DNA of 64,000 nucleotides from Sphingopyxis lindanitolerans. Its GTDB lineage: Bacteria; Pseudomonadota; Alphaproteobacteria; Sphingomonadales; Sphingomonadaceae. Numbering within the stretch: the stretch's first letter is position 1; each line of letters opens with the position of its first letter. A model generated the notes under the pieces. The model ran no database searches and was not told the DNA's origin. It worked only from the letters and a program-made list of their open reading frames with translations. Location: contig NZ_CM009578.1 in NCBI RefSeq assembly GCF_002993885.1, positions 3,184,009 to 3,248,008 on the forward strand. Reading direction: 5' to 3'. Shown in pieces: positions 1-64,000 of this stretch. Both the position numbers and the translations under genes were made by a program.

Positions 1-1
1 C

Positions 2-154
2 GCGCCGCGCGCGGGGCATAATCTGTTCCCCGGCGTTTCGGCGCTGCACGAGGCGGTGGTCTGTCGCCGCCGCGCGGCGGGTGATATTCCGTGGAACTGG
101 AACATCGGCGTCATTTCTCCGCCGCTGCCGCCCAAAGTCGTGGGGTGCCAATGA
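2..154 (+). CDS. C-terminal end of an unidentified upstream protein (partial)
   Basis: An open frame enters from the left edge and runs 50 codons to a TGA at 152-154. Third codon positions are almost all G or C, as in the real genes nearby, which is why I call it coding. Its stop overlaps the ATG of the acyl-CoA synthetase (ATGA at 151-154), the typical arrangement of translationally coupled operon genes. The visible residues include a segment reading GDIPWNWNIGVI and end in VVGCQ. I do not recognise the family. Its position suggests a catabolic partner of the downstream CoA ligase, but that is inference only. Confidence 0.5.
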   Translation, partial: APRAGHNLFPGVSALHEAVVCRRRAAGDIPWNWNIGVISPPLPPKVVGCQ

Positions 155-1707
155 TCGACGGATCGATGCAGACCTATGCGTTGACGCTCGACAAATTCCT
201 CTCCCACGCCGCAAAATGGCATCCCGGCGCCGAGGTGGTGTCGGCGGGGGCGGAAAGCGCGGTCCAGCGCATCGGCTATGCCGCGCTCTGCGACCGCGCG
301 CGCCGCGTCTCGGGCGCGCTGGCGCGGCTCGGGATCGCGAAGGGCAACCGCGTCGCGACGCTCGCGTGGAACACGCAGGGCCATGTCGAGGCGTGGTACG
401 GGATCATGGGCATGGGGGCGATCTGCCACACGCTCAACCCGCGGTTGACCCCCGCGCAGATCGGATCGATGTTGGCGCAGTCCGAGGCGTCGGTTCTGCT
501 AGTCAACCCCGACCTGCTGCCGCTGGCGGAGGATGCCACGCGCAATCTCGGGACAGTCCGGCATATCCTGTTGCTCGACGCCGACGGCGACCGCGCGCTC
601 GAACCGCTGATCACGTCCGCCGATGGCAACATCGCATGGGGCGATTTCGACGAGACGAGCCCGTCGGGACTCTGTTTTACATCGGGCAGCACGGGGATGC
701 CCAAGGGGGTGACCTATACGCATCGCGGTTGCTTTCTGCACACGATGCGCCAGCTTCAGGCCGATGTTCTCGGCATTACCTCTCGCGACGCCGTGATGCC
801 CGTCGTCCCGATGTTCCATGCCAATGCGTGGGGCATACCCTTTACCGCGCCGGCGGTCGGGGCGAAGCTGGTGCTGCCGGGGCGTCATACGGACGGTGCG
901 CATCTGGCGCGGTTGATCCGCTCGGAAGGCGTGACCGCGGCGGTCGGGGTCCCGACCGTATGGCTGGGCCTTGTCGAACATCTCGAAGCTGAGGGCGGTG
1001 AGGTGCCGTCGCTCGAGCGCATCCTCGTCGGCGGGTCGTCGATGCCGCCTGCGCTGATGGACCGAATCGAGCAGCGGCTGGGGGTCGAGGTGCAGACGAG
1101 TTGGGGGATGACTGAATTGTCGCCGCTCGGCACCGCCGCGCTGCCCGGCGATCCCGGACGCAAACCTTCGCTCTCGGGTCGCCCCGCCATGGGCATCGAC
1201 CTGCTGCTGACCGATGCCGAGGGCGTGGCGCTTGCGCCGCAGCGCGGCGGGGAAGGGCATTTGCGCGTGTGCGGCGGTTCGGTGGTCGAACGCTATTTCG
1301 GACAGGCCGAGCCCGCGATCGACGCCGACGGCTGGTTCGATACCGGCGACCTCGCGCGGATCGATGCGGCGGGCAATCTGACGATCACTGGGCGCGCCAA
1401 GGACCTGATCAAGTCGGGCGGCGAATGGATCAACCCCGCCGAGATCGAGGCGATCGTAAGCGCGCTGCCGCAGGTCTCGCTCGCCGCGGTGATCGGGCGG
1501 TCGGACCTGAAATGGGGCGAGCGCCCGATCCTGCTCGTCGAGACTTGCGAGCCGTCGGTCAGCGATGCCGAACTGCTCGCGCCGCTCGCCGGACGGGTCG
1601 CATCCTGGTGGATTCCCGATGCCGTCGTCCGACTCGATGCGATGCCGCTGGCGTCCACGGGCAAGATCGACAAAATGCAATTGCGGGCCGAATACGGACA
1701 GGTGTAG
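151..1707 (+). CDS. Acyl-CoA synthetase (AMP-dependent CoA ligase)
   Basis: It activates a carboxylic acid, probably a medium/long-chain or aromatic acid, to its CoA thioester using ATP, in the cytoplasm. The P-loop-like motif FTSGSTGMPKG lies near residue 175, followed by the adenylation motifs WGMTELSP and DGWFDTGDLARID and the C-terminal lysine motif STGKIDKMQLR. Length (518 aa) is normal for the family. I chose ATG 151 over an in-frame ATG at 91 because the upstream gene's stop overlaps it and conserved sequence only begins after it. It lies 5 bp before a TetR regulator and close to an SDR of beta-oxidation type, so a small acyl-CoA catabolic unit is likely. The exact substrate cannot be read from sequence. 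Confidence 0.9.
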   Translation: MIDGSMQTYALTLDKFLSHAAKWHPGAEVVSAGAESAVQRIGYAALCDRARRVSGALARLGIAKGNRVATLAWNTQGHVEAWYGIMGMGAICHTLNPRLTPAQIGSMLAQSEASVLLVNPDLLPLAEDATRNLGTVRHILLLDADGDRALEPLITSADGNIAWGDFDETSPSGLCFTSGSTGMPKGVTYTHRGCFLHTMRQLQADVLGITSRDAVMPVVPMFHANAWGIPFTAPAVGAKLVLPGRHTDGAHLARLIRSEGVTAAVGVPTVWLGLVEHLEAEGGEVPSLERILVGGSSMPPALMDRIEQRLGVEVQTSWGMTELSPLGTAALPGDPGRKPSLSGRPAMGIDLLLTDAEGVALAPQRGGEGHLRVCGGSVVERYFGQAEPAIDADGWFDTGDLARIDAAGNLTITGRAKDLIKSGGEWINPAEIEAIVSALPQVSLAAVIGRSDLKWGERPILLVETCEPSVSDAELLAPLAGRVASWWIPDAVVRLDAMPLASTGKIDKMQLRAEYGQV

Positions 1708-1712
1708 GCCGG

Positions 1713-2453
1713 ATGCGGGTCGCGGTGACGGATATGAAGGTGCGGAAGGAAGCGGATTTGGCGTCGAACGCGAAGATTGTAGTGAAGCGGCCGACCAAGG
1801 CGGAAAAGCGCGCCGAAATGATGGAGCAGATTCTCGACACGGCCGAATTGCTGTTTTCGAAGCACGGATTCCATGGCGTGACGCTGAAGGATGTGGCCAA
1901 GCAGGTCGGGGTCCACCACACGCTGCTCAACTATTATTTCGACGACAAGCGGACCCTGTTCGACGCGGTCTTCGCGCGACGTGCGGTCGTGACGATCGAC
2001 AAGCGGATGCAGGCGCTCGACGACTATGACCGTTCGGTGGGGGGCAAGTCGACGGTCGAAGGAGCACTCCATGCCTTTCTCGACACCGATCTCGATCTCT
2101 ATATTCAGGGTGGCGAGGGCTGGAAGAATTACGGCGCATTCGGCGCGCAGGCGTCGAACAGCCCCGAAGGCGCCGAGTTCATGGACAAATATTTCGATCC
2201 GGTCGTGCTGCGGCTGATCGAGCTGCTCAAGAAGGCGCTGCCCGACGCCGACGAGGCGGACATCTTCTGGGGCTATCATTTCGTCACCGGCGCGCTGATG
2301 CTGACGCTCGCGCGTACGGGGCGTATCGACAAATTGTCGCACGGGCTCTGCCGTTCGGATGATTATGAAGCGGTGAAGGCGCGCATGGCGCGTTTCATGG
2401 CCGCTGGTTTCCGCGATATCTGCGACCAGCGACGGAGCGAACGCGAAGTCTGA
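1713..2453 (+). CDS. TetR/AcrR family transcriptional regulator
   Basis: A one-component repressor with an N-terminal helix-turn-helix (residues about 35-80; the segment with HGFHGVTLKDVAKQVGVHHT is the recognition region) and a variable ligand-binding C-terminal domain. It starts 5 bp after the CoA ligase. ATG 1713 and ATG 1734 are both possible starts; an N-terminal Lys-rich stretch precedes the HTH. A perfect 14-bp palindrome lies just downstream (2504-2517), before the SDR gene, and is a candidate operator. The context suggests an acyl-CoA ligand, as for many TetR repressors beside beta-oxidation genes, but this is inference. Confidence 0.9.
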   Translation: MRVAVTDMKVRKEADLASNAKIVVKRPTKAEKRAEMMEQILDTAELLFSKHGFHGVTLKDVAKQVGVHHTLLNYYFDDKRTLFDAVFARRAVVTIDKRMQALDDYDRSVGGKSTVEGALHAFLDTDLDLYIQGGEGWKNYGAFGAQASNSPEGAEFMDKYFDPVVLRLIELLKKALPDADEADIFWGYHFVTGALMLTLARTGRIDKLSHGLCRSDDYEAVKARMARFMAAGFRDICDQRRSEREV

Positions 2454-2503
2454 AAGCCAGGCGAGGTGACGATCAGGTTTCCCGTATTTCGATTAAATCA
2501 TTC

Positions 2504-2517
2504 ACTCACTAGTGAGT
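2504..2517. promoter_or_regulatory. Perfect 14-bp palindrome, candidate TetR operator
   Basis: ACTCACTAGTGAGT equals its own reverse complement. It sits in the 95-bp gap between the TetR gene and the SDR, 31 bp before the SDR start, where repression would control the SDR and the transporter downstream. A symmetric 14-bp site with this half-site style is typical of TetR dimers. No experimental support. Confidence 0.5.
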
Positions 2518-2548
2518 TACTGTTATGGCAAGTAAGGGAGAAGCGACG

Positions 2549-3442
2549 ATGGACCTGGCGGGACGTACCGCGATCGTGACGGGGGCCGGCGGCGGGTTGG
2601 GGCGGTCGCATGCCATGCTGCTGGCGCGCCATGGCGCCCGCGTGATGGTCAACGACATGCAGGGCGAGGCTGCCGAAGCCGTCGCGGCGGAGATCGTCGC
2701 GGCAGGCGGCTCGGCGCTGGCGGCTGCGGCATCGGTGACCGACGAGGCGGCGGTCGCGGCGATGGTCGATGACACGGTCCGCGCATGGGGCGGGGTCGAT
2801 ATCCTCGTCAACAATGCCGGCCTCCTGCACGACAGGAGCTTCGCAAAGATGGACCTTGCCGACTTCCGCCTCGTCGTCGACGTCCACCTGATGGGCGCCG
2901 CGGTCTGTTCAAAGGCGGTGTGGGACCAGATGCGCGAGCGGCGCTTCGGACGGATCGTGATGACGACCTCTTCTTCGGGACTCTACGGCAATTTCGGGCA
3001 GGCCAATTACGGCGCGGCGAAGATGGCGCTCGTCGGGCTTATGCAGACGCTCGCGCTCGAAGGCGAGAAATATAATGTCCGCGTCAACTGCCTTGCGCCG
3101 ACTGCCGCGACCGCAATGACCGAAGGCGTGCTCGCACCCGATGCGCTGGCTGAACTGGCGCCCGATGCGGTCAGTCCCGGGCTGCTCGCGCTGGTCAGCG
3201 AGAGTGCGCCGACGCGCGCGATTCTGTGCGCCGGCGCCGGGCATTTCGCGGCGGCGCACATCACGCTGACCGAAGGCACCTATATCGGACGAGACGCGGA
3301 TGCCGGTGCGCGCGTCGCAGCCGAATGGGAGCGAGTGACCGACCGCCGCGGCGAGATCGTCCCCGCCTATGGCTTCACGCAGGCCGAACGCGAGTTGGCG
3401 AGCGCGGGCTTCACAGCACCGACGATGGCGATCGCGCACTGA
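2549..3442 (+). CDS. SDR, (3R)-hydroxyacyl-CoA dehydrogenase-like (MFE-2 type)
   Basis: An NAD(P)-dependent short-chain dehydrogenase. The nucleotide-binding glycine motif TGAGGGLGRSHA is at the N-terminus, NNAG near residue 85, and the catalytic Ser...Tyr-x3-Lys appears as TTSSSGLYGNFGQANYGAAK. The GNFGQANY variant and the approximately 297-aa length match the dehydrogenase part of peroxisomal multifunctional enzyme 2 and its bacterial relatives, which oxidise 3-hydroxyacyl-CoA. I chose ATG 2549 over 2525 because AGGGAG at 2535-2540 is well spaced for it. With the CoA ligase upstream it would provide two steps of a beta-oxidation pathway; the dehydrogenase and hydratase steps are not intact here. 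Confidence 0.85.
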   Translation: MDLAGRTAIVTGAGGGLGRSHAMLLARHGARVMVNDMQGEAAEAVAAEIVAAGGSALAAAASVTDEAAVAAMVDDTVRAWGGVDILVNNAGLLHDRSFAKMDLADFRLVVDVHLMGAAVCSKAVWDQMRERRFGRIVMTTSSSGLYGNFGQANYGAAKMALVGLMQTLALEGEKYNVRVNCLAPTAATAMTEGVLAPDALAELAPDAVSPGLLALVSESAPTRAILCAGAGHFAAAHITLTEGTYIGRDADAGARVAAEWERVTDRRGEIVPAYGFTQAERELASAGFTAPTMAIAH

Positions 3443-3513
3443 CACTCCCCGGGAGTGGCGGACGGGCCGGACAAGAGTCCGCCGCCGCTGCCGGGTAAAT
3501 ATGGGAGAAGGAC

Positions 3514-5181
3514 ATGACAACCGAGAGCGAAGCCGCGCCCGCGAAAGCGGAAAAGGGACAGAACGAGATACTCGTCATCGGCGCATCGTCGCTTGGGACG
3601 GTATTCGAATGGTATGATTTCTACCTCTACGGCCTGCTCGCCAGCGTGCTTTCGCACCATTTCTTTTCGGGGGTCAACGAAACCACGGGCTTCATCCTCG
3701 CACTGATGGCGTTCGCCGCAGGCTTCGCGGTGCGGCCGTTCGGGGCGTTGGTGTTCGGGCGGGTCGGTGATGTCGTCGGGCGCAAGAACACCTTTCTCGT
3801 CACCATGGCGATCATGGGACTGTCGACCTTCGCGGTCGGTTTCCTCCCTTCCTATGACACGATCGGGATCGCGGCGCCGATCATCCTGATGCTGCTCCGT
3901 CTGCTCCAGGGGCTGGCGATCGGCGGCGAATATGGCGGCGCGGCGGTCTATATCGCCGAACATGCGCCGCCCGGAAAACGCGGCTTCTATACCAGCTTCA
4001 TCCAGACGACCGCGATGATCGGGCTCATCCTCGCCTCCACCTTCGTCGTGTCGCTGCGGCTGTTCATGGACGCCGATAGCTTCAATGAGTGGGGGTGGCG
4101 CCTTCCGTTCATCTTCTCGATCGTCCTGCTCGGAATCGCGATGTGGATCCGCCTACAACTGGAAGAGAGCCCGGTCTTCCAGCGCATGAAGGCGGCCGGG
4201 ACAACGTCGAAGGCGCCGCTCAAGGAAGCCTTCGGCGAATGGAAAAACCTGAAGATCGTGCTGATCGCGCTGTTCGGGGCGGTTGCGGGCCAGGCGGTGA
4301 TCGGCTTCGCCGCGCATCTCTATCCGCTCTTCTATCTCGAACGCATCGCGCGGGTCGATGGAGCCACCGCGAACTTCCTCGTCGCCGCTGCACTGACGAT
4401 CATCATCCCCAGCTTTGTCTTCTTCGGCTGGCTCAGCGACCGGATCGGACGCAAACCGATCATGATGACCGCGTGCGTCATCGCGGTCTTCGTCTATTTC
4501 CCGCTCTACAAGGCACTGGTCGTTGCGGCGAACCCGGCCATGGCGGCGGCAGTCGAGCGCGCGCCGGTGACCGTCGTCGCGCACGCCGGCGAATGCTCGT
4601 TCCAGTTCGATCCGATCGGCAGGAACAGTTTCGACCGGACGAGTTGCGACATCGTCAAATCCTATCTCGCGAAGAACGGGGTCAACTATGCCAATGTCGA
4701 TGCCCCCGCCGGAACCGCCGCGTCGGTACGCATTGGCGAACGGGTGATTGCGGTGCCCGATCCCGCGGGGCTGGACAAGGAGGCTCGCGCCGCCGCGGTC
4801 GCATCCTTCGGCATCGAGGCCAAGGTCGCACTCGATGCCGCCGGCTATCCTGACAAGGCCGACCCGGCGCAGGTGAACAAGGGCAGGGTCATCCTGATCC
4901 TTTGCACCTTCGGCATCCTCGCGACGATGGTATATGGCCCGCTCGCGGCGCTGCTCGTCGAGCTGTTCCCGGCACGTATCCGCTACACGTCGCTGTCGCT
5001 GCCCTATCATATCGGCAACGGCTGGATCGGTGGTTTCATGCCCACGATCGGCTTCGCGATGGTCGCGGCGACGGGGAATATCTATCAGGGCCTCTGGTAT
5101 GCGGTCGTGATCGCCGCGGTCACCGCGGTCGTCGGCATCCTGTTCCTGCCCGAAACCTACAAGCGAGACATTGAGGCATGA
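3514..5181 (+). CDS. MFS transporter, metabolite:H+ symporter (MHS/ProP-like)
   Basis: An inner-membrane importer of about 12 TM helices. The MHS signature GTVFEWYDFYLYG opens TM1, and the loop 2-3 motif GRVGDVVGRKNTF and the repeated motif SDRIGRKP are present. At 555 aa it is about 110 residues longer than ProP because a soluble insert (about residues 338-456) with two cysteines (C361, C378) lies between late TM segments. The insert occurs in some MHS proteins, to my recollection, and is probably periplasmic. A GGGAGAAGG ribosome site precedes the start. Its stop overlaps the start of the GH1 glycosidase (ATGA 5178-5181), so import and periplasmic glycoside cleavage are probably co-expressed. 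Substrate unknown; organic acids are typical for the family. Confidence 0.88.
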   Translation: MTTESEAAPAKAEKGQNEILVIGASSLGTVFEWYDFYLYGLLASVLSHHFFSGVNETTGFILALMAFAAGFAVRPFGALVFGRVGDVVGRKNTFLVTMAIMGLSTFAVGFLPSYDTIGIAAPIILMLLRLLQGLAIGGEYGGAAVYIAEHAPPGKRGFYTSFIQTTAMIGLILASTFVVSLRLFMDADSFNEWGWRLPFIFSIVLLGIAMWIRLQLEESPVFQRMKAAGTTSKAPLKEAFGEWKNLKIVLIALFGAVAGQAVIGFAAHLYPLFYLERIARVDGATANFLVAAALTIIIPSFVFFGWLSDRIGRKPIMMTACVIAVFVYFPLYKALVVAANPAMAAAVERAPVTVVAHAGECSFQFDPIGRNSFDRTSCDIVKSYLAKNGVNYANVDAPAGTAASVRIGERVIAVPDPAGLDKEARAAAVASFGIEAKVALDAAGYPDKADPAQVNKGRVILILCTFGILATMVYGPLAALLVELFPARIRYTSLSLPYHIGNGWIGGFMPTIGFAMVAATGNIYQGLWYAVVIAAVTAVVGILFLPETYKRDIEA

Positions 5182-6503
5182 GCGGGGATACCGCAATCGG
5201 GCGCCGCGAACTGATCCAGGTAGCGGCGGGCGTGGCGGCTGCGCCCGCGTTGCTGGCAAACGCATCCGCCGCGACAAAGCGCAGGCCCGCGCCCGGGGGC
5301 TTCCTCTGGGGCGCCGCGATCTCGGCGCACCAGAGCGAGGGCAACAACACCAACAGCGACGCCTGGCTGGCCGAGAATATTACCCCGACGCTGTTCAAGG
5401 AGCGTTCGGGCGACGCGTGCGACAGCTATCACCGCTATGGCGAGGATTTCGCGCTCGCCGAGAGCCTCGGGCTCAACTGCTACCGGCTCGGCATCGAATG
5501 GGCGCGGATCGAGCCGAGCGAGGGGCATTTCTCGAACGCCGAGCTCGACCATTATGCGCGCGTGCTGACGGCGTGCCGTGCGCGCGGGCTGGCGCCGGTC
5601 GTGACGCTCAGCCATTTTACGGTGCCCCTGTGGTTCGCGAAGCGCGGCGGGTTCGAGGCGGCCGACGCGCCCCAGCTTTTCGCACGCTATTGCCGCACCG
5701 TCGCCGATCGGCTGGGCGGGCTGATGCACCTCGTCACGACCTTCAACGAAGCGAATATCGGCCTGCTGGTATCGCTGTTCCCGCAATCGGAGGCGGGCGT
5801 GAAGTTGCAGCAGGCGGCGCAGGCGGCAGCGGTTGCCGGCACGGGGTCGCCTAAATTCTCGCGGCTGGCTTTTGCCGATCCGGCTGTCACGACGCCGATC
5901 ATGCAGGAGGCGCACCGTCAGGCTTATGATGCGATCAAGACGGTGCGACCCGAATTGCCCGTCGGGATCACGCTGACGACGCAGGACATCCAGTCGGCGG
6001 GTGCGCCGTCGCTCGTCGCCGAGTATGAGCGGCGGCTCTATGGCGACTGGATCGGTGTCGCGCGCAGTCACGCCGATTTCTTTGGAGTGCAATGCTACAC
6101 GCGCCTTGTCTTCGACGAAAGGGGCATGGTGCCGCCGCCGAAGGGGGCCGAGCTGACGCTGTCGGGATATGAATATTATCCGCAGGCGCTGGCCAACACG
6201 ATCCGCTGGGCGCAGCGGACGATCGGCAAGCCGATCTATGTCACCGAAAGCGGGGTCGCGGTCGCCGACGATGCGCGCCGTATCGCCTTTATCGACGCGG
6301 CGCTGGATAGCGTGCGCGCATGCCTCGACGAGGGGATTGCGGTACACAGCTATATCTATTGGTCGTTGCTCGATAATTTCGAATGGACGTCGGGTTATGC
6401 CATACCCTTCGGGCTGGCGGCGGTCGACCGAGCGACGTTCGAGCGGAGGCCGCGGCCGAGCGCATATCATTTCGGCGCGATCGCGCGCTCGAACCGGATC
6501 TAG
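5178..6503 (+). CDS. Glycoside hydrolase family 1 (beta-glucosidase-like), exported
   Basis: A retaining beta-glycosidase with a TIM-barrel fold. GH1 landmarks are FLWGAAISAHQSEG near the N-terminus, the acid/base glutamate in TFNEAN (E191) and the nucleophile in YVTESG (E357), then YWSLLDNFEW. The family usually has TFNEP and TENG, so A192 and S358 are mild variants that may shift specificity. The first 30 residues carry paired arginines (GRREL) and an alanine-rich hydrophobic stretch, consistent with Tat export. It is translationally coupled to the MHS transporter. The stop codon shares CTAG with the convergent gene at 6500. It probably removes a sugar from a plant glycoside or conjugate before import of the aglycone (inference). 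Confidence 0.88.
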   Translation: MSGDTAIGRRELIQVAAGVAAAPALLANASAATKRRPAPGGFLWGAAISAHQSEGNNTNSDAWLAENITPTLFKERSGDACDSYHRYGEDFALAESLGLNCYRLGIEWARIEPSEGHFSNAELDHYARVLTACRARGLAPVVTLSHFTVPLWFAKRGGFEAADAPQLFARYCRTVADRLGGLMHLVTTFNEANIGLLVSLFPQSEAGVKLQQAAQAAAVAGTGSPKFSRLAFADPAVTTPIMQEAHRQAYDAIKTVRPELPVGITLTTQDIQSAGAPSLVAEYERRLYGDWIGVARSHADFFGVQCYTRLVFDERGMVPPPKGAELTLSGYEYYPQALANTIRWAQRTIGKPIYVTESGVAVADDARRIAFIDAALDSVRACLDEGIAVHSYIYWSLLDNFEWTSGYAIPFGLAAVDRATFERRPRPSAYHFGAIARSNRI

Positions 6504-7786
6504 CGCGCGGCGACAATCAGCAGTTCGCGAAAAGCATCCGTTGTCGCGGCGATCGCGGCGGGGTCCACGCAGCGCGCATCGTCCTCCGCGACATGATGGA
6601 AGCGGTGGACGCCGAAAATGCCCGCGACCGCGGGATAGCCAGCTGCGATGATCGCGGTCAGTTCACCCGCCGACAGTTTGTCGCTGGGATAGGGCGATTC
6701 GAGCCCCGCCAGCCCCTTGAACAATCGCTGTGCGGTCGGGAGCAACGAGGGACTGACGACGAGATAGCGTTGCGAGTCGGTGCCGGCGAGCGGGGCGAGG
6801 CCGAACAATCCCTCATGCCAGTCGCGCGCCGCGAAATTGGCGCCGAGATGGAGCCAGAAATGCGTATCCGCGGGTTTGGGCGCGACCGCTTTTAGCGATT
6901 CCTCGGCACCCAGATTCTCATATTCGTGCCCACTGTTGCATAGGAACGCGATGTCATGGTCGGGGAGCAGCTTCGCCGCTCCGCGCGCGAGGTGCAGCCA
7001 AGCCGCGATTCCGCCGCCACGCTCGCCTGCGCAGCCGAACCAGCCCGAGCGCGGCGTTGATACCACGATCCAGCGGCCCTTGCCGCGGTCGATTCGGCCG
7101 ATGAGGTTGAATGCGGGTCGGCGGCCGCCCTTGCCGGTCAAGGTCACCGTTGCGGGCGTGTGATCGATCGCGGCGGCGAGGAAGGGGGCTGCGTCGGCGG
7201 GGGCGAGCAGGCCGACCGGACCCGCGAACATCGGTGCTCGTCCGTCGGCGTTGAGCGCGATGATCTTGCCAGTGGGGCCGTTGCTGATGACGACCACGGC
7301 CTTTGCGCCGTTTACGAAAGCAGTCTCGACGGGCGTCCGTATCGGCTTGGCGAGCGCCGAAGACCAGCGGCCATAGGGCAGATCGACGAGTGCGATCGCG
7401 CCCGAAAGCGACGCATCGGCGCGACCCGCGGCATCGACGCGGACGACCGGACCCGTAACGCCGGCATCGGGGGTCGGCACCACGATCGGCTGCGGCCAGA
7501 GTGGCGCGCGTGCACGGCCGGCATCGATCTCGCAGTGATCAGGTTCGAACCATGGGACGGAAATCGCAGGTTTGGCGACCGTGAAGCCGGCGCGCTCGAG
7601 TTCGCTCGCCAGCCAGTGCCCGCACGCACTGTCGCCCGCCTCCCCCGATGCCTTGTTGCCGAAGCCGATATAGGTGGCGAGGTCCGCGGCGATCGACGGG
7701 TCGCCGCCCGTATCGACCGCAGCCTTCGCGGCCACCGGGAGGATGGCCGCACCCGCCAGAAAGCCGCGCCGTGTCGGTTCGCCCAT
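6500..7786 (-). CDS. Tat-exported M28-peptidase-like protein with degenerate metal site
   Basis: 428 aa. The N-terminus has a clear twin-arginine signal (TRRGFLAGAAILP). The middle (about 105-215) resembles a protease-associated domain, and the remainder follows the M28 aminopeptidase layout. Where active M28 enzymes have the first zinc-ligand segment with His and Asp before a Gly-rich helix start, this protein reads STPRSGWFGCAGERGGG (about 243-259), so both ligands appear lost. A Glu-containing segment SGHEYENLGAEE (285-295) is kept. It may therefore be a non-peptidase binding protein or use another mechanism. It is convergent with the GH1 gene (stops overlap in CTAG) and divergent from the carboxylesterase at 7937. 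The family assignment is moderately sure; loss of activity is inference. Confidence 0.7.
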   Translation of the reverse strand: MGEPTRRGFLAGAAILPVAAKAAVDTGGDPSIAADLATYIGFGNKASGEAGDSACGHWLASELERAGFTVAKPAISVPWFEPDHCEIDAGRARAPLWPQPIVVPTPDAGVTGPVVRVDAAGRADASLSGAIALVDLPYGRWSSALAKPIRTPVETAFVNGAKAVVVISNGPTGKIIALNADGRAPMFAGPVGLLAPADAAPFLAAAIDHTPATVTLTGKGGRRPAFNLIGRIDRGKGRWIVVSTPRSGWFGCAGERGGGIAAWLHLARGAAKLLPDHDIAFLCNSGHEYENLGAEESLKAVAPKPADTHFWLHLGANFAARDWHEGLFGLAPLAGTDSQRYLVVSPSLLPTAQRLFKGLAGLESPYPSDKLSAGELTAIIAAGYPAVAGIFGVHRFHHVAEDDARCVDPAAIAATTDAFRELLIVAAR

Positions 7787-7936
7787 TCGCTTGTCTCCCG
7801 CTCCGCCGTCCGATCCGCCTGCCTGGCCGACCCCTCAGAAGGGTCGACTGTGGCGTCGGGTGCTTGATATTCACTATCGCGTGAGTGTAAATGTCGCATC
7901 GGACGATGGCAAGCATCGCCGCCGAGGGAGAGGAAG

Positions 7937-9538
7937 ATGACGAGGCGCACCTGCACGATCGGCCTGCTGTTCGCTGCGATGGCCGTCGCGAGCGCCGGTT
8001 TCGCCGACGCCGGGGAGCGGCCCGAAACCCGGACTGCGCAAGGCCCGGTCGCCGGGACGGTCGAGGGAGGACTGCGCGTCTTTCGGGGCATACCCTATGC
8101 GTTGCCGCCTGTCGGCGAGCGGCGCTGGCGCCCGCCTGCATCACCCACCGCCTGGGACGGCACCCTCGACGCGCGCGCCTTCGGCCCCGACTGCATGCAG
8201 CCACCCTATCCCGCCGACAGCGTCTATTTCGAACCGGCGCGACCGATGAGCGAGGATTGTCTGACGCTCAACGTCTGGGCGCCTGCGAAGGCGAGAAAGG
8301 CGCCGGTGATCGTATGGATTCACGGCGGCGCGCTGCAATTCGGGAGCAGCGCCAGCCCGATGTACGATGGTCGCGAATATGCGAAGCGCGGCATCGTCTT
8401 CGTTTCGATCAATTATCGGCTCGGCGTTTTCGGCTGGCTTGCGCATCCGGGGCTGAGCGCCGAATCGGCCGACGGCATTTCGGGCAATTACGGTCTGCTC
8501 GACCAGATCGCCGCGCTGCAATGGGTGCAACGAAACATCGCGGCGTTCGACGGCGACCCCGCCAATGTGACCGCGATGGGGGAATCGGCCGGTGCGCTGA
8601 GCGTCAGCTATCTCCTCGGCAGCCCGAAAGCGCGGGGACTGTTCGGCAAGGCGATCGTCCAGAGCACCAACCTGCGCACAATGCCGCGTCTGCGCGAAAC
8701 CGCCTTCGGCCTGCCGCCCGCCGAGGCAACTGGACGCGCGTTCGCCGAAAGCCTCGGCGCGGCGAATGTCGGCGCGCTGCGTGGGATCGACCCGGAAAGG
8801 CTCGTCGCGGCGGGACTGCGCACCCACTTCGTGGCGCAGCCGGTGGTGGACGGGGCAATCGTCCCAGATCAACTCGTCGCCATTCTCGATCGCAGCGAGC
8901 AGATGAAGATTCCCGTGCTCGCGGGCGTCAACAGCGGCGAGGTTCGGTCGCAGCGGCGCCTGGTGCCAGCCGTGCCGACCGATGCGGCAGGCTATGAGGC
9001 GGCGATCGCCGCGCGCTATGGCAAACTCGCGCCCGCTTTTCTGCGTCTCTATCCTGCGTCGAGCCCGCTCGAGAGCATGCTCGCGGCGACGCGCGATACC
9101 ATCTACGGCTGGGCGGGCGAGCGGATCGTGCGCCAGCAGGCTGCGGCGGGGCTGCCTGCCTATTTCTATGTCTTCGACCATTGCTATGCAGAGGCACGGG
9201 CGCGCGATCTGTGCGCCTTCCACGCGAGCGAGCTGCCCTTTACATTTGGCATCGCGGGCAAGCGGCCGCTCGGGTCGCCGAACTGGCCGACTCCCGCAGG
9301 CGCGACTGAAAGGCGCCTTGCCGGACAGATGATAGATTACTGGATCGCCTTTGCGGCAAGGGCGGTCCCCACGGCCTCGGGGGGATCGGTGTGGCCGCCT
9401 TATGGTGATGCGGAAAACTTCATGAATTTCGGCGAGCGGCCTGTCGCGAGGCGGGATCCTTTCCCGGGCAGCTTCGAGTTTCACGAAGAATGGATGGGCA
9501 GTCGCCGCGCTGCGGGCCTGCAATGGTTCACGCCTTGA
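7937..9538 (+). CDS. Type B carboxylesterase/lipase, secreted
   Basis: An alpha/beta hydrolase that cleaves carboxylic esters, with a Sec signal peptide (about residues 1-25). The oxyanion-hole motif WIHGGALQFGS lies near residue 128, SEDCLTLNVW near 105, and the catalytic serine is in GESAGA (S217). The later Glu and His fit the 533-aa family length. A GAGAGGAAG ribosome site lies directly upstream. It is divergent from the M28-like gene across a 150-bp gap that contains a loose inverted repeat (CACT/AGTG at about 7872-7888). With GH1 and the amidase nearby, the neighbourhood is a set of exported hydrolases for conjugated substrates. Confidence 0.9.
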   Translation: MTRRTCTIGLLFAAMAVASAGFADAGERPETRTAQGPVAGTVEGGLRVFRGIPYALPPVGERRWRPPASPTAWDGTLDARAFGPDCMQPPYPADSVYFEPARPMSEDCLTLNVWAPAKARKAPVIVWIHGGALQFGSSASPMYDGREYAKRGIVFVSINYRLGVFGWLAHPGLSAESADGISGNYGLLDQIAALQWVQRNIAAFDGDPANVTAMGESAGALSVSYLLGSPKARGLFGKAIVQSTNLRTMPRLRETAFGLPPAEATGRAFAESLGAANVGALRGIDPERLVAAGLRTHFVAQPVVDGAIVPDQLVAILDRSEQMKIPVLAGVNSGEVRSQRRLVPAVPTDAAGYEAAIAARYGKLAPAFLRLYPASSPLESMLAATRDTIYGWAGERIVRQQAAAGLPAYFYVFDHCYAEARARDLCAFHASELPFTFGIAGKRPLGSPNWPTPAGATERRLAGQMIDYWIAFAARAVPTASGGSVWPPYGDAENFMNFGERPVARRDPFPGSFEFHEEWMGSRRAAGLQWFTP

Positions 9539-9699
9539 AAATCCATGGGTTGCCCGCCGACAACCGCGTCATGTGTTTCTGGCGCGGCTCTGTTGGAATA
9601 ATCATCGATGATATTGCGGCCTAGCGGCGCTACAATGCCACGAGGAGAATAGCCGAGTTCGACAGGGAAACATTCTAAATCGACAGGGCTCGCGCACCA

Positions 9700-9973
9700 G
9701 GCTCGGTCCCTGTGGGGAGCGACGGCGGCGACGATGATCGAGCTCGCGCTGTTGATGCTGCCGAAGCTGCCGCCAAGACCGGCGCGGCCGATGTCCTGAT
9801 GGATCACCGCTTCCATGCGAGCGAGTTCCGCCGCCTTGTGCCAAGATTCCGGGTCGACCGAGCCGCGCGCGTCCTATGACGCCGCTTTCGGCAGGAGCTT
9901 GCGCTCGATAAAGCGCGCCACCTGCTCGCCAAACAGGACGAGTTCGCCGTCGACCCAGGGAATAGGGTTCATT
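9700..9973 (-). pseudogene. Acyl-CoA dehydrogenase N-terminal relic
   Basis: On the minus strand a frame starts at ATG 9973, overlapping the amidase stop (ATGA), and reads [20 protein letters not shown] before an in-frame TAG after 33 codons. The same frame continues with DPESWHKAAELA and then MEAVIHQDIGRAGLGGSFGS. These are the start of a typical acyl-CoA dehydrogenase, with about 20 residues missing between the second and third pieces, and the FAD-binding and C-terminal domains absent. Similarity fades at about 9700. The intact ancestor was probably translationally coupled behind the amidase. The rest of the gap, 9539-9699, contains nothing I recognise. Confidence 0.65.
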
Positions 9974-11363
9974 CTCCCACCCAGATCGGCGGCGTACGCC
10001 GTTCCCATTCCACGGCTGCTTCAAGCTGGTAGGCGAGCGCGAGCAGCAGGGCTTCGCCGCCCGGCCGTGTGGCGAACTGGACGCCGACCGGCAGGCCGTT
10101 GTCGCTGAAGCCCATCGGCAGGCTGATCGACGGGGTGCCGGAAAAATTATCAATCCAGCAATAGCCGGCATAGTCGACGAGATGATCGGCTTGGTCGGGC
10201 CACGCCACATCGGGGCCGAACACGCCGATGCGGACGGTTTCGGCGCCGAAAGTCGGCGTCATCCAGATGTCGATCCGGTTCAGCTGGTCGAGATAGGCCG
10301 CGACGATCGTCTCCATCCGCTGCCACGCCGCGCCGAATTGCGCGTCGTCGATCCGGTTGCCGGCGTCGATCAGCGTAGCCGAGCGATGTTCGAGGTCTTC
10401 GGGCGCGATCTGGATACCGATGAGATCGCAAAGAGCGCCGAGGCGGCGTGCGAACATGCCTTCGGTGATATCGTTGAGCGTGTGGATTGCCTGGGGGCCG
10501 TCGAACGGCAACCGACCGTCGGCGATCTTGTGCCCGCACTTTCCAAGCAGATCGATCGTCTCCGCAAAGACGCGGCTCACGCTGGCATCCGGCGCCGCGC
10601 CGGAGCGCATGATCGTGCTGTAGGCGTGGATGCGAAGCGGTGTGTCGATCGGCTCTATGACCAGCGACACCGGCGCGAAAGCGGCGTTGGCAGCGCGGGT
10701 CTGGGTCGCCTCCAGCCAGGCGGCGGTGTCGCGCACGGTGCGGCTGACGCAGCCGTTGACGTTGAGATCGGCGATCGAGCGCAGCGCCTCGTCGCCGATA
10801 TTGCGCCCGCGCGAAGGCTTGAGGCCGACCAGCCCGCACGGAGCCGCGCCGTGGCGGATCGAGCCGAGCCCGTCGCTGCCGTGCGCGATCGGCACTACAC
10901 CCGCCGCCACCGCTGCGGCTGCGCCGCCCGACGAGCCGCCCGGCGTATGATCGAGGCTCCATGGATTGCGCGTCGGCCCGACCAGCGGCGATTCGGTGAC
11001 GACGTTGAGCCCCAGCTCGGGCATTGCCGAGCGCGCGATCGAGATCGGCCCGGCGTCGGCGATCGCGCGGGTGTAGGGCGCATCCTCGGGTGCGATGAAA
11101 TCGCGCAGCGCGGCGGCGCCCCAGCTTGCCGGCACCCCCTTTTCGGGGAGCATGTCCTTGATCAGCGTTGGAATGCCCGCAAGGGGGCCGGTGCGCGGCT
11201 CCGATGCCTGCGCGCGCGCGCGTTCGAAAGTCGACCACGCGATGAAGTTGAGCCGCGGATTGACCGTCTCGGCGCGCTCGATCGCGCGCTCCACCAAGGC
11301 GGCGGGGGTGGTGCGGCCCGCTTCGATCGCAGTGCGCATCGCGGTCATGTCGGTCGTTGTCAT
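9969..11363 (-). CDS. Amidase (amidase-signature family)
   Basis: It hydrolyses a carboxamide, substrate unknown. The Ser-cisSer-Lys triad is visible: Lys in PTLIKDML (about residue 70), the cis-Ser in the signature [15 protein letters not shown] (about 145) and the nucleophile in [11 protein letters not shown] (about 170). Length 464 aa is normal. The start is ATG 11363; this start overlaps the stop of the MFS gene upstream (ATGA), so the frame could extend further upstream but conserved sequence begins here. The family includes peptide amidases and D-amino-acid amidases, which would fit the epimerase and D-aminopeptidase-like genes nearby (inference). Its own downstream partner has decayed to a pseudogene. 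Confidence 0.88.
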
Positions 11364-12736
11364 GCTTGGTCCTCTGGAAGCTGCGATTGATTGGCCCGTA
11401 CGGTGGCGGCATAGGGCCTTTTGGCGAAGGCCATCAGAATCGCCGCCGCGACCAGGCAGGGCACGCTGACGATGGTGATCGCCTGCAAAATGCTGCGCGG
11501 CCCGACGATCTGGCTCGAAATTATCCCGATCGCCATCGGTGAGGCGGCCAGCGCCAGCGCGGCGGCGATGCTCAGGATCGCCAGCGCGCGCGCGCGGAGG
11601 TGCGGCGGCGCAAGATCCTGAAGCAGCCCCGGTATCAGCGCCGAGGCGGCGACGCCCATCGCCCCGACGATGGTGGCGACGGCATAGGCCTGGAACGGGG
11701 AGGTGACAAAGGGAAGGACCGCCGCCGGCACCGCTGCCAGCGCGATGAAGGCCTGCGCGGTCGTCAGCGCGGAGCCGCGCCACAGCTTCAGGGCGATCGC
11801 CGGCAAAATCACCCCGATCAGCGTTGCGACCGCGATCGCCGAGCCGAGCGCGACGCCGATGGCGGAAGGATCGATCCCGAACGCCCTGGGCAGCGCCAGC
11901 GGGAACCATGTAAGGCTCGCCGTCAATGGCACGTTCATCGCCAGGATCATGCAGAAAAACAGCGCCAGTGCGCGCCGATGCCTTTTCGCATAAGGCAGGA
12001 AAGCGACCATCGTCGGGTCGGCGGAGGCGGACTCCTGCCGCTGGAAGGGCAGTCTTTTACCGAGCGGCATTGTCGCGACGAGCAACAGGAACAGCGGACC
12101 CGGCAACGCCACTGCCATCATCGCCATGCGCCATGTGTCGATACCGGCAAGCCATGCCGGGACGTCATGCTGCGATCCGGCCAGCCATTGCAGCAACGCG
12201 CCGGCGAGCGCCATGCCAGCGCCGGCGCCGAGCAATGACGCGCCGTAGAAGATGAAATTGGCGGTGCTGCGTTGGCGCTCGGGAAACAGGTCCGGGATCA
12301 TCGCATAGACGATCGGCGCCAGCCCGGCCTCGCCGACGGCGATGCCGATCGTGCCCATGAACAAGCCGCCGAAGCTGTTCTGGAACGCGGTGAACCCCGT
12401 CGCCAGCGACCAGCAGGCGACCCCGATCGCCAGCAGCAGCCGGCGGCCGAACCGGTCGGCAAGCCAGCCCAGCGGATAGCTGGCGACACTGGCGAAGATC
12501 GCCATACCCAGTCCCTGGAGCATGCCGATCTGCAGGTCGGTAATGCCCAGCGACGCCTGGAGGGAGGGGGCGACGAGATTGAGAATCTGGCGATCGACAT
12601 AAGCGAACAGCGTCGCCATCACGAGGACGAACAGCCCGTACCAAGCCGATGCGGGGGCTTTGGGCGCGGCGATGGCGGCAGGCTCGTCGTCGGCGGGCGA
12701 TATGGCAATCGCCAGGCTTGCGCTCTCCATCGCCAT
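11360..12736 (-). CDS. MFS transporter (spinster-like)
   Basis: A 12-TM inner-membrane transporter of 458 aa. TM1 ends in the family motif FAYVDRQILNLVAP, and loop 2-3 carries GWLADRFGRR. This FxYxDRxxL...P pattern is typical of the spinster-like MFS group widespread in sphingomonads, often beside catabolic genes and TonB receptors. ATG 12736 or ATG 12730 could be the start; GAGGGAG is better spaced for 12730. It forms an overlapping two-gene unit with the amidase. The divergent promoter region to the esterase at 12974 holds a TTGAC/GTCAA dyad. It probably imports what the TonB receptor brings into the periplasm. Confidence 0.88.
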   Translation of the reverse strand: MAMESASLAIAISPADDEPAAIAAPKAPASAWYGLFVLVMATLFAYVDRQILNLVAPSLQASLGITDLQIGMLQGLGMAIFASVASYPLGWLADRFGRRLLLAIGVACWSLATGFTAFQNSFGGLFMGTIGIAVGEAGLAPIVYAMIPDLFPERQRSTANFIFYGASLLGAGAGMALAGALLQWLAGSQHDVPAWLAGIDTWRMAMMAVALPGPLFLLLVATMPLGKRLPFQRQESASADPTMVAFLPYAKRHRRALALFFCMILAMNVPLTASLTWFPLALPRAFGIDPSAIGVALGSAIAVATLIGVILPAIALKLWRGSALTTAQAFIALAAVPAAVLPFVTSPFQAYAVATIVGAMGVAASALIPGLLQDLAPPHLRARALAILSIAAALALAASPMAIGIISSQIVGPRSILQAITIVSVPCLVAAAILMAFAKRPYAATVRANQSQLPEDQA

Positions 12737-12799
12737 CTCTCCCTCGAATCCGGTTGCCGGGGCTTAGCGGCCCACGGTCTCTCATTAAAAAGAAACAAG

Positions 12800-12815
12800 T
12801 TGACTTTATTGTCAA
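12800..12815. promoter_or_regulatory. Dyad TTGAC-N6-GTCAA in divergent promoter
   Basis: A perfect 5-bp inverted repeat with AT-rich centre (TTGACTTTATTGTCAA) lies in the 222-bp gap between the MFS/amidase unit and the esterase-TonB receptor unit. Its position between divergent genes suits an operator, plausibly for the TetR protein encoded at 16276. The left half also resembles a -35 element. Confidence 0.4.
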
Positions 12816-12973
12816 TAGCGAAGATGAGTCGGCTAACAGGATGATGGCCCGTCAGCGGAAGCAATATCCGCAGGTGGGCCGCATCAAGGAGAGGAAGGCG
12901 CGCTTCGGCGCGCGTTCGCACTGCATGCGTCCGGTCAGGGCTACGGCCCGAACCCGGCTTGATGGAGTTGACG

Positions 12974-13846
12974 ATGCAATTTTCGGTTCGTGCGTCCCTC
13001 GAGCAGTTCACGCTTCCCCATCCCGGCGGCGAGGGGCTGTTGAAGATCAGCGTCGCGGCACCGGCGATGGCGCCACCCGACACCAAATTGCCCGTCCTCT
13101 ATGTGGTCGATGGCGATTTCCTGTTCGGCATGGCGGCGGAGATTGCTCGCGCGCTGTCGAGCGTAGCGGCTTTCCCGCCTTTCATGGTCGTCGGCATCGG
13201 CTATGAAGCGACGTATCTCGACTTCCTGAAATTGCGGACGGCGGACCTCTCGCCGCCGATCAGCGCCGAAGCGGCCGCGGCGATGGGGTCGGTCGGCGCA
13301 ATGATCGGCAGCGACCGCAACGGCGGCGCCGATGCGTTCCTCGCCTTCCTCGCCGACACGCTGAAGCCCGAGATCGCAGCCCGCTACCCGCAAACCGACG
13401 GGGACGAGCATATCCTGTTCGGCCATTCGCTGGGCGGCCTGTTCGCGGCGCATGCGCTGCTGACGCGGCCCGACGCTTTCTCGAACTTCATCGTCAGCAG
13501 CCCGTCCTTGTGGTGGGACGGCTTTTCGATCTTGCAGAAGCTGCCGGCGTTCAAGGAACGACTGGCGGCGCTGCCTAAGCAGCCGCGCGTGTTCGTCGAT
13601 GTCGGCGGCAAGGAGCAGGACCCGCCGACCAGCGTCCCGCCGGGCCTCGGCGTCACGCTGGAAGAGGCGCAGGCGCAAATCCGCGCCGCGCGCATGGTGG
13701 AGGCCGCAAAGGAGTTCGCCGACGCGCTGCGCGAGGCGGGAGTCGCAGATCTGCGCCACATCGCCTTCGCGGAGGAAGACCATACGTCGGTTGCGCCTAG
13801 CGCCATGATCCACGGCGTGCGTTTCGCGCTGCGGCAGGGCGCGTGA
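12974..13846 (+). CDS. Alpha/beta-hydrolase esterase (putative esterase/Fes-IroE-like fold)
   Basis: 290 aa, no obvious signal peptide. LPVLYVVDGDFLF near residue 40 and the nucleophile elbow FGHSLGGLFAAHAL (Ser at about 155) are typical of the esterase-D/enterochelin-esterase group, and the histidine is probably in EEDHTSV near the end. ATG 12974 is preferred over ATG 12962 because GGAG at 12964-12967 is spaced 6 nt from it. It lies 44 bp before the TonB receptor gene. Members of this fold next to TonB receptors often hydrolyse imported siderophores or ester-linked nutrients. No Fur-like site is visible here, so an organic nutrient is as likely as iron. Confidence 0.82.
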   Translation: MQFSVRASLEQFTLPHPGGEGLLKISVAAPAMAPPDTKLPVLYVVDGDFLFGMAAEIARALSSVAAFPPFMVVGIGYEATYLDFLKLRTADLSPPISAEAAAAMGSVGAMIGSDRNGGADAFLAFLADTLKPEIAARYPQTDGDEHILFGHSLGGLFAAHALLTRPDAFSNFIVSSPSLWWDGFSILQKLPAFKERLAALPKQPRVFVDVGGKEQDPPTSVPPGLGVTLEEAQAQIRAARMVEAAKEFADALREAGVADLRHIAFAEEDHTSVAPSAMIHGVRFALRQGA

Positions 13847-13890
13847 GGCCGGAAAAAGACGAAAATAGAACGAGCTTGGGGAGGGATGAA

Positions 13891-16203
13891 ATGAAACGGA
13901 TCACTTCGGCTGGATTGTCATTGACGGCTGCCGTCATTGCCTTGGCCCATGGCTCGATGGCACACGCCGCGACGCAGGCGGCCGCAGAGGCGCAGCGAAC
14001 CGCGCCCGACGCTGACGCGGAGACCATGTCATCGACCGACATCGTCGTCACCGCGCAGAAGCGGTCGCAAACGTTGATCGACGTGCCGCAATCGGTGTCG
14101 GTGATCTCGGGCGATCTTCTGGAACAGCAGCATGCGACCAGTTTCGCCGATTACCTCAAGAACGTGCCGAACTTGCAGCTTGTCCAGGGCACGCCCGGCC
14201 AGGGGCGGCTGGTGCTGCGCGGCGTCAATACCGGCGGGGTCGCCTCGACCGTCGCGGTTTATGTCGACGAGACGCCGTTCGGATCGAGCACGGCGCTGGC
14301 CAACGGCGCCGAACTCGCCGGCGATTTCGACACGCTCGACATCGCCCGGATCGAGGTGCTGAAAGGGCCGCAGGGCACGCTTTACGGTGCCAGCTCCCTT
14401 GGCGGCCTGCTCAAGTTCGTCACCAATGAACCGACCACTGACCAGATCGAGGGCAAGGTGCTGGGCGGAGTCGAATTCACCGATGGCGGCAAAGCCTCTT
14501 ATCGCGGCGCGGCGATGATCAATCTGCCGATCACCGATACGCTCGCGTTCCGCGCCTCGGGATCGTATCGCAAACAGGGCGGCTATATCGACTCGATCGG
14601 CACCGCCGCGTCGAGGGTCGACGATGATTTCAACGACCTGCGGAATTACGGCGGTCGCGCCTCGCTGCTGTGGAAGCCCGACTCGCGCCTGAGCGTCAGG
14701 CTGAGCGCTGTGCTCCAGAACCTGAACGTTGACGGCGCGCCGAGCGTCGTCGAAGCCGATCCCCGAACCTTGAAGCCGCTCTATGGCGGCCTCACGCTGT
14801 CGGAATATCTCCCCTCGTTCAGCGACGTGAAGTATCGCCTCTACAACGGCACGATCGATTACGACTTCGGCTTCGCGACGCTGACCTCGGCGACGAGCTA
14901 TGGCGAGCAGTTGCAGTCGCTGCGCTCCGATTATACCGCCAATCTCAGCGCGGCGCTTGCCGGTCCCTATTCGGATCTTCTGGAATCGTTCGGTCTTCCG
15001 CGGATCCCGCAGAACAATGCCGCCTTCGATCAGGCGACCGAAAGCCGCAAGTGGACACAGGAGCTGCGCCTCGCATCAAACGGCGGCGGTTTCCTCGACT
15101 GGCTGGTCGGCGGCTACTACACGCATGAAAAAGCGCTGATTTCCCAGCAGTTGAACCTCGTCGAGCCGGGGACGCTCACGCCGATCCCCTATCCGCTCGA
15201 ACTGGTGCAATATGATTTGCGGTCGCGATATGAGGAATTTGCCGGCTTCGCCAATGCGACACTCCACCTCTCGCCATGGTTCGACGTCGACATCGGCGGG
15301 CGCTACAGCCACAACCGGCAGCGCGCCGACCAGGTGACGGACAGCGTCCTGCTGGGGAGCAGCAATATCGGCGACCTGCGGTCGTCGGACAATGTCTTCA
15401 CCTATTCGGTGGCGCCCAAGGTCAAGTTCGGCGACCGCGCGTCGCTGTATGCGCGGGTCGCAAAGGGCTATCGCCCCGGCGGTCCCAACGTCGTGCCCGC
15501 GGGCGCGCCGGGGAGCACGCCGACGACCTATGACCCCGATACCGTCACCAGCTACGAGCTCGGGTTCAAGGGCGAGACCGCCGACGGCACCTTCGGACTC
15601 GATGCGTCGATCTACCATATCGACTGGAACAACATTCAGCTTGCCGCCGTCGTCAATGGCTTCGGCATCAACGCCAACGGCCGCGGCGCGAACATCGACG
15701 GGGCCGAGATCGCGGCAACGATGCGCCCGACCGCCGGGTTTGTGACGTCGGTCAACTTCGCGCTCAACGACGCAAAACTCAGCGGCGACACCGATCCGCT
15801 CGTCGTCGGCGCAGTGAAGGGCGACCGGCTGCCGTTCACGCCCAAATATTCGATCAGCGTCAACGCCGATTACCAATGGGCGCTGGGTGGGGATGCCACG
15901 GCGTCGATCGGCGGCTCGATCCGATCGCTGTCGGGGCAGTCCGGAAACTACGACCCGGTCTACCGTGCGCTCTACGGCCATTTCGCGCGGGTCCCGGCCT
16001 ATGAGGTGATCGACCTGCGCGCCGGCCTTTCGTTCGGCCGCTATGCGGTCAATGCCTATGTCGACAACCTCACCAACGTCGCCGGGATTACCGCGACCCA
16101 GGCGCTGACCGCCAACGGCCTCTTCCGTAATGCCAATGGCGCGCTCGGAACTGGCGTGATCCGTCCGCGGACGGCGGGCGTCAGCATTGCCGTCGGGTTT
16201 TGA
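13891..16203 (+). CDS. TonB-dependent outer-membrane receptor
   Basis: 770 aa. A signal peptide (about 1-28, ending AHA) is followed by a TonB-box-like segment TDIVVTAQKR, a plug domain (about 50-165, with QSVSVIS and IEVLKGPQGTLYGASSLGG) and a beta-barrel ending in SIAVGF with the expected terminal phenylalanine. GGGGAGGGAT directly precedes ATG 13891. It takes up a ligand too large for porins, using TonB energy. It is flanked by an esterase, a TetR regulator, a dipeptide epimerase and a D-aminopeptidase-like enzyme on the same strand, so a peptide-like or ester-linked ligand is suggested. No starch-type or vitamin B12-type features can be discerned. Confidence 0.92.
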   Translation: MKRITSAGLSLTAAVIALAHGSMAHAATQAAAEAQRTAPDADAETMSSTDIVVTAQKRSQTLIDVPQSVSVISGDLLEQQHATSFADYLKNVPNLQLVQGTPGQGRLVLRGVNTGGVASTVAVYVDETPFGSSTALANGAELAGDFDTLDIARIEVLKGPQGTLYGASSLGGLLKFVTNEPTTDQIEGKVLGGVEFTDGGKASYRGAAMINLPITDTLAFRASGSYRKQGGYIDSIGTAASRVDDDFNDLRNYGGRASLLWKPDSRLSVRLSAVLQNLNVDGAPSVVEADPRTLKPLYGGLTLSEYLPSFSDVKYRLYNGTIDYDFGFATLTSATSYGEQLQSLRSDYTANLSAALAGPYSDLLESFGLPRIPQNNAAFDQATESRKWTQELRLASNGGGFLDWLVGGYYTHEKALISQQLNLVEPGTLTPIPYPLELVQYDLRSRYEEFAGFANATLHLSPWFDVDIGGRYSHNRQRADQVTDSVLLGSSNIGDLRSSDNVFTYSVAPKVKFGDRASLYARVAKGYRPGGPNVVPAGAPGSTPTTYDPDTVTSYELGFKGETADGTFGLDASIYHIDWNNIQLAAVVNGFGINANGRGANIDGAEIAATMRPTAGFVTSVNFALNDAKLSGDTDPLVVGAVKGDRLPFTPKYSISVNADYQWALGGDATASIGGSIRSLSGQSGNYDPVYRALYGHFARVPAYEVIDLRAGLSFGRYAVNAYVDNLTNVAGITATQALTANGLFRNANGALGTGVIRPRTAGVSIAVGF

Positions 16204-16275
16204 GGGGCGTGCGTTTCGAGCGGACCTATGCAAATCTCGCCTATGATTCAATCGGACGCTATCCATGATCGCAGC

Positions 16276-16896
16276 ATGACAAAGACCGCCGTTAAACCTC
16301 GACGCAGCCAGGCAGACCGCAGCGCGGCCACCCGCGCCAAGGTGATCGCCGCCGCGCGCGACGTGTTGTGCGCGCAAGGCTATTCGGGGGCGACGATGCA
16401 TGCGATCCGCGATGCCGCCGGCATGAGCCTTGGCGCGATCCAGCATCAGTTCCCGACCAAGGCGAAGATCATGGCGGCGGTCGCCGCCGAGTTTTCGGCC
16501 TATCGGACGCAGATATATGCCGACGCCATCCGGCGCGGGAAGACCCCGCGGGAATCGATGGAGAATCTGCTCGATGCGAATTTCCAGATGGTCAGTCGGC
16601 CGGAAATGGCGGCGGTGCTCGAAATCCATCTTGCCCGGCGCAACGACCCCGATCTCGACCGCGAAGTGGGGCCGAGCACGCGCCGCTTCGACCGGCGCGT
16701 CCGCCTGTGGGGTTACAGCATTCTCCATGCCGCGGGCATCAAGGATGATGAAGCCCATATGAGCCTGCAATTGCTCAACAATGCCATCACGCGCGGGTTG
16801 ACGGTCGAATATATCCGCAATCCGAACAAGGCGGTGATCGATTATTCCATCCGGATCTGGAAGAAGCAGATACTCGATCTGCTCTTCGACGCCTGA
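16276..16896 (+). CDS. TetR family transcriptional regulator
   Basis: An HTH occupies about residues 18-62 (GYSGATMHAIRDAAGMSLGA then IQHQFPTKAKIM), followed by a C-terminal domain of about 140 aa. The start is uncertain: ATG 16276, 16243 and 16228 are in frame and none has a strong ribosome site; 16276 leaves the usual short N-terminal arm. It is located between the TonB receptor and the dipeptide epimerase, 4 bp before the latter, so it is the likely local regulator of the receptor/peptide cluster, perhaps through the dyad at 12800-12815. Confidence 0.85.
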   Translation: MTKTAVKPRRSQADRSAATRAKVIAAARDVLCAQGYSGATMHAIRDAAGMSLGAIQHQFPTKAKIMAAVAAEFSAYRTQIYADAIRRGKTPRESMENLLDANFQMVSRPEMAAVLEIHLARRNDPDLDREVGPSTRRFDRRVRLWGYSILHAAGIKDDEAHMSLQLLNNAITRGLTVEYIRNPNKAVIDYSIRIWKKQILDLLFDA

Positions 16897-16900
16897 GGCA

Positions 16901-17902
16901 ATGCCGAAGCTCAAACTCGACATCGCTTCGAAAGTGCTGCGGCTCGCAAATCCGTTGCGCGTGGCGGGCTACACCTTCGAAACCTGGGAGGTGATCGTGG
17001 TGACGCTCGATGACGGCGCGCGCCGCGGGCGCGGTGAGGCGTCGGGCATCTATTTCCTTGGCGACGATGCCGCCAATATGCGCGCCGCGATCGAAGATGT
17101 GCGCGCGGCGGTCGAGGGCGGCCTCGACCGTGAGGCGTTGCGATCGCTCCTGCCGCCCGGCGGGGCGCGCAACGCGATCGACTGCGCATTGTGGGAACTC
17201 GAAGCGGCGCGGTCGGGCAAGCCTGTCTGGCAGCTGGCCGGCGTGCCCCAGCCGCGCCCGGTCGTCACCACCTTCACGCTCAGCGCCGACACCCCGATTG
17301 AAATGGCGCGCGGCGCCGTCGGCTATGTCGATGCGCGAGCGATCAAGATCAAGCTGACCGGCGATCTCGCGCTGGACCTCCAGCGGGTGCACGCGATCCG
17401 CGCCGCGCGACCCGATGTCTGGCTGGGGGTGGACGGCAACCAGGGCTTCGTTCGCGACCAGCTCGACGCTCTGATCCCCGCACTTGTCGAACAGCGCGTG
17501 TCGCTGCTCGAACAGCCACTCGCTCGCGGTGAGGAGGCGGCGTTGGAAGGGCTGGCGTCGCCGATCCCCATCGCAGGCGACGAAAGCATCGTGTCGCTGG
17601 CCGATGTGACCGCGGCGCCGAGCCAATTCCAGATCGTCAACATCAAGCTCGATAAATGCGGCGGGCTGACCGAAGGGTTGCTGATGGCCGCCGAGGCACG
17701 ACGCCTCGGCCTCGGCGTGATGGTCGGCACGATGATCGGCACCAGCCTCGCCACCGCGCCGGGCTTCGTTCTCGCGCAGCTCTGCGATTTCGTCGATCTC
17801 GACGGGGCCACCTTCATCGTCGAGGATCGATTGCCATCGGTCGCCTATCGCGACGGCACGGTCTTCGCCGGGCCGGACGTGTGGGGCTCGGGACGGCCAT
17901 GA
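16901..17902 (+). CDS. Dipeptide epimerase (enolase superfamily)
   Basis: A Mg2+-dependent epimerase inverting the C-terminal residue of dipeptides such as L-Ala-D/L-Glu, or a related N-acyl amino acid. The superfamily layout is complete: catalytic lysines KIK (149-151), metal ligands D178 (VDGNQG), E204 (LLEQP) and D227 (AGDES), and the opposite catalytic K252 (LDKCGG). The GDES and NIKLDKCGG strings mark the dipeptide-epimerase branch. 333 aa. Its stop overlaps the start of the next gene (ATGA 17899-17902). Together they could convert and hydrolyse D-residue-containing peptides, for example from peptidoglycan. Exact dipeptide specificity cannot be deduced. Confidence 0.88.
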   Translation: MPKLKLDIASKVLRLANPLRVAGYTFETWEVIVVTLDDGARRGRGEASGIYFLGDDAANMRAAIEDVRAAVEGGLDREALRSLLPPGGARNAIDCALWELEAARSGKPVWQLAGVPQPRPVVTTFTLSADTPIEMARGAVGYVDARAIKIKLTGDLALDLQRVHAIRAARPDVWLGVDGNQGFVRDQLDALIPALVEQRVSLLEQPLARGEEAALEGLASPIPIAGDESIVSLADVTAAPSQFQIVNIKLDKCGGLTEGLLMAAEARRLGLGVMVGTMIGTSLATAPGFVLAQLCDFVDLDGATFIVEDRLPSVAYRDGTVFAGPDVWGSGRP

Positions 17903-19449
17903 CCGCGCGGGCTCGGATCGATCCGGCCGCATTGAACGCGCTGCTCGTCCCCTATGACAGGAGCGATGCGCCCGGATTTGCGGTCGGCGTCGCGCTCGGC
18001 GGCATCCCCGGTTACCGCCGCGGTGTCGGCATGGCGAGCGTCGAACTACCGGTCGTGCTGTCGCCGACCATTCGCATGCGGATCGGCTCGACCAGCAAGC
18101 ATTTCACCGCGCTTGCGATCATGTTGCTGGCCGAGGAAAGGCGGCTGTCGATCGACGACTCGCCGCGCAAGGTGCTTCCAGAGCTGCCCGGCTGGGCCGA
18201 TGCGATCACGCTGCGTCAGATGATGGCGCACACCAGCGGCATGCGCGACAGCCTCGATCTCATCCTCCATGCGGCGGGGCCGGGCGTCGCGGCCGCCCCG
18301 GACATCCACTTGCGGACGCTCGCCGCGCTGGACAGCGTCAATTTCGCGCCCGGCACGAGCTGGAGCTACAATAACGGCGGCTATGCGCTGCTCGCCGAGA
18401 TCGTGACGCGCGTGAGCGGGCAATCTTTCGCTGATTTCCTGCGGGAACGAATCTTCGAGCCGATCGGCATGAACGACACGCGGTTGCGCCCGCTCGATAC
18501 CGATCTTGTTCCCAACAGCGCCACGCTGCATGTGCCGTTACCGGCGGGCGGCTATACCCGCGGCGTGTTCGGTGTGCCGATCGGCGGCGAGGGCGGGATC
18601 GTCTCGACGGTCGACGACATGCTGCTGTGGCTGAAGCACATGAGCGATCCCGTCGTCGGCTCGCGCGAGACCTGGCAAACCATGCGGACGCCGATGACGA
18701 GTCACGGCTATGGGCTGGGCCTGATCGCCGGACGGCATCGCGGTCTCGCCGCCGTCCATCACGCCGGTGCGGTCGTCGGGGGATCGTGCCAGATGCTCAA
18801 GCTGGTCGATCATCAACTCGATGTCATCGTGATGAGCAATGGTATCGGTGGGCTCGATCTCCACAACCTCGTCGATGCGATCATCGAAAGCTGCATCCCC
18901 GGTCTGCCGCTGCCCGAGGACGTGCCAGCCGAGCCGATTACCGGCATATTCCATTCGGCGAAAACCGGACGCCGGCTGGCGCTGGAAGCGATCGAGGGCA
19001 AGCAGGCGATCCGGATCGACGGCATGACGCTGCCCGCACGCCGCGATTCCGAGGGACGGCTCAGCGTGCCGCTGGTGCCCACCGACATGGCGGTAATAGC
19101 GCAACCCGACGGTATGGCGCTCGCGGTCGAGGAATATGGCAGGACCGATATTCTGTGGCGCGTGGAGGCGCCGAAGGATGCGGAGATCGACTCGCTCGTC
19201 GGCCAATATGAAAATGCCTCGGCGGCAATCAGCGCGGCCATCGCAAAGCAAGGCGGCGGCTCTGCTCTGCTCACCCTCTCGCATTCGCTGGGCGCACTGA
19301 ATTATGCGCTGACGGCGATCGGCCCGGCGCTTTGGGAAGGACGGGCGACAGGCAGCCTGCCGCTGGCGGTGCTGATCGAGGCCAGAGACGACGGTCTTCT
19401 GCTGACGAGTGGGCGGACGCTGCGATTGCGGTTCGCACCTCGTTCGTGA
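17899..19449 (+). CDS. Serine hydrolase, family S12, D-aminopeptidase-like
   Basis: A beta-lactamase/penicillin-binding-protein fold: SxxK as STSK (S64-K67), the Tyr motif as SYNNGGY (about 155) and HAG in VHHAGAVVGG. At 516 aa it is far longer than a simple class C domain. The C-terminal ~190 residues resemble the extra beta-barrel domains of Ochrobactrum D-aminopeptidase DAP (520 aa), which also lacks a signal peptide, as here. DAP removes N-terminal D-amino acids. Translational coupling to a dipeptide epimerase supports a role in D-peptide catabolism. Alternatives are an esterase or DD-peptidase. Family sure, activity inferred. Confidence 0.82.
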   Translation: MTARARIDPAALNALLVPYDRSDAPGFAVGVALGGIPGYRRGVGMASVELPVVLSPTIRMRIGSTSKHFTALAIMLLAEERRLSIDDSPRKVLPELPGWADAITLRQMMAHTSGMRDSLDLILHAAGPGVAAAPDIHLRTLAALDSVNFAPGTSWSYNNGGYALLAEIVTRVSGQSFADFLRERIFEPIGMNDTRLRPLDTDLVPNSATLHVPLPAGGYTRGVFGVPIGGEGGIVSTVDDMLLWLKHMSDPVVGSRETWQTMRTPMTSHGYGLGLIAGRHRGLAAVHHAGAVVGGSCQMLKLVDHQLDVIVMSNGIGGLDLHNLVDAIIESCIPGLPLPEDVPAEPITGIFHSAKTGRRLALEAIEGKQAIRIDGMTLPARRDSEGRLSVPLVPTDMAVIAQPDGMALAVEEYGRTDILWRVEAPKDAEIDSLVGQYENASAAISAAIAKQGGGSALLTLSHSLGALNYALTAIGPALWEGRATGSLPLAVLIEARDDGLLLTSGRTLRLRFAPRS

Positions 19450-19608
19450 TGCTGAGCGGCCAATCTTGGTTCGGCACGCGGTTCCAGGCCCGCCAAGGGA
19501 TTGTGTCAAAACAGTTTCATTAGCGGCCACGACATATCACAAGGTGAACTGGACGAATGGCGACGTCCCTTTAATCGAACCCGCAGCCTGCCGTTCCGCT
19601 TTCGGCCA

Positions 19609-20526
19609 TCATTCGCCTTGCGTGATCAGCGGATTGTCCCAATATGGCGGTTCGCCGAAGCTCTGCCGTAAACTCGCGGCAAGCGCCAATATCTTGGCCG
19701 TTGAGCCATGATCGCGGGCATAGGCGATGAACAGCTCTGCTCCCTCCGCTCGGACACCAATATCGAGCGCCACCAGAGCGCCGCTCGCGATGCTGTCGTG
19801 AACGAAAAAGGTGGGAAGGAGCGCGATCCCGATTCCCGCAAGCGCCGCGTCCTTCATGATCATGCCGTTGTTGACGCGGAGCGCCGGGGTTGGCCTTACC
19901 ACCGACCATCCGCTTGCTGTTCTAAACCGCCAGTCGCTCTCGCGATTGGAGTATAGAATGCCCCGGTGGTTGGAGAGATCGGTCAGTGCGACGGGGCAGC
20001 CATATCTTTTCAGATAGGTTGGCGAAGCGACTAGCAGGCGTCGGCTCACCGCGAGGCGTTGCGCAATCAGTCGGGTATCGCCCACCGGGCCGTGCCGCAG
20101 CACGGCGTCGAAGCCATCAGCAGCCACATCGACGAACCGGTCATCAAGCTCCAGCGAGACGTCGATTTCCGGATGTTCCAGCAGAAACCGGCACAGCGCG
20201 GATCCGAAATGTAGAGCCCCAAAACTGACTGGCGCCGACAGGCGTAACGGACCTGCCAATGTTCCGCTGCGCGCGGCGAGTTCTGCCTCGGCTTCGTCGG
20301 CCTCCCGGATAATTCGCTGCGCGCGTGGCAGGAAGCTCAGGCCGCTCTCGGTGAGCGACAATTTGCGCGTCGTTCGCTGGATCAGTTTTGTGCCGAGTGC
20401 TTTCTCCAGATCGGCGAGTCGCTCGCTGACGACGGACGTCGCGAGCCCAAGACGCCTCGAAGCGGCGCTGATCGAGCCGGCTTCGGCGGTCGCAAGGAAG
20501 GCTGCAATTCCGGAAAGCTTCATCAT
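19609..20526 (-). CDS. LysR family transcriptional regulator
   Basis: 305 aa. An N-terminal winged HTH (residues 1-60; FLATAEAGSISAASRRLGLA) is followed by a periplasmic-binding-protein-like effector domain (about 90-300). The TTRKLSLTESGLSFL stretch and the effector domain place it in the CrgA/PA-style branch that often represses an adjacent gene. It is divergent from the Cif-like hydrolase, whose start lies 121 bp away, the classic LysR/target layout. The 159 bp between this gene and the preceding serine hydrolase contain nothing I recognise. Confidence 0.92.
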   Translation of the reverse strand: MMKLSGIAAFLATAEAGSISAASRRLGLATSVVSERLADLEKALGTKLIQRTTRKLSLTESGLSFLPRAQRIIREADEAEAELAARSGTLAGPLRLSAPVSFGALHFGSALCRFLLEHPEIDVSLELDDRFVDVAADGFDAVLRHGPVGDTRLIAQRLAVSRRLLVASPTYLKRYGCPVALTDLSNHRGILYSNRESDWRFRTASGWSVVRPTPALRVNNGMIMKDAALAGIGIALLPTFFVHDSIASGALVALDIGVRAEGAELFIAYARDHGSTAKILALAASLRQSFGEPPYWDNPLITQGE

Positions 20527-20647
20527 CTTTCGGAAATCCCGGCGGCTCGTTTCGGATTCATCCGGCTAGTCCAATTACTGCCCGAGGCGCATGTTGTTGT
20601 CCAGATGGCGATGGCCGTGGGGGCGGCGTCATGATCCGGAGAAAGCC

Positions 20648-21571
20648 ATGTCTTTCCGTCTGACCATTGTTGCCGCCGCGCTTCTTTTCATGATCTCGCC
20701 AGCAACGGCGCAGGTCGAGCCTTTCCCCAGTAGCTTTCGAGTGGCCGATGTCCCGGCCGGAGACGCCACGATCCACGTTCGGATCGGCGGCAAGGGGCCC
20801 GCCGTTGTTCTTCTGCACGGCTATGGAGAAACTGGCGACATGTGGGCGCCGATGGCCGTCGACCTGGCCCGCGATCATCTTGTCATCGTGCCTGATCTTC
20901 GGGGTCTCGGATTATCGTCCAAGCCTTTGGGAGGCTATGACAAGAAGACCCAGGCGGGTGATATTTCCGCGGTTCTGAATCACTATAAAGTGAAACGGAT
21001 CGATCTCGTCACCCACGATATCGGCAACATGGTGGGCTTTGCCTTTGCGGCCCAGAATCGCAACCTTGTTCGGCGCTTCGTTCTGATCGATGCCCCGATT
21101 CCAGGAATCGGTCCTTGGGAAGAGGTTCTCAAAAACCCGCTCCTTTGGCATTTCCGCTTCGGCGGACCGGACATGGAACGTCTCGTTGCCGGGCGCGAGC
21201 GCATCTATCTCGATCGCTTCTGGAATGAGTTCTCAGCCACCCCTGCAAGATTTACCGAGGCATCCCGCGAGCATTACGCCCGCCTCTACGCGCTTCCGGG
21301 CGCCATGCATTCGGGGTTCGCCCAGTTCGCCGCGTTCGATCGGGATGCTGCCGACAATCAGGCTTTCCTTGCCGAGGGCGGCAAGCTCAAAATGCCGGTC
21401 TTCGCCGTCGGCGGCGGCAAATCCTTTGGCCCGATGATGGCAACCGTGATGCGCGCCGCTGCGGAAAATGTTGAAGAGGGCATCGTTCCTGACTCGGGCC
21501 ACTGGATCATGGAAGAAAATCCCGCCGCCACGATCAAGCTCGTCCGGGCCTTCCTGGACGAGGGCAAGTGA
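20648..21571 (+). CDS. Exported alpha/beta hydrolase, Cif-like epoxide hydrolase family
   Basis: A signal peptide (1-21, ending ATA) is followed by an alpha/beta hydrolase. The nucleophile is aspartate in VTHDIGNMVG (D124), as in epoxide hydrolases and dehalogenases. The sequence then shows DAPIPG (D148), WHF (H168) and the catalytic histidine in SGHW (H285). Export, HDIG, xAPIP and WHF are hallmarks of the Cif (CFTR inhibitory factor) group of Pseudomonas, in which D129, E153, H177 and H297 correspond. In my from-memory alignment the Cif ring-opening Tyr is not conserved, so substrate and activity may differ. GGAGA at 20638 supports ATG 20648. A divergent LysR gene probably controls it. Confidence 0.78.
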   Translation: MSFRLTIVAAALLFMISPATAQVEPFPSSFRVADVPAGDATIHVRIGGKGPAVVLLHGYGETGDMWAPMAVDLARDHLVIVPDLRGLGLSSKPLGGYDKKTQAGDISAVLNHYKVKRIDLVTHDIGNMVGFAFAAQNRNLVRRFVLIDAPIPGIGPWEEVLKNPLLWHFRFGGPDMERLVAGRERIYLDRFWNEFSATPARFTEASREHYARLYALPGAMHSGFAQFAAFDRDAADNQAFLAEGGKLKMPVFAVGGGKSFGPMMATVMRAAAENVEEGIVPDSGHWIMEENPAATIKLVRAFLDEGK

Positions 21572-21838
21572 CCCGCAAGGGCGCCTCCTTCTCCTGGCTG
21601 CGGCTGCTCCAGCCGCAGCGTTTGACGCGAGCTGAGATAGCGCAGCTTCCCGCCACGGACGCCGGCAGCGGAACGTCTGGGACGGAAAGCAGACGCACCT
21701 ATGTTCGTTCCGGTGATCCGTCGCGTAAGGGTCCTTACACGATCGTGCTCGGCATCCCCGCCAACACGCGGATCGCGGCGCACATGCACGACCGGGTCGC
21801 AACCATCGTCGCGGAGACGTGGAATTTCAGCTATGGGA
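21568..21838 (+). pseudogene. Cupin-domain protein relic (C-terminal half lost)
   Basis: A GTG at 21568 overlaps the preceding stop (GTGA), and the frame reads through KGPYTIVLGIPANTRIAAHM and HDRVATIVAETWNFSYG. This matches the first half of small cupins, which usually have AHSH-x-DDRVATV..GTW..GYG. Here two residues are missing around the metal-binding histidines, and after SYG the sequence switches to unrelated codons that stop at 21918. The second cupin motif is absent. The following DNA carries a truncated SDR in another frame, so a deletion probably joined two genes. Confidence 0.6.
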
Positions 21839-22250
21839 TGGTGGCGGCCGCGTCACCTTCACTTACGCCGAATCCCCGGCGGCGGCCGAAGCGCGTGCTG
21901 CGGAAACGAGTGCCATAGCCGTTCGCGCCGATGGGCTATTCGCCGTGCGGGGCCCGGGCGCGCTCGATGTGATCGTCATCAATGCCGGCAGGCTGGTCAT
22001 GGGCGATCCGCTGACGATCGAGGCTGATGCAGTCGACCATATGATCGATATCGACGTTCGCGCGCCCTACCCTGCATCGGTGGAGGCAGCGCGCCACATG
22101 CGCAACGATGACCGGATCATCATCATCGGATCGGTGAATGCCGATCGCACGCCTTTTGCCGGCGGCGCGGCTTACAGATGAACACGTCGGCCCTCCAGGG
22201 TATGGTACGTGGCCTCGCACGCGACTTTGGCGATCGCGGCATTGATCTGC
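21839..22250 (+). pseudogene. Short-chain dehydrogenase (SDR) relic with deletion and frameshift
   Basis: In the frame starting near 21840 the DNA encodes GGRVTFTYAESPAAAEARAA, then GALDVIVINAGRLVMGD, RIIIIGSVNADRTPFAGGAAY and, after a one-base frameshift at about 22173, MNTSALQGMVRGLARDFGDR. In order these are beta2, the NNAG strand, the Ser strand and the Tyr/Lys helix of an SDR. The N-terminal glycine motif is missing, about 20 residues between the first two blocks are deleted, NNAG reads INAG, and the Lys of YxxxK has become Asn. I read this as a dead gene. From 22250 to 22405 I see no convincing gene. Confidence 0.65.
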
Positions 22251-22405
22251 CCCGCAGAGACTATGTTAATCCGTCTCCCCAAGGAAGCGAACCTCTCAGC
22301 TTGATCAAAGAGGTGACGGCAACTCTGCAGGATCGCCGCCCACGCGATCGGCAGGACGACAGGCTTCGGCAGGCCGATGTCCGCCGACTTCCGACGACGG
22401 CCTTC

Positions 22406-22681
22406 CTATCGCGGCCGGTGCATCACCCAGCTGAACGCCATCGCGTTGAAAATGGTATAGAGGCCATAGAGCAGCATGCCGGTGAACCAGTTGCGCGTCG
22501 CGATCGCCATCGCACCGACGAGCAACAGGAACTCGAAGACATAGGTGATGTTCGGCCCGACCCGGTCGGCGAGCGGTCGGACCATCTGCTGGATCAGCGG
22601 GTCGTCGCTCTCCATGAAGGCGCGGTGCATCGCGAAATTACCGACGCCGGCGCAGAAAATGGCGATGATCGCGATCCACAT
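22406..22681 (-). CDS. Small inner-membrane protein, unknown function
   Basis: 91 aa with two to three hydrophobic segments: one at the N-terminus (IAIIAIFCAGVGNFAMHRA), one around 47-63 (YVFEFLLLVGAMAIA) and one near 68-85. A cytosolic or periplasmic stretch MESDDPLIQQMVRPLADRVG lies between the first two. Third-position GC is high, so it is likely real. I do not recognise a family. Just upstream (22686-22697) is the imperfect palindrome TTGCAAATGCAA, which might be an operator. Confidence 0.7.
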   Translation of the reverse strand: MWIAIIAIFCAGVGNFAMHRAFMESDDPLIQQMVRPLADRVGPNITYVFEFLLLVGAMAIATRNWFTGMLLYGLYTIFNAMAFSWVMHRPR

Positions 22682-22809
22682 GCTTTTGCAAATGCAACCT
22701 AATGGGTGGAAATGCCAGCGGCTTTGCGGTTATGGCGACGATGAGGGGGGCGAAACCCTTCCTTGGATCGAAAAACCGGCCCCTCGCCCCCCAGAGAAGG
22801 ACCCGTTCG

Positions 22810-23973
22810 ATGAGACAATATGCGCGCCTCGCGGTCGCCCCTCTCCTGATAGCCGCTGGCGCCCAGCCCGCGTGCGCGTCCGTGCCCGATCCGGCGCTGC
22901 CCTTGCTGGTCATCCCGCTGGTGATGACGCCGCTGGAGCCCGAAGCCGTGCCCCTGCCCGATCCGGTCCGCGCGATGATCGATGCCGCGATCGCGAGCGG
23001 CGAGCGCAAGGATGTCGAAACCGTGGTGTCGCTGGCGAAGGCGACCAATCCCCAGTCGATAGCCGAGATCGACGCGATCCTCGCCGCCTGGCAGGCGCAG
23101 CATGAGCGTACGCCGGACCCGGACCCGATCCGGCAGATGCTCGCCGCGGCGATGGCGAGCAGGAAGGACGGCGACGTCGAGGCGGTGGGTGCACTCGCGA
23201 AGAAGGCCAGCCCCGAACGGATCGCCGACATCGATGCGTTGCTGACCGACTATCGCGCGAAGCGGGCGGCGGAAAAGAAGGCGGCGGCCGACGCGGCGCG
23301 CGCCAAGCTGGCGGCTGCGAAATTCTGGCAGAACTGGAAGGGCGAAGGGCAGATCGGCGCGTCGCACAGCAGCGGCAATGCCACCTCGACCGGGATCAGC
23401 CTCGGGCTGACGCTGAATCGGAAGGGGATCGGCTGGGATCAGCGCTTTCGCGCCCAGGCCGATTATCAGCGCACCAATGGCAGCACCTCGATGGAGCGCT
23501 ATCTGGTCGAATATGAGCCGCAGATAAAGGTCGGCGACCGCGCCTTCGCTTATGGCCTCGGCCGCTGGGAACGCGATCGGATCCTGGGCTTCGGCAACCG
23601 CTGGAACGCGTCGGCGGGACTGGGGTACAAGGTCGTCGTTGGCAAGGCGATGACGCTGAACCTGAAAGCGGGGCCGGCGTGGCGTCAGGCCGATTATCTG
23701 CCCGGCCGCGGGCGGAGCGAGAGCGAGCTGACCGGGCTCGCGGGGCTCGATTTCGGCTGGAGCCTGTCGCCGACCCTGCGCCTGACGCAGGTTGCTTCGA
23801 CGATCGTCGGCGAACATAATATGGTCGCCAGCTCGCTGACCGCGCTCAACGCGAAACTGACCGGCGCCCTGTCGGCGCGCTTTTCCTATTCGGCGGACAT
23901 CGACACCCGCCCGCCGCCGGGGATCGAGACGATCGACACGCTGACGCGCTTCACGTTGGTCTATGGGTTTTAG
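22810..23973 (+). CDS. DUF481-type outer-membrane beta-barrel protein
   Basis: 387 aa. A signal peptide (about 1-24, ending ACAS) is followed by an alpha-helical, Ala/Asp-rich region with two internal repeats (DPVRAMIDAAIAS.. and DPIRQMLAAAMAS.., about residues 45-145), and then a C-terminal barrel (about 170-387). The barrel starts GEGQIGASHSSGNATSTGIS, as in YdiY/DUF481 salt-induced proteins, and ends with an aromatic residue (VYGF). The duplicated helical domain in front of the barrel is not part of the usual short DUF481 protein. AGAAGGAC precedes ATG 22810. Function unknown; an envelope stress or structural role is usual for the family. Confidence 0.82.
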   Translation: MRQYARLAVAPLLIAAGAQPACASVPDPALPLLVIPLVMTPLEPEAVPLPDPVRAMIDAAIASGERKDVETVVSLAKATNPQSIAEIDAILAAWQAQHERTPDPDPIRQMLAAAMASRKDGDVEAVGALAKKASPERIADIDALLTDYRAKRAAEKKAAADAARAKLAAAKFWQNWKGEGQIGASHSSGNATSTGISLGLTLNRKGIGWDQRFRAQADYQRTNGSTSMERYLVEYEPQIKVGDRAFAYGLGRWERDRILGFGNRWNASAGLGYKVVVGKAMTLNLKAGPAWRQADYLPGRGRSESELTGLAGLDFGWSLSPTLRLTQVASTIVGEHNMVASSLTALNAKLTGALSARFSYSADIDTRPPPGIETIDTLTRFTLVYGF

Positions 23974-24036
23974 CGGTCGTCGAATATCTCGGCGCCGCCG
24001 ATCTCCTGACCCTCGGCGCGATTTCCGTGTGCCTCC

Positions 24037-24336
24037 TCACCCAAGGATGCGGTCGAACAAATCATCCCATTCGGGATTGCTCTCGTCAATCAGTCGCCGT
24101 TTCCAATCGCGATGCCATTCCTTCAGCGCCTTCTCGCGCGCGATGGCTTCGTGCATCGTAGAGCAGAATTCGACATGGACCAGTTTGCGAATGTTGTAGC
24201 GTTGGCAATGCGCCGATCCAGCGCCCGCCCGATGCTGCATCATGCGCGCGGCGATGTCGCTGGTCACGCCGATATAGAATAGCTGGTTGCCGCGATTGGT
24301 AAGAATATAGACGCAAGGCTGCCGCCTCGCGCAACT
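24037..24336 (-). pseudogene. GIY-YIG nuclease-superfamily protein without a usable start codon
   Basis: The minus-strand frame encodes VYILTNRGNQLFYIGVTSDI, the GIY-YIG core (VYIL and YIG), then HRAGAGSAHCQRYNI, HEAIAREKALKEW and a C-terminal DLFDRIL, close to the approximately 95-aa YhbQ-like proteins of alphaproteobacteria. Upstream of VYIL the frame meets TAG (24337-24339) and contains no ATG, GTG or TTG before the motif. The first GTG (24267) would remove the motif. So the 5' end appears damaged, or it starts at a non-standard codon. A palindromic repeat begins about 10 bp upstream and may have disturbed the start. Confidence 0.6.
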
Positions 24337-24348
24337 CTATCCCACTTC

Positions 24349-24433
24349 GTCATCCCGGCGAAGGCCGGGATCTCGCCGTTTCGGAGGTTTCAGGTCGTTA
24401 GGGCGAGACCCCGGCCCTCACCGGGGTGACGGG
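24349..24433. repeat. Palindromic intergenic repeat (CGTCATCCCGGCG type)
   Basis: Outer arms CGTCATCCCGGCGAAGGCCGG and a diverged reverse-complement arm ending GGGGTGACGG flank a unique centre. The same arms recur at 51503, 52218 and, in half form, 58037. It lies between the GIY-YIG relic and the 3' end of the fumarase gene. Confidence 0.75.
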
Positions 24434-24448
24434 GAAAGGGGACACGGC

Positions 24449-25972
24449 CTACGCCTTTTCCAGCAACCCCTCGTCCCTGATCCGCTTCTGCCACAACGCC
24501 GGTGCGTTGACGTGGACGTTCTGGCCTTCGCTGTCGACCGCCACCGTAACCGGGAAGTCCTGGACCTCGAACTCGTAGATCGCCTCCATGCCGAGGTCGG
24601 CGAAACCGACGACCTTGCTGCCCTTGATCGCGCGCGCGACGAGATAGGCGGCGCCGCCGACCGCCATCAGATAGGCGCTCTTGTGCCTCGCAATCGCCGC
24701 TGTCGCGGCGGGGCCGCGTTCGGCCTTGCCGACACAGGCGAGCAAGCCCTGGTCGAGCATCATGTCCATGAACTTGTCCATGCGCGTCGCGGTGGTCGGA
24801 CCCGCGGGGCCGACGATCTCCTCGCCGACCGGGTCGACCGGGCCGACATAATAGATGACGCGGCCCTTGAATTCGACCGGAAGCTCCTCGCCCTTTGCCA
24901 GCATGTCGGCGATGCGCTTGTGCGCGGCGTCGCGGCCGGTGAGCATCTTGCCATTGAGGAGGATACGGTCGCCCTGCTTCCAGCTTGCGACGATTTCGGG
25001 CGTCAGAGTGTCGAGGTCGACGCGGATCGCCGCCTTGTCGGGCGTCCAGTCGATCTGCGGATAATCGGCAAGCACCGGCGGTTCGAGGAAGGCCGGGCCG
25101 CCGCCGTCGAGCGTCACATGCGCGTGGCGTGTTGCGGCGCAGTTCGGGATCATCGCGACGGGTTTCGATGCGGCATGCGTCGGCCAGTCGGCGATCTTGA
25201 CGTCGAGCACGGTGGCGAGGCCGCCAAGCCCCTGCGCGCCGATACCGAGCGCATTGACCTTTTCATAAAGCTCGATGCGCAATTCCTCGATCGGCGACGA
25301 CGGCCCGCGCGCGAGCAACTCGGTCATGTCGATCGGGTCCATCAGCGACTGCTTGGCGAGCAGCATCGCCTTTTCGGCGGTGCCGCCGATGCCGATGCCG
25401 AGCATCCCCGGCGGACACCAGCCGGCGCCCATCTGCGGCACCGTCTCGAGCACCCAGTCGACGATCGAATCATTGGGGTTCAGCATCTTGAACTTCGACT
25501 TGTTCTCGCTGCCGCCGCCCTTTGCGGCGACGTCGATATGGACCTTGGCGCCGGACACCATCTCGACATTGAGGACCGAGGGCGTGTTATCCTTGGTGTT
25601 GACGCGGCTGAACGCCGGGTCGGCGAGGATCGAGGCGCGCAGCTTGTTGTCGGGATGGAGGTAGGCGCGGCGCACGCCTTCGTCGACCACCTGTTGCAGG
25701 CTGCGGGCGCTGTCGAGGCGGCAGTCCATGCCCCATTTGACGAAGATCGTGACGATGCCCGTGTCCTGGCAGATCGGCCGATGTCCCTCGGCGCACATCC
25801 GACTGTTCGAGAGGATCTGCGCCATCGCATCCTTTGCGGCGGGCGACACTTCGCGTTCGTAGGCCGCGCCGAGCGCACGGATATAATCCATCGGGTGGAA
25901 ATAGCTGATGTACTGGAGCGCGTCGGCGATGGTCTCGATGAGGTCGTCTTCGCGGATGATGACGCAATTCAT
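24449..25972 (-). CDS. fumA: Fumarate hydratase, class I ([4Fe-4S])
   Basis: Interconverts fumarate and malate in the TCA cycle, cytoplasmic. 507 aa with both domains of class I fumarase. Cluster cysteines are visible in RMCAEGHRPICQDTG (about 60-75), GWCPPG (about 185) and IPNCAATRH (about 285). The C-terminal domain carries EEIVGPAGPTTATRMDKFMD. Start ATG 25972 has only a weak ribosome site. It is the only class I fumarase in the window, and no class II gene is seen. It stands alone, with palindromic repeats on both sides. Confidence 0.95.
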   Translation of the reverse strand: MNCVIIREDDLIETIADALQYISYFHPMDYIRALGAAYEREVSPAAKDAMAQILSNSRMCAEGHRPICQDTGIVTIFVKWGMDCRLDSARSLQQVVDEGVRRAYLHPDNKLRASILADPAFSRVNTKDNTPSVLNVEMVSGAKVHIDVAAKGGGSENKSKFKMLNPNDSIVDWVLETVPQMGAGWCPPGMLGIGIGGTAEKAMLLAKQSLMDPIDMTELLARGPSSPIEELRIELYEKVNALGIGAQGLGGLATVLDVKIADWPTHAASKPVAMIPNCAATRHAHVTLDGGGPAFLEPPVLADYPQIDWTPDKAAIRVDLDTLTPEIVASWKQGDRILLNGKMLTGRDAAHKRIADMLAKGEELPVEFKGRVIYYVGPVDPVGEEIVGPAGPTTATRMDKFMDMMLDQGLLACVGKAERGPAATAAIARHKSAYLMAVGGAAYLVARAIKGSKVVGFADLGMEAIYEFEVQDFPVTVAVDSEGQNVHVNAPALWQKRIRDEGLLEKA

Positions 25973-26068
25973 GGGTGCAGCCCCCTGTTTCAGGATTCGT
26001 GTCTCCCTAACCCCAGAGGCGCTGAGTGGGAAGGGGTCGGAGCGCGTTGGGGCTGGGGGGAAACCCTC

Positions 26069-26159
26069 TCGTGTCCCCGCGAAGGCGGGGATCCATCTCC
26101 GGTCGGTTCAAAATTGGCGCTGACAGGAGATGGGCCCCCGCCTTCGCGGGGGAACACGG
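26069..26159. repeat. Palindromic intergenic repeat (GTGTCCCCGCGAAGGCGGGG type)
   Basis: Two arms, GTGTCCCCGCGAAGGCGGGG and its near reverse complement ending CGGGGGAACACGG, surround about 50 bp including GGTTCAAAAT. Relatives occur at 44493, 46214 and 47871, the first with the same GGTTCAAAAT centre. Confidence 0.8.
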
Positions 26160-26180
26160 CTTTTATCCGGCAACGGCCGC

Positions 26181-26999
26181 CTAGTCCCGGCGTCGGCCGA
26201 ATGCGCGTGGTTTTGAGGCCGGAGCAGCGCGAGGCGGCTTGGTGGGAGCATCGACGATCACCAGCGGACGTTTTTGTGCCAGCGACCGCTTCCACACCAA
26301 CGCGCGCCAACTCGCGATCGCCGCGGTGCCGAGCAGCGCGATCCAGCCGCCCCCGATCGCCGCGAGCAGCGTCCAAGCGTAGCGCGAAGGGATGGCGATC
26401 GCCATCAGCGCGGGCACGCAGGCGACGATGACGAGCGTCCCGGCGAGCGTCCACCAGCGCCCGCCGAGCTGCGCCAGCGCGAGCCCGATCGCCACATTGG
26501 TGAGCGCGAGCAGGATGAATTTCGCCGCGACCGGATAGGGCAGGCTCGCCATTGCGGGCGAATAATCCCCCGCGGTGAAGGCGGTCTGGATGTCGAAGAG
26601 CAGCCAATTTTCATAGCCGTCGCAAAAGGCGGCCAATATCGGCAAGGCGACGGCGAGCAGGACGGGCCGCAGCCGAAGCTCGCGTCCCAGGGCGACGAGC
26701 CCCGAACCAAGAAAGCCCGCATAGAGCAGCATATAGAGATAATCGCGTTCGTTGCCGGTGCGCATCGCCGCGAGGCGCGGCACTTGCGCCGGGTCGCTGT
26801 CGAGCCCGAAGATCGCGACGAGGTCGGCCTGGCCGCCCGCAAATTCGAACGCGAGGACGGGGGCGCCATAACCCGGCTCGACCGCATAGCCATTTTGGGG
26901 AAAGACCTGCCCCAGCGACAGGCCGAAAAGCAGCGCGGCGACGCCGAAGGCCAGGGTCAGCGCCCACCAGCGTGCCGCCGGCAGCGCCGCTGCGCTCAA
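26181..26999 (-). CDS. Multi-pass membrane protein downstream of zur, unknown function
   Basis: 272 aa with about six hydrophobic segments (first ALTLAFGVAALLFGLSLGQV, last about 205-225) and a Lys/Arg/Pro-rich cytoplasmic tail. The best start is TTG 26999, one base after the zur stop. No in-frame ATG precedes the first TM segment, and abutting genes suggest translational coupling. It would thus be the third gene of a merC-zur-membrane unit, and might be zinc-related by context. I recognise no family. Confidence 0.7.
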   Translation of the reverse strand: MSAAALPAARWWALTLAFGVAALLFGLSLGQVFPQNGYAVEPGYGAPVLAFEFAGGQADLVAIFGLDSDPAQVPRLAAMRTGNERDYLYMLLYAGFLGSGLVALGRELRLRPVLLAVALPILAAFCDGYENWLLFDIQTAFTAGDYSPAMASLPYPVAAKFILLALTNVAIGLALAQLGGRWWTLAGTLVIVACVPALMAIAIPSRYAWTLLAAIGGGWIALLGTAAIASWRALVWKRSLAQKRPLVIVDAPTKPPRAAPASKPRAFGRRRD

Positions 27000-27000
27000 C

Positions 27001-27465
27001 TTATTGGCACTCGGCGCATTTGCCGCGCACTTCGATCACCGGGCGCTCGGCGGCAAAGCCCGTTGCCTCGGCGGCGGCACGGACGCCGTCGGAAATCCGG
27101 TCATTGTCGACATGCACTGCGCTGCCGCAACTGTCGCAGATCAGGAAGATGCAGTCGTGAAGGCAGCCCGGATGGCTGTTCGCGACGAAGGCGTTGGCGC
27201 TCTCGACCCGGCGGACGAGGTTGGTCGCGACGAACAGGTCGAGGATGCGGTAAACGCTGTTCGGCGCGACGCGCTTACCGCGCTTTTGCGAGACGATGTC
27301 GGCGATCTCATAGGCGCTCGCGGGCTTGCCGATTTCGGCGACCGCGTCGAAGATCTGCGCGCGCATGTCGGTCCAGGCTTCGCCCGCGTGTTCAAGCGCG
27401 CCTTGCGCCGCCTTGGCGAGCGAGGCGCCGCTGGCCTCGATATGCGCATGATCATGCTTGCCCAT
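27001..27465 (-). CDS. zur: Zur, zinc-responsive Fur-family repressor
   Basis: 154 aa. A winged-helix DNA-binding domain (about 20-90; ASAYEIADIVSQ and VAPNSVYRILDL) is followed by a dimerisation domain with two structural-zinc CxxC pairs, CDSC (about 120) and CAEC at the extreme C-terminus, plus HPGCLHDC. The His-rich start KHDHAH is common in alphaproteobacterial Zur. I prefer ATG 27465 over an upstream ATG at 27510, because the sequence before it is not conserved in type. The MerC-domain gene lies 54 bp upstream on the same strand, so the two are probably co-transcribed and zinc-regulated. Confidence 0.85.
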   Translation of the reverse strand: MGKHDHAHIEASGASLAKAAQGALEHAGEAWTDMRAQIFDAVAEIGKPASAYEIADIVSQKRGKRVAPNSVYRILDLFVATNLVRRVESANAFVANSHPGCLHDCIFLICDSCGSAVHVDNDRISDGVRAAAEATGFAAERPVIEVRGKCAECQ

Positions 27466-27519
27466 GGCGATAATGTAGGGTGTTTGCGAGGCCGCCGCAA
27501 GCTGCGGCAAGCCCTTAGG

Positions 27520-27954
27520 TCAGCGATGCGCGCGGCGGTTGAGGTCGTGGCCGAGCGCGACGATCGCGACCCCGATCATCGTCGCCAGCACTTCGCTGCC
27601 GTCGTGCGGCCGCGACAGTGCGCCCGCCATCATGCCAAGCCCGAAACAGCCGACCCCGAACGGCATCATATAGCCGTGACTGAGCACGCCCGAGAGCAAG
27701 GTCACCAGCGCGAAGCCGATCGCGATGGCAAGGCCGACCTCGTGAAAAAGATGGTTTTCGAGGAACACGCCGCCAACCGAGGCGATCGATGCGAAGAAGA
27801 TCGTCGTGGCGAGGCAGTGGACGAGGCACAGCCCCGACAGCCCCATCGCGAGCTGGTCGCCCGACAGCGAGGTAACCGGCCGCGAATCGCGCGCAGCCCG
27901 CACCAGCGCGCCGAGGCGCGGCCAGGCATGGCTGTGATTGGCGATGTGGGTCAC
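27520..27954 (-). CDS. MerC-domain membrane protein
   Basis: Four hydrophobic segments follow a His-rich N-terminus (HIANHSHAW). The first carries the paired cysteines typical of MerC in GLCLVHCLAT, which in mercury transport bind the metal. The GTG start at 27954 is preceded by GGAG at about 7 nt and gives 144 aa, the usual MerC length. Longer frames from ATG 27996 or 28023 lack good ribosome sites. No mercury-resistance genes are nearby. Being immediately upstream of zur, it more likely serves in zinc or general metal transport (inference). An AT-rich stretch with TGTTAT/ATATCA half-sites lies just upstream. Confidence 0.75.
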   Translation of the reverse strand: MTHIANHSHAWPRLGALVRAARDSRPVTSLSGDQLAMGLSGLCLVHCLATTIFFASIASVGGVFLENHLFHEVGLAIAIGFALVTLLSGVLSHGYMMPFGVGCFGLGMMAGALSRPHDGSEVLATMIGVAIVALGHDLNRRAHR

Positions 27955-28124
27955 CCGATTCTCCGCTGGGTCCAATGATCCGCTTTGATATGGCATAACA
28001 TGACCCAGGTTACAATATCTCATTGTGTGGGATTTCCGCTTTTCCCTTCGTCCCTGCGCAGGCGCTGGCAACCTTGTGCGACGCCGATAGCGGCCGCCAC
28101 CTGTGCGGGGACGAGGGCTGAAAA

Positions 28125-28805
28125 CTAGGCCGTCCGATAATCCGCGGTAACCGCCCCCGCCGCCGCCAGTTCCGCCTCATGGCTTTCCTCGCGCCAATTC
28201 TCGAGCAGCGCCTGTCGCTCCCATTCGAGCATCGCCGGATGGGCGAGGATATGGTCGACCCATGCCTGACCGGCGCCAACGTCGAGGCCATAGGTGCGGA
28301 TGCGGAAAGCGACCGGGGCAAAGAAGGCGTCGGCCGCACCGAAGCGGTGGCCCGCCAGCCACGGACCGCCGAACCTCGCCAGGCCTTCCTCGAACAATTC
28401 GCGGACACGGGTGACGTTGCTTCGCAGCGCATCGGACATCGGCTTGGGCTTCACCCGCACGCCGACGTTCATCGGGCAATCGCCCCGCAGCGCCGAAAAG
28501 CCGCTGTGCATCTCGGCGACCGCGCACCCTGCCCAGGCGCGTGCGTCGGGGTCGGCGGGCCAAACCCCCTCATGCCGGTCCGCCAGATAGAGAGTGATGC
28601 CGAGCGAGTCGTAAATCGTCCGCCCTTCGTGAAGCAGCGCCGGAACCTGTCCGGTCGGCGAAAAGCTGCGGAAAGCGTCGTAATTGACCGGCGCGGCGAA
28701 TGGCTCGATCCGATCCTCGAACGCGATGCCCAACGCCCGCATCAGCACCCAGGGGCGCAGCGACCAGCTCGAATAATTGCGGTTCGCGGTGATCAGCACA
28801 TACAT
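28125..28805 (-). CDS. Glutathione S-transferase family protein
   Basis: 226 aa. A thioredoxin-like N-terminal domain (about 1-80) has the glutathione-site segment ANRNYSSWSLRPWVLMRAL and the cis-proline motif GQVPALLHEG with ESD-equivalent YDSLGITLYLAD. An all-helical C-terminal domain follows. AGGAG lies 8 nt before ATG 28805. It could be a maleylacetoacetate-isomerase or YfcF-like GST. No aromatic-degradation genes are adjacent, so the role is open. It lies alone between merC and the serine hydrolase. Confidence 0.85.
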   Translation of the reverse strand: MYVLITANRNYSSWSLRPWVLMRALGIAFEDRIEPFAAPVNYDAFRSFSPTGQVPALLHEGRTIYDSLGITLYLADRHEGVWPADPDARAWAGCAVAEMHSGFSALRGDCPMNVGVRVKPKPMSDALRSNVTRVRELFEEGLARFGGPWLAGHRFGAADAFFAPVAFRIRTYGLDVGAGQAWVDHILAHPAMLEWERQALLENWREESHEAELAAAGAVTADYRTA

Positions 28806-28876
28806 GCTTCGCGCTCCTGACGGGCGATGGGGGTGCGCGCCTGATACACGGGCAGCGGAGCGAGCGCCAAGAGGGA

Positions 28877-30184
28877 TTACCCTTTCGGATCCTCGACCAT
28901 CGGCTTGACCGCGGCGGCCCCGCCCGTCGGCGGGGGCAGTTCGCTGAGGTCGAGCCAGCGCGCGCCCTCGCGTTTGTGATAGCTGTCGATCGCCGCGAAC
29001 GGGATGCGGAAGGGAAATCCCCAATCGCTGTTCCACAGGGCCACGACGCCCGTCCGCGTCGCCGGTTCGAAAATCATCGTCGCACGATAGCCCGAAACCG
29101 CCCCCGAATGGCCTTCGAGCTTGTGGCCTTCATAGGTAAAGCTCCGCCAGCCCAGACCATAGCCGGCATCACTGATGGTCTGCCGCAAAGCGCCGCCATA
29201 GGGGCGCGCCGTGCCGACGCGAGGTTGGTGGGCAAGGTTCAGCACCGTGTTCGGCAGCACATCGGGGCGGTTTCCCATCATCGCCTGCATCCAGGTGGCG
29301 AAATCGACGATATCGCTTTCGACGCCCGCGGCGGCGGGAACGCGCCAATAGGCTTCCTTGACCGGGAGTGGGTGCCCGTTGCGATAGGGTCTGGCCCAAT
29401 CTTTGGCGCCCGTCAGCCGCGCCATCCCATATCCCGCGCCGACCATGCCGAGCGGGCGGAACAATCGATCCTCGACCGCATCGGCGAAAGCCTTGTTCGC
29501 GGCCTCACCCAATATCTCGCTCGCGGCATCGAAGGCGACGTTCTGATAGGTGTGGCAGGTGCCGGGTTCGCATTGCAGCGGCGCGGTGCCAAGGCTCGCG
29601 CGCAGCAGCCGGGGACTCTGGCCTTCCTCCAGTTTCTCGTCATAGGCATTTTTGGTGAGGCCGGTGCGTTGGGAAAGCAGTTGGGCGAGCGTTACCCGCG
29701 TCTCGGCGCCGCCCGGCAGGCGCAGCGACGTGCGCCAGGTGGTGATCGGACGATCGAGGTCGATGGTGCCGTCGGTCGCCAGCGCCGCCGCCAGCGCCCC
29801 CGTTGCGGTTTTGGAAACCGAGGCCCAGCGGAACAGCGTATGCGGTGTTACCGGCGCTCCGGTCGAGGCGTCGGCGACGCCATAGGTGCGCACGAAGCGC
29901 AATTCGCCGTCTTCGACCACTGCCACCGCCAGCCCTGCCATTTCGGGTCGCTGCGAAAGGGCGGACAATTGCCCGTCGAGCGCGCGATAGTCGATCCGTC
30001 CGCGCCATTCCGCGGGCGTGTCGGGCAGGTTTTCCGCGGCCTTGATCGGGATCGGGACACTGGCAAGCGGTTGGCCGCCGCCAAAGGCGTGAAGACCAAA
30101 CCAGCCGGCCGACCCCAACGCGACGACCGCGATGAGACCAAGAAAAACGCGCAGCACGGACGTGTGATTAGATGGCGACCTCAT
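28877..30184 (-). CDS. Serine hydrolase, beta-lactamase/PBP fold (S12)
   Basis: 435 aa. An N-terminal membrane anchor or signal segment (about 8-33; [19 protein letters not shown]) is followed by a class C fold: SxxK as SVSK (about 133-136), the Tyr motif as YQN (about 223) and HSGAVSGY in place of KTG. Probably an envelope esterase or DD-peptidase-like enzyme rather than a true beta-lactamase. Its start lies 17 nt inside the 3' end of scoB, so it is the last gene of the scoA-phosphatase-scoB operon. Confidence 0.85.
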
Positions 30185-30809
30185 AATTGGCGGTCGTCTT
30201 AGCGGCGACTTCTTCCGCCGTCACCCCCGGCGCGAGCTCGATCAGCTTGAATGGGCTGGCGTGGTCGGCGCGCTTGAATACCGCGAGGTCGGTAATGATC
30301 ATGTCGACGACATTCTTGCCGGTCAGCGGCAGGGTGCACGCCGGGATGAATTTCGCGCCGCCGTCCTTGGCGTTGTGCTCCATCACGACGATGATCTTCT
30401 TGACCCCGGCGACCAGGTCCATCGCGCCGCCCATGCCCTTGATCATCTTGCCGGGAACCATCCAGTTGGCGAGGTCGCCATTTTCGGCGACTTCCATGCC
30501 GCCCAGAACGGCGAGGTCGATATGCCCGCCGCGGATCATCGCAAAACTCTGTTCCGACCCGAAATAGGCGGTTTGCGGCACCTCGCTGATCGTCTGCTTG
30601 CCGGCGTTGATCAGGTCGGGATCCTCGTCGCCGTCGAAGGGAAAGGGGCCGATGCCGAGCATGCCGTTCTCGGATTGCAGCGTCACCGTCATTCCCGCGG
30701 GCACATGGTTGGCGACCAGCGTCGGAATGCCGATGCCGAGGTTGACATAATAGCCGTCCTCCAGCTCCTTCGCGGCGCGCGCCGCCATATCATCACGCGT
30801 CCAGGCCAT
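30168..30809 (-). CDS. scoB: 3-oxoacid CoA-transferase subunit B
   Basis: Beta subunit of the succinyl-CoA:3-ketoacid CoA-transferase, which activates acetoacetate in ketone-body use. 213 aa. The catalytic glutamate is in QSENGMLG (about residue 47), preceded by the family segment [15 protein letters not shown]. The start codon directly abuts the stop of the phosphatase gene (TAAATG). Normally scoB follows scoA directly; here a phosphatase gene lies between them. The divergent LysR gene at 32514 is the probable regulator. Confidence 0.93.
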
Positions 30810-31712
30810 TTACTTGGGCTCCCATTGCTTGTCGGAGGGGAAGATGTCGGCAAATCCACCGCGGATCGACGGACCATAGACGGGGTTCGACAACAGGAAC
30901 CAGCCATGACCCCAAAGGTCGGCGATCGGGCCGCTGGTCGCCAGCGTCTTGCGACCTTCGACCGACAGGTCGCGCGCGTTGAACGCCTGCGCGAAATCGC
31001 CGAGCTGGTCGCCGCCCATCGCGATCACGCACCAGCGCGACGCGATCAGCGCGCGGCGGCCGTCCTTGCTCGCGCCGTCGGGGGTGTCGCCCATCAGGAA
31101 CAGGGTTTCGCCATGCTTGAAGTCGCCGAGCCCGGCGGCGCGCAGCGTATCCTCGCTGCCCTTCGCATTGGCGGCGGTGCGGTTGGTGTTGACGATCACC
31201 GTCACCCCGGCGCCACGCATCACCTTCACGGCGTCGATCACGCCGGGCATCGCAATCGCCTTGCCCGTGCCGGTCTTTTCCCACTGGTCCCAGACCGCGG
31301 GGTCGAAATCCTGATGCTGCTCGGCGAAATAGCGCATCGCGCCGAGGTTCCAGATCAACGTCTCGTCGGCGTCGAACACCGCGGCGAGCGGCTTGTCGCC
31401 GCAATCGTCGAAACGCGGCGCGGCGAGCGTCGATCCCTCGGCGAGAACGACCTGGCGATGCGGTGCGGCCGAGATGGCGACCGCGCGCACATAGGATGCG
31501 AGCGCGCGATAGACCTGCGCCGACGCGACCGCCCCCTCGGCCGAACCATAGAGCCATTGCTGGCCTGCGGGTGGCGAGGTCGGGGTCGGCTTTTCCCCGA
31601 CCTGCGAAGCGATGACATCGGCGCTCGGCGGCTTGGGCGCGGTCTGGGGTGCGCTCTGGGTCGAGGCGCAGCCCGCGAGCATCAGGCCGGCGGCGAAGGC
31701 AAGGCCGCGCAT
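30810..31712 (-). CDS. Lipoprotein acid phosphatase, HAD family (e(P4)-like)
   Basis: A 300-aa lipoprotein: signal with lipobox LAGC (Cys15). The HAD phosphatase core has VFDADETLIWNLG as motif I, NTNRTAAN as motif II and MGDTPDG for the late acidic motif. The class B/C acid-phosphatase lipoproteins dephosphorylate nucleotides at the outer membrane. ATG 31712 overlaps the scoA stop (TGATG), and its own stop abuts scoB, so it is translationally wedged between the two CoA-transferase subunits. That arrangement is odd because the phosphatase is exported and the transferase cytoplasmic. Confidence 0.88.
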   Translation of the reverse strand: MRGLAFAAGLMLAGCASTQSAPQTAPKPPSADVIASQVGEKPTPTSPPAGQQWLYGSAEGAVASAQVYRALASYVRAVAISAAPHRQVVLAEGSTLAAPRFDDCGDKPLAAVFDADETLIWNLGAMRYFAEQHQDFDPAVWDQWEKTGTGKAIAMPGVIDAVKVMRGAGVTVIVNTNRTAANAKGSEDTLRAAGLGDFKHGETLFLMGDTPDGASKDGRRALIASRWCVIAMGGDQLGDFAQAFNARDLSVEGRKTLATSGPIADLWGHGWFLLSNPVYGPSIRGGFADIFPSDKQWEPK

Positions 31713-32422
31713 CACGCCGCTTCCCGCGGGCGCACGGTGCGGAATTCGATCCTCTTGTCGTAAGGCGCACCGACGATCATGCGTTTGACATAGATGCCGG
31801 GCAGGTGGATCGCGTCGGGATCGAGGCTGCCGGTGGGCACGATTTCCTCGACCTCGGCGACGCAGATCTTCGCCGCGGTCGCCATCGGCTGGTTGAAGTT
31901 GCGTGCGGTCTTGCGGAAGATGAGGTTGCCGCTCTCGTCGGCCTTCCATCCCTTGATGATCGCCAGATCGGCGAAGATGCCGCGTTCGAGAATATAATCC
32001 TGTCCGTCGAAATTTTTCACTTCCTTGCCCTCGGCGATGAGGGTGCCGACGCCGGTCTTGGTATAGAAGCCGGGAATACCCGCGCCGCCCGCGCGGCAGC
32101 GTTCGGCGAGCGTGCCCTGCGGGCAGAATTCGACCTCCAGCTCGCCCGCCAGATATTGCCGCTCGAACTCCTTGTTCTCGCCAACATAGGAGGCGATCAT
32201 CTTCTTGATCTGCTTGCTGCGGAGCAGCTTGCCGAGGCCTTCGCCATCGATGCCGGCATTGTTGCTGGCGAGGGTGAGATTCTTGACGCCCGCGTCGCGG
32301 ATCGCGTCGATCAGCCGTTCGGGGATGCCGCAGAGGCCGAAACCGCCCGCGCAGATATGCATTCCGTCGAAGAGCAGTCCGTCGAGCGCGGCAGCGGCGT
32401 CGGAATAGCGCTTGTTCCCCAT
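31712..32422 (-). CDS. scoA: 3-oxoacid CoA-transferase subunit A
   Basis: Alpha subunit, 236 aa. The CoA-binding glycine region [13 protein letters not shown] is at about 25-37, with CPQGTLAER near 115 and the [11 protein letters not shown] segment near 175. The AAGGAGG ribosome site 7 nt before ATG 32422 decides the start; a longer frame from 32488 is less likely. First gene of the scoA-phosphatase-scoB-serine hydrolase operon, divergent from a LysR regulator 91 bp away. Confidence 0.93.
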
Positions 32423-32472
32423 GAAACGGCCTCCTTGGTGGGTGAGTGCGCGCGACCTTGGCGCATCTGACA

Positions 32473-32509
32473 TATCAATTCTAATCATAGTGTTTTTAGC
32501 TTATTGATA
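32473..32509. promoter_or_regulatory. Inverted repeat TATCAAT-N23-ATTGATA in the scoA/LysR gap
   Basis: Exact 7-bp arms at 32473-32479 and 32503-32509 flank an AT-rich 23-bp centre, in an intergenic stretch that is much richer in A+T than its surroundings. It overlaps the promoters of both divergent genes and ends 4 bp before the LysR start codon, so it suits autoregulation plus control of the sco operon. Confidence 0.5.
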
Positions 32510-32513
32510 AACA

Positions 32514-33416
32514 ATGTCGATCAATAGAATCGCCTTCTATCACCTCGAAACCCTGCTCTGGATCGACCGGCTCGGCACCTTTTCGGCCGCCGCCGAGCGG
32601 CTCAACACGACCCAGCCCGCGGTGTCGGCGCGGATGCGCGAACTGGAACAGCGGCTGGGGACGGCGCTGTTTCGCCGCGACGGGCGCACCATGTCGCTGA
32701 CCCCTGCGGGCCGCAAGCTGGTGCGCGACTGCGCGCCGCTGCTCCGCGACATGGAGCGGGCGCTGCTCGGCAGCGGCGGTTTCGCCGAGGCGAGCGGGGT
32801 GGTGCGGATCGGCGCGGGCGAGATCGCGGCGGCGAGCTGCCTGCCGCCCTTCGTCGCGGCGCTGAAGGAGGAGATGCCGGGGGTCGGGCTGGAGATCGAG
32901 ATCGACCTGACCGCGAACCTGATTCAACAACTGCTCACCGGCCGCACCGACATGGCCTTTGCCGCCGGACCGGTCGCGCATCCGGCGCTGATGTCGCGCC
33001 CGATCGGCAAGGTCGCGCTGGTCTGGCTCGCCAGCCCGGCGGTCGCCGCAGCCTTCGGCGCGGGGGACGAAGCCCCGCCGGTGCCGGTCTGGTCGCTCGC
33101 CAGCCATTCGCCGATCCACGGGCGGATGCGCGATGCGATCGACGCCTCGCGCATCGCGCCGCGCTCGCTCAACCTGTGCAACAATGCCCGGATGATGATC
33201 GACATCGCGCTTGCCGATGGTGGGGTCGGCATCTTTCCCGAACCGATGGTGCGCGGCGAGGTGTCGCGCGGCGCGCTCGTCGAACTTGCCGGGATGCCGC
33301 CACCGGCGCCGGTCGAATTCCACGTCGCGATGCGCGTCGCCGATACCGAGCCGGTGCTGGTGCGGATCTTCGAGCAGGCGGCGCGCCTGCGCATCGCACC
33401 GGGGCTGGAGGGGTAA
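32514..33416 (+). CDS. LysR family regulator, probable regulator of the sco operon
   Basis: 300 aa. An HTH occupies residues about 5-65 (LGTFSAAAERLNTTQPAVSARMRELEQ as the recognition region, quoted in parts), followed by a type 2 periplasmic-binding-like effector domain. It is divergent from scoA, with an inverted repeat between. The inducer is unknown; acetoacetate or a related acid would fit (inference). Confidence 0.92.
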   Translation: MSINRIAFYHLETLLWIDRLGTFSAAAERLNTTQPAVSARMRELEQRLGTALFRRDGRTMSLTPAGRKLVRDCAPLLRDMERALLGSGGFAEASGVVRIGAGEIAAASCLPPFVAALKEEMPGVGLEIEIDLTANLIQQLLTGRTDMAFAAGPVAHPALMSRPIGKVALVWLASPAVAAAFGAGDEAPPVPVWSLASHSPIHGRMRDAIDASRIAPRSLNLCNNARMMIDIALADGGVGIFPEPMVRGEVSRGALVELAGMPPPAPVEFHVAMRVADTEPVLVRIFEQAARLRIAPGLEG

Positions 33417-33454
33417 CGGCGCGCGCGAAGCCGCAATGCCGCCTTTGCAGCCCC

Positions 33455-34261
33455 CTAACCAAAGGCGTAAGCGTCCATCGCCAGCACGGCATAGGTCACG
33501 CTGTCGTGCAGGCGCTTCGCCTTCAGGGTGCCATCCTCCGCGCCCGCGCCCATCGCGACGAATAGCGGCAGGATATGGTCGGGCGTCGGATGATTGTCGC
33601 GGCCGTGCGGGGCGCGCTCGATTGCGCCGAGCACATCATCGATCGCGCCCGCCGCCAGGCGGTCGGCGATCCAACTGGTGAAATCGCGGACCCACGCCGG
33701 CGCGGGAGCGTCGATCGGCGGGCGCGCGGCGGCATAGGCGCGCAGATTGTGCGTGATGCTGCCCGAACCGACGATCAGCACGCCTTCGTCGCGCAAGGGC
33801 GCGAGCGCCTGTCCGAGCGCATAATGCCATTCGGGCGCGGCGTATGAGGCGATCGAAAGCTGGACGACCGGAATGTCGGCGGCGGGATAGATCAGCGACA
33901 GCGGCACCCAGGCGCCATGGTCGAGTCCGCGTTCGGGATCGGCGGCGACGGTCAGGCCATGCCCGGCCATAAGCGCGACGACGCGCTCCGCCAGCGCCGG
34001 ATCGCCCGGCGCGGGATAGCGCATCGCGAACATTGCGTCGGGAAAGCCCCCGAAATCGTGAATCGTCGGCGGCGCGGGTGAAGCGGTGACGGTCGTACGG
34101 CCGCCCTCGAACGCCGCGTCATGATGCGCCGACACGACCAGGACAGCGCGCGGACGCGGCAGATCGGCACCCAGCCCGGCGAGGAAGCTCCGCGCCGGGC
34201 TGGGCTCGAGCGCCATCATCGGCGAGCCGTGCGAAACGAAAAGGCTCGGCAGACGGCGCAT
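33455..34261 (-). CDS. DODA-type extradiol ring-opening dioxygenase (YgiD-like)
   Basis: 268 aa, class III extradiol dioxygenase fold. Candidate metal histidines are in FVSHGSPMM (H10), SAHHDA (about 46) and LDHGAWVP (about 114), with SITHNLR near 170. The family includes 4,5-DOPA dioxygenase YgiD and plant DODA; the natural bacterial substrate is often unknown. It lies 4 bp downstream of wrbA and in the pirin-wrbA group, which suggests handling of quinones or catechols. Confidence 0.88.
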   Translation of the reverse strand: MRRLPSLFVSHGSPMMALEPSPARSFLAGLGADLPRPRAVLVVSAHHDAAFEGGRTTVTASPAPPTIHDFGGFPDAMFAMRYPAPGDPALAERVVALMAGHGLTVAADPERGLDHGAWVPLSLIYPAADIPVVQLSIASYAAPEWHYALGQALAPLRDEGVLIVGSGSITHNLRAYAAARPPIDAPAPAWVRDFTSWIADRLAAGAIDDVLGAIERAPHGRDNHPTPDHILPLFVAMGAGAEDGTLKAKRLHDSVTYAVLAMDAYAFG

Positions 34262-34265
34262 CGGA

Positions 34266-34871
34266 TCAGGCGATCAGTTTCGCGGCCGTCCGCGCGACCC
34301 GGTCGCCCAGATAGCGCGCGCCGCCCAGATCGGCTTCGCTCGGCTGGCGCGAGCCGTCGCCATCGGCGATCGTCGTCGCGCCATAGGGCGCGCCGCCCTT
34401 CACTTCGTCGACGCCCATCTGGCCGGCATAGCCATAGTCGAGCCCGACGATCGTCAGCCCGAAGTGGAGCAGGTTGGTGAGGACCGAGAACAGCGTCGTT
34501 TCCTGTCCGCCATGCTGCGATGCGGAGGAGGTAAAGGCGGCGCCGACCTTGCCGTTCAGCTTGCCCTGCGCCCAGACGCCGCCGGCGGTGTCCCAAAAGC
34601 TCGCCATCTGGCTGGACATGCGGCCAAAGCGCGTCGGGGTGCCAACGACGATCGCGTCATAATGCGCCAGCTCGTTGGGATCGCTCAGCAGCGGGTGCGC
34701 GGTGTCGGTCTTGAAACCCGCCGCCTGCACCACCGCCGTGGGCGCGGTTTCGGCGACGCGGCGGATATCGACCTCGGCGCCCGCGGCGCGCGCGCCCTCG
34801 GCGACCGCGTCGGCCATCGCCTCGATATGACCATAGCTCGAATAATAAAGCACCAATATCTTAGCCATCAT
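34266..34871 (-). CDS. wrbA: NAD(P)H:quinone oxidoreductase WrbA
   Basis: A flavodoxin-like FMN protein that reduces quinones by two electrons, avoiding semiquinones. 201 aa. The FMN phosphate loop is [12 protein letters not shown] (about 9-20), [12 protein letters not shown] lies near 79 and [13 protein letters not shown] near 115. ATG 34871 or ATG 34868 is possible. It sits between the dioxygenase (4 bp downstream) and pirin, a set commonly found together and often controlled by a nearby LysR protein. Confidence 0.95.
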
Positions 34872-34950
34872 TCTATCCTTTCGGGGGTGAAAACCGGAAA
34901 AACGGGGTGGGCCGCCGCCAGGGAGGGGGAAGGGCGGCGGCCCGGGAGTT

Positions 34951-34972
34951 CCCCTCCCGCTGGCGGGAGGGG
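34951..34972. terminator. GC hairpin between pirin and wrbA
   Basis: A perfect 10-bp stem (CCCCTCCCGC / GCGGGAGGGG) with a 2-base loop, 11 bp after the pirin stop codon. There is no T-run, so it may be an attenuator, RNA-stability element or short repeat rather than a true terminator. Confidence 0.45.
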
Positions 34973-34982
34973 AGGGGGCTCG

Positions 34983-35690
34983 TCAGAGGCTGTCGACCAG
35001 CACCAGTTCGGCGTCGTCGACGGCTTCGACCAGGATCGTGCCGACATCGCGGAGCGCGATGCCGTCGCGCGGGTCGGCGTCCTGGCCGTTGACGCGGATG
35101 CGGCCCTTGGCGGCGACCAGATAGGCGTGACGCCCGTCTTCGAGGTCGTAGGACACACTCTCGCCGGCGTTGACGGTCGCAGCGGCGACGCGAGCGTTGG
35201 CACGGATCGGCAGCGCCCCAAAACCTTCGACGTCGCCTTCGATGCCGCTCGCCAGCGTCACGAAGCGGCCCGAACGGTCGGCCTTGGGAAACTGGCGGGC
35301 GCCCCAGCCGGGATTGCCGCCATCGCGGTCGGGCATGATCCAGATCTGAAACAGCGTCGTTTCTTCGTCCTCGAGGTTGAACTCACTGTGGGTGACTCCG
35401 GTGCCCGCGCTCATCACCTGGACGTCGCCCGCCGCGGTGCGGCCGCTGTTGCCCATGCTGTCGCGGTGCGTGATCGCTCCGCTGCGAACATAGGTGATGA
35501 TTTCCATGTCGCGGTGCGGGTGCGGGGGAAAGCCCGACTGGGCGGCGATCGCGTCGTCGTTCCAGACGCGCAAGCTCCCCCAGCCCATGCGGTTCTCGTC
35601 ATGGTAATTGGCGAACGAAAAATGGTGGCGAGCGTCGAGCCAGCCATGGTCGGCGTGGCCCAGCGTCTCGAATTTCCGAATGTCGATCAT
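34983..35690 (-). CDS. Pirin family protein (YhhW-like)
   Basis: A bicupin of 235 aa. The N-terminal cupin carries metal ligands in PPHPHRDMEI (about 55-64) and THSEFN (about 100-105). YhhW and other bacterial pirins show quercetin 2,3-dioxygenase activity. AAGGAG supports ATG 35690. Together with wrbA and the ring-opening dioxygenase it forms a probable quinone/flavonoid-stress operon, and the LysR gene at 35955 is divergent. Confidence 0.92.
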   Translation of the reverse strand: MIDIRKFETLGHADHGWLDARHHFSFANYHDENRMGWGSLRVWNDDAIAAQSGFPPHPHRDMEIITYVRSGAITHRDSMGNSGRTAAGDVQVMSAGTGVTHSEFNLEDEETTLFQIWIMPDRDGGNPGWGARQFPKADRSGRFVTLASGIEGDVEGFGALPIRANARVAAATVNAGESVSYDLEDGRHAYLVAAKGRIRVNGQDADPRDGIALRDVGTILVEAVDDAELVLVDSL

Positions 35691-35822
35691 CGGACACTCC
35701 TTTCTCTTGGCGCCGCCCCTTTGACATCGGAGCCGGGCGGCTCATCTGTTGAGGTCAAGATAGGGTTTGGGATCGTTTCTGAAATAGCGTAGATGGAAAA
35801 TCATCGTTTCCATTTCTCGACT

Positions 35823-35930
35823 CGTCATTGCGAGGAGCCGAAGGCGACGCGGCAATCCCCAGCTATCGTCCGTGCAAGGCCGATAGCTGGGGATTGCTTC
35901 CCCCGGCCTTCGCCGGGGGCGCAATGACGA
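35823..35930. repeat. Nested palindromic repeat between pirin and LysR genes
   Basis: Outer arms CGTCATTGC/GCAATGACG enclose inner arms GGCAATCCCCAGCTATCG and its reverse complement, plus a GC hairpin CCCCCGGCCTTCGCCGGGGG. It can fold into a long cruciform. A short relative of the outer arms is at 56397. Confidence 0.75.
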
Positions 35931-35954
35931 CGGTATTCCGGATAGGGAGTATTC

Positions 35955-36890
35955 ATGGCGCTTCCCGACTATGAAGGCTGGGCCTGTTTCGTCGCTGTCG
36001 CCGATAGCGGCAGCTTCACCGCTGCTGCCGCTGCCCTCGGCCTGTCGAAAGCGAGCGTGTCGAAAGCGGTGACGCGGCTGGAGGCCTCGCTCGGCATCAC
36101 CTTGCTCCACCGCAGTTCGCGCGTCGTGTCGATATCGACCGCGGGGGCGGGGCTGCTCGACGAAGCGCGCGCGATGGTGGCGGCGGCGACCGCGGCGACC
36201 GAAGCGGCGCGCGGCGACCGGCTCGACCTTGCGGGCCCGATCCGCCTCGCGGCGCCGATGAGCTTTGGCATCAAGGTGCTGGGCCCGCCGCTCGCGGCTT
36301 TCCTCGATCAACATCCGGCGGTCGAGATCGAGGTGCTGCTGAGCGATGCGCGCAACGATCCGGTCGCCGAGGGGATCGACCTGACCTTGCGGATTTCGCC
36401 GCTCGCGGATTCGAGCCTGCTCGCGCGGACGATCGCGCCGGTCGCGGCGTCGATGCTCGCGAGCCCGGCCTATCTGGAAAGGCACGGGGTTCCGAAGCAC
36501 CCGCTCGATCTCGCGGGACACCGGCTGATCGGCTATGGTCACCGCCAGCGCGCGACGCCGCTGCATTTCCGCCGCCAGGGCGAGGAAGCGACGGTGTTGC
36601 CGACCGGGCCGCTGTTCGCGAACAATGGCGACATCGCGGTGCCGCTGGTCGTCGCGGGCGTCGGGATTGCCATGTTGCCCGACTTTATCGCGGCCGGGGA
36701 ACTGGTGTCGGGGGCGGTTGTCCCGATCCTGACCGACTGGTCGCTGCCGCAGGCGCACCTTCATCTTCTGTCGCCGCCGTCGCGGCTGCGGCCGGCGCGC
36801 GTCCGGGCGCTTTCGGACCATCTCGTCGAGACGTTGAAGCCGTCCTGCACGGGCGCGCATGCACAATTCGTCGCACGGGGCGAAGGGTGA
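35955..36890 (+). CDS. LysR family transcriptional regulator
   Basis: 311 aa. The N-terminal HTH contains ADSGSFTAAAAALGLSKASV followed by SKAVTRLEASLG; a LysR substrate domain follows (about 90-295). It is divergent from the pirin-wrbA-dioxygenase group, the usual layout for a regulator of quinone/electrophile stress. The intergenic repeat at 35823 separates it from pirin, so the control site must lie on either side of it. Confidence 0.92.
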   Translation: MALPDYEGWACFVAVADSGSFTAAAAALGLSKASVSKAVTRLEASLGITLLHRSSRVVSISTAGAGLLDEARAMVAAATAATEAARGDRLDLAGPIRLAAPMSFGIKVLGPPLAAFLDQHPAVEIEVLLSDARNDPVAEGIDLTLRISPLADSSLLARTIAPVAASMLASPAYLERHGVPKHPLDLAGHRLIGYGHRQRATPLHFRRQGEEATVLPTGPLFANNGDIAVPLVVAGVGIAMLPDFIAAGELVSGAVVPILTDWSLPQAHLHLLSPPSRLRPARVRALSDHLVETLKPSCTGAHAQFVARGEG

Positions 36891-36912
36891 AAGCCGCCGC
36901 GCGCTCCTCGCC

Positions 36913-36958
36913 GATTCCCCGCGACTCGTGGATTTCTGCGGGTTAAATCAAAATTAAC
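36913..36958 (+). promoter_or_regulatory. ctrA promoter region: two GANTC sites and a CtrA box
   Basis: GATTC (36913-36917) and GACTC (36923-36927) match the CcrM methylation site GANTC. TTAA-N7-TTAAC (36943-36958) matches the full CtrA-binding consensus TTAA-N7-TTAA. All lie 130-175 bp before the ctrA start. In Caulobacter, CcrM methylation and CtrA autoregulation control ctrA transcription; the same logic is likely here (inference from exact motif matches). Confidence 0.75.
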
Positions 36959-37085
36959 CTTTTCCCTTCATTAGTTTCGTGGTTAATGTTCCGGCAGTCC
37001 TGCAACAGGGGCGCGTCGGCGACATCCAGCGAGGGTCATGCGGACGGGTCGCGGGGCCATCGTGGGAACAATCAAGGGGTGCCCA

Positions 37086-37793
37086 ATGCGCGTACTGCTG
37101 ATCGAGGACGAGCCGACGACCGCGAAAGCGATCGACACGATGCTCACCACCGAGGGCTTCAACGTCTATACGACCGATCTGGGCGAGGAAGGCCTCGATC
37201 TGGGCAAGCTCTATGATTATGACATCATTCTGCTCGACCTGAACCTGCCCGACATGCACGGATACGACGTGCTGAAAAAGCTGCGCACCGCCAAGGTGCA
37301 GACGCCGGTGCTGATCCTGTCGGGCGTTTCGGAAATGGATTCAAAGGTGCGCTCGTTCGGCTTCGGCGCCGACGATTATGTCACCAAGCCGTTCCACCGC
37401 GACGAGTTGGTCGCCCGCATCCATGCGGTCGTCCGCCGTTCGAAGGGCCATAGCCAGAGCGTCATCAAGACCGGCAAGCTGGCGGTCAATCTCGATACCA
37501 AGACGGTCGAGGTCGACACGACCCGCGTGCATCTGACCGGCAAGGAATATCAGATGCTCGAACTGCTCAGCCTCCGCAAGGGCACGACGCTGACCAAGGA
37601 AATGTTCCTGAACCACCTTTACGGCGGGATGGACGAGCCCGAACTCAAGATCATCGACGTCTTCATCTGCAAGCTGCGCAAGAAACTCGCGCTCGCCTGC
37701 AACGGCGAAAATTACATCGAAACGGTCTGGGGCCGCGGCTATGTGCTGCGCGATATTGACGACGATGGGAATGAAGTGCGGCGGGTCGCCTGA
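37086..37793 (+). CDS. ctrA: Cell-cycle response regulator CtrA
   Basis: The OmpR-type master regulator of cell cycle, motility and envelope genes in alphaproteobacteria. 235 aa. The receiver domain begins [17 protein letters not shown], with phospho-acceptor Asp51 in [14 protein letters not shown] and K in DDYVTKPF. The winged-helix domain includes [12 protein letters not shown] and [16 protein letters not shown]. Caulobacter CtrA also uses Asp51. I take ATG 37086 rather than 37038, since conserved sequence starts here. Unusually for Caulobacter CtrA, the C-terminus ends NEVRRVA, not the alanine-pair degradation tag. Promoter motifs and a strong terminator frame the gene as a single unit. 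Confidence 0.96.
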
Positions 37794-37829
37794 CGCACAT
37801 CAGTTCCGGTCAACACTTATACCCGAGAA

Positions 37830-37858
37830 CCGGCGCGGAGCGATCCGCGCCGGTTTTT
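37830..37858 (+). terminator. Rho-independent terminator of ctrA
   Basis: A perfect 10-bp stem CCGGCGCGGA/TCCGCGCCGG with GCGA loop followed by TTTTT, 37 bp after the ctrA stop. Confidence 0.88.
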
Positions 37859-37912
37859 CGTTTGGGGCGGGGCGATGGCGGGTTTCGACCGGGAGCTGCC
37901 ATCTCTATCACC

Positions 37913-38013
37913 GTCACCCTGAACTTGTTTCAGGGTCCATGGCCCGCCGTCTCCTTCGGCGCAGCGCAGGACGCGAGCGCAGGCCATGGATGCTGAAACA
38001 AGTTCAGCATGAC
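37913..38013. repeat. Inverted repeat with CTGAACTTGTTTCAG arms
   Basis: The left arm reads GTCACCCTGAACTTGTTTCA and continues to CCATGG. The right arm is its near reverse complement (CCATGGATGCTGAAACAAGT and onward). The arms are about 30 bp, separated by about 40 bp. It belongs to the general class of sphingomonad intergenic palindromes seen throughout the window. Confidence 0.7.
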
Positions 38014-38059
38014 GACATTAAAAGGCCGCTCCCCACCCCAAAGCCGACGACTCCAGCCT

Positions 38060-38482
38060 CTAAACCCGCCCCGGCGCTCTGGCCCGCACGAAATTCCCGA
38101 GCGCGGTGAACAGCATCGCCCGCGCATCGCTGTCCAGCATTTCGGCGGTCAGAGTGTCGAATCGCGCCCGGTCGTCGCGGCCCGCGGCGCCGACCATCGC
38201 GGCGAGCAAGGCTTCGTCAAAGCTGACGCGCGGGCAGCAGGGCGGGGCGACCGCGAAGGGATCGGGCCAGATATGGCCGATTGCTTCGACCACCAGGCGA
38301 TAGCGCCGCGCCGCGAGAATATTGCCCCAGCGCCGTTCGAGTTCGGGCATCGGGTCGCGCTCGCTCCGGTGGCAAAGAATGCAATAGCGCAGCGCCAGCA
38401 CGGCTTGCGCGGCATCGACCGGCAGGTCGCGAACGAGCGGTTGTTCGGTGAATTTGCGGACCAGTTCGCTGTTGCCCTGCAT
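38060..38482 (-). CDS. Cysteine-containing hypothetical protein, probably iron-regulated
   Basis: 140 aa, soluble, no signal peptide. It has cysteine pairs in YCILCHRSE (about 33-41) and PPCCPRVSFDE (about 80-90), a pattern I associate from memory with DUF6628-like proteins of sphingomonads, but I am not sure. High third-position GC supports it. A Fur-like site lies about 110 bp upstream (38593-38615), and the bacterioferritin unit is next door on the same strand. A role in iron or heme physiology is possible by context only. Confidence 0.65.
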   Translation of the reverse strand: MQGNSELVRKFTEQPLVRDLPVDAAQAVLALRYCILCHRSERDPMPELERRWGNILAARRYRLVVEAIGHIWPDPFAVAPPCCPRVSFDEALLAAMVGAAGRDDRARFDTLTAEMLDSDARAMLFTALGNFVRARAPGRV

Positions 38483-38592
38483 GGGGTCTCCCTTGATGGC
38501 CCGTCCCCGCTCCGCTTCGCGCGGAAAAAAGATGCCGGCCGCTTTGGTGCAGCTAGAAGATGCAGCGGCCGGCAGGAGGGGACTGCCCTATC

Positions 38593-38615
38593 TTGCTATT
38601 GAGAATTATTAGCAA
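38593..38615. promoter_or_regulatory. Candidate Fur box
   Basis: Inverted arms TTGCTA and TAGCAA enclose an 11-bp centre; the core GAGAATTATT closely resembles classical Fur boxes (for example the AATGAGAATTATTATC style). It stands out as AT-rich in GC-rich surroundings and lies upstream of the 140-aa hypothetical gene. Confidence 0.55.
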
Positions 38616-38678
38616 ATACAAGCAAAAAAAGAGGCATCCGAAGACGCCCCTGAAAATCCTGCGAAATCCCTATCCTTT

Positions 38679-38814
38679 AGGGGAGGGTAGCGAGACTTGG
38701 GACCTTGTCCCTGGTCGCAGCGGGTGGGCTCATGGGCCTAGGGTCAGGCCGATAGCCCCCATCCCGCTCGACTAAAGGCCCGGCTGACGCCGGACCAGGT
38801 CTCGCTGCCCCTCC
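38679..38814. repeat. Long imperfect inverted repeat
   Basis: AGGGGAGGGTAGCGAGACTTGG on the left and CCAGGTCTCGCTGCCCCTCC on the right (each continuing a little) bracket about 95 bp of unique sequence. It fills most of the non-coding stretch 38616-38838 between the hypothetical gene and bfr. Nothing else is recognisable in that stretch. Confidence 0.65.
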
Positions 38815-38838
38815 TCTGAAGAGGAGGGGAGGCAATCC

Positions 38839-39321
38839 TCAATCCTCGCCGACCGGCTTCGACTGGAGCTGGATGTAATTTTCGATTCCCATCCGTTCGA
38901 TCAGCTCGAACTGCTTTTCGAGCTCATCGACATGATGTTCCTCGCTTTCGAGGATGTCGGAGAAGAGGTCGCGGCTGACATAGTCGCGGACGCTTTCGCT
39001 ATGCGCGATCGCGTCGCGGAGCAGCGGGATCGCTTCCTCCTCGATCGCGAGATCGGCCTTGAGGATTTCCTCGACCGTCTCGCCGACGCGCAGGCGGCCG
39101 AGAAGCTGGAAATTGGGCAGGCCGCCCAGGAAGAGGATGCGGTCGGCGAGCTTGTCGGCGTGCTTCATTTCGTCGATCGACTCTTCGCGTTCGAAATGCG
39201 CGAGGCGCGACACGCCCCAATTGTCGAGCATGCGATAATGCAGCCAATATTGGTTGATCGCGGTCAACTCGTTCTTGAGCGCCTCGTTGAGGAAATCGAT
39301 GACTTTTTCGTCGCCCTTCAT
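38839..39321 (-). CDS. bfr: Bacterioferritin
   Basis: A 24-mer heme-containing iron-storage protein. 160 aa, standard length. Ferroxidase ligands fit E18 (NELTAINQYW), E51/H54 with heme ligand Met52 (DEMKHAD), E94 and E127/H130 (ESEEHHVDELE). It lies 100 bp downstream of bfd on the same strand, so the two probably form an operon controlled by the tandem palindromes at 39632-39673. That would be classical iron storage and release: Bfd reduces the Bfr heme to mobilise iron. Confidence 0.96.
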   Translation of the reverse strand: MKGDEKVIDFLNEALKNELTAINQYWLHYRMLDNWGVSRLAHFEREESIDEMKHADKLADRILFLGGLPNFQLLGRLRVGETVEEILKADLAIEEEAIPLLRDAIAHSESVRDYVSRDLFSDILESEEHHVDELEKQFELIERMGIENYIQLQSKPVGED

Positions 39322-39421
39322 GGTGCCTGTCCTGTCATTTTCTTGGGATTGGGTTGAGCGCTATCATACCCGCCCCGGCCCCATAAGGCCAAGGTCAAAA
39401 ATGGCGGAAAACCAGGAAAAA

Positions 39422-39595
39422 TCAGGCGGTCGCGGCGGCGTCGCTGATGATATTGCGAGCGAATGACAGGCACTGGCCGCATTTGGGTTTGCGACCCAAT
39501 TGCGCATAGGCCGCCTTGGCGCACCGCAATTGGCCGTCCTTCGCGACAGCGCGCAGTTCGCGTTCCCTTATTGCGTTGCAGACACAGACGACCAT
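39422..39595 (-). CDS. bfd: Bacterioferritin-associated ferredoxin
   Basis: 57 aa. The four cluster cysteines are in VVCVCNAIRE (CxC) and PKCGQCLSFA (CxxC), the BFD [2Fe-2S] pattern. ATG 39595 gives the standard length; an upstream ATG at 39619 is unlikely. It is first in the bfd-bfr pair, with two Fur-like palindromes 37-78 bp upstream of the start. It mobilises iron from bacterioferritin by electron transfer. Confidence 0.9.
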   Translation of the reverse strand: MVVCVCNAIRERELRAVAKDGQLRCAKAAYAQLGRKPKCGQCLSFARNIISDAAATA

Positions 39596-39631
39596 GTGCG
39601 AATCCTTCTCAACAAGCATGATCTAGGGATA

Positions 39632-39673
39632 GTGCGAGAGATTCGCAACAGGAAAGTTGCGATTGGTTCGCAA
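39632..39673. promoter_or_regulatory. Tandem Fur-like palindromes upstream of bfd
   Basis: Two copies of the dyad TTGCGA-N5-TCGCAA: 39657-39673 is perfect (TTGCGA TTGGT TCGCAA), and 39632-39648 is nearly so (GTGCGA GAGAT TCGCAA). Tandem placement 37-78 bp before bfd fits repression by Fur under iron sufficiency. purS begins 126 bp away on the other strand and could also be affected. Confidence 0.6.
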
Positions 39674-39798
39674 TCCGAACAGCCATGGTTTCGCGCGCGC
39701 GACCTTGCCCGGCCCCCTTGCTCCCGAAGTGATTCGCGGGCATAGGCGCGCCCATCTTCCCGCCCCTGTTCCCAAGGCGCTTCGCAAAGGTCGGCCCG

Positions 39799-40029
39799 AT
39801 GAAAGTGAATGTCTATGTGACGCTCAAGCCCGGGGTGCTCGACCCGCAGGGCAAGGCGATCCACCACGCGCTCGAGGGGCTGGGTTTCGGCGGTGTCGCC
39901 GATGTCCGCGCGGGCCGCTTCATCGAACTCGACGTCGCCGACGGCACCAGCGATGCCGATCTCGACGCGATGTGCGCCAAGCTGCTCGCCAATACGGTGA
40001 TCGAAAACTATCGCATCGAACGCGCCTGA
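39799..40029 (+). CDS. purS: Phosphoribosylformylglycinamidine synthase subunit PurS
   Basis: 76 aa, the small subunit that bridges PurL and PurQ in de novo purine synthesis. It starts [20 protein letters not shown] and contains [13 protein letters not shown], both typical. The next gene is purQ, 23 bp downstream. purC and purL, frequent partners, are not in the window. Confidence 0.95.
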
Positions 40030-40052
40030 CCGCAGCGAAGGAGCCTAGTCCC

Positions 40053-40718
40053 ATGCAGACCGCCGTCATCGTCTTTCCCGGCTCGAATTGCGACCGCGAC
40101 ATGGCCGTCGCGCTCGAACAGGTCACGGGCAAGGCGCCCGCGATGGTCTGGCACCGCGAGACCGAGCTTCCCGGCGGCACCGATTTCATCGCGCTTCCCG
40201 GCGGCTTCTCCTATGGCGATTATCTCCGCTCGGGAGCGATGGCGGCGCGTTCGCCGATCCTGCGCGCGGTCGCCGACGCCGCGACGCGCGGCGTGCCGGT
40301 GCTTGGCGTGTGCAACGGCTTTCAGGTGTTGACCGAGGCCGGGTTGCTGCCGGGCGCGCTGATGCGCAACGCGGGGCTCAACTTCGTCTGCCGCACCGTG
40401 CCGCTGATCGTCGCCAACAGCCAGTCGCTGTTCACCGCCGCCTATGGCGCGGGCGAGACGATCCACATTCCCGTCGCGCACCATGACGGCAATTATTTCG
40501 CCGATGCCGAAACGCTCGACCGGGTCGAGGGCGAGGGGCGCGTCGCCTTTCGCTATGCCGACGGCGTCAACGGGTCGGCGCGGGCGATCGCCGGCGTCCT
40601 CAACGACGCGGGCAATGTCCTTGGCATGATGCCGCACCCCGAACGCGCGATCGACCGCGGGCACGGCGGCACCGACGGGCTACGCCTGTTCGAGGCGGCG
40701 CTCGGCGTCCTCGCCTGA
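40053..40718 (+). CDS. purQ: Phosphoribosylformylglycinamidine synthase subunit PurQ
   Basis: 221-aa glutamine amidotransferase subunit supplying ammonia to PurL. It opens with [12 protein letters not shown]. The nucleophile cysteine is in [10 protein letters not shown] (about residue 88), and the His/Glu of the triad are in MMPHPERA near the C-terminus. A GAAGGAG ribosome site precedes ATG 40053. Its last 39 bp overlap the convergent gene at 40680. Confidence 0.95.
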
Positions 40719-41066
40719 GCCGTCCGCGCGCTCGTCTGCTTTCGGTTCCAGCCAGCGCCCGACGAACAGCAGCACCGTCGGCCAGAACATCGTGTTCCAG
40801 ATGTCGTGCCAATGCGCCGCGTCGGGCTGGATCGTCGACCGGCTATATTCGGCGGTCAGGTCGAGCCATTCGCCGCCGCACGCCATGGCCAGCACCGCCG
40901 CCCAGGCGGCGACCCATCCGCCGCGCCCGCGCCAGGCGAGCCGGATCACCAGAAACAGCGTCAGGCCGAAATAGATGTGGAGCGCATCCTTATCGAGGCC
41001 GGTGGCTTCGATCACCGATATTTTCCGCGCCTCGAACAGCGAGGCCAATTCGATCAGGGTCATCAA
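40680..41066 (-). CDS. Small membrane protein, unknown function, overlapping purQ
   Basis: 128 aa with two or three TM segments (about 28-45 [15 protein letters not shown], 50-64 and 92-105) and conserved-looking aromatic/acidic pieces such as WLDLTAEYS and [10 protein letters not shown]. It lies 3 bp downstream of the queuosine-precursor transporter gene and is probably co-transcribed with it. The 39-bp tail-to-tail overlap with purQ is unusual in size but the frame is well supported by composition. It resembles the DUF-type VanZ-like small membrane proteins only loosely. Confidence 0.72.
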
Positions 41067-41069
41067 GCA

Positions 41070-41831
41070 TCAAACCTTGGCGCCGAAGGGATTGAAATCG
41101 GTGCCCTCGTCGAACACGTCGACACCTTCGCGGCGCTTCAACGCCCCGACGATCAGATAGGTTGCAGGGGTCAACGCCGCTTCCCAGGCGGTCTTGATCA
41201 GCCATTGCGACAGCACGACCTGATAAAGCTGCTCGGGCGGCCAGCCGGCCAGTCCGTAAAAGGCGAGCGGGTAGAAAATCAGGCTGTCGAGCCCCTGGCC
41301 CACGACGGTCGAGCCGATCGTGCGCATCCACAGATGTCGCCCGCCGGTCCATATCTTCATCCGCGCCAGGACGTAGCTGTTCGCGAATTCGCCCGCCCAG
41401 AAAGCGGTCATCGACGCGATGACGATGCGCCAGCTGTTGCCGAAGACGAATTCATAGGCGGGTTGCCCCGGCCAGCCCTCGGCGGGCGGCAGCGACACGA
41501 CGACCCACGCCATGAACGCCATGAAGGCGAGCGCCGCGAAACCCGTCCAGATCACGCGCCGTGCGCGGGCATAGCCATAGACCTCGGTCAGCACATCGCC
41601 GATAATGTAGCTGATCGGAAAAAAGAGCACCCCGGCGCCGAACGCCCATTGCTCGCCGCCGGGCAGCGTGACGTAGCTCGGTTTCGACGCGCCGATGATG
41701 TTGCTGAGCAGCAGGATCGCGACGAACGCCGCCATCATCAGGTCATAATATCGGAAATGCCGCACGCTGGCTGCACTGACATGGGCAGGCTGGCCGGCGG
41801 GCCGCGCGGCGGGGGTTGGGGACTCGGTCAT
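41070..41831 (-). CDS. yhhQ: Queuosine precursor transporter (YhhQ/DUF165)
   Basis: 253 aa, about six TM helices. Family strings are LLLSNIIGASK, LFFPISYIIGDVLTEVYGY and GSTVVGQGLDSLIFYPLAF. YhhQ imports 7-cyano-7-deazaguanine or related bases for queuosine in tRNA. The first ~25 residues are a proline/alanine-rich extension. It stands next to tRNA-Arg, which is not itself a queuosine tRNA, so that adjacency is probably chance. Confidence 0.92.
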   Translation of the reverse strand: MTESPTPAARPAGQPAHVSAASVRHFRYYDLMMAAFVAILLLSNIIGASKPSYVTLPGGEQWAFGAGVLFFPISYIIGDVLTEVYGYARARRVIWTGFAALAFMAFMAWVVVSLPPAEGWPGQPAYEFVFGNSWRIVIASMTAFWAGEFANSYVLARMKIWTGGRHLWMRTIGSTVVGQGLDSLIFYPLAFYGLAGWPPEQLYQVVLSQWLIKTAWEAALTPATYLIVGALKRREGVDVFDEGTDFNPFGAKV

Positions 41832-41904
41832 CGGGTCCGCTGCTTAACCTGCTTTGCAGCCCACGCAAACCGCGCTATTCGCGCGGGCCACAGCCTTGGT
41901 GCAC

Positions 41905-41981
41905 GCGCCCGTAGCTCAGCTGGATAGAGCACCCGCCTTCTAAGCGGGTGGTCGCAGGTTCGAATCCTGCCGGGCGCGCCA
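41905..41981 (+). tRNA. tRNA-Arg (anticodon TCT)
   Basis: 77 nt with encoded CCA. The acceptor stem GCGCCCG/CGGGCGC, D-arm AGCTCAGCTGGATAGAGC, anticodon stem CCCGC/GCGGG with loop CTTCTAA (TCT), and T-arm GCAGGTTCGAATCCTGC are all intact. It reads the rare codons AGA/AGG, uncommon in this GC-rich genome. Confidence 0.98.
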
Positions 41982-41990
41982 TGGCTGCCA

Positions 41991-42659
41991 TCATCGGGCC
42001 GCGCCATAGGTCGTCTCGACCATGGTGCGGAACAGACGAAGCTGGCGGCCGAGCAGTTTGCGGTCGTTCAGCGCGCGTGTCAGCACGATCGAGCCCTCGA
42101 CCACCGCGCTGAAGGCGTCGGCGATCGTGTCGCGGTCGATCGGCGCGACCGGCGTGTATCGCGCTTCGATCGCCTCGAACCATGTCCGGAACCGCGCGCG
42201 CCAGCGCATCGCCGCCTCGAACAACAGCGCGCGAACCTCGCGGTCGAACGCCTGCTCCTGATAGAGGACCGCCGCGACGAGACAGCCGGGATGCACCGCT
42301 TCCATCTCGTCCATCAGATCGGCATAAAGATCGAGAAACAGCAGGAAGCGCTGCATCGGGTCGTCGGTCATCGCGTGCGCGCGCGCCGTCAGGCCGTCCA
42401 TCACGACGTCGTCCTCTTCGATGAAGCGAACGAGCAACTGGCGCGCGAGATCGCCCTTGTCGCGGAAATGATAGAAGAAGCCGCTCTTCGTGATCCCCGT
42501 CACCTCGACCAGTTCGTCGATCGAGGTGCCGGCGAAGCCCTTGGACAGGATCGCGTCGTTCGCCGCGTCGAGCAGCCGTTCGCGCGTGCGCTGGCCCTTG
42601 CGCTGCGGTTCGAGCCGCGTCGCGGGCAAGGCCGCCGATCCGATATTGCGCTCTTCCAT
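41991..42659 (-). CDS. TetR family transcriptional regulator
   Basis: 222 aa. The HTH lies at about residues 22-66, containing GFAGTSIDELVEVTGITKSG and FFYHFRDKGDLA, and is followed by a TetR C-terminal domain of the family that often represses an adjacent oxidoreductase. GGGGGAGG before ATG 42659 decides the start over a longer frame. It is divergent from the sterol-desaturase-like gene, its most likely target, and ends 10 bp after the tRNA gene. Confidence 0.9.
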   Translation of the reverse strand: MEERNIGSAALPATRLEPQRKGQRTRERLLDAANDAILSKGFAGTSIDELVEVTGITKSGFFYHFRDKGDLARQLLVRFIEEDDVVMDGLTARAHAMTDDPMQRFLLFLDLYADLMDEMEAVHPGCLVAAVLYQEQAFDREVRALLFEAAMRWRARFRTWFEAIEARYTPVAPIDRDTIADAFSAVVEGSIVLTRALNDRKLLGRQLRLFRTMVETTYGAAR

Positions 42660-42792
42660 CGCCGCCTCCCCCGCAACCGGCGCGACAGTGCGCCGGTTTT
42701 TCGAAAAAGAAAACCGACCACGAGTATGCTTTCGGACGAGGGCGTCCTCCGTTATTTTGCTCGTGACGATTTGGCTTGCAGGGGACGTCTCG

Positions 42793-43515
42793 ATGTTCGG
42801 CACCTATCATTGGATCGCGCTTTCGATGTTCGCCTTTTTCGCAGGCATCGACCTGTTGTTCCGGGCGCGGAATTTTCCCGACGTGCCGCTGTGGCGGACG
42901 CGGGGCATCGTCTTCACCTTGCTCTATTTTGGGGTGACGACCTGGTCGCCGCTGCTCTGGGATGATCTGCTCGGACAATATCAACTCGTCGACGGATCGG
43001 TCTGGCCTTTCTGGGCGCAACTCGTCGTCGGCTTCCTCGTCTATGAATTTCTGATCTATGCGTGGCACCGCACGATGCACAATGTCCAGCCGATCTGGCG
43101 CTGGTTGCACCAGATGCATCACAGCGCCGAGCGCGTCGACATCTGGGGCGCCTTCTATTTCCATCCGTTCGACATGATCGGCTGGGCGCTGGTCGGCAGC
43201 GCGGCGCTCGTGCTGGGGATCGGCCTGACCGCCGAGGCGGCGCTGATCGTGTCGGTCGCGGCGACCTTTTGCGCGATCTTCCAGCACAGCAACCTTCGCA
43301 CCCCGCGCTGGCTCGGCTATGTCATCACCCGGCCCGAAAGCCACGCCGTCCATCACGAGCGCGGGCTCCACGCCTATAATTATGGCGACATCCCGATCTT
43401 CGACATCCTGTTCGGCACGTTTCGCAATCCGCGCGAATGGCACGGCGAGGCCGGCTTTTTCGACGGCTCTTCGCGGCAACTGGGCAAGATGCTGGCGGGA
43501 CGGGAAATCGCCTGA
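42793..43515 (+). CDS. Sterol desaturase / fatty acid hydroxylase family protein
   Basis: 240 aa integral membrane di-iron enzyme with about four TM segments. The histidine cluster is complete: HRTMH (HX3H, about 88-92), HQMHH (HX2HH, about 103-107), then HSNL and HAVHHE (HX2HH, about 190-195). In sphingomonads such proteins hydroxylate fatty acids, carotenoids or sphingolipid chains. Regulation by the divergent TetR is likely. The substrate cannot be deduced. Confidence 0.88.
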   Translation: MFGTYHWIALSMFAFFAGIDLLFRARNFPDVPLWRTRGIVFTLLYFGVTTWSPLLWDDLLGQYQLVDGSVWPFWAQLVVGFLVYEFLIYAWHRTMHNVQPIWRWLHQMHHSAERVDIWGAFYFHPFDMIGWALVGSAALVLGIGLTAEAALIVSVAATFCAIFQHSNLRTPRWLGYVITRPESHAVHHERGLHAYNYGDIPIFDILFGTFRNPREWHGEAGFFDGSSRQLGKMLAGREIA

Positions 43516-43519
43516 GGTG

Positions 43520-43687
43520 CTATTGGGGCGCTTGTTCGGCGCGCTTCAGTTTGCGCGCCTTCTGTTCGTGCCGGACCGCGGCCTCGCGCAGGCGGCGCGC
43601 GAGGAAGGGGTCTTCGGTCGCGTTCGCCTTGAGCCGCGCGACGCGCGCGAGCTGTTCAAAATATACGGAGTCGCGAATCTGGTCCAT
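43520..43687 (-). CDS. Small charged helical protein, 55 aa, unknown
   Basis: Minus-strand frame from ATG 43687 to TAG 43520, 55 aa. It begins MDQIRDSVYFEQLARVARL and is rich in Ala, Arg, Lys and Glu, predicting one long amphipathic helix. Third codon positions are strongly G/C throughout, while overlapping frames are less so. There is no clear ribosome site. It is convergent with the hydroxylase gene, 4 bp apart. No family recognised. Confidence 0.5.
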   Translation of the reverse strand: MDQIRDSVYFEQLARVARLKANATEDPFLARRLREAAVRHEQKARKLKRAEQAPQ

Positions 43688-43815
43688 CCGGGGACAGATA
43701 TCACGGGGGCGTCACAAAAGGCCTAACGCCGTTGCGCGGCTTTTCCCGTTTCGGGGCAAGATGTCACGGGTCGCGCCGGGAGGAGGGAGGTCCGCCATCG
43801 CCGCGATCGCATGCT

Positions 43816-43875
43816 TGATCGAAAATTCCGATCAAAGCGGAAGATATTTTCGCTTATCTAATAGAAACATAAGCG
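43816..43875 (+). promoter_or_regulatory. Two dyads upstream of ahpC (OxyR/LysR-type candidates)
   Basis: TGATCG-N7-CGATCA (43816-43834) and CGCTTAT-N11-ATAAGCG (43851-43875) are both perfect inverted repeats 40-100 bp before ahpC. The second has the T-N11-A geometry of LysR-type sites and contains ATAG. OxyR control of ahpC is well known in bacteria, but no oxyR gene is in the window. Confidence 0.5.
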
Positions 43876-43913
43876 GCTAGGGGAGGGCTCCACCAACCAA
43901 GGAGCTCTCCCGA

Positions 43914-44477
43914 ATGTCCGTTTTGAACACGACCCTCAAGCCTTTCAACGCCACCGCCTACAAGGATGGCAAGTTCGTCGATCTCAGCGACGCCGACGTG
44001 AAGGGCAAGTGGGCGGTCTTTTTCTTCTACCCCGCCGATTTCACCTTCGTGTGCCCGACCGAACTCGAAGATCTCGCCGACATCTATCCGACGCTTCAGA
44101 AGATGGGCGTCGAGGTGTATTCGGTGTCGACCGACACGCATTTCTGCCACAAGGCGTGGCACGACACCTCGCCGGCGATCGGCAAGATCAACTATTATAT
44201 GGTCGGCGACCAGAACCACGCGCTGTCGAACAATTTCGAAGTGCTGCGCGAAGGCGTCGGCCTGGCCGACCGCGGCACCTTCGTCCTCGACCCGCAGGGT
44301 GAGATCCAGCTCCTCGAAATCACCCCCGAGGGCGTGGGCCGCAACGCCGCCGAACTGCTGCGCAAGATCAAGGCGCTGCAATATTGGGTCAGCCATCCGG
44401 GCGAAGTCTGCCCCGCGAAGTGGGAAGAAGGCGCCGAAACGCTCGCCCCCTCGCTCGACCTCGTCGGCAAGATCTAA
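43914..44477 (+). CDS. ahpC: Alkyl hydroperoxide reductase subunit C (2-Cys peroxiredoxin)
   Basis: 187 aa. The peroxidatic cysteine is in FTFVCPTELEDL (C47) and the resolving cysteine in GEVCPAKW (about 166). It reduces H2O2 and organic peroxides and is re-reduced by AhpF. The AAGGAG region precedes ATG 43914. Two perfect dyads lie in the promoter region. ahpF follows 136 bp downstream, separated by a palindromic repeat. Confidence 0.97.
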   Translation: MSVLNTTLKPFNATAYKDGKFVDLSDADVKGKWAVFFFYPADFTFVCPTELEDLADIYPTLQKMGVEVYSVSTDTHFCHKAWHDTSPAIGKINYYMVGDQNHALSNNFEVLREGVGLADRGTFVLDPQGEIQLLEITPEGVGRNAAELLRKIKALQYWVSHPGEVCPAKWEEGAETLAPSLDLVGKI

Positions 44478-44492
44478 ATAACGAACGATGCC

Positions 44493-44583
44493 GTGTGTCC
44501 CCGTGAAAGCGGGGACCCATCACCGGATGGTTCAAAATAGCACCCACCGGAGATGGGCCTCTGCCTTCGCAGGGGCACACGGA
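44493..44583. repeat. Palindromic repeat inside the ahpC-ahpF unit
   Basis: Arms GTGTCCCCGTGAAAGCGGGG and a near reverse complement ending GCAGGGGCACACGG surround GGTTCAAAAT, as in the copy at 26069. It fills most of the ahpC-ahpF gap and could adjust the relative expression of the two genes. Confidence 0.8.
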
Positions 44584-44613
44584 TATGTTCAGAATCATAC
44601 AGGAACTCTCCCC

Positions 44614-46197
44614 ATGCTCGACGCCAATCTGAAGCAGCAGCTTGCTGCCTATCTCGCGAATATTCGCGAACCGATCGAACTCCTCTCGTCGCTCGACGAC
44701 AGCGCGAAGTCGGCCGAGCTGGCGGACCTCCTCGACGAAATCGCCGCGCTGTCGGACAAGGTCGCCGTGTCGCGCACCGACGACGACGCCCGCCGCCCGA
44801 GCTTCACGATCCGCCGGGCCAGCGACCCACAAATCGCGGTGCGCTTTGCCGGCATCCCGCTCGGCCATGAATTCACTTCGCTCGTCCTCGCGCTGTTGCA
44901 GGTCGGGGGGCATCCTCCCAAGACCGCGCCCGAGGTGATCGAGCAGATCGCCGCGCTCGACGGCGACTATCATTTTGAAACCTATTTCTCGCTGTCGTGT
45001 CAGAATTGCCCCGACATCGTGCAGGCGCTGAACCTGATGAGCGTGATCAATCCGCGCATCACCCACACCGCGATCGATGGCGGACTGTTCCAGGCCGAGG
45101 TCGAGGCGCGCCAGGTGATGGCGGTGCCGACGATCTTTTTGAATGGCGAGACGTTCGGCCAGGGCCGGATGGAGCTTGAACAGATTCTGGCTCGGCTCGA
45201 CACTGGTGCCGAAGCCAAGGCGGCCAAAAAAATGGCGGCGAAGGACGCCTTTGACGTGCTCGTCGTCGGTGGCGGCCCCGCGGGCGCCGCGGCCGCGATT
45301 TACGCTGCGCGCAAGGGCATCCGCACCGGCATCGCCGCCGAGCGCTTCGGCGGGCAGGTGCTCGACACGATGACGATCGAGAATTTCATCTCGGTCCAGC
45401 ATACCGAAGGCCCGAAACTCGTCGCGCAGCTCGAGAGCCATGTGAAGGATTATGACGTCGACATCATGAACCTCCAGCGCGCCGAAAAGCTGATCCCGGC
45501 GACGCGCGAAGGCGGTCTGCACGAGGTCCGCCTCGCGAACGGCGCGTCGCTGAAGGCGCGCACCGTGATCCTGTCGACCGGCGCGCGCTGGCGCCAGCTT
45601 GGCGTGCCGGGCGAGGATCAATATCGCAACAAGGGCGTGGCGTACTGCCCGCACTGCGACGGCCCGCTCTACAAGGGCAAGCGCGTCGCGGTGATCGGCG
45701 GCGGCAATTCGGGCGTCGAGGCGGCGATCGATCTTGCCGGGCTGGTCGCGCATGTGACCTTGATCGAATATGACAGCGAACTTCGCGCCGACGCGGTGCT
45801 CCAGCGCAAGCTCGCGAGCCTGCCGAACGTCCGGATCATCACCTCGGCGCTGACCACCGAGGTGCTCGGCGACGGCGCCAAGGTGACGGGGCTTGCCTAC
45901 AAGGATCGCAACAAGGACGAACCGCACCAGGTCGAACTCGAAGGCGTGTTCGTCCAGATCGGTCTCGTCCCCAACACCGAATGGCTGAAGGACAGCGTCA
46001 CCCTGTCGCGCCATGGCGAGATCGAGGTCGATCATCGCGGCGAGACGAGCCAGAAGGGCATCTTCGCCGCGGGCGACTGCACCACCGTCCCCTATAAGCA
46101 GATCGTGATCGCGATGGGCGAAGGGTCGAAGGCGGCGTTGTCGGCGTTCGACTATATGATCCGTTTGCCAGCGGAAGCAGAAGCCGAAGCGGCATAG
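44614..46197 (+). CDS. ahpF: Alkyl hydroperoxide reductase subunit F
   Basis: A 527-aa flavoprotein that transfers electrons from NADH to AhpC. The N-terminal tandem thioredoxin-like domain has SCQNCPD (about 128-134). The FAD domain starts [20 protein letters not shown], the second redox pair is YCPHCDG (about 345-351) and the NAD domain has [19 protein letters not shown] before ATG 44614 supports the start. The order ahpC-ahpF is standard, but the intergenic repeat is not. Confidence 0.96.
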
Positions 46198-46213
46198 AAC
46201 CGTGCATTTTAGG

Positions 46214-46302
46214 GTGTGTCCCCGCGAAGGCGGGGACCCATCTTCCGCCGGTGCGAATCGGCGCAGTCCGGTGATGGGCTCCCGCCTTCGCGGGAGCACG
46301 CG
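46214..46302. repeat. Palindromic intergenic repeat (GTGTCCCCGCGAAGGCGGGG type)
   Basis: Third copy of the family in the window. It lies in the 108-bp gap between the convergent ahpF and glpD genes, where its hairpin could act as a bidirectional terminator. Confidence 0.78.
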
Positions 46303-46305
46303 AGA

Positions 46306-47823
46306 TTATTCCGCCGTAGGCCGTGCCACGACCGCATCGAGGCAGGTCTGTAATCGCTCGACCTCCGCCTCCGTGAACAACAGGCCCAGCTTGCTGCGCC
46401 GCCACAGAACATCCTCGACATCGCGCGCCCATTCGCGCGTCACCATCCAGCGCAGTTCGGCCGCGCTCAGCCCGTGGGCGATTTCGCCGCCGAGCGCGTC
46501 CCAATCCTCGGCATCGCCCAGCCAGCGGCGCGCGTCGGTGCCATAGGCCTTGACGATGCGGTCGACCGTCGCGGCGGTCAGAAAGGGATAATCGAGCTTG
46601 TAGCCGGCCTTGAGCGCCGCGGCGCCCTGCGCCGGAAAGTCGCCGCCGGGCAGCGGCGCCGTCGCGGTCCAGCGCCGGACCGACACCGCTTCCAGATGAT
46701 CCGACAGCGCGTCGACCGCATGTTCGGCGACGTGGCGATAGCTGGTGATCTTGCCGCCATAGATGGTGAGCAGCGGCGCGCCTTCCTCCAGGTCGACGTC
46801 GATCCGGTAACCGCGCGTCGCCGATTCGGGGCGGCCGGACCCATCCTCGACCAACGGCCGCACCCCCGAATAGGTCCAGACGACATCGGCGGGGGTGACC
46901 GGCGCGCGGAAATATTCGCTCGCCCCTTCGCAAAGATAGGCGATTTCCTCGGCGCTGGCGTGGACATGGTCGAGCGGCCCGTCATGATCCTGGTCGGTCG
47001 TGCCGATCAGCGTGAACTCGCGCTCATAGGGGATGGCAAAGAAGATGCGTTCGTCGGGAAGCTGGAAGAAATAGGCATAGGGGTGTTCGAACTTCCTGCG
47101 CACGACGATGTGCGAGCCGCGCACGAGCCGCATCTGGTGGTCGGGCGGGGCGGCGGCGCGGGCGAGCAGGTCGAGCACCGCCGGTCCCGCCGCGTTGACG
47201 AGGCTGCGGCCGGTGAAGCGATAGCTGTGGCCGCGATCGCCCGACGCCTCGACCACCCACAGCCCGTTTTCGACGCGCATCAGATCGGCGCGGGTGTGCG
47301 TCTTGATCCGCGCGCCGCGGTCGGCGGCATCGCGCGCGTTGAGCAGCACGAGCCGCGCATCGTCGACCCAGCCGTCCGAATATTCGAAGCCCTTCACATA
47401 TTGGGGCTGGAGGGGGGCGCCGGCTTCATGGCGTTGCAAATCGATCGAGCGCGTCGCGGGCAGCTTTTTCCGCCCGCCGATATGATCATAAAGGAGCAGG
47501 CCGAGCCGCAGCAGCCAGCGCGGGCGGAGCCCGGTGCGATAGGGCAGGACGAAGCGCAGCGGCCAGATGATGTGCGGCGCGATCCCCCACAATATCTCGC
47601 GTTCCTTCAGCGCCTCGCGCACCAGGGCGAATTCATAATGTTCGAGATAGCGCAGCCCGCCGTGGATCAGCTTGGTCGACGCCGACGAGGTGCCGCGCGC
47701 AAGGTCGCCCGCCTCGATCAGCAGCACCCGCGCCCCGCGCCCCGCGGCGTCGCGCGCGACGCCCGCGCCGTTCACGCCGCCGCCGACCACGATGACGTCA
47801 TAGGGGGCGGCGGGTTCGGTCAT
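46306..47823 (-). CDS. glpD: Glycerol-3-phosphate dehydrogenase (FAD, respiratory)
   Basis: Oxidises sn-glycerol-3-phosphate to dihydroxyacetone phosphate at the inner membrane and passes electrons to quinone. 505 aa. The FAD motif is VVGGGVNGAGVARDAAGRG at the N-terminus; STKLIHGGLRYLEHYEFALV and GGKITSYRHVAEHAVD are typical. The start is ATG 47823. No glpF, glpK or glpR is adjacent. It matters here because the lipid-turnover genes at 52-62 kb release glycerol and use glycerol-3-phosphate (gpsA). Confidence 0.95.
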   Translation of the reverse strand: MTEPAAPYDVIVVGGGVNGAGVARDAAGRGARVLLIEAGDLARGTSSASTKLIHGGLRYLEHYEFALVREALKEREILWGIAPHIIWPLRFVLPYRTGLRPRWLLRLGLLLYDHIGGRKKLPATRSIDLQRHEAGAPLQPQYVKGFEYSDGWVDDARLVLLNARDAADRGARIKTHTRADLMRVENGLWVVEASGDRGHSYRFTGRSLVNAAGPAVLDLLARAAAPPDHQMRLVRGSHIVVRRKFEHPYAYFFQLPDERIFFAIPYEREFTLIGTTDQDHDGPLDHVHASAEEIAYLCEGASEYFRAPVTPADVVWTYSGVRPLVEDGSGRPESATRGYRIDVDLEEGAPLLTIYGGKITSYRHVAEHAVDALSDHLEAVSVRRWTATAPLPGGDFPAQGAAALKAGYKLDYPFLTAATVDRIVKAYGTDARRWLGDAEDWDALGGEIAHGLSAAELRWMVTREWARDVEDVLWRRSKLGLLFTEAEVERLQTCLDAVVARPTAE

Positions 47824-47870
47824 CGGTGGGGTCTTAGTGGCGTTCGTCGGGCATTTCCATAGTCCCCGGC

Positions 47871-47979
47871 TTGTGCCCCTGCGAAGGCAGGGGCCCATCT
47901 CCCGCGATTACGGAATGACGCCGCGGGCCGGAAAGGGCGATAGGACCGGTGATGGGCCCCTGCCTTCGCAGGGGCACGA
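47871..47979. repeat. Palindromic intergenic repeat (GTGCCCCTGCGAAGGCAGGG type)
   Basis: Arms GTGCCCCTGCGAAGGCAGGG and CCCTGCCTTCGCAGGGGCAC are perfect reverse complements, about 70 bp apart. A diverged member of the family at 26069, it lies in the glpD/zwf divergent gap, close to both promoters. Confidence 0.8.
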
Positions 47980-48069
47980 ACGAAGAGAGGCTTGCCAGCC
48001 TACGTATGCCGCGTTGCATTCGGGCCATGCATCCTCCACCTAAGCTCGCGGATATCCAAGGGGATTGAA

Positions 48070-49539
48070 GTGAGCGTGAGCGTGAGAGTCGAAACCCTGA
48101 TCCTGTTCGGCGCAACGGGCGACCTTGCGCAGCGCATGCTGTTTCCCTCGCTCTATAACCTCCACGTCGACGGGCTGCTCGCCGAGGCGCTGACGATCGT
48201 CGCCTCGGGGCGCTCGAAGATGGACCGCGCGGGCTGTCACGCGCTGGTGCGCGCGGCGCTGGCCGATCATCTTTCCGCCGATCGGCTCGACGAGGCGCAG
48301 ATCGCGGGCTTTCTGGATCGCATCGACTATTGCCCGGTCGATGCCGGCGCGGGCACCGGCTATGACGACCTCGCCGCATTGCTCGGCGACCGGCTCGGGC
48401 GGCCGCTCGGCGCCTATCTGTCGACCCCGCCGTCGATGTTCGGTCCGATCGCGGAGGGGCTTGCGGGCGCGGGCATCGCCTGCGCCGAATGCCGCATCGC
48501 GATGGAAAAGCCGATCGGTCACGACCTCGCTTCGTCGCGCGCCGTCAACGAGCAGGTCGGCCGCGCCTTCGCCGAGGATCATATCTTTCGCATCGACCAT
48601 TATCTCGGCAAGGAAACGGTCCAGAACCTCCTCGCGCTGCGCTTTGCCAACATGCTGTTCGAGCCTTTGTGGAACGCGCAGGCGATCGACCATGTCCAGA
48701 TCACCGTCGCCGAGACGGTCGGCCTTGAGGGTCGCGTCTCCTATTATGACGGGGTCGGCGCGCTCAAGGACATGGTGCAGAACCATATGCTCCAATTGCT
48801 CGCGATCATCGCGATGGAGCCGCCCGCCAGCGTCTCGTCGACCGCGGTGCGCGACGAGAAGGTCAAGCTGCTCCGCAGCTTGCGCAAGATGAGCGCCGCC
48901 GACGTCAAGGCGCACAGCGTCAAGGGCCAATATAGCAGCGGCGCGGTGAACGGCGGCGCGGTCGCGGGCTATGCCGACGAGCTTGGTCATCCGTCGAACA
49001 CCGAAACCTTCGTCGCGATCAAGGCCTATATCGACAATTGGCGCTGGAAGGGCGTGCCCTTCTATTTGCGCACCGGCAAGCGGATGCCGCAGCGCAAGTC
49101 GGAGGTGCTGATCCAGTTCAAGCCGGTGCCGCACAATATCTTCGCGCGCGGCGGCGCGGGCAAGCTCGATGCCAATATGATGATCATCAATCTGCAGCCC
49201 GAGGAGAATATCCGGGTCAAGGTGATGGCGAAGCAGCCGGGGCTCGACCGCGACGGCGTCAAGCTGAAAGAGGTCACGCTCGACGTCTCGCTCTCGCACA
49301 GCTTCGCGGGCGAGCGGCGGCGGATCGCCTATGAACGCCTGCTGCTCGATTTCATCGAGGGCGAGCAGACTTTGTTCGTGCGCCGCGACGAGGTCGAGGC
49401 GCAGTGGCAATGGATCGATTCGATCCTCGGCGCCTGGGCCGAGATCGACCTGGCGCCGCAGAGCTACACCGCCGGAAGCTGGGGCCCGTCGAGCGCGATC
49501 GCGCTGATCGAGCGCGACGGAGCGAGCTGGCATGATTGA
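48070..49539 (+). CDS. zwf: Glucose-6-phosphate 1-dehydrogenase
   Basis: First step of the Entner-Doudoroff and pentose-phosphate pathways. 489 aa. The nucleotide motif is LFGATGDLAQRM and the substrate motif FRIDHYLGKETVQN. The start is GTG 48070 (AAGGGG just upstream); GTG 48076 and 48082 are alternatives in the VSVSVRV stretch. edd and eda follow on the same strand, with palindromic repeats in each gap. pgl and glk, often in this operon in sphingomonads, are absent here. Confidence 0.96.
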   Translation: MSVSVRVETLILFGATGDLAQRMLFPSLYNLHVDGLLAEALTIVASGRSKMDRAGCHALVRAALADHLSADRLDEAQIAGFLDRIDYCPVDAGAGTGYDDLAALLGDRLGRPLGAYLSTPPSMFGPIAEGLAGAGIACAECRIAMEKPIGHDLASSRAVNEQVGRAFAEDHIFRIDHYLGKETVQNLLALRFANMLFEPLWNAQAIDHVQITVAETVGLEGRVSYYDGVGALKDMVQNHMLQLLAIIAMEPPASVSSTAVRDEKVKLLRSLRKMSAADVKAHSVKGQYSSGAVNGGAVAGYADELGHPSNTETFVAIKAYIDNWRWKGVPFYLRTGKRMPQRKSEVLIQFKPVPHNIFARGGAGKLDANMMIINLQPEENIRVKVMAKQPGLDRDGVKLKEVTLDVSLSHSFAGERRRIAYERLLLDFIEGEQTLFVRRDEVEAQWQWIDSILGAWAEIDLAPQSYTAGSWGPSSAIALIERDGASWHD

Positions 49540-49563
49540 GTTTGCCATCACGCCCAGAAACTC

Positions 49564-49648
49564 CGTTCGCCCTGAGCTTGTCGAAGGGCAGTCCTTTCTT
49601 TGGGCATCGCAAGGAAGAACGGTCCTTCGGCAAGCTCAGGACAAACGG
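49564..49648. repeat. Palindromic repeat (CGTTCGCCCTGAGCTTGTCG type)
   Basis: CGTTCGCCCTGAGCTTGTCG and a near reverse complement CTTCGGCAAGCTCAGGACAAAC bracket about 40 bp between zwf and edd. A close relative lies at 59636. Confidence 0.8.
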
Positions 49649-49657
49649 TTTTGAAGT

Positions 49658-51499
49658 ATGACTGACCTCCACCCCACCATCGCCGCGGTCACCGATCGCA
49701 TCGTCGCCCGCAGCGCGCCGCGCCGCGCCGCCTATCTGGGCCTGATGCAGCGCCAGCGCGACGCCGGCACCAATCGCGGCAACCTCTCGTGCGGCAACCT
49801 TGCGCACGGCTTTGCCGCATCCGGGGACGACAAGCCCGCGATCCGCTCGGGCGCCGAAATGAACATCGGCATCGTCACCGCCTACAACGACATGCTGTCG
49901 GCGCACCAACCCTATGGCCGCTACCCCGAACAGATCAAATTGTTCGCGCGCGAGGCCGGGGCGACCGCGCAGGTCGCGGGCGGGGTTCCCGCGATGTGCG
50001 ACGGGGTGACGCAGGGGCAGGCGGGGATGGACCTGTCGCTGTTCAGCCGCGACACCATCGCGCAGGGCACCGCGATCGCGCTCAGCCATGCGATGTTCGA
50101 GGGCGCGGCCTTGCTCGGCATTTGCGACAAGATCGTCCCCGGCCTGCTGATCGGCGCGCTGCGTTTCGGCCATCTGCCGACGATCCTGATCCCCGCCGGG
50201 CCGATGCCCTCGGGGCTCGCCAACAAGGAAAAGCAGCGCGTCCGCCAGCTCTATGCCGAGGGCAAGGCGACCCGCGACGAACTGCTCGAGGCCGAGGCGG
50301 CGAGCTATCACAGCGCGGGCACCTGCACCTTCTATGGCACCGCGAACTCGAACCAGATGATGATGGAAGTGATGGGGCTCCACATCCCCGGCAGCGCCTT
50401 CGTCAATCCGGGCACCAAGCTGCGGCAGGAACTGACCCGCGCCGCGACGCACCGGCTGACCGCGATCGGCTGGGACGGCGACGATTACCGTCCGCTGGCA
50501 CGCTGCATCGACGAAAAGGCGATCGTCAACGCCTGCGTCGGCCTGCTCGCGACGGGCGGCTCGACCAATCATGCGATCCATTTGCCGGCGATCGCGCGCG
50601 CCGCCGGGATCATCATCGACTGGCAGGATTTCGATGAACTCAGCCATGCGGTGCCGCTGCTCGCGCGCGTCTATCCGAACGGTGCGGGCGATGTGAACCA
50701 TTTTCACGCCGCGGGCGGGATCGGCTTCGTCGTGCGCGAGTTGCTCGGCGCCGGGCTTTTGCATGGCGATATTCTCACCGTCGGCGGGACGATGGCCGAC
50801 TATGCCGCCGAGCCCGTGCTGGTGAACGACGAACTCCACTGGCAGGCCGCGCCCGCCGCAAGCCGCGACGAGGCGATGCTGCGCCCGGTCGCCGCGCCTT
50901 TCTCGCCCGATGGCGGGATGCGGCTGCTCGCCGGCAATCTCGGCCGCGCGATCATCAAGACGAGCGCGGTCGCCGAGGATCGCTGGACGATCGAGGCGCC
51001 GTGCCGGATTTTCGACGACCAGAATCAGGTGCTGACCGCCTTCAAGGCGGGCGAACTCGATCGCGATGCCGTCGTCGTCGTCCGCTTTCAGGGCCCGCGC
51101 GCCAACGGCATGCCCGAACTCCACAAGCTGACCCCGGCCTTGGGCGTGTTGCAGGATCGCGGTTTTCGCGTCGCGCTGCTCACCGACGGCCGCATGTCGG
51201 GGGCGAGCGGCAAGGTGCCCGCGGTGATCCATCTGTCGCCCGAGGCGCTGCCCGGCATCGACGGCGTCAGCGGCCCGCTCGCCTATCTGCGCGACGGCGA
51301 TCTGGTGCGCATCTGCGCCGCGAAGGGCGAGGTGATCGCGCTGGTCGAGGACGCCATATGGGCCGCACGTTCGCCCGCCGCGCCGCCGCCTCCCGCGCTC
51401 GGCGTCGGCCGCGAGTTGTTCGCGCTGTTCCGTATCCACGCCGATGAGGCGGAGAAAGGCGGCTCGGCGATGCTGGCGGCGATGGAGACGATCATTTAA
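49658..51499 (+). CDS. edd: 6-phosphogluconate dehydratase
   Basis: Converts 6-phosphogluconate to KDPG, the Entner-Doudoroff committing step. 613 aa, IlvD/Edd family with an iron-sulfur cluster. Cluster cysteines fit [20 protein letters not shown] and [30 protein letters not shown] and [27 protein letters not shown] (quoted in parts) are typical Edd segments. Followed by eda after a repeat. Confidence 0.96.
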
Positions 51500-51502
51500 C
51501 TC

Positions 51503-51580
51503 CGTCATCCCGGCGAAAGCCGGGATCTCGACGGTGCAACATGACGCAAGGCAGAGATCCCGGCCTTCGCCGGGATGACG
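51503..51580. repeat. Palindromic repeat (CGTCATCCCGGCG type)
   Basis: CGTCATCCCGGCGAAAGCCGG on the left, mirrored by CCCGGCCTTCGCCGGGATGACG on the right, about 35 bp apart. It sits between edd and eda, ending 17 bp before the eda start codon, close to its ribosome site. Confidence 0.82.
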
Positions 51581-51597
51581 ATGAAAGAAATGCAGCC

Positions 51598-52215
51598 ATG
51601 AGCCAATCCATTGACCAGATCATGGCGCTCGCCCCCGTCATCCCGGTGATCGTCATCGACCGTGTCGAGGACGCGGTGCCGATGGCCGAAGCGCTCGTCG
51701 CGGGCGGCTTGCCGGTGCTCGAAGTGACGCTGCGCACTCCCGCCGCGCTCGACGCGCTGACCGCGATGAAATCGGTCAAGGGCGCGATCGTCGGCGCGGG
51801 GACCGTGCTCGATCCCGCGATGCTCAGCGGCGCGATCCATGCGGGCGCCGAATTCATCGTCTCGCCCGGCCTCACCGACAATCTGGGCAAGGCCGCGACC
51901 CAGAGCGGCATTCCCTTCCTCCCCGGCATCGCCAATGCCGGCGACATCATGCGCGGCATGGACCTTGGCCTGTCGCGCTTCAAATTCTTCCCCGCGGCGA
52001 CAAGCGGCGGCATCCCGGCGCTCAAGGCGCTGGCGGGCCCGTTCGGACAGGCGCGCTTCTGCCCGACCGGCGGGATCAGCGCCGCGACCGCCCCCGATTG
52101 GCTCGCGCTCGATGCGGTGCTGTGCGTCGGGGGGAGTTGGGTGGTGCCGTCCGGGCCGCTCGACCCGGCGCGGATCGAGGCTCTGGCAAGGGAAGCGGCG
52201 GCGCTCAAGCTCTAA
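51598..52215 (+). CDS. eda: KDPG aldolase (2-dehydro-3-deoxyphosphogluconate aldolase)
   Basis: Cleaves KDPG to pyruvate and glyceraldehyde-3-phosphate. 205 aa TIM barrel. The active-site Glu is in VLEVTLRTPAAL (about 46), the Schiff-base Lys in RFKFFPAATSGG (about 130), and the phosphate loop in CPTGGISAATAPDWL. I take ATG 51598, not an upstream ATG at 51541, which lies inside the palindromic repeat. It completes zwf-edd-eda. Confidence 0.96.
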   Translation: MSQSIDQIMALAPVIPVIVIDRVEDAVPMAEALVAGGLPVLEVTLRTPAALDALTAMKSVKGAIVGAGTVLDPAMLSGAIHAGAEFIVSPGLTDNLGKAATQSGIPFLPGIANAGDIMRGMDLGLSRFKFFPAATSGGIPALKALAGPFGQARFCPTGGISAATAPDWLALDAVLCVGGSWVVPSGPLDPARIEALAREAAALKL

Positions 52216-52217
52216 AC

Positions 52218-52295
52218 CGTCATCCCGGCGAAGGCCGGGATCTCGACCAAGCGAAATGACGCGCCGTTGAGATTCCGGCCTTCGCCGGAATGACG
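52218..52295. repeat. Palindromic repeat (CGTCATCCCGGCG type)
   Basis: Second copy flanking eda, with arms CGTCATCCCGGCGAAGGCCGG and CCGGCCTTCGCCGGAATGACG, beginning 2 bp after the eda stop. It may serve as a terminator or mRNA-end stabiliser. Confidence 0.8.
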
Positions 52296-52377
52296 AAGGG
52301 GGCGCATTGATTAACCCCATCTTACCTGTCATCGTGCAGCGATAAGGCGGCAACAAGCCGCTGGTGGGGAGAGGCGC

Positions 52378-53916
52378 GTGCCAAGGCCACAGCCGCATTT
52401 GGAAGAAGTCCTGGCGTCCGAACCCGGGCCGCATATCGCCGCGCTGTTCGATTTCGACGGCACGATCATCTCGGGCTATTCGGCGACCGCGATGCTGCGC
52501 GAGAAATTCCAGCGCCGCGAAATGTCGGTCGAGGAGATCGCCGAGACCGCGCAGGTCGTCGCGCAGCACAGCCTGGGCAATATCGGCTTTTCAGGGCTGA
52601 TGACCGCCGCCGCCAAATTCATGAAGGGCGTCGACGAGGAAAGCTTCATCGCGTTCGGCGAGGAGCTTTACAAGAAGCATATCGCGCGCAAAATCTATCC
52701 CGAAACCCGCGCGATCATCGAGGCGCATCAGGCGAAGGGGCACCGCGTCGCGATCATCTCGTCGGCGACGATCTACCAGATCGAACCGACCGCGCGCGAC
52801 CTTGGCATCACCGACATCAAATGCTCGGCGTATGAAATCGAGGACGGCGTCTTCACGGGCGAGATCATCCGGCCGCTGTGCTTCGGCGAGGGCAAGGTGC
52901 TCGCCGCCGAGGAACTGGCGGCCGAATATGGCCTCGATCTCGACAACAGCTTTTTCTATTCGGACAGCGACGACGATATCGAACTGCTCGACCGCGTCGG
53001 CAAGCCGCGCCCGCTCAACCCGAACATGAAATTGAAGGGCATCGCCGACGAACGGAACTGGCCGGTGCAGCGCTTCGCGAGCCGTGGCACGCCGTCATGG
53101 GTCGATTATACCCGCACCATCTATGCGACCGGCTCGCTCGTCGGCGCGTTCGCCGCGGGGTTGCCGATCTGGGCGCTCACCCGGTCGCAGCGCGAGGCGG
53201 TCAATTTCTCGATGGGGCTGTTCGGCGACTTCGCGACTGCGATCACCGGCGTCGAGCTGGAGGTCGAGGACGAGAAATATCTCTGGTCGTCGCGCCCGTG
53301 CGTCTTCATCTTCAACCACCAGAGCAAGGCGGACGTGATGATCCTCGCCAAGCTCATCCGCCGCGACATGGGCGGGGTGGGGAAGAAGGAGATCAGGGAC
53401 ATCCCCATTTTGGGGAAGCTGATGGAATGGGGCGGCACCGTCTTCGTCGACCGCGCCGACGGCAAGAGCGCGATCAAGGCGATGGAGCCGCTGGTCGATG
53501 CGATCCAGCAGGAAGGCAAGTCGATCTGCATCGCGCCCGAGGGCACACGCAGCCTGACCCCAAAGCTCGAACCCTTCAAAAAGGGCGCCTTTCACCTCGC
53601 GATGCAGGCGGGGGTGCCGATCGTCCCGATCGTCATCCACAACGCCACCGATGTCGCGCCGAAGAATGAATTCGTCATGCGCCCCGCGACGGTCCGCGTC
53701 ACCGTGCTGCCGCCGGTCGATACATCCGGGTGGAGCGTGCGGACGCTGAACGGCCATGTCCGCGACGTGCGGAACCTGTTCCTGCGGACGCTGGGGCAGG
53801 TCGAGGAAGCAGCGGAGGCGGCCGAGGCGAAACCGGCGAAGAAGCCAGCGGAAAAGAAGGCCGCGCCGAAACCCGCGAAGAAGAAGGTCGCAGCGAAGAA
53901 GGCGGCAAAGGGGTGA
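52378..53916 (+). CDS. HAD-family phosphatase fused to PlsC-type acyltransferase, with Lys/Ala-rich tail
   Basis: A 512-aa fusion. Residues about 20-215 are a HAD-IB (SerB-like) phosphatase with ALFDFDGT (D25, D27), SSAT and YSDSDDD motifs. Residues about 300-470 are a lysophosphatidate acyltransferase with FNHQSKAD (H314-D319, HX4D) and APEGTRS (about 386-392). Residues about 480-512 are a Lys/Ala/Pro-rich tail (PAKKPAEKKAAPKPAKKK). The same domain order occurs in mycobacterial Rv2483c. It could make phosphatidate and dephosphorylate it to diacylglycerol. The start is GTG with GGGGAGAGG upstream. It heads the lipid gene run. Confidence 0.88.
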   Translation: MPRPQPHLEEVLASEPGPHIAALFDFDGTIISGYSATAMLREKFQRREMSVEEIAETAQVVAQHSLGNIGFSGLMTAAAKFMKGVDEESFIAFGEELYKKHIARKIYPETRAIIEAHQAKGHRVAIISSATIYQIEPTARDLGITDIKCSAYEIEDGVFTGEIIRPLCFGEGKVLAAEELAAEYGLDLDNSFFYSDSDDDIELLDRVGKPRPLNPNMKLKGIADERNWPVQRFASRGTPSWVDYTRTIYATGSLVGAFAAGLPIWALTRSQREAVNFSMGLFGDFATAITGVELEVEDEKYLWSSRPCVFIFNHQSKADVMILAKLIRRDMGGVGKKEIRDIPILGKLMEWGGTVFVDRADGKSAIKAMEPLVDAIQQEGKSICIAPEGTRSLTPKLEPFKKGAFHLAMQAGVPIVPIVIHNATDVAPKNEFVMRPATVRVTVLPPVDTSGWSVRTLNGHVRDVRNLFLRTLGQVEEAAEAAEAKPAKKPAEKKAAPKPAKKKVAAKKAAKG

Positions 53917-53930
53917 CGGTTCATACAAAA

Positions 53931-54014
53931 CCCGTTCGCATCGAGCGAAGTCGAGAGGCCCATCGGGGTGACGCTATGCCGAAGGGTGTCTCGACTTCGC
54001 TTGATGCGAACGGG
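53931..54014. repeat. Palindromic repeat (CCCGTTCGCATCGAGCGAAG type)
   Basis: CCCGTTCGCATCGAGCGAAG and a mirrored arm ending GATGCGAACGGG flank about 40 bp between the HAD-PlsC and PlsB-like genes. A shorter relative with CCCGTTCGTG arms lies at 60598. Confidence 0.78.
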
Positions 54015-54038
54015 CCTTTGGCGGAGCGCGATTGAACG

Positions 54039-56378
54039 GTGGCCGACGGCACCCCCCGCACCGGAATCGTAGCGGAGCAGGCGGCCGACCGGCTTTATAT
54101 CATCGACGCGCGGCATGGCGTTGAACGGCGCATCCTACTCGACTGGATCCACGCGACGTCCGGCGACACCGAACCGGTCTGGGCCAGCCTCGATATCGAG
54201 GATGGCGACCATGCGCTGCCCGTCGATGCGCTGCAGACGCGGCTCGGTGGATCGCCGTCGCGGCAGGTCGTGCCGCTGCGCGTCGCGTGGCGGATGCCCG
54301 CTTTCGACCGCGACCGCGCGCTCAAATTCCGTCACCTGATCTTTGGCGACCCGCGCCATCCGGGGCCGCTGCGCGCGCGGCTCATCCTCTGGCGCGACCG
54401 GCGCCGCGCGCAGATTCTCGTCGGCGAAGCCGCGACGCTCGATATGCTGCGTGACCGTTTCTGCGCGCAGACCGGCGGCGGCGATGGCGAGAGCGCCGAC
54501 AGCCCCGAATATGCGGCCTTCGTCGCGCGGCAGGCGGCGCTCGCGCTCGACGTCGCCGAACGCGGCATACGCGGCAGCCGGTACAAGGTGCCGCGCTTCG
54601 TCGCCGACAGTTTGCGCACCAGCCCCAAGTTTCGCGCCGCGCTCGCCGAGCTTTCGGAGCGGGCCGGTCGCCCGGTCGGCGACCTCTACCGTGAGGCGCG
54701 GCCGCTGATGAAGGAGGTCATCGCGCGCCCTTCGGCGCTGTTCCTCGACCTTCGCGCCCGCCTCGACCGCATGATGTTCGGCGGCTACGAGCCCGCCATG
54801 GAGGTCGACGCCGCCGAGATCGCCAAGCTGCGCTCGGTCCTGCGCGAACATCCGACCTGCATCCTCTTCACCCACAAAACCTATATCGACGGCGCGACCC
54901 CCAGCCGCCTCACCTATGACAATGACATGCCGATGCTGCACCTGTTCGGCGGCGCCAACCTCGATTTCGCGGTGATGGGCGAATTCTTTCGCCGTTCAGG
55001 GATGATCTTCATCCGCCGCAGTTTTCAGGACCAGCCGGTCTACAAGATCGTCCTGCGCCATTATATCGCGTGGCTGCTCGCCAAGCGTTTCCCGCTGAGC
55101 TGGGCGTTCGAGGGGACGCGCTCGCGGCTCGGCAAGCTGGCGCCACCCAAATATGGGCTGATGAAATATGTCCTCGACGCCGCGCATGCGACGGGGACCG
55201 GGGGCGTGCATTTCGTCCCCTTCGTCACCAGCTTCGACCTGATCCGCGACGTCGAGGAATATGCCGCCGAGCAGGCGGGGCGGAGCAAGAAGCCCGAGAG
55301 TCTGAGCTGGTTCATCGGTTACATGAAAAGCCTCAAGCAGCCGTCGGGCCGCATCAGGCTCGACATCGGCAACCCCGTCGTCATCGACGAAGCCCCCGGC
55401 CCCGACGACAGGCGCGCGCTCGAAACGATCGCCTTTGCGGTCGCGGTCGAGGCCAATCGGGTGACGCCGCTGACGGTTACGTCGGTGATGTGCCTGATCC
55501 TGCTCGGCCTCGCGCCGCGCGGCGCCACCGCCGCCGAACTGCTCGCCACGATCGGCGCCGTCACCGATTGGGCGCGGGCGCGCGGCATCCGGATCAGCAG
55601 CGAACTCGCAAGCCGCGACGACGCCGCTCTCTCGACCACCGTCGATACGCTCGTCGCGAGCGGGCTGCTGACCCGCTACGAGGCGGGGAGCGAGAATGTC
55701 TATTCGATCGATCCCGCCAAACATCCGATGGCGAGCTATTACCGCAACATCATCGCGCATCATTTCCTCGATCGCGCGATGATCGAACTGGCGCTGTTCG
55801 CGCTTCGCGACGCCGACGGCGGCGACGCCACCACCGCCTTCTGGGCGAAGATCGACCGGCTGCGCGATCTGTTCAAATTCGAATTCTTCTATCCGCCGCG
55901 CGACGAGCATCGCGCCGCGATCGAGGCCGAACTCGCGCGCATCGATCCCGTCTGGGACCGCCGCCTCGCCGGCGGCGACCGCGGGGTCGCGCAGCTTCTC
56001 CGCCGCTGCCAGCCTGTCGTCGGCCATGCGATATTGCTGCCGTTCGCCGAGGCCTATTCGGTCGTCGCCGACCTGCTGGCGCGCGCCAGGCCCGGCGACG
56101 AGGTCGAGGCGAAGCTGCTGCTCGATACGGCGCTGGTCGAGGGGCGGCAGGCCTATCTGCTGCGCCGGATCAGCAGCGAGGCGGCGATCGGCAAGCTCTT
56201 GTTCGAAAATGGCCTGTCGCTGATGCGCCACATGGGGCTTGCCGGGACCGCGACCCCCGACAGCCTCGCCGCGCGGCGCGCGCTGCTTGTGGAACTGCGC
56301 GGGCTCGCCAATGTGATGGAATCGATGCGGCTGTCGACGACGGCGCTCGCCGATAGGATGCCGGCGGCGGGAGGATGA
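54039..56378 (+). CDS. Glycerol-3-phosphate acyltransferase, PlsB-like
   Basis: 779 aa. The acyltransferase core has FTHKTYIDG (H279-D284, the HX4D motif), then IFIRRSF and AFEGTRSRLGKL (about 360-375), the order expected for PlsB/GPAT. A long N-terminal part (about 1-240) and a helical C-terminal part (about 500-779) match the large PlsB2-type enzymes of actinobacteria. It acylates sn-glycerol-3-phosphate to lysophosphatidate, the first committed lipid step. GTG 54039 start. It lies between the HAD-PlsC fusion and the WS/DGAT gene, the same trio as Rv2482c-Rv2484c. Confidence 0.88.
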   Translation: MADGTPRTGIVAEQAADRLYIIDARHGVERRILLDWIHATSGDTEPVWASLDIEDGDHALPVDALQTRLGGSPSRQVVPLRVAWRMPAFDRDRALKFRHLIFGDPRHPGPLRARLILWRDRRRAQILVGEAATLDMLRDRFCAQTGGGDGESADSPEYAAFVARQAALALDVAERGIRGSRYKVPRFVADSLRTSPKFRAALAELSERAGRPVGDLYREARPLMKEVIARPSALFLDLRARLDRMMFGGYEPAMEVDAAEIAKLRSVLREHPTCILFTHKTYIDGATPSRLTYDNDMPMLHLFGGANLDFAVMGEFFRRSGMIFIRRSFQDQPVYKIVLRHYIAWLLAKRFPLSWAFEGTRSRLGKLAPPKYGLMKYVLDAAHATGTGGVHFVPFVTSFDLIRDVEEYAAEQAGRSKKPESLSWFIGYMKSLKQPSGRIRLDIGNPVVIDEAPGPDDRRALETIAFAVAVEANRVTPLTVTSVMCLILLGLAPRGATAAELLATIGAVTDWARARGIRISSELASRDDAALSTTVDTLVASGLLTRYEAGSENVYSIDPAKHPMASYYRNIIAHHFLDRAMIELALFALRDADGGDATTAFWAKIDRLRDLFKFEFFYPPRDEHRAAIEAELARIDPVWDRRLAGGDRGVAQLLRRCQPVVGHAILLPFAEAYSVVADLLARARPGDEVEAKLLLDTALVEGRQAYLLRRISSEAAIGKLLFENGLSLMRHMGLAGTATPDSLAARRALLVELRGLANVMESMRLSTTALADRMPAAGG

Positions 56379-56396
56379 ACGTGCCTGACTTTCCTT

Positions 56397-56426
56397 CGTC
56401 ATTGCGTCGCTCCGCTCGCAATGACG
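56397..56426. repeat. Short palindrome CGTCATTGCG/CGCAATGACG
   Basis: A 10-bp perfect inverted repeat with 10-base centre, just before the WS/DGAT ribosome site. It matches the outer arms of the large repeat at 35823. Confidence 0.65.
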
Positions 56427-56454
56427 GGATGGTCGATGTTGGATGGAGGTTCCC

Positions 56455-58053
56455 ATGCTTAAACAACTCAGCGCCCAGGATGCCCAGTTCCTCTATACGC
56501 AGACCGCGAACAATCTGACCCACATCATGGGGGTCTATATCTATGACCCCTCGACCGCGCCGGGCGGCTTTGTGCGGTTCAAGGACATCATCGCCCACGT
56601 CGAAAGCCGCGTCCACACCTCGCCGCTGTTCAAGCGCCGCCTGCACCGGCTGCCCTTCGACCTCGACCATCCCTATTGGGTCGAGGACGAGCATTTCGAC
56701 ATCGAAGCGCATATGAGCCACGCGCGCCTGCCCGAACCCGGCGACTGGCGGCAATTCTGCATCGCGGTCGCGCGCTGGTTCTCGAAACCGATGGATATGA
56801 ACCGGCCGCTCTGGGACATTTATATCATTGAAGGGCTCGACCGCATCCCGGGCATCCCGAAGGGCAGCTTCGCGATGCTCCACCGCGTCCATCACGCCGC
56901 GGTTGACGGCGCATCGGGCGCGCATGCCTTCATCGCGATGAGCGATATCGATGCCAGCGGCACCCCCGCCATTGCCGAACCGCCGCCGGTCGAAGAATTC
57001 GGCCGCCCGCCGTCGAGCGCCGAGACGGTGACCCGCGCCTGGGGCGCCTCGATGCAGTCGCCGGTCAAGTTCATGAATGCGCTGCTCAAGATGTCGCCCG
57101 CGATCGTCGCGTCGGCAAGGCGGTCGATGGCCGAGGGCGGGATGACCGCCGGGGTTCCCGAAACGCGCTTCAACGTCCCCGTCGGCCCGCACAAGATGTT
57201 CGAGGGCACGACGGTGGCGCTCGCCGACATTGCCGAAATCCGCCGGAAAGTGCCGGGCGCGACGGTCAACGACGTCGTGCTGACCACCGTCGGCGGCGCG
57301 CTGCGCAAATATCTGGCGAAGCACAAGGAATTGCCGAAGGAAAGCCTCGTCGCGGTCGCGCCGATCAACCTGCGCGGCAAGGAAAAGGACGCGGGAAAGG
57401 CCTCGACCCCCGGCAACCAGGTCTCGGCGATGAGCGTGCCGATCCGCACCGACATCGCGGGTCCGCTCGAACGGCTCGCGGCGATCCGTGCCTATACGGT
57501 CGAGGCGAAAGAGGCAAAGGCCGGGGTCAGCGCCCGCATCATGACCGACCTGTCGCAGCATATCCCCGGCGCGACGATGGCGGCGGTCGCGCGCATCGTG
57601 ACGAGCGAGCGCTTCGCGGTGCGCGGCACCAACCTCTTCATCTCGAACGTGCCGGGCGCGCAGGTGCCGCTCTATCTCGCGGGCGCGCGGCTGGTGCAGC
57701 AGCACGGCATGGCGCCGCTCGCAAACAATATGGGACTGTTCATCGCGACCCCCAGCTACAACGGCCGCATCGCCTTTTCGATCGTCGGCGAGCGCGACAT
57801 CATGCCCGACATTGCTTTTTTCCGCGAATGTATCGACGAAAGCTTCGCCGACCTGATGGCGGCGGCGCCGAAGGTGGAGAAGCCGCCCGCGAAGCCGAAA
57901 GCCGCGCCGAAGCCGCCCGCAAAGCCCAAGGCAAAGGCGAAACCGGCGCCTGTCGCGAAACGTGCGGCGAAGACGGCGTCGAAAGCCGCCGCCAAGCCCA
58001 AGCCGAAGGCGACGCGAAAGAAGAAGCCCCCTGTTTCGTCACCCCGGACTTGA
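56455..58053 (+). CDS. Wax ester synthase/diacylglycerol acyltransferase (WS/DGAT) with basic tail
   Basis: 532 aa. The catalytic motif is HHAAVDG (H146-D151) in the CAT-like domain, with PLWDIYIIEGL before it and NLFISNVPG (about residues 395-403) in the second half, both WS/DGAT signatures. It makes triacylglycerol from diacylglycerol, or wax esters from fatty alcohols. The GGAGG at 56445 decides ATG 56455. Residues about 473-532 are an unusual Lys/Ala/Pro-rich tail (KPKAKAKPAPVAKRAAK and more), probably disordered. The last five codons and the stop lie inside a palindromic repeat (58037-58065), so the C-terminus may have been altered by repeat insertion. Confidence 0.9.
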   Translation: MLKQLSAQDAQFLYTQTANNLTHIMGVYIYDPSTAPGGFVRFKDIIAHVESRVHTSPLFKRRLHRLPFDLDHPYWVEDEHFDIEAHMSHARLPEPGDWRQFCIAVARWFSKPMDMNRPLWDIYIIEGLDRIPGIPKGSFAMLHRVHHAAVDGASGAHAFIAMSDIDASGTPAIAEPPPVEEFGRPPSSAETVTRAWGASMQSPVKFMNALLKMSPAIVASARRSMAEGGMTAGVPETRFNVPVGPHKMFEGTTVALADIAEIRRKVPGATVNDVVLTTVGGALRKYLAKHKELPKESLVAVAPINLRGKEKDAGKASTPGNQVSAMSVPIRTDIAGPLERLAAIRAYTVEAKEAKAGVSARIMTDLSQHIPGATMAAVARIVTSERFAVRGTNLFISNVPGAQVPLYLAGARLVQQHGMAPLANNMGLFIATPSYNGRIAFSIVGERDIMPDIAFFRECIDESFADLMAAAPKVEKPPAKPKAAPKPPAKPKAKAKPAPVAKRAAKTASKAAAKPKPKATRKKKPPVSSPRT

Positions 58054-58065
58054 TCCGGGGTGACG
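58037..58065. repeat. Palindrome CGTCACCCCGGA/TCCGGGGTGACG overlapping a CDS end
   Basis: A 12-bp perfect stem with a short centre (CTTGA). It supplies the last codons and the TGA of the WS/DGAT gene. Probably also acts as a hairpin at the mRNA 3' side. Confidence 0.75.
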
Positions 58066-58152
58066 TGGGTGGGAATGCGGGCGTCAAAACAGTTGCCAAA
58101 GGCAACGTAACCCGCAAGAATCACCCAAAATGAAACAATGCAGGATGACCGA

Positions 58153-59601
58153 ATGATTTTTGCCCCGACGCTCAGCGCCGACGCCGAGCTTGCCAAAGCG
58201 CCCGACTATGCCGCCTGGGCGACGGCTGCGCGGGCGCATGACGCGAAATCGGGGATGCAGGCGTGGCGCCAGGCCGACGACAGCCAGCATTTCGACCATA
58301 AGGCGATCCGCGCCCGGCTCGAAAAGCTCCGCAAGCTGGCGGCGGCGAACGACGTCAAGGGGCTGCTTTTCGTCCTCAACGAGGGCATCCACGGCAATAT
58401 CGACGGCATGGGGCACGAGCGCCTTTATCAAAAGGCGCGCTTCGGCACCAAGATGCTGATCGAGGCCTATGTCGCCGAAGTTGTCGCCGCGCTGGAAAAG
58501 ATCGCCGCGTCGCGGTCGATCCCGCGCGAGGAAAAGCGCGATTTCTTCCGCCGCGCGCAGCATTGTTACGGCCGCTCGGCGCTTTTGCTCTCGGGCTCGG
58601 GCAGCTTCCTCTTCTTTCACGTCGGGGTGGTGAAGGCGCTGTGGGACGAAGGCGTGCTGCCCAATATCCTCGCGGGGTCGAGCGGCGGGGCGATTGTCGC
58701 GGCGATCGTCTGCACGCGCAAGAACGCCGATGTCGGGCCCTTTCTCGAAAGTCGGCGGCTCGCCAACCCCGATCGCGGCGAAGCGCTTCGCCGCCTCGCC
58801 CCCGACGAGGTGCGCGGGCGCCTTGCCGACCTGATCCCCGACCTGACCTTTCAGCAGGCTTATGAAATCAGCGGGCGGCATCTCAACGTGTCGGTCGCGC
58901 CCGCCGAAAAGCACCAGAACGGCCGCCTGCTCAACGCGATCACCGCGCCGAACGTGCTGATCCGCGAGGCGGTGCTGGCGTCGTGCGCGGTGCCCGGCGT
59001 CTTTCCGCCGGTCATGCTGATGGCGCGCGACGAGGGCGGCAACCGCGTCCCCTACCAGCCCGACCGGCGCTGGGTCGACGGGTCGGTGACCCACGACATC
59101 CCGACCAAGCGATTGGAACGCCTCTATGGCGTCAACCATCATATCGTCAGCCAGGCGAACCCGCTCGCGCTGCCCTTCGCCACCGACACGCGCAAGCAGA
59201 TGGCGCCGATCGAGGCGATTCAACATGCGTCGATCGCAACCTTCAAGGCGTGGCTCAACGCAAACATGGTGATCTTTCAAAAGCCGCTCGAACTGGTGCC
59301 GCCGCTCAACAGCCTCGCGAATATGGCGCGCTCGGTGATCAACCAGGATTATACCGGCGACATCAACATCATCCGCCCGCCCAAATATTGGTCGCCGACC
59401 AAGATCCTGTCCGACCTGTCGCAGGACGATATCGACGAACTGATCGACACCGGCCTGCGCACCGCCTGGCCCAAGGTCGAGATGGTGCGCACCCAGACCG
59501 CGATCAGCCGCGCGCTCGACGCGATCCTCGCAAAGATCGACAAGGCGGGCGACGACGGCCCCGGCCACCGTGCGTCGGCGCTCAAGAAAGCGGTGCGGTG
59601 A
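58153..59601 (+). CDS. Patatin-like lipase with DUF3336 domain
   Basis: 482 aa. An N-terminal DUF3336-type region (about 15-135; YAAWATAARAHD near 20 and FVLNEGIHGNI near 75) precedes a patatin domain with nucleophile Ser177 in LAGSSGGAIVAA and the dyad aspartate in RRWVDGSV (D309). This combination is that of yeast Tgl3/4/5 triacylglycerol lipases and bacterial relatives. CAGGA spaced 7 nt favours ATG 58153 over ATG 58138. It directly follows the WS/DGAT gene, suggesting storage-lipid turnover. Confidence 0.88.
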   Translation: MIFAPTLSADAELAKAPDYAAWATAARAHDAKSGMQAWRQADDSQHFDHKAIRARLEKLRKLAAANDVKGLLFVLNEGIHGNIDGMGHERLYQKARFGTKMLIEAYVAEVVAALEKIAASRSIPREEKRDFFRRAQHCYGRSALLLSGSGSFLFFHVGVVKALWDEGVLPNILAGSSGGAIVAAIVCTRKNADVGPFLESRRLANPDRGEALRRLAPDEVRGRLADLIPDLTFQQAYEISGRHLNVSVAPAEKHQNGRLLNAITAPNVLIREAVLASCAVPGVFPPVMLMARDEGGNRVPYQPDRRWVDGSVTHDIPTKRLERLYGVNHHIVSQANPLALPFATDTRKQMAPIEAIQHASIATFKAWLNANMVIFQKPLELVPPLNSLANMARSVINQDYTGDINIIRPPKYWSPTKILSDLSQDDIDELIDTGLRTAWPKVEMVRTQTAISRALDAILAKIDKAGDDGPGHRASALKKAVR

Positions 59602-59635
59602 GCGATGTGTTATCGGTCTGAATTGCTCTCTTTCG

Positions 59636-59722
59636 CGTTCGTGCTGAGCTTGTCGAAGCACCGTTCTTCTTTCGGCAGCGTCGGAAGAAAGAACGGTGCT
59701 TCGACAAGCTCAGGGCGAACGG
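59636..59722. repeat. Palindromic repeat (CGTTCGTGCTGAGCTTGTCG type)
   Basis: CGTTCGTGCTGAGCTTGTCG at the left and CGACAAGCTCAGGGCGAACG at the right, about 45 bp apart, with an inner mirrored CGGTTCTT-type segment. Related to the copy at 49564. It lies between the lipase and the following hydrolase, 13 bp before the next start. Confidence 0.8.
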
Positions 59723-59734
59723 TTGAGACTTAAC

Positions 59735-60583
59735 ATGGCGACGGGTGCAATCCTGCTGCCCGCCGTTTCGGCCGGCGCGGGCGCGAAGCTGCATGTCACC
59801 CACTGGCTTCCCGAAGGACCGCCAAAGGCGGTGGTGCTGCTCGCGCACGGCTATGCCGAACATGCCGGGCGCTATGCGCATGTCGCGAAGCGGCTGACCG
59901 ACGCCGGCTATGCCGTTTATGCGATCGATCATTGGGGTCACGGCCGGTCCGACGGCACCCCCGGTTTCGTGCCGCGCTTTTCGGCCTTCACCGACGGCAT
60001 GGCCGCACTGCTGGCGCTGGTCGAGGCCAATCATGCGGGGCTGCCGCGCCTGCTGCTCGGCCACAGCATGGGCGGGTTGATCGCGACCCTGTTCCTGATC
60101 GAGCGGCAGGACGCTTTCGCCGCCGCCGCGCTGTCCGGCCCCGCGATCGTCCCCGCCGCGCCGCCGTCGCGCTTCACCGTCTGGATCAGCCGCTTTCTGT
60201 CGCGCGTCTTTCCGCGCCTCGGCGTGCTGGCGCTCGACGCCAACGGGGTCAGCCGCGACCCCGCGGTCGTCGCCGCCTATCTTGCCGACCCGCTCGTCTA
60301 CACCGGCAAGATCGGCGCGCGGCTCGGCAAGGAATTCATGGAGGCAATGGCCGCCGCGCAGGCGGGCGCCGCAAAGATCACGCTCCCGATCCTGCTCCAG
60401 CACGGCGGCGCCGACAGCCTCGCCGCGCCCGAAGGCTCGCGCTATCTGTTCGAGCATGTGGCGTCGCAGGACAAGCGCCTCGAAATCTATCCCGGCCTGT
60501 TCCACGAAATCTATAACGAGCCCGAACAGGGCGCGGTGCTCGATGATCTGATCGGCTGGTTCGATGCGCATGTCGCAGCTTGA
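59735..60583 (+). CDS. Alpha/beta hydrolase, monoacylglycerol lipase-like
   Basis: 282 aa. HGYAEHAGRYAHVAKRL and DHWGHGRSDG are the hallmark strings of monoacylglycerol lipases (Hydrolase_4). The nucleophile is Ser111 in LLGHSMGG, the acid is in HGGADSLAAPEGS and the histidine in PGLFHEIYNEP. It would release glycerol and fatty acid from monoacylglycerol, completing lipid breakdown after the patatin lipase. No signal peptide, so cytoplasmic. Confidence 0.9.
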   Translation: MATGAILLPAVSAGAGAKLHVTHWLPEGPPKAVVLLAHGYAEHAGRYAHVAKRLTDAGYAVYAIDHWGHGRSDGTPGFVPRFSAFTDGMAALLALVEANHAGLPRLLLGHSMGGLIATLFLIERQDAFAAAALSGPAIVPAAPPSRFTVWISRFLSRVFPRLGVLALDANGVSRDPAVVAAYLADPLVYTGKIGARLGKEFMEAMAAAQAGAAKITLPILLQHGGADSLAAPEGSRYLFEHVASQDKRLEIYPGLFHEIYNEPEQGAVLDDLIGWFDAHVAA

Positions 60584-60597
60584 AGCCAGCCCCAATC

Positions 60598-60632
60598 CCG
60601 TTCGTGCCTCGACTTCGCTCGACACGAACGGG
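60598..60632. repeat. Short palindrome CCCGTTCGTG/CACGAACGGG
   Basis: A 10-bp perfect inverted repeat around CCTCGACTTCGCTCGA. It appears to be a half-size member of the element at 53931. It lies between two hydrolase genes. Confidence 0.7.
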
Positions 60633-60655
60633 TTGAGAGGGAAACCCTGTCCGTG

Positions 60656-61591
60656 ATGAAAATCCTCCTCACTCTCCTCGTCGCCCCGCTGATCGCGCTC
60701 GCGCTCCTCTATTTCGTCTTTCCCGGCCGCCTCGTCGCGCTCGGCCGCTGGCTGCTTCGCAGGCGCGGCGGTACGGTGCAGAAGAGCGTCACCGTCGAAG
60801 GCCGCGCCTGGCCCTATCTGGAGGGCGGCGATCCCGCGAAGCCGACCCTGCTTCTCGTCCACGGGTTTTCGGGCGACAAGGATAATTGGTCCTTTCTCGC
60901 CCCCTATATGACCCGCGACTATCGCATCATCGCCCCCGACCTGCCGGGCTTTGGCGAGAATGAGCGCAATCCCGACCTCGCCTATGATATCGCGGCGCAG
61001 ACCGCGCGGCTGAAGGCCTTTGCCGACGCGCTCGGCCTGGAGCGCCCGCACATCGCGGGGAACAGCATGGGCGGCTGGATCGCGCTGCGCTATGCGATCG
61101 ACTATCCCACCGCGCTCGCCAGCCTGACCTTGCTCGACAATGCCGGGGTCAACGGCGCCGAGGAAAGCGAGCTTCAGAAACTGGCCGCGAACGAGGATTA
61201 TAACCCGCTCGTCCTCGCCGGTATCGACGATGCCGACCGGCTGGTGGCGATGGTCGTCCACAAGCCGCCGCATGTCCCGGCGCGGCTGAAACCCGTGCTC
61301 TACGCCGACGCGCTCCGATATCGCGACCAGCTCGACGCGATCTTCTGGGTGATCGCGATCGAGGGCCACGACCATCCGCTCAACGACCGGCTCGGCGAGG
61401 TGAAGGTGCCGACGCTGATCCTGTGGGGACGCCACGACAAGCTGCTCGACGTAAGCTGCGTCCCGGTGCTCGAGGCGGGCATCGCGAACAGCCGGAGCCT
61501 CATCTTTGAGCAGGTCGGCCATGTTCCGATGATCGAGGACCCCAAGGCGACCGCCGACGCGATGAAGGGCTTTCTCGCGCAGCTTGGCTGA
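60656..61591 (+). CDS. Membrane-anchored alpha/beta hydrolase (lipase-like)
   Basis: 311 aa. An N-terminal hydrophobic anchor (about 3-22, LLTLLVAPLIALALLYFVF) is followed by an alpha/beta hydrolase with LLVHGFSGDKDNW, nucleophile Ser in IAGNSMGGWIA (about 140), acid in WGRHDKLLD and histidine in GHVPMIEDP. The HGFSGDKDNW and GNSMGG strings resemble Moraxella/Psychrobacter Lip3-type lipases and bacterial ABHD6-like monoacylglycerol hydrolases. The neighbours suggest a membrane-side lipase for glycerolipids. ATG 60656 or GTG 60653 may be the start. Confidence 0.86.
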   Translation: MKILLTLLVAPLIALALLYFVFPGRLVALGRWLLRRRGGTVQKSVTVEGRAWPYLEGGDPAKPTLLLVHGFSGDKDNWSFLAPYMTRDYRIIAPDLPGFGENERNPDLAYDIAAQTARLKAFADALGLERPHIAGNSMGGWIALRYAIDYPTALASLTLLDNAGVNGAEESELQKLAANEDYNPLVLAGIDDADRLVAMVVHKPPHVPARLKPVLYADALRYRDQLDAIFWVIAIEGHDHPLNDRLGEVKVPTLILWGRHDKLLDVSCVPVLEAGIANSRSLIFEQVGHVPMIEDPKATADAMKGFLAQLG

Positions 61592-61678
61592 TCGTCGCCT
61601 CCGCCTTCGCGGGGGCGACGTCGCGCTTGCCAACACTCCTGTCCCGCGCCACTCTCGCCCCGAACAGGGGAGAGACAC

Positions 61679-62680
61679 ATGCGCCTGAAAGTGGGCCTGC
61701 TCGGTGGGGGGAGCTGGGGGACGACGGTCGCGTCGGTGGTGTCGCGCAACGCGCCGATCACGCTGTGGGCGCGCGACGCCGAAACGGTTGATGGCATCAA
61801 TTCCGATCATGAGAATCGCAAATATCTGCCCGGCATCCGGCTCCCCGCCGCCCTGCGCGCGACCGGCGACATGGCCGAGGTCGTCGCGGGCGCCGATGTG
61901 CTGGTGATGGGCGTGCCGTCGCACAGCTTTCGCGGCGTGCTCGAGGAAGCGCGCCGGCACCTGCGCCCCTGGGTGCCGGTGATCAGCCTGACCAAGGGGC
62001 TCGAGCTTTCGTCGGGCAAGCGGATGACCGAGTTGATCGAGGAGATTTTGCCCGGCCATCCGGTCGGCGTCCTCACCGGCCCCAATCTCGCGCGCGAGAT
62101 CATGACCGGGCAGGCGGCGGCGAGCGTCTTGTCGATGGCGGACGAGATCGTCGTCCGCGCGCTCCAGCCGATCTTCCATTCGGGGCTGTTCCGCGTCTAC
62201 ACCAACACCGACCTGCTCGGCTGCGAACTGGGCGGAGTGCTCAAGAATATCATCGCGATCGCGGTCGGCATGGGCGACGGGCTCGGCGCCGGCGACAATA
62301 CGCGCGCCGGGCTGATGACGCGCGGGCTGGCCGAGATCACCCGGCTCGGCGTCGCGATGGGCGGGCGGCCCGAGACGTTCGCGGGGCTCACCGGCATGGG
62401 CGATCTGATCGCGACCTGCACCAGCCCGCTGTCGCGCAACCGCCACGTCGGGGTCGAACTCGGCAAAGGGCGGCACATCGACGACATCATCGCGGGAATG
62501 AACATGGTCGCCGAGGGGGTGAAGAGTGCGCCGACGGTGATGGCGCTCGCCGACAAATTTGACCGCGCGATGCCGATCGCGCGCGACGTGTTCGACGTGA
62601 CGCAGGGCAGGCGCGACGCGCAGGACGTGTTCCGCGGCCTCCTGAAATCGAGCGTCGGCGACGAGGCGCATCCGGGGTAG
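61679..62680 (+). CDS. gpsA: Glycerol-3-phosphate dehydrogenase [NAD(P)+]
   Basis: Reduces dihydroxyacetone phosphate to sn-glycerol-3-phosphate for lipid synthesis. 333 aa. The dinucleotide motif is LLGGGSWGTTVASVVS at the N-terminus. The catalytic lysine lies in GGVLKNIIAIAVGMGDGL (about 190), and GLTGMGDLIATCTSPLSRNR (about 240) is the family signature. It is last in the run that starts with the HAD-PlsC fusion and supplies the PlsB-like enzyme with its acceptor. A hairpin with a T-rich tail follows. Confidence 0.96.
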   Translation: MRLKVGLLGGGSWGTTVASVVSRNAPITLWARDAETVDGINSDHENRKYLPGIRLPAALRATGDMAEVVAGADVLVMGVPSHSFRGVLEEARRHLRPWVPVISLTKGLELSSGKRMTELIEEILPGHPVGVLTGPNLAREIMTGQAAASVLSMADEIVVRALQPIFHSGLFRVYTNTDLLGCELGGVLKNIIAIAVGMGDGLGAGDNTRAGLMTRGLAEITRLGVAMGGRPETFAGLTGMGDLIATCTSPLSRNRHVGVELGKGRHIDDIIAGMNMVAEGVKSAPTVMALADKFDRAMPIARDVFDVTQGRRDAQDVFRGLLKSSVGDEAHPG

Positions 62681-62718
62681 AGCGCCGATTCCGCCGTCAG
62701 CCGTGCGGAATCACCGCC

Positions 62719-62752
62719 GAGCCGGGAAGAAAACCGCCGGCTCCTTCGTTTT
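62719..62752 (+). terminator. Probable terminator after gpsA
   Basis: A 7-bp stem GAGCCGG/CCGGCTC followed by CTTCGTTTT. A second small dyad GATTCCGC/GCGGAATC lies just before it. Together they mark the end of the lipid gene run. Confidence 0.55.
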
Positions 62753-62787
62753 CTCCTGACCAGCAGGGTCCATCAAGGAGAAGGACG

Positions 62788-63126
62788 ATGAAAAAATGGA
62801 CGATTGTGGCGGCGCTTACAGCTCTCCCCGCCAGCGCCGCGATGGCGGCGATCCCCTATGATTCGATGCCACCGGGGTTCGATCGCCCCGCAATTCGCGC
62901 GGCGCCGATCGCGGACGTCTACAATCAATATTGGTATAATTACAAAGCCGACATCCTCGAAGCCGAAAAAGAGCTGGTCAGCGATCTTCGCCACTCGACC
63001 GACCGCGAGGACCGCTGGGATGCGTGGGATGAATGGACCACCGAAGTCATCGACGCCGACAAGGATTATGTTAAGGAAATGCGAAAGAAAGGCTATCGCA
63101 GCGGTCGCGTAACGGTCGGGGGGTGA
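62788..63126 (+). CDS. Small periplasmic protein, unknown function
   Basis: 112 aa with a clear signal peptide (about 1-21, ending AMAA) and AAGGAGAAGG before ATG 62788. The mature part is rich in charged and aromatic residues: YNQYWYNYKADILEAEKEL, then DREDRWDAWDEWTTEVIDAD and a basic end. It is probably helical, with some resemblance to small periplasmic stress proteins but no recognised family. It stands alone between gpsA and the TlpA-like gene. Confidence 0.75.
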   Translation: MKKWTIVAALTALPASAAMAAIPYDSMPPGFDRPAIRAAPIADVYNQYWYNYKADILEAEKELVSDLRHSTDREDRWDAWDEWTTEVIDADKDYVKEMRKKGYRSGRVTVGG

Positions 63127-63192
63127 TCCGTCAGAATAGGAGAGGGCGGGCGCCTTGAGCGTCTCGCCTTCTTCGCCCTGGTCCCAAATTCT

Positions 63193-63220
63193 CGTCGTTC
63201 CCGCGAAAGCGGGAATGACG
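63193..63220. repeat. Short palindrome GTTCCCGCGAAAGCGGGAAT
   Basis: CGTCGTTCCCGC and GCGGGAATGACG pair almost perfectly around GAAA. It starts 67 bp after the periplasmic protein gene and ends 9 bp before the TlpA-like stop, suiting a bidirectional terminator. Confidence 0.65.
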
Positions 63221-63228
63221 CATTGGGG

Positions 63229-63876
63229 CTAAACCCCGCCCTCCGCCAGCAGCGCCTTTGCCTCATCGCCCTGCCAGTCGATCGCGCCGATGACGCGCCA
63301 CAGCTCTTTTCCGTTGGCGTCATAGAAGATGCTTGTCGGCAGCGCCCCGGCGGCGGCGTCGAGCAGCTTGTTCTCGGGGTCGAGATAGGGTTGCAGCGCC
63401 TTCAGCCCCGCTTTCTGGAACCACGGGTCGACGATCTGGGCGCCTTGCAGATCCTGCGCGACCGCGATCACCGTCATCGTCTTGCCCCGCTTCGCCGCGA
63501 GCGCGTCGAGCGTCGGCATTTCGGCGACGCACGGCGCGCACCACGTCGCCCACAGATTGACGAGCAGCGGCTTGCCGCGAAAGGCCGCGAGGGTGACCGG
63601 CGCGTCGTCGGGCCCGCGAAAGGTCACCGCCGGCGCCGCCTTGCCGGCCTGGCTGCGATCGACCTGGTGCTGAAACGTCTCGACCCCGCGCGCATCCTTC
63701 GCTTCGTCGCCCGAAATATTTGCTTGGCTTGCTGCCGCTTGCTCCTGCCCATGCTTTTCCCTATCGCAGCCCGCGATCGCCGATCCGGCCAGCATCAGCG
63801 GCAGGATCAACAGCTTTATGTTTGGCCGAATGTTTGGAACGCGGTGAATGGCGGATACTCCGGACAGTAACAGCAT
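63229..63876 (-). CDS. TlpA-like thiol:disulfide oxidoreductase, lipoprotein
   Basis: A thioredoxin-fold protein with active site [13 protein letters not shown] and a lipobox GSAIAGC. It probably reduces or isomerises disulfides in the periplasm, for example for cytochrome c. The start is uncertain: ATG 63876 gives an unusually long n-region and lies inside the divergent argH coding sequence (29-bp overlap). The natural signal peptide seems to begin around ATA AAG CTG (63831-63839), so ATA or TTG could initiate instead. The precursor is about 215 aa from ATG 63876. The divergent argH gene starts at 63848. Confidence 0.85.
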
Positions 63877-64000
63877 GTGGGGTGGCCGCTTCGGTGGCGG
63901 ACCTGCGGCGATCATGCAAGAAATTAACGCCTCGATCCCCGTCGACAAGCGTCTTTGGCAAGAAGATATCGCCGCCAGCCGCGCCCACGCCGCGATGCTC
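63848..64000 (+). CDS. argH: Argininosuccinate lyase, N-terminal part (runs off the window)
   Basis: The last step of arginine synthesis, splitting argininosuccinate to arginine and fumarate. The 51 visible residues include [20 protein letters not shown] and SRAHAAML, the conserved ArgH start. Starting at ATG 63848, the frame is open to the window's end. It is divergent from, and probably overlaps, the TlpA-like gene. Confidence 0.9.

What the first reader, a model, noticed from the sequence alone, without database searches (positions are those of the whole stretch)
52378..62680. A compact triacylglycerol synthesis-and-turnover locus with its glycerol-3-phosphate supply
Same-strand genes encode, in order, a HAD phosphatase/PlsC fusion, a PlsB-like acyltransferase, WS/DGAT, a DUF3336-patatin lipase, a monoacylglycerol-lipase-like enzyme, a membrane-anchored alpha/beta hydrolase and gpsA. 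Together they could run DHAP to G3P to lysophosphatidate to phosphatidate to DAG to TAG, and back to glycerol. The first three types recur as the neighbouring Rv2482c-Rv2484c genes in Mycobacterium tuberculosis (from memory), an unexpected parallel for an alphaproteobacterium. Storage lipid in sphingomonads is little studied compared with PHA, and glpD lies just upstream for glycerol reuse. All motifs are seen directly; the cycle is inferred.
Basis: partly seen in the sequence, partly recalled or inferred. Interest (0 to 1): 0.8.

Follow-up and report, generated by a model that had tools for sequence, protein, structure and literature searches.

The report
Bacterial fat-storage operon with charged-tail enzymes
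A Sphingopyxis bacterium carries one seven-gene block that could make storage fat from sugar and break it down again; the fat-making half of such blocks is already known from other bacteria, but two of its enzymes end in long positively charged tails like those of proteins that organise storage granules, which I did not find reported in the open papers searched.

Summary
Seven same-strand genes lie at 52378-62680 in a Sphingopyxis genome: HAD-PlsC, PlsB, WS/DGAT, DUF3336-patatin, monoacylglycerol lipase, a PlaF/ABHD6-type hydrolase and a second gpsA. glpD is 4.5 kb away on the opposite strand; zwf-edd-eda lies between. The seven-gene order is complete in 28 of 31 distinct sphingomonad loci with enough flank, even where neighbouring genes differ. 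In many relatives the genes nearly touch; in the window five of six gaps hold a palindrome. The locus is patchy in the order, and the sphingomonad versions group with gammaproteobacterial (Lysobacterales) ones; its gpsA is 39% identical to the housekeeping copy. The synthetic half is already published for rhodococci/mycobacteria, Parasphingorhabdus and Gammaproteobacteria: a new variant, not a new kind. So do 35 of 44 sampled WS/DGATs encoded elsewhere, though not this genome's second one. The tails resemble those of lipid-inclusion proteins (MLDS, HBHA); their role is untested. TAG as product, the HAD step and co-transcription are inferred.

The parts
52378..53916 (+). HAD-IB phosphatase / PlsC (AGPAT) fusion, 512 aa
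53800..53913 (+). Lys/Ala/Pro-rich C-terminal tail of HAD-PlsC (residues 475-512)
   Evidence: Composition conserved in relatives; pLDDT about 51 from residue 481 on
54039..56378 (+). plsB-like glycerol-3-phosphate acyltransferase, 779 aa
   Evidence: NF002886 936 bits; PDB relatives of the family profile: GPAT 9vuq, human GPAT1 8e4y
56443..58053 (+). WS/DGAT, 536 aa, HHxxxDG motif
   Evidence: TIGR02946, PF03007+PF06974; 6chj E 2e-42
57868..58050 (+). Lys/Ala/Pro-rich C-terminal tail of WS/DGAT (residues 476-536)
   Evidence: absent from the genome's other WS/DGAT
58138..59601 (+). DUF3336-patatin lipase, 487 aa
   Evidence: PF11815 + PF01734; no PDB relative by sequence at E<=0.001
59696..60583 (+). 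monoacylglycerol lipase (Hydrolase_4); likely true start ATG 59735
   Evidence: mycobacterial MGL 7ozm E 2.7e-61, human MGLL E 1.5e-45
60653..61591 (+). N-terminally membrane-anchored alpha/beta hydrolase, PlaF/ABHD6 type
   Evidence: 6i8w (PlaF) E 1.6e-61 over residues 2-308, ABHD6 7ots E 2.8e-30
61679..62680 (+). [quoted passage not shown]
   Evidence: NF009098; groups with gammaproteobacterial cluster copies, not with housekeeping gpsA
53931..54014 (.). REP-type palindrome between HAD-PlsC and plsB
   Evidence: 36-nt arms 89% complementary; this junction is 3 nt in L063, L066, L083, L097
56397..56427 (.). palindrome between plsB and WS/DGAT
   Evidence: read from the sequence
59636..59721 (.). 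REP-type palindrome between DUF3336-patatin and lipase
   Evidence: 38-nt arms 89% complementary; its core motif occurs 16 + 16 times in the genome
60597..60632 (.). palindrome between lipase and PlaF-like gene
   Evidence: read from the sequence
61593..61620 (.). palindrome between PlaF-like gene and gpsA
   Evidence: read from the sequence
47992..52215 (+). zwf-edd-eda (Entner-Doudoroff), directly upstream; neighbours in the Sphingopyxis-type loci, not in the Parasphingorhabdus type
46306..47898 (-). glpD, divergent
   Evidence: NF008899

Best explanation
The locus is a horizontally mobile, operon-like neutral-lipid unit. Proposed route: the second GpsA makes G3P from DHAP; PlsB acylates it with acyl-CoA; the PlsC half of HAD-PlsC makes phosphatidate; the HAD half (or one of two PAP2 proteins elsewhere) makes DAG; WS/DGAT makes TAG. 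The DUF3336-patatin lipase starts TAG breakdown, the monoacylglycerol lipase ends it, and the PlaF/ABHD6-like hydrolase feeds acyl chains of phospholipids or lysolipids into the same pool. The basic tails of HAD-PlsC and WS/DGAT most likely hold both enzymes on anionic surfaces (membrane, nascent lipid body, perhaps nucleoid). Shown: gene content, order conservation, a cluster-specific gpsA, a separate PlsY, the tails. Inferred: the reactions, TAG as product, transfer, co-transcription, tail role.
For: Family models; PDB relatives. Seven-gene order in 28 of 31 distinct sphingomonad loci, while the 10 Parasphingorhabdus/Sphingorhabdus-type loci of that set have no zwf/edd/eda in the stretch held: the seven genes are the unit. 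Junctions of -43 to +30 nt in many relatives. Of 7 same-genus genomes (own included), the 5 with the cluster have two gpsA and one DUF3336 gene; the 2 without it have one gpsA and no DUF3336. PlsY, the other GPAT route, is elsewhere in the genome. PF07993, the one reductase-type domain searched, gave only weak, generic hits. The same core is an operon in RHA1 (PMC4850399, passages). TAG inclusions are reported for a sphingomonad, Sphingomonas sp. EGY1, as cited in PMC10351704 (passage).
Against: No lipid was measured. HAD-PlsC-PlsB-gpsA also occurs in genomes where no WS/DGAT was found (7 of 58 searched), so the core need not serve TAG. RHA1 atf9, plsB and plsC transcripts are down, not up, under nitrogen limitation with TAG accumulation (PMC4850399, passages). 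Palindromes fill most of the window's gaps, so one transcript is not certain; the promoter/terminator scan was at chance level. The PlaF-like gene points to phospholipids. A PHA synthase is also encoded. G085 carries five of the genes up to its contig end, but only one gpsA was found in that genome.
Confidence: 0.7

Rival explanations
1. The locus is first of all an acyl-CoA-dependent phospholipid synthesis and remodelling unit (a second phosphatidate route plus a Lands-cycle phospholipase), with TAG as overflow.
For: The core HAD-PlsC-PlsB-gpsA stands without an adjacent WS/DGAT in 25 of 85 loci, 20 of them with at least 9 kb downstream, and in 7 of 58 genomes where no WS/DGAT was found; the last hydrolase is closest to phospholipase A PlaF (PMC9132575, passages read, identifies 6I8W as PlaF and compares it with ABHD6).
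Against: Sphingomonad versions have WS/DGAT, DUF3336-patatin and monoacylglycerol lipase as fixed neighbours; PlsY is already present. The 7 genomes without WS/DGAT are MAGs or single-cell type records and may be incomplete.
Confidence: 0.3
2. The HAD domain is not a phosphatidate phosphatase but acts on a small soluble phosphoester, for example glycerol 3-phosphate, giving glycerol or limiting G3P.
Against: Fusion to PlsC and conserved linkage to acyltransferases; RHA1 authors suggest such HADs as PAPs (PMC4850399, passages). A fold shows no substrate.
Confidence: 0.3
3. WS/DGAT makes wax esters or other esters rather than TAG.
For: The family (TIGR02946) covers both activities.
Against: Kennedy-pathway neighbours; only weak PF07993 hits (the same search also hits all 14 control genomes). 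Other reductase families were not searched.
Confidence: 0.1
4. The basic tails are neutral low-complexity drift typical of GC-rich proteobacteria.
For: Tail sequence identity is close to that of shuffled tails; a few other ORFs have such tails; some relatives have weak ones or none, and the genome's second WS/DGAT has none.
Against: 67 of 82 HAD-PlsC and 38 of 48 WS/DGAT ORFs versus 0 of 363 other cluster and flank genes and 6 of 476 other ORFs; charge and K/A/P content stay high in distant lineages. The criterion was set after seeing the tails.
Confidence: 0.2

Closest known systems
atf9-plsB-plsC operon of Rhodococcus jostii RHA1 / Rv2482c-Rv2484c of M. tuberculosis (PMC4850399, passages read; the labels of Rv2482c and Rv2484c are recalled)
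   Same: WS/DGAT, PlsB and HAD-PlsC fusion in one operon; HAD suggested as PAP
   Different: No lipases or gpsA in that operon in the passages read; the two actinobacterial HAD-PlsC seen here (L124, L125) lack the basic tail
Kennedy-pathway clusters of Parasphingorhabdus halotolerans JK6, Arenicella and Woeseiaceae (PMC10351704: section 23 whole, section 26 part 2, passages)
   Same: Complete Kennedy set by WS/DGAT in Alpha- and Gammaproteobacteria; gpsA next to GPAT and a putative lipase noted in gamma scaffolds
   Different: The seven-gene unit with DUF3336-patatin, MGL and PlaF-like gene, and the tails, are not described in the parts I read; figures and supplements were not seen
MLDS/JLP of R. 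jostii, HBHA/TadA, AlgP (PMC5504291 passages; PMC6176652 passages; PMC9239181 abstract)
   Same: Lys/Ala/Pro, PAKKA or KPAA C-terminal tails involved in lipid-inclusion or granule organisation, DNA or lipid binding
   Different: In the texts seen these are not described as lipid-synthesis enzymes; here the tails are on biosynthetic enzymes. PMC6176652 says HBHA-related proteins were found only in actinobacteria; I did not search these genomes for them
PlaF of Pseudomonas aeruginosa (6i8w; PMC9132575 passages) and human ABHD6 (7ots)
   Same: PlaF is the best PDB sequence match to gene 6, over residues 2-308; ABHD6 is fourth
   Different: Substrate of gene 6 untested

Membership tests
Kennedy-pathway TAG operon (atf9-plsB-plsC type) | GPAT, HAD-AGPAT fusion and WS/DGAT adjacent on one strand | tested here: met
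Kennedy-pathway TAG operon (atf9-plsB-plsC type) | transcribed as one unit | not testable with these tools
   Only junction spacing in relatives; needs RNA
Kennedy-pathway TAG operon (atf9-plsB-plsC type) | TAG formed | not testable with these tools
   needs lipid analysis
WS/DGAT (TIGR02946) | score over curated cut-off and HHxxxDG | tested here: met
   395 vs 310 bits; motif in the window and in 51 of 51 ORFs of the loci
Glycerol-3-phosphate acyltransferase NF002886 | score over curated cut-off; HX4D and EGTRSR motifs | tested here: met
   936 vs 721 bits; motifs in 82 and 84 of 85 ORFs of the loci
HAD-IB phosphatase + AGPAT fusion | both domains with catalytic residues | tested here: met
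   D25, D27, T29, K173, D196, H314, D319, E388 invariant in 46 aligned sequences
Phosphatidate phosphatase | activity on phosphatidate | not testable with these tools
   fold and linkage only
SDP1/Tgl-type TAG lipase (that DUF3336-patatin marks these is recalled) | DUF3336 followed by patatin with GxSxG and a DG dyad | tested here: met
   GxSxG in 41 of 41, DG in 40 of 41 ORFs of the loci
SDP1/Tgl-type TAG lipase (that DUF3336-patatin marks these is recalled) | hydrolyses TAG | not testable with these tools
   needs an enzyme assay
Monoacylglycerol lipase | specific homology to characterised MGLs and GHSMG serine motif | tested here: met
   motif in the window; exact GHSMG in 39 of 44 ORFs of the loci
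PlaF/ABHD6 membrane hydrolase | homology over the full length including the N-terminal anchor | tested here: met
   6i8w, residues 2-308 of 312
TadA/HBHA/MLDS lipid-inclusion proteins | separate protein with its own lipid-droplet or coiled-coil domain (PMC5504291, PMC6176652, passages) | tested here: not met
   Here the tail follows enzyme domains
TadA/HBHA/MLDS lipid-inclusion proteins | K/A/P-rich basic C-terminal tail | tested here: met

The most novel reading that the evidence does not exclude
In Sphingomonadales and marine Gammaproteobacteria the job of the actinobacterial lipid-body organisers (TadA/HBHA/MLDS) is built into the enzymes: HAD-PlsC and WS/DGAT carry histone-H1-like basic tails that bring phosphatidate-to-TAG conversion together and tether nascent lipid bodies to anionic membrane or nucleoid, so that spacing and inheritance of lipid bodies are set by the synthases themselves.
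Probability: 0.35. Interest if true: 0.75.

Novelty: new variant of a known kind. Interest (0 to 1): 0.5.

Why it matters
If true, one compact and mobile unit supplies G3P, TAG synthesis and lipolysis in a genus whose genome also encodes PHA synthesis, and would be a handy source of parts for bacterial oil. The polybasic tails give a directly testable idea of how Gram-negative bacteria place and divide lipid bodies. The HAD-PlsC fusion makes the open question of the bacterial phosphatidate phosphatase in TAG synthesis testable with one protein.

Tried and rejected
Rejected: chance neighbourhood (order conservation); simple vertical inheritance throughout the order (PlsB matched in 11 of 147 genomes, of which the strong ones are 5 same-genus genomes, own included, plus G085 and the rearranged G136; the other 4 have E 1.9e-7 to 6.2e-4); gpsA as a moved housekeeping copy; a wax-ester cluster (only weak PF07993 hits). 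Second gpsA outside the cluster set: G136 (has a rearranged cluster) and G009 (second match a 35-position fragment) also have two matches; G085, with five cluster genes up to its contig end, has one. DUF3336 also stands alone in G091.

Tail loss against WS/DGAT absence: tail in 47 of 49 genomes with and 3 of 7 without WS/DGAT (Fisher p 0.0013; 2 of 58 had no tail data). The four tail-less ones without WS/DGAT sit in one Halieaceae clade and genomes may be incomplete, so I treat it as suggestive only; L051 and L058 lack the tail but have WS/DGAT. My regular expression for HAD motif IV missed 31 of 82 ORFs; the alignment shows that Asp invariant in 46 sequences, so I use that. Exact PAKKA-type motifs are uneven: two or more PAKKA-like words in 39 of 84 HAD-PlsC tails, but only 5 of 52 cluster WS/DGAT tails, and none in the window's WS/DGAT tail.

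Led nowhere: PDB sequence search for DUF3336; DUF3336 in papers (one paper, on toxin-antitoxin families); promoter/terminator scan. Recurring neighbours in gamma loci (M48 and S11 peptidases, acyl-CoA dehydrogenase, TonB receptor) did not look like part of the unit. The quick trees carry no bootstrap and have long branches; two rows labelled Gammaproteobacteria (L050, L058) fall inside the sphingomonad PlsB clade, by transfer or by mislabelled bins.


Full report
WHAT IS THERE. The window lies in a 4.37 Mb genome; the named ones among the 120 PlsB relatives listed are nearly all Sphingopyxis. Seven + strand ORFs at 52378-62680 match, in order, HAD-PlsC, PlsB, WS/DGAT, DUF3336-patatin, a Hydrolase_4 lipase, an Abhydrolase and GpsA. 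PDB sequence matches sharpen two labels: gene 5 is a monoacylglycerol lipase (mycobacterial MGL 7ozm, E 2.7e-61; human MGLL 1.5e-45), and gene 6 is closest to phospholipase A PlaF (6i8w, E 1.6e-61), with ABHD6 fourth (7ots, 2.8e-30) (6I8W is named as PlaF in PMC9132575, passages read). glpD is on the opposite strand at 46306-47898; zwf-edd-eda lies between it and the cluster.

IS IT A UNIT. Among 31 distinct sphingomonad loci with at least 6.9 kb downstream of plsB, 28 have all seven genes in the same order and strand. L062 stops after the lipase, L039 lacks gpsA, and the diverged L019 is rearranged; three further loci without a gamma label or outside the sphingomonads by label (L035, L101) or labelled gamma (L050) were left out of this count and are not complete. 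In 27 loci (two duplicates included) at least one Entner-Doudoroff gene lies in the locus, whereas the 10 Parasphingorhabdus/Sphingorhabdus-type loci of the count have none in the stretch held: the seven genes stay together while their neighbours change. Gaps in many relatives are -43 to +30 nt. In the window five of the six gaps hold a palindrome and the sixth (WS/DGAT to DUF3336) only a short hairpin; the HAD-PlsC/plsB junction, 122 nt here, is 3 nt in L063, L066, L083 and L097. The core of one repeat kind occurs 16 + 16 times in the genome, often as inverted pairs.

DEDICATED AND PATCHY. Of 147 genomes of the order, 11 have a PlsB match and seven a strong one: five same-genus genomes (own included), G085 and G136. 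In a 398-genome phylum sample four matched at E <= 1e-60: the own genome, one other of the genus, and two with partial matches near the threshold. Of the 7 same-genus genomes, the five with the cluster have two gpsA and one DUF3336 gene; the two without it (2.3 Mb) have one gpsA and no DUF3336. The genome's other gpsA is 39% identical to the cluster copy, while gammaproteobacterial cluster copies are 60-73% identical. In the gpsA tree the 45 cluster copies separate from 15 housekeeping copies at 100*. In the gpsA, PlsB and HAD-PlsC trees the main sphingomonad clade joins the Lysobacterales loci (three MAGs) at SH-aLRT 91, 87 and 93, none of them starred. Transfer between classes is the simplest reading; its direction is not shown. 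The genome also has PlsY, two PAP2 genes, a PHA synthase and a second WS/DGAT in a stretch with truB and nusA.

THE CORE IS BROADER THAN TAG. The commonest non-sphingomonad layout is HAD-PlsC-PlsB-gpsA (25 of 85 loci; 20 with at least 9 kb downstream), mostly Halieaceae by record title. Of 58 genomes searched, 51 have at least one WS/DGAT somewhere; seven, all Halieaceae by title, gave none. So the core makes G3P and phosphatidate, and WS/DGAT and lipases look like add-ons. This is the strongest argument for the phospholipid rival.

THE TAILS. HAD-PlsC and WS/DGAT end in Lys/Ala/Pro-rich tails. By one criterion, set after seeing them, 67 of 82 HAD-PlsC and 38 of 48 WS/DGAT ORFs qualify, against 0 of 363 other cluster and flank genes and 6 of 476 other ORFs, some of which are probably spurious frames. 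Net charge is at least +8 in 63 of 84 and 45 of 52 tails (duplicates included). Over chosen lineage representatives (12 and 8 loci), bodies are at a median 62% and 64% identity and tails at 37% and 32%, against 32% and 32% for shuffled tails: composition is kept, sequence hardly. The AlphaFold model is confident in both domains and not in the tail. The two actinobacterial relatives and L019, L051 and L058 lack tails. Of WS/DGATs outside the cluster, 35 of 44 have tails of net +8 or more, up to +42, several with PAKKA-like repeats (the 44 are L133-L136, 39 of 40 fetched regions and L001; chosen from the top PF03007 scores, not at random). The genome's own second WS/DGAT has none (+3). PAKKA motifs of MLDS bind DNA (PMC5504291, passages); the K/A/P tail of HBHA is needed for lipid binding and inclusion formation (PMC6176652, passages); the KPAA tail of AlgP is needed for polyphosphate-granule spacing (PMC9239181, abstract). 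The window's WS/DGAT tail has the composition but no PAKKA-like word. I found no report of such tails on these enzymes in searches, which list only part of what they match and cover no subscription papers.

COMPARISON WITH THE LITERATURE. The synthetic half is known: PMC4850399 (passages) for atf9-plsB-plsC in rhodococci and mycobacteria, and PMC10351704 (section 23 whole, section 26 part 2, passages) for Parasphingorhabdus and Gammaproteobacteria, including gpsA beside GPAT and a putative lipase. The latter also cites a TAG-accumulating Sphingomonas sp. EGY1. The full seven-gene synthesis-plus-lipolysis unit was not described in what I read, and in searches (18 papers; 12 of 16 listed) no title or abstract start shown is about TAG in Sphingopyxis. 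The Entner-Doudoroff neighbours fit the reported induction of that pathway during TAG accumulation in RHA1 (PMC5327559, abstract); this is a parallel, not evidence for the window.

VERDICT. Observation confirmed; interpretation partly supported; new variant of a known kind.

Noticed in passing
window 53931-54014, 56397-56427, 59636-59721, 60597-60632, 61593-61620: Palindromes in five of six cluster gaps, with some of these junctions nearly empty in other Sphingopyxis; the core of one repeat kind (59636-59721) occurs 32 times in the genome, and this copy gives the lipase ORF a spurious N-terminus.
   Followed up: partly
L134, L135, L153, L157, L161 and others: WS/DGATs outside the cluster in gammaproteobacterial genomes carry very long K/A/P tails (up to net +42), some with PAKKA-like repeats.
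   Followed up: partly
L091, L093, L094, L098: Halieaceae loci with HAD-PlsC-PlsB-gpsA lack the basic tail of HAD-PlsC, and no WS/DGAT was found in their genomes.
   Followed up: partly
L019 (G136): Rearranged, diverged version in another genus of the same family: HAD-PlsC and lipase on one strand, an overlapping gpsA-PlsB pair on the other.
   Followed up: no
L067: Second, diverged copy in Sphingomonadales bacterium EhC05, with the DUF3336 gene between HAD-PlsC and PlsB.
   Followed up: no
window 47992-52215: zwf-edd-eda directly upstream in Sphingopyxis-type loci; a possible NADPH and triose link to lipid synthesis.
   Followed up: no
[not shown]
   Followed up: no
L127 (G091): Stand-alone DUF3336-patatin gene beside amidohydrolase, AraC-type and TonB-receptor genes; no PlsB match in that genome.
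   Followed up: partly
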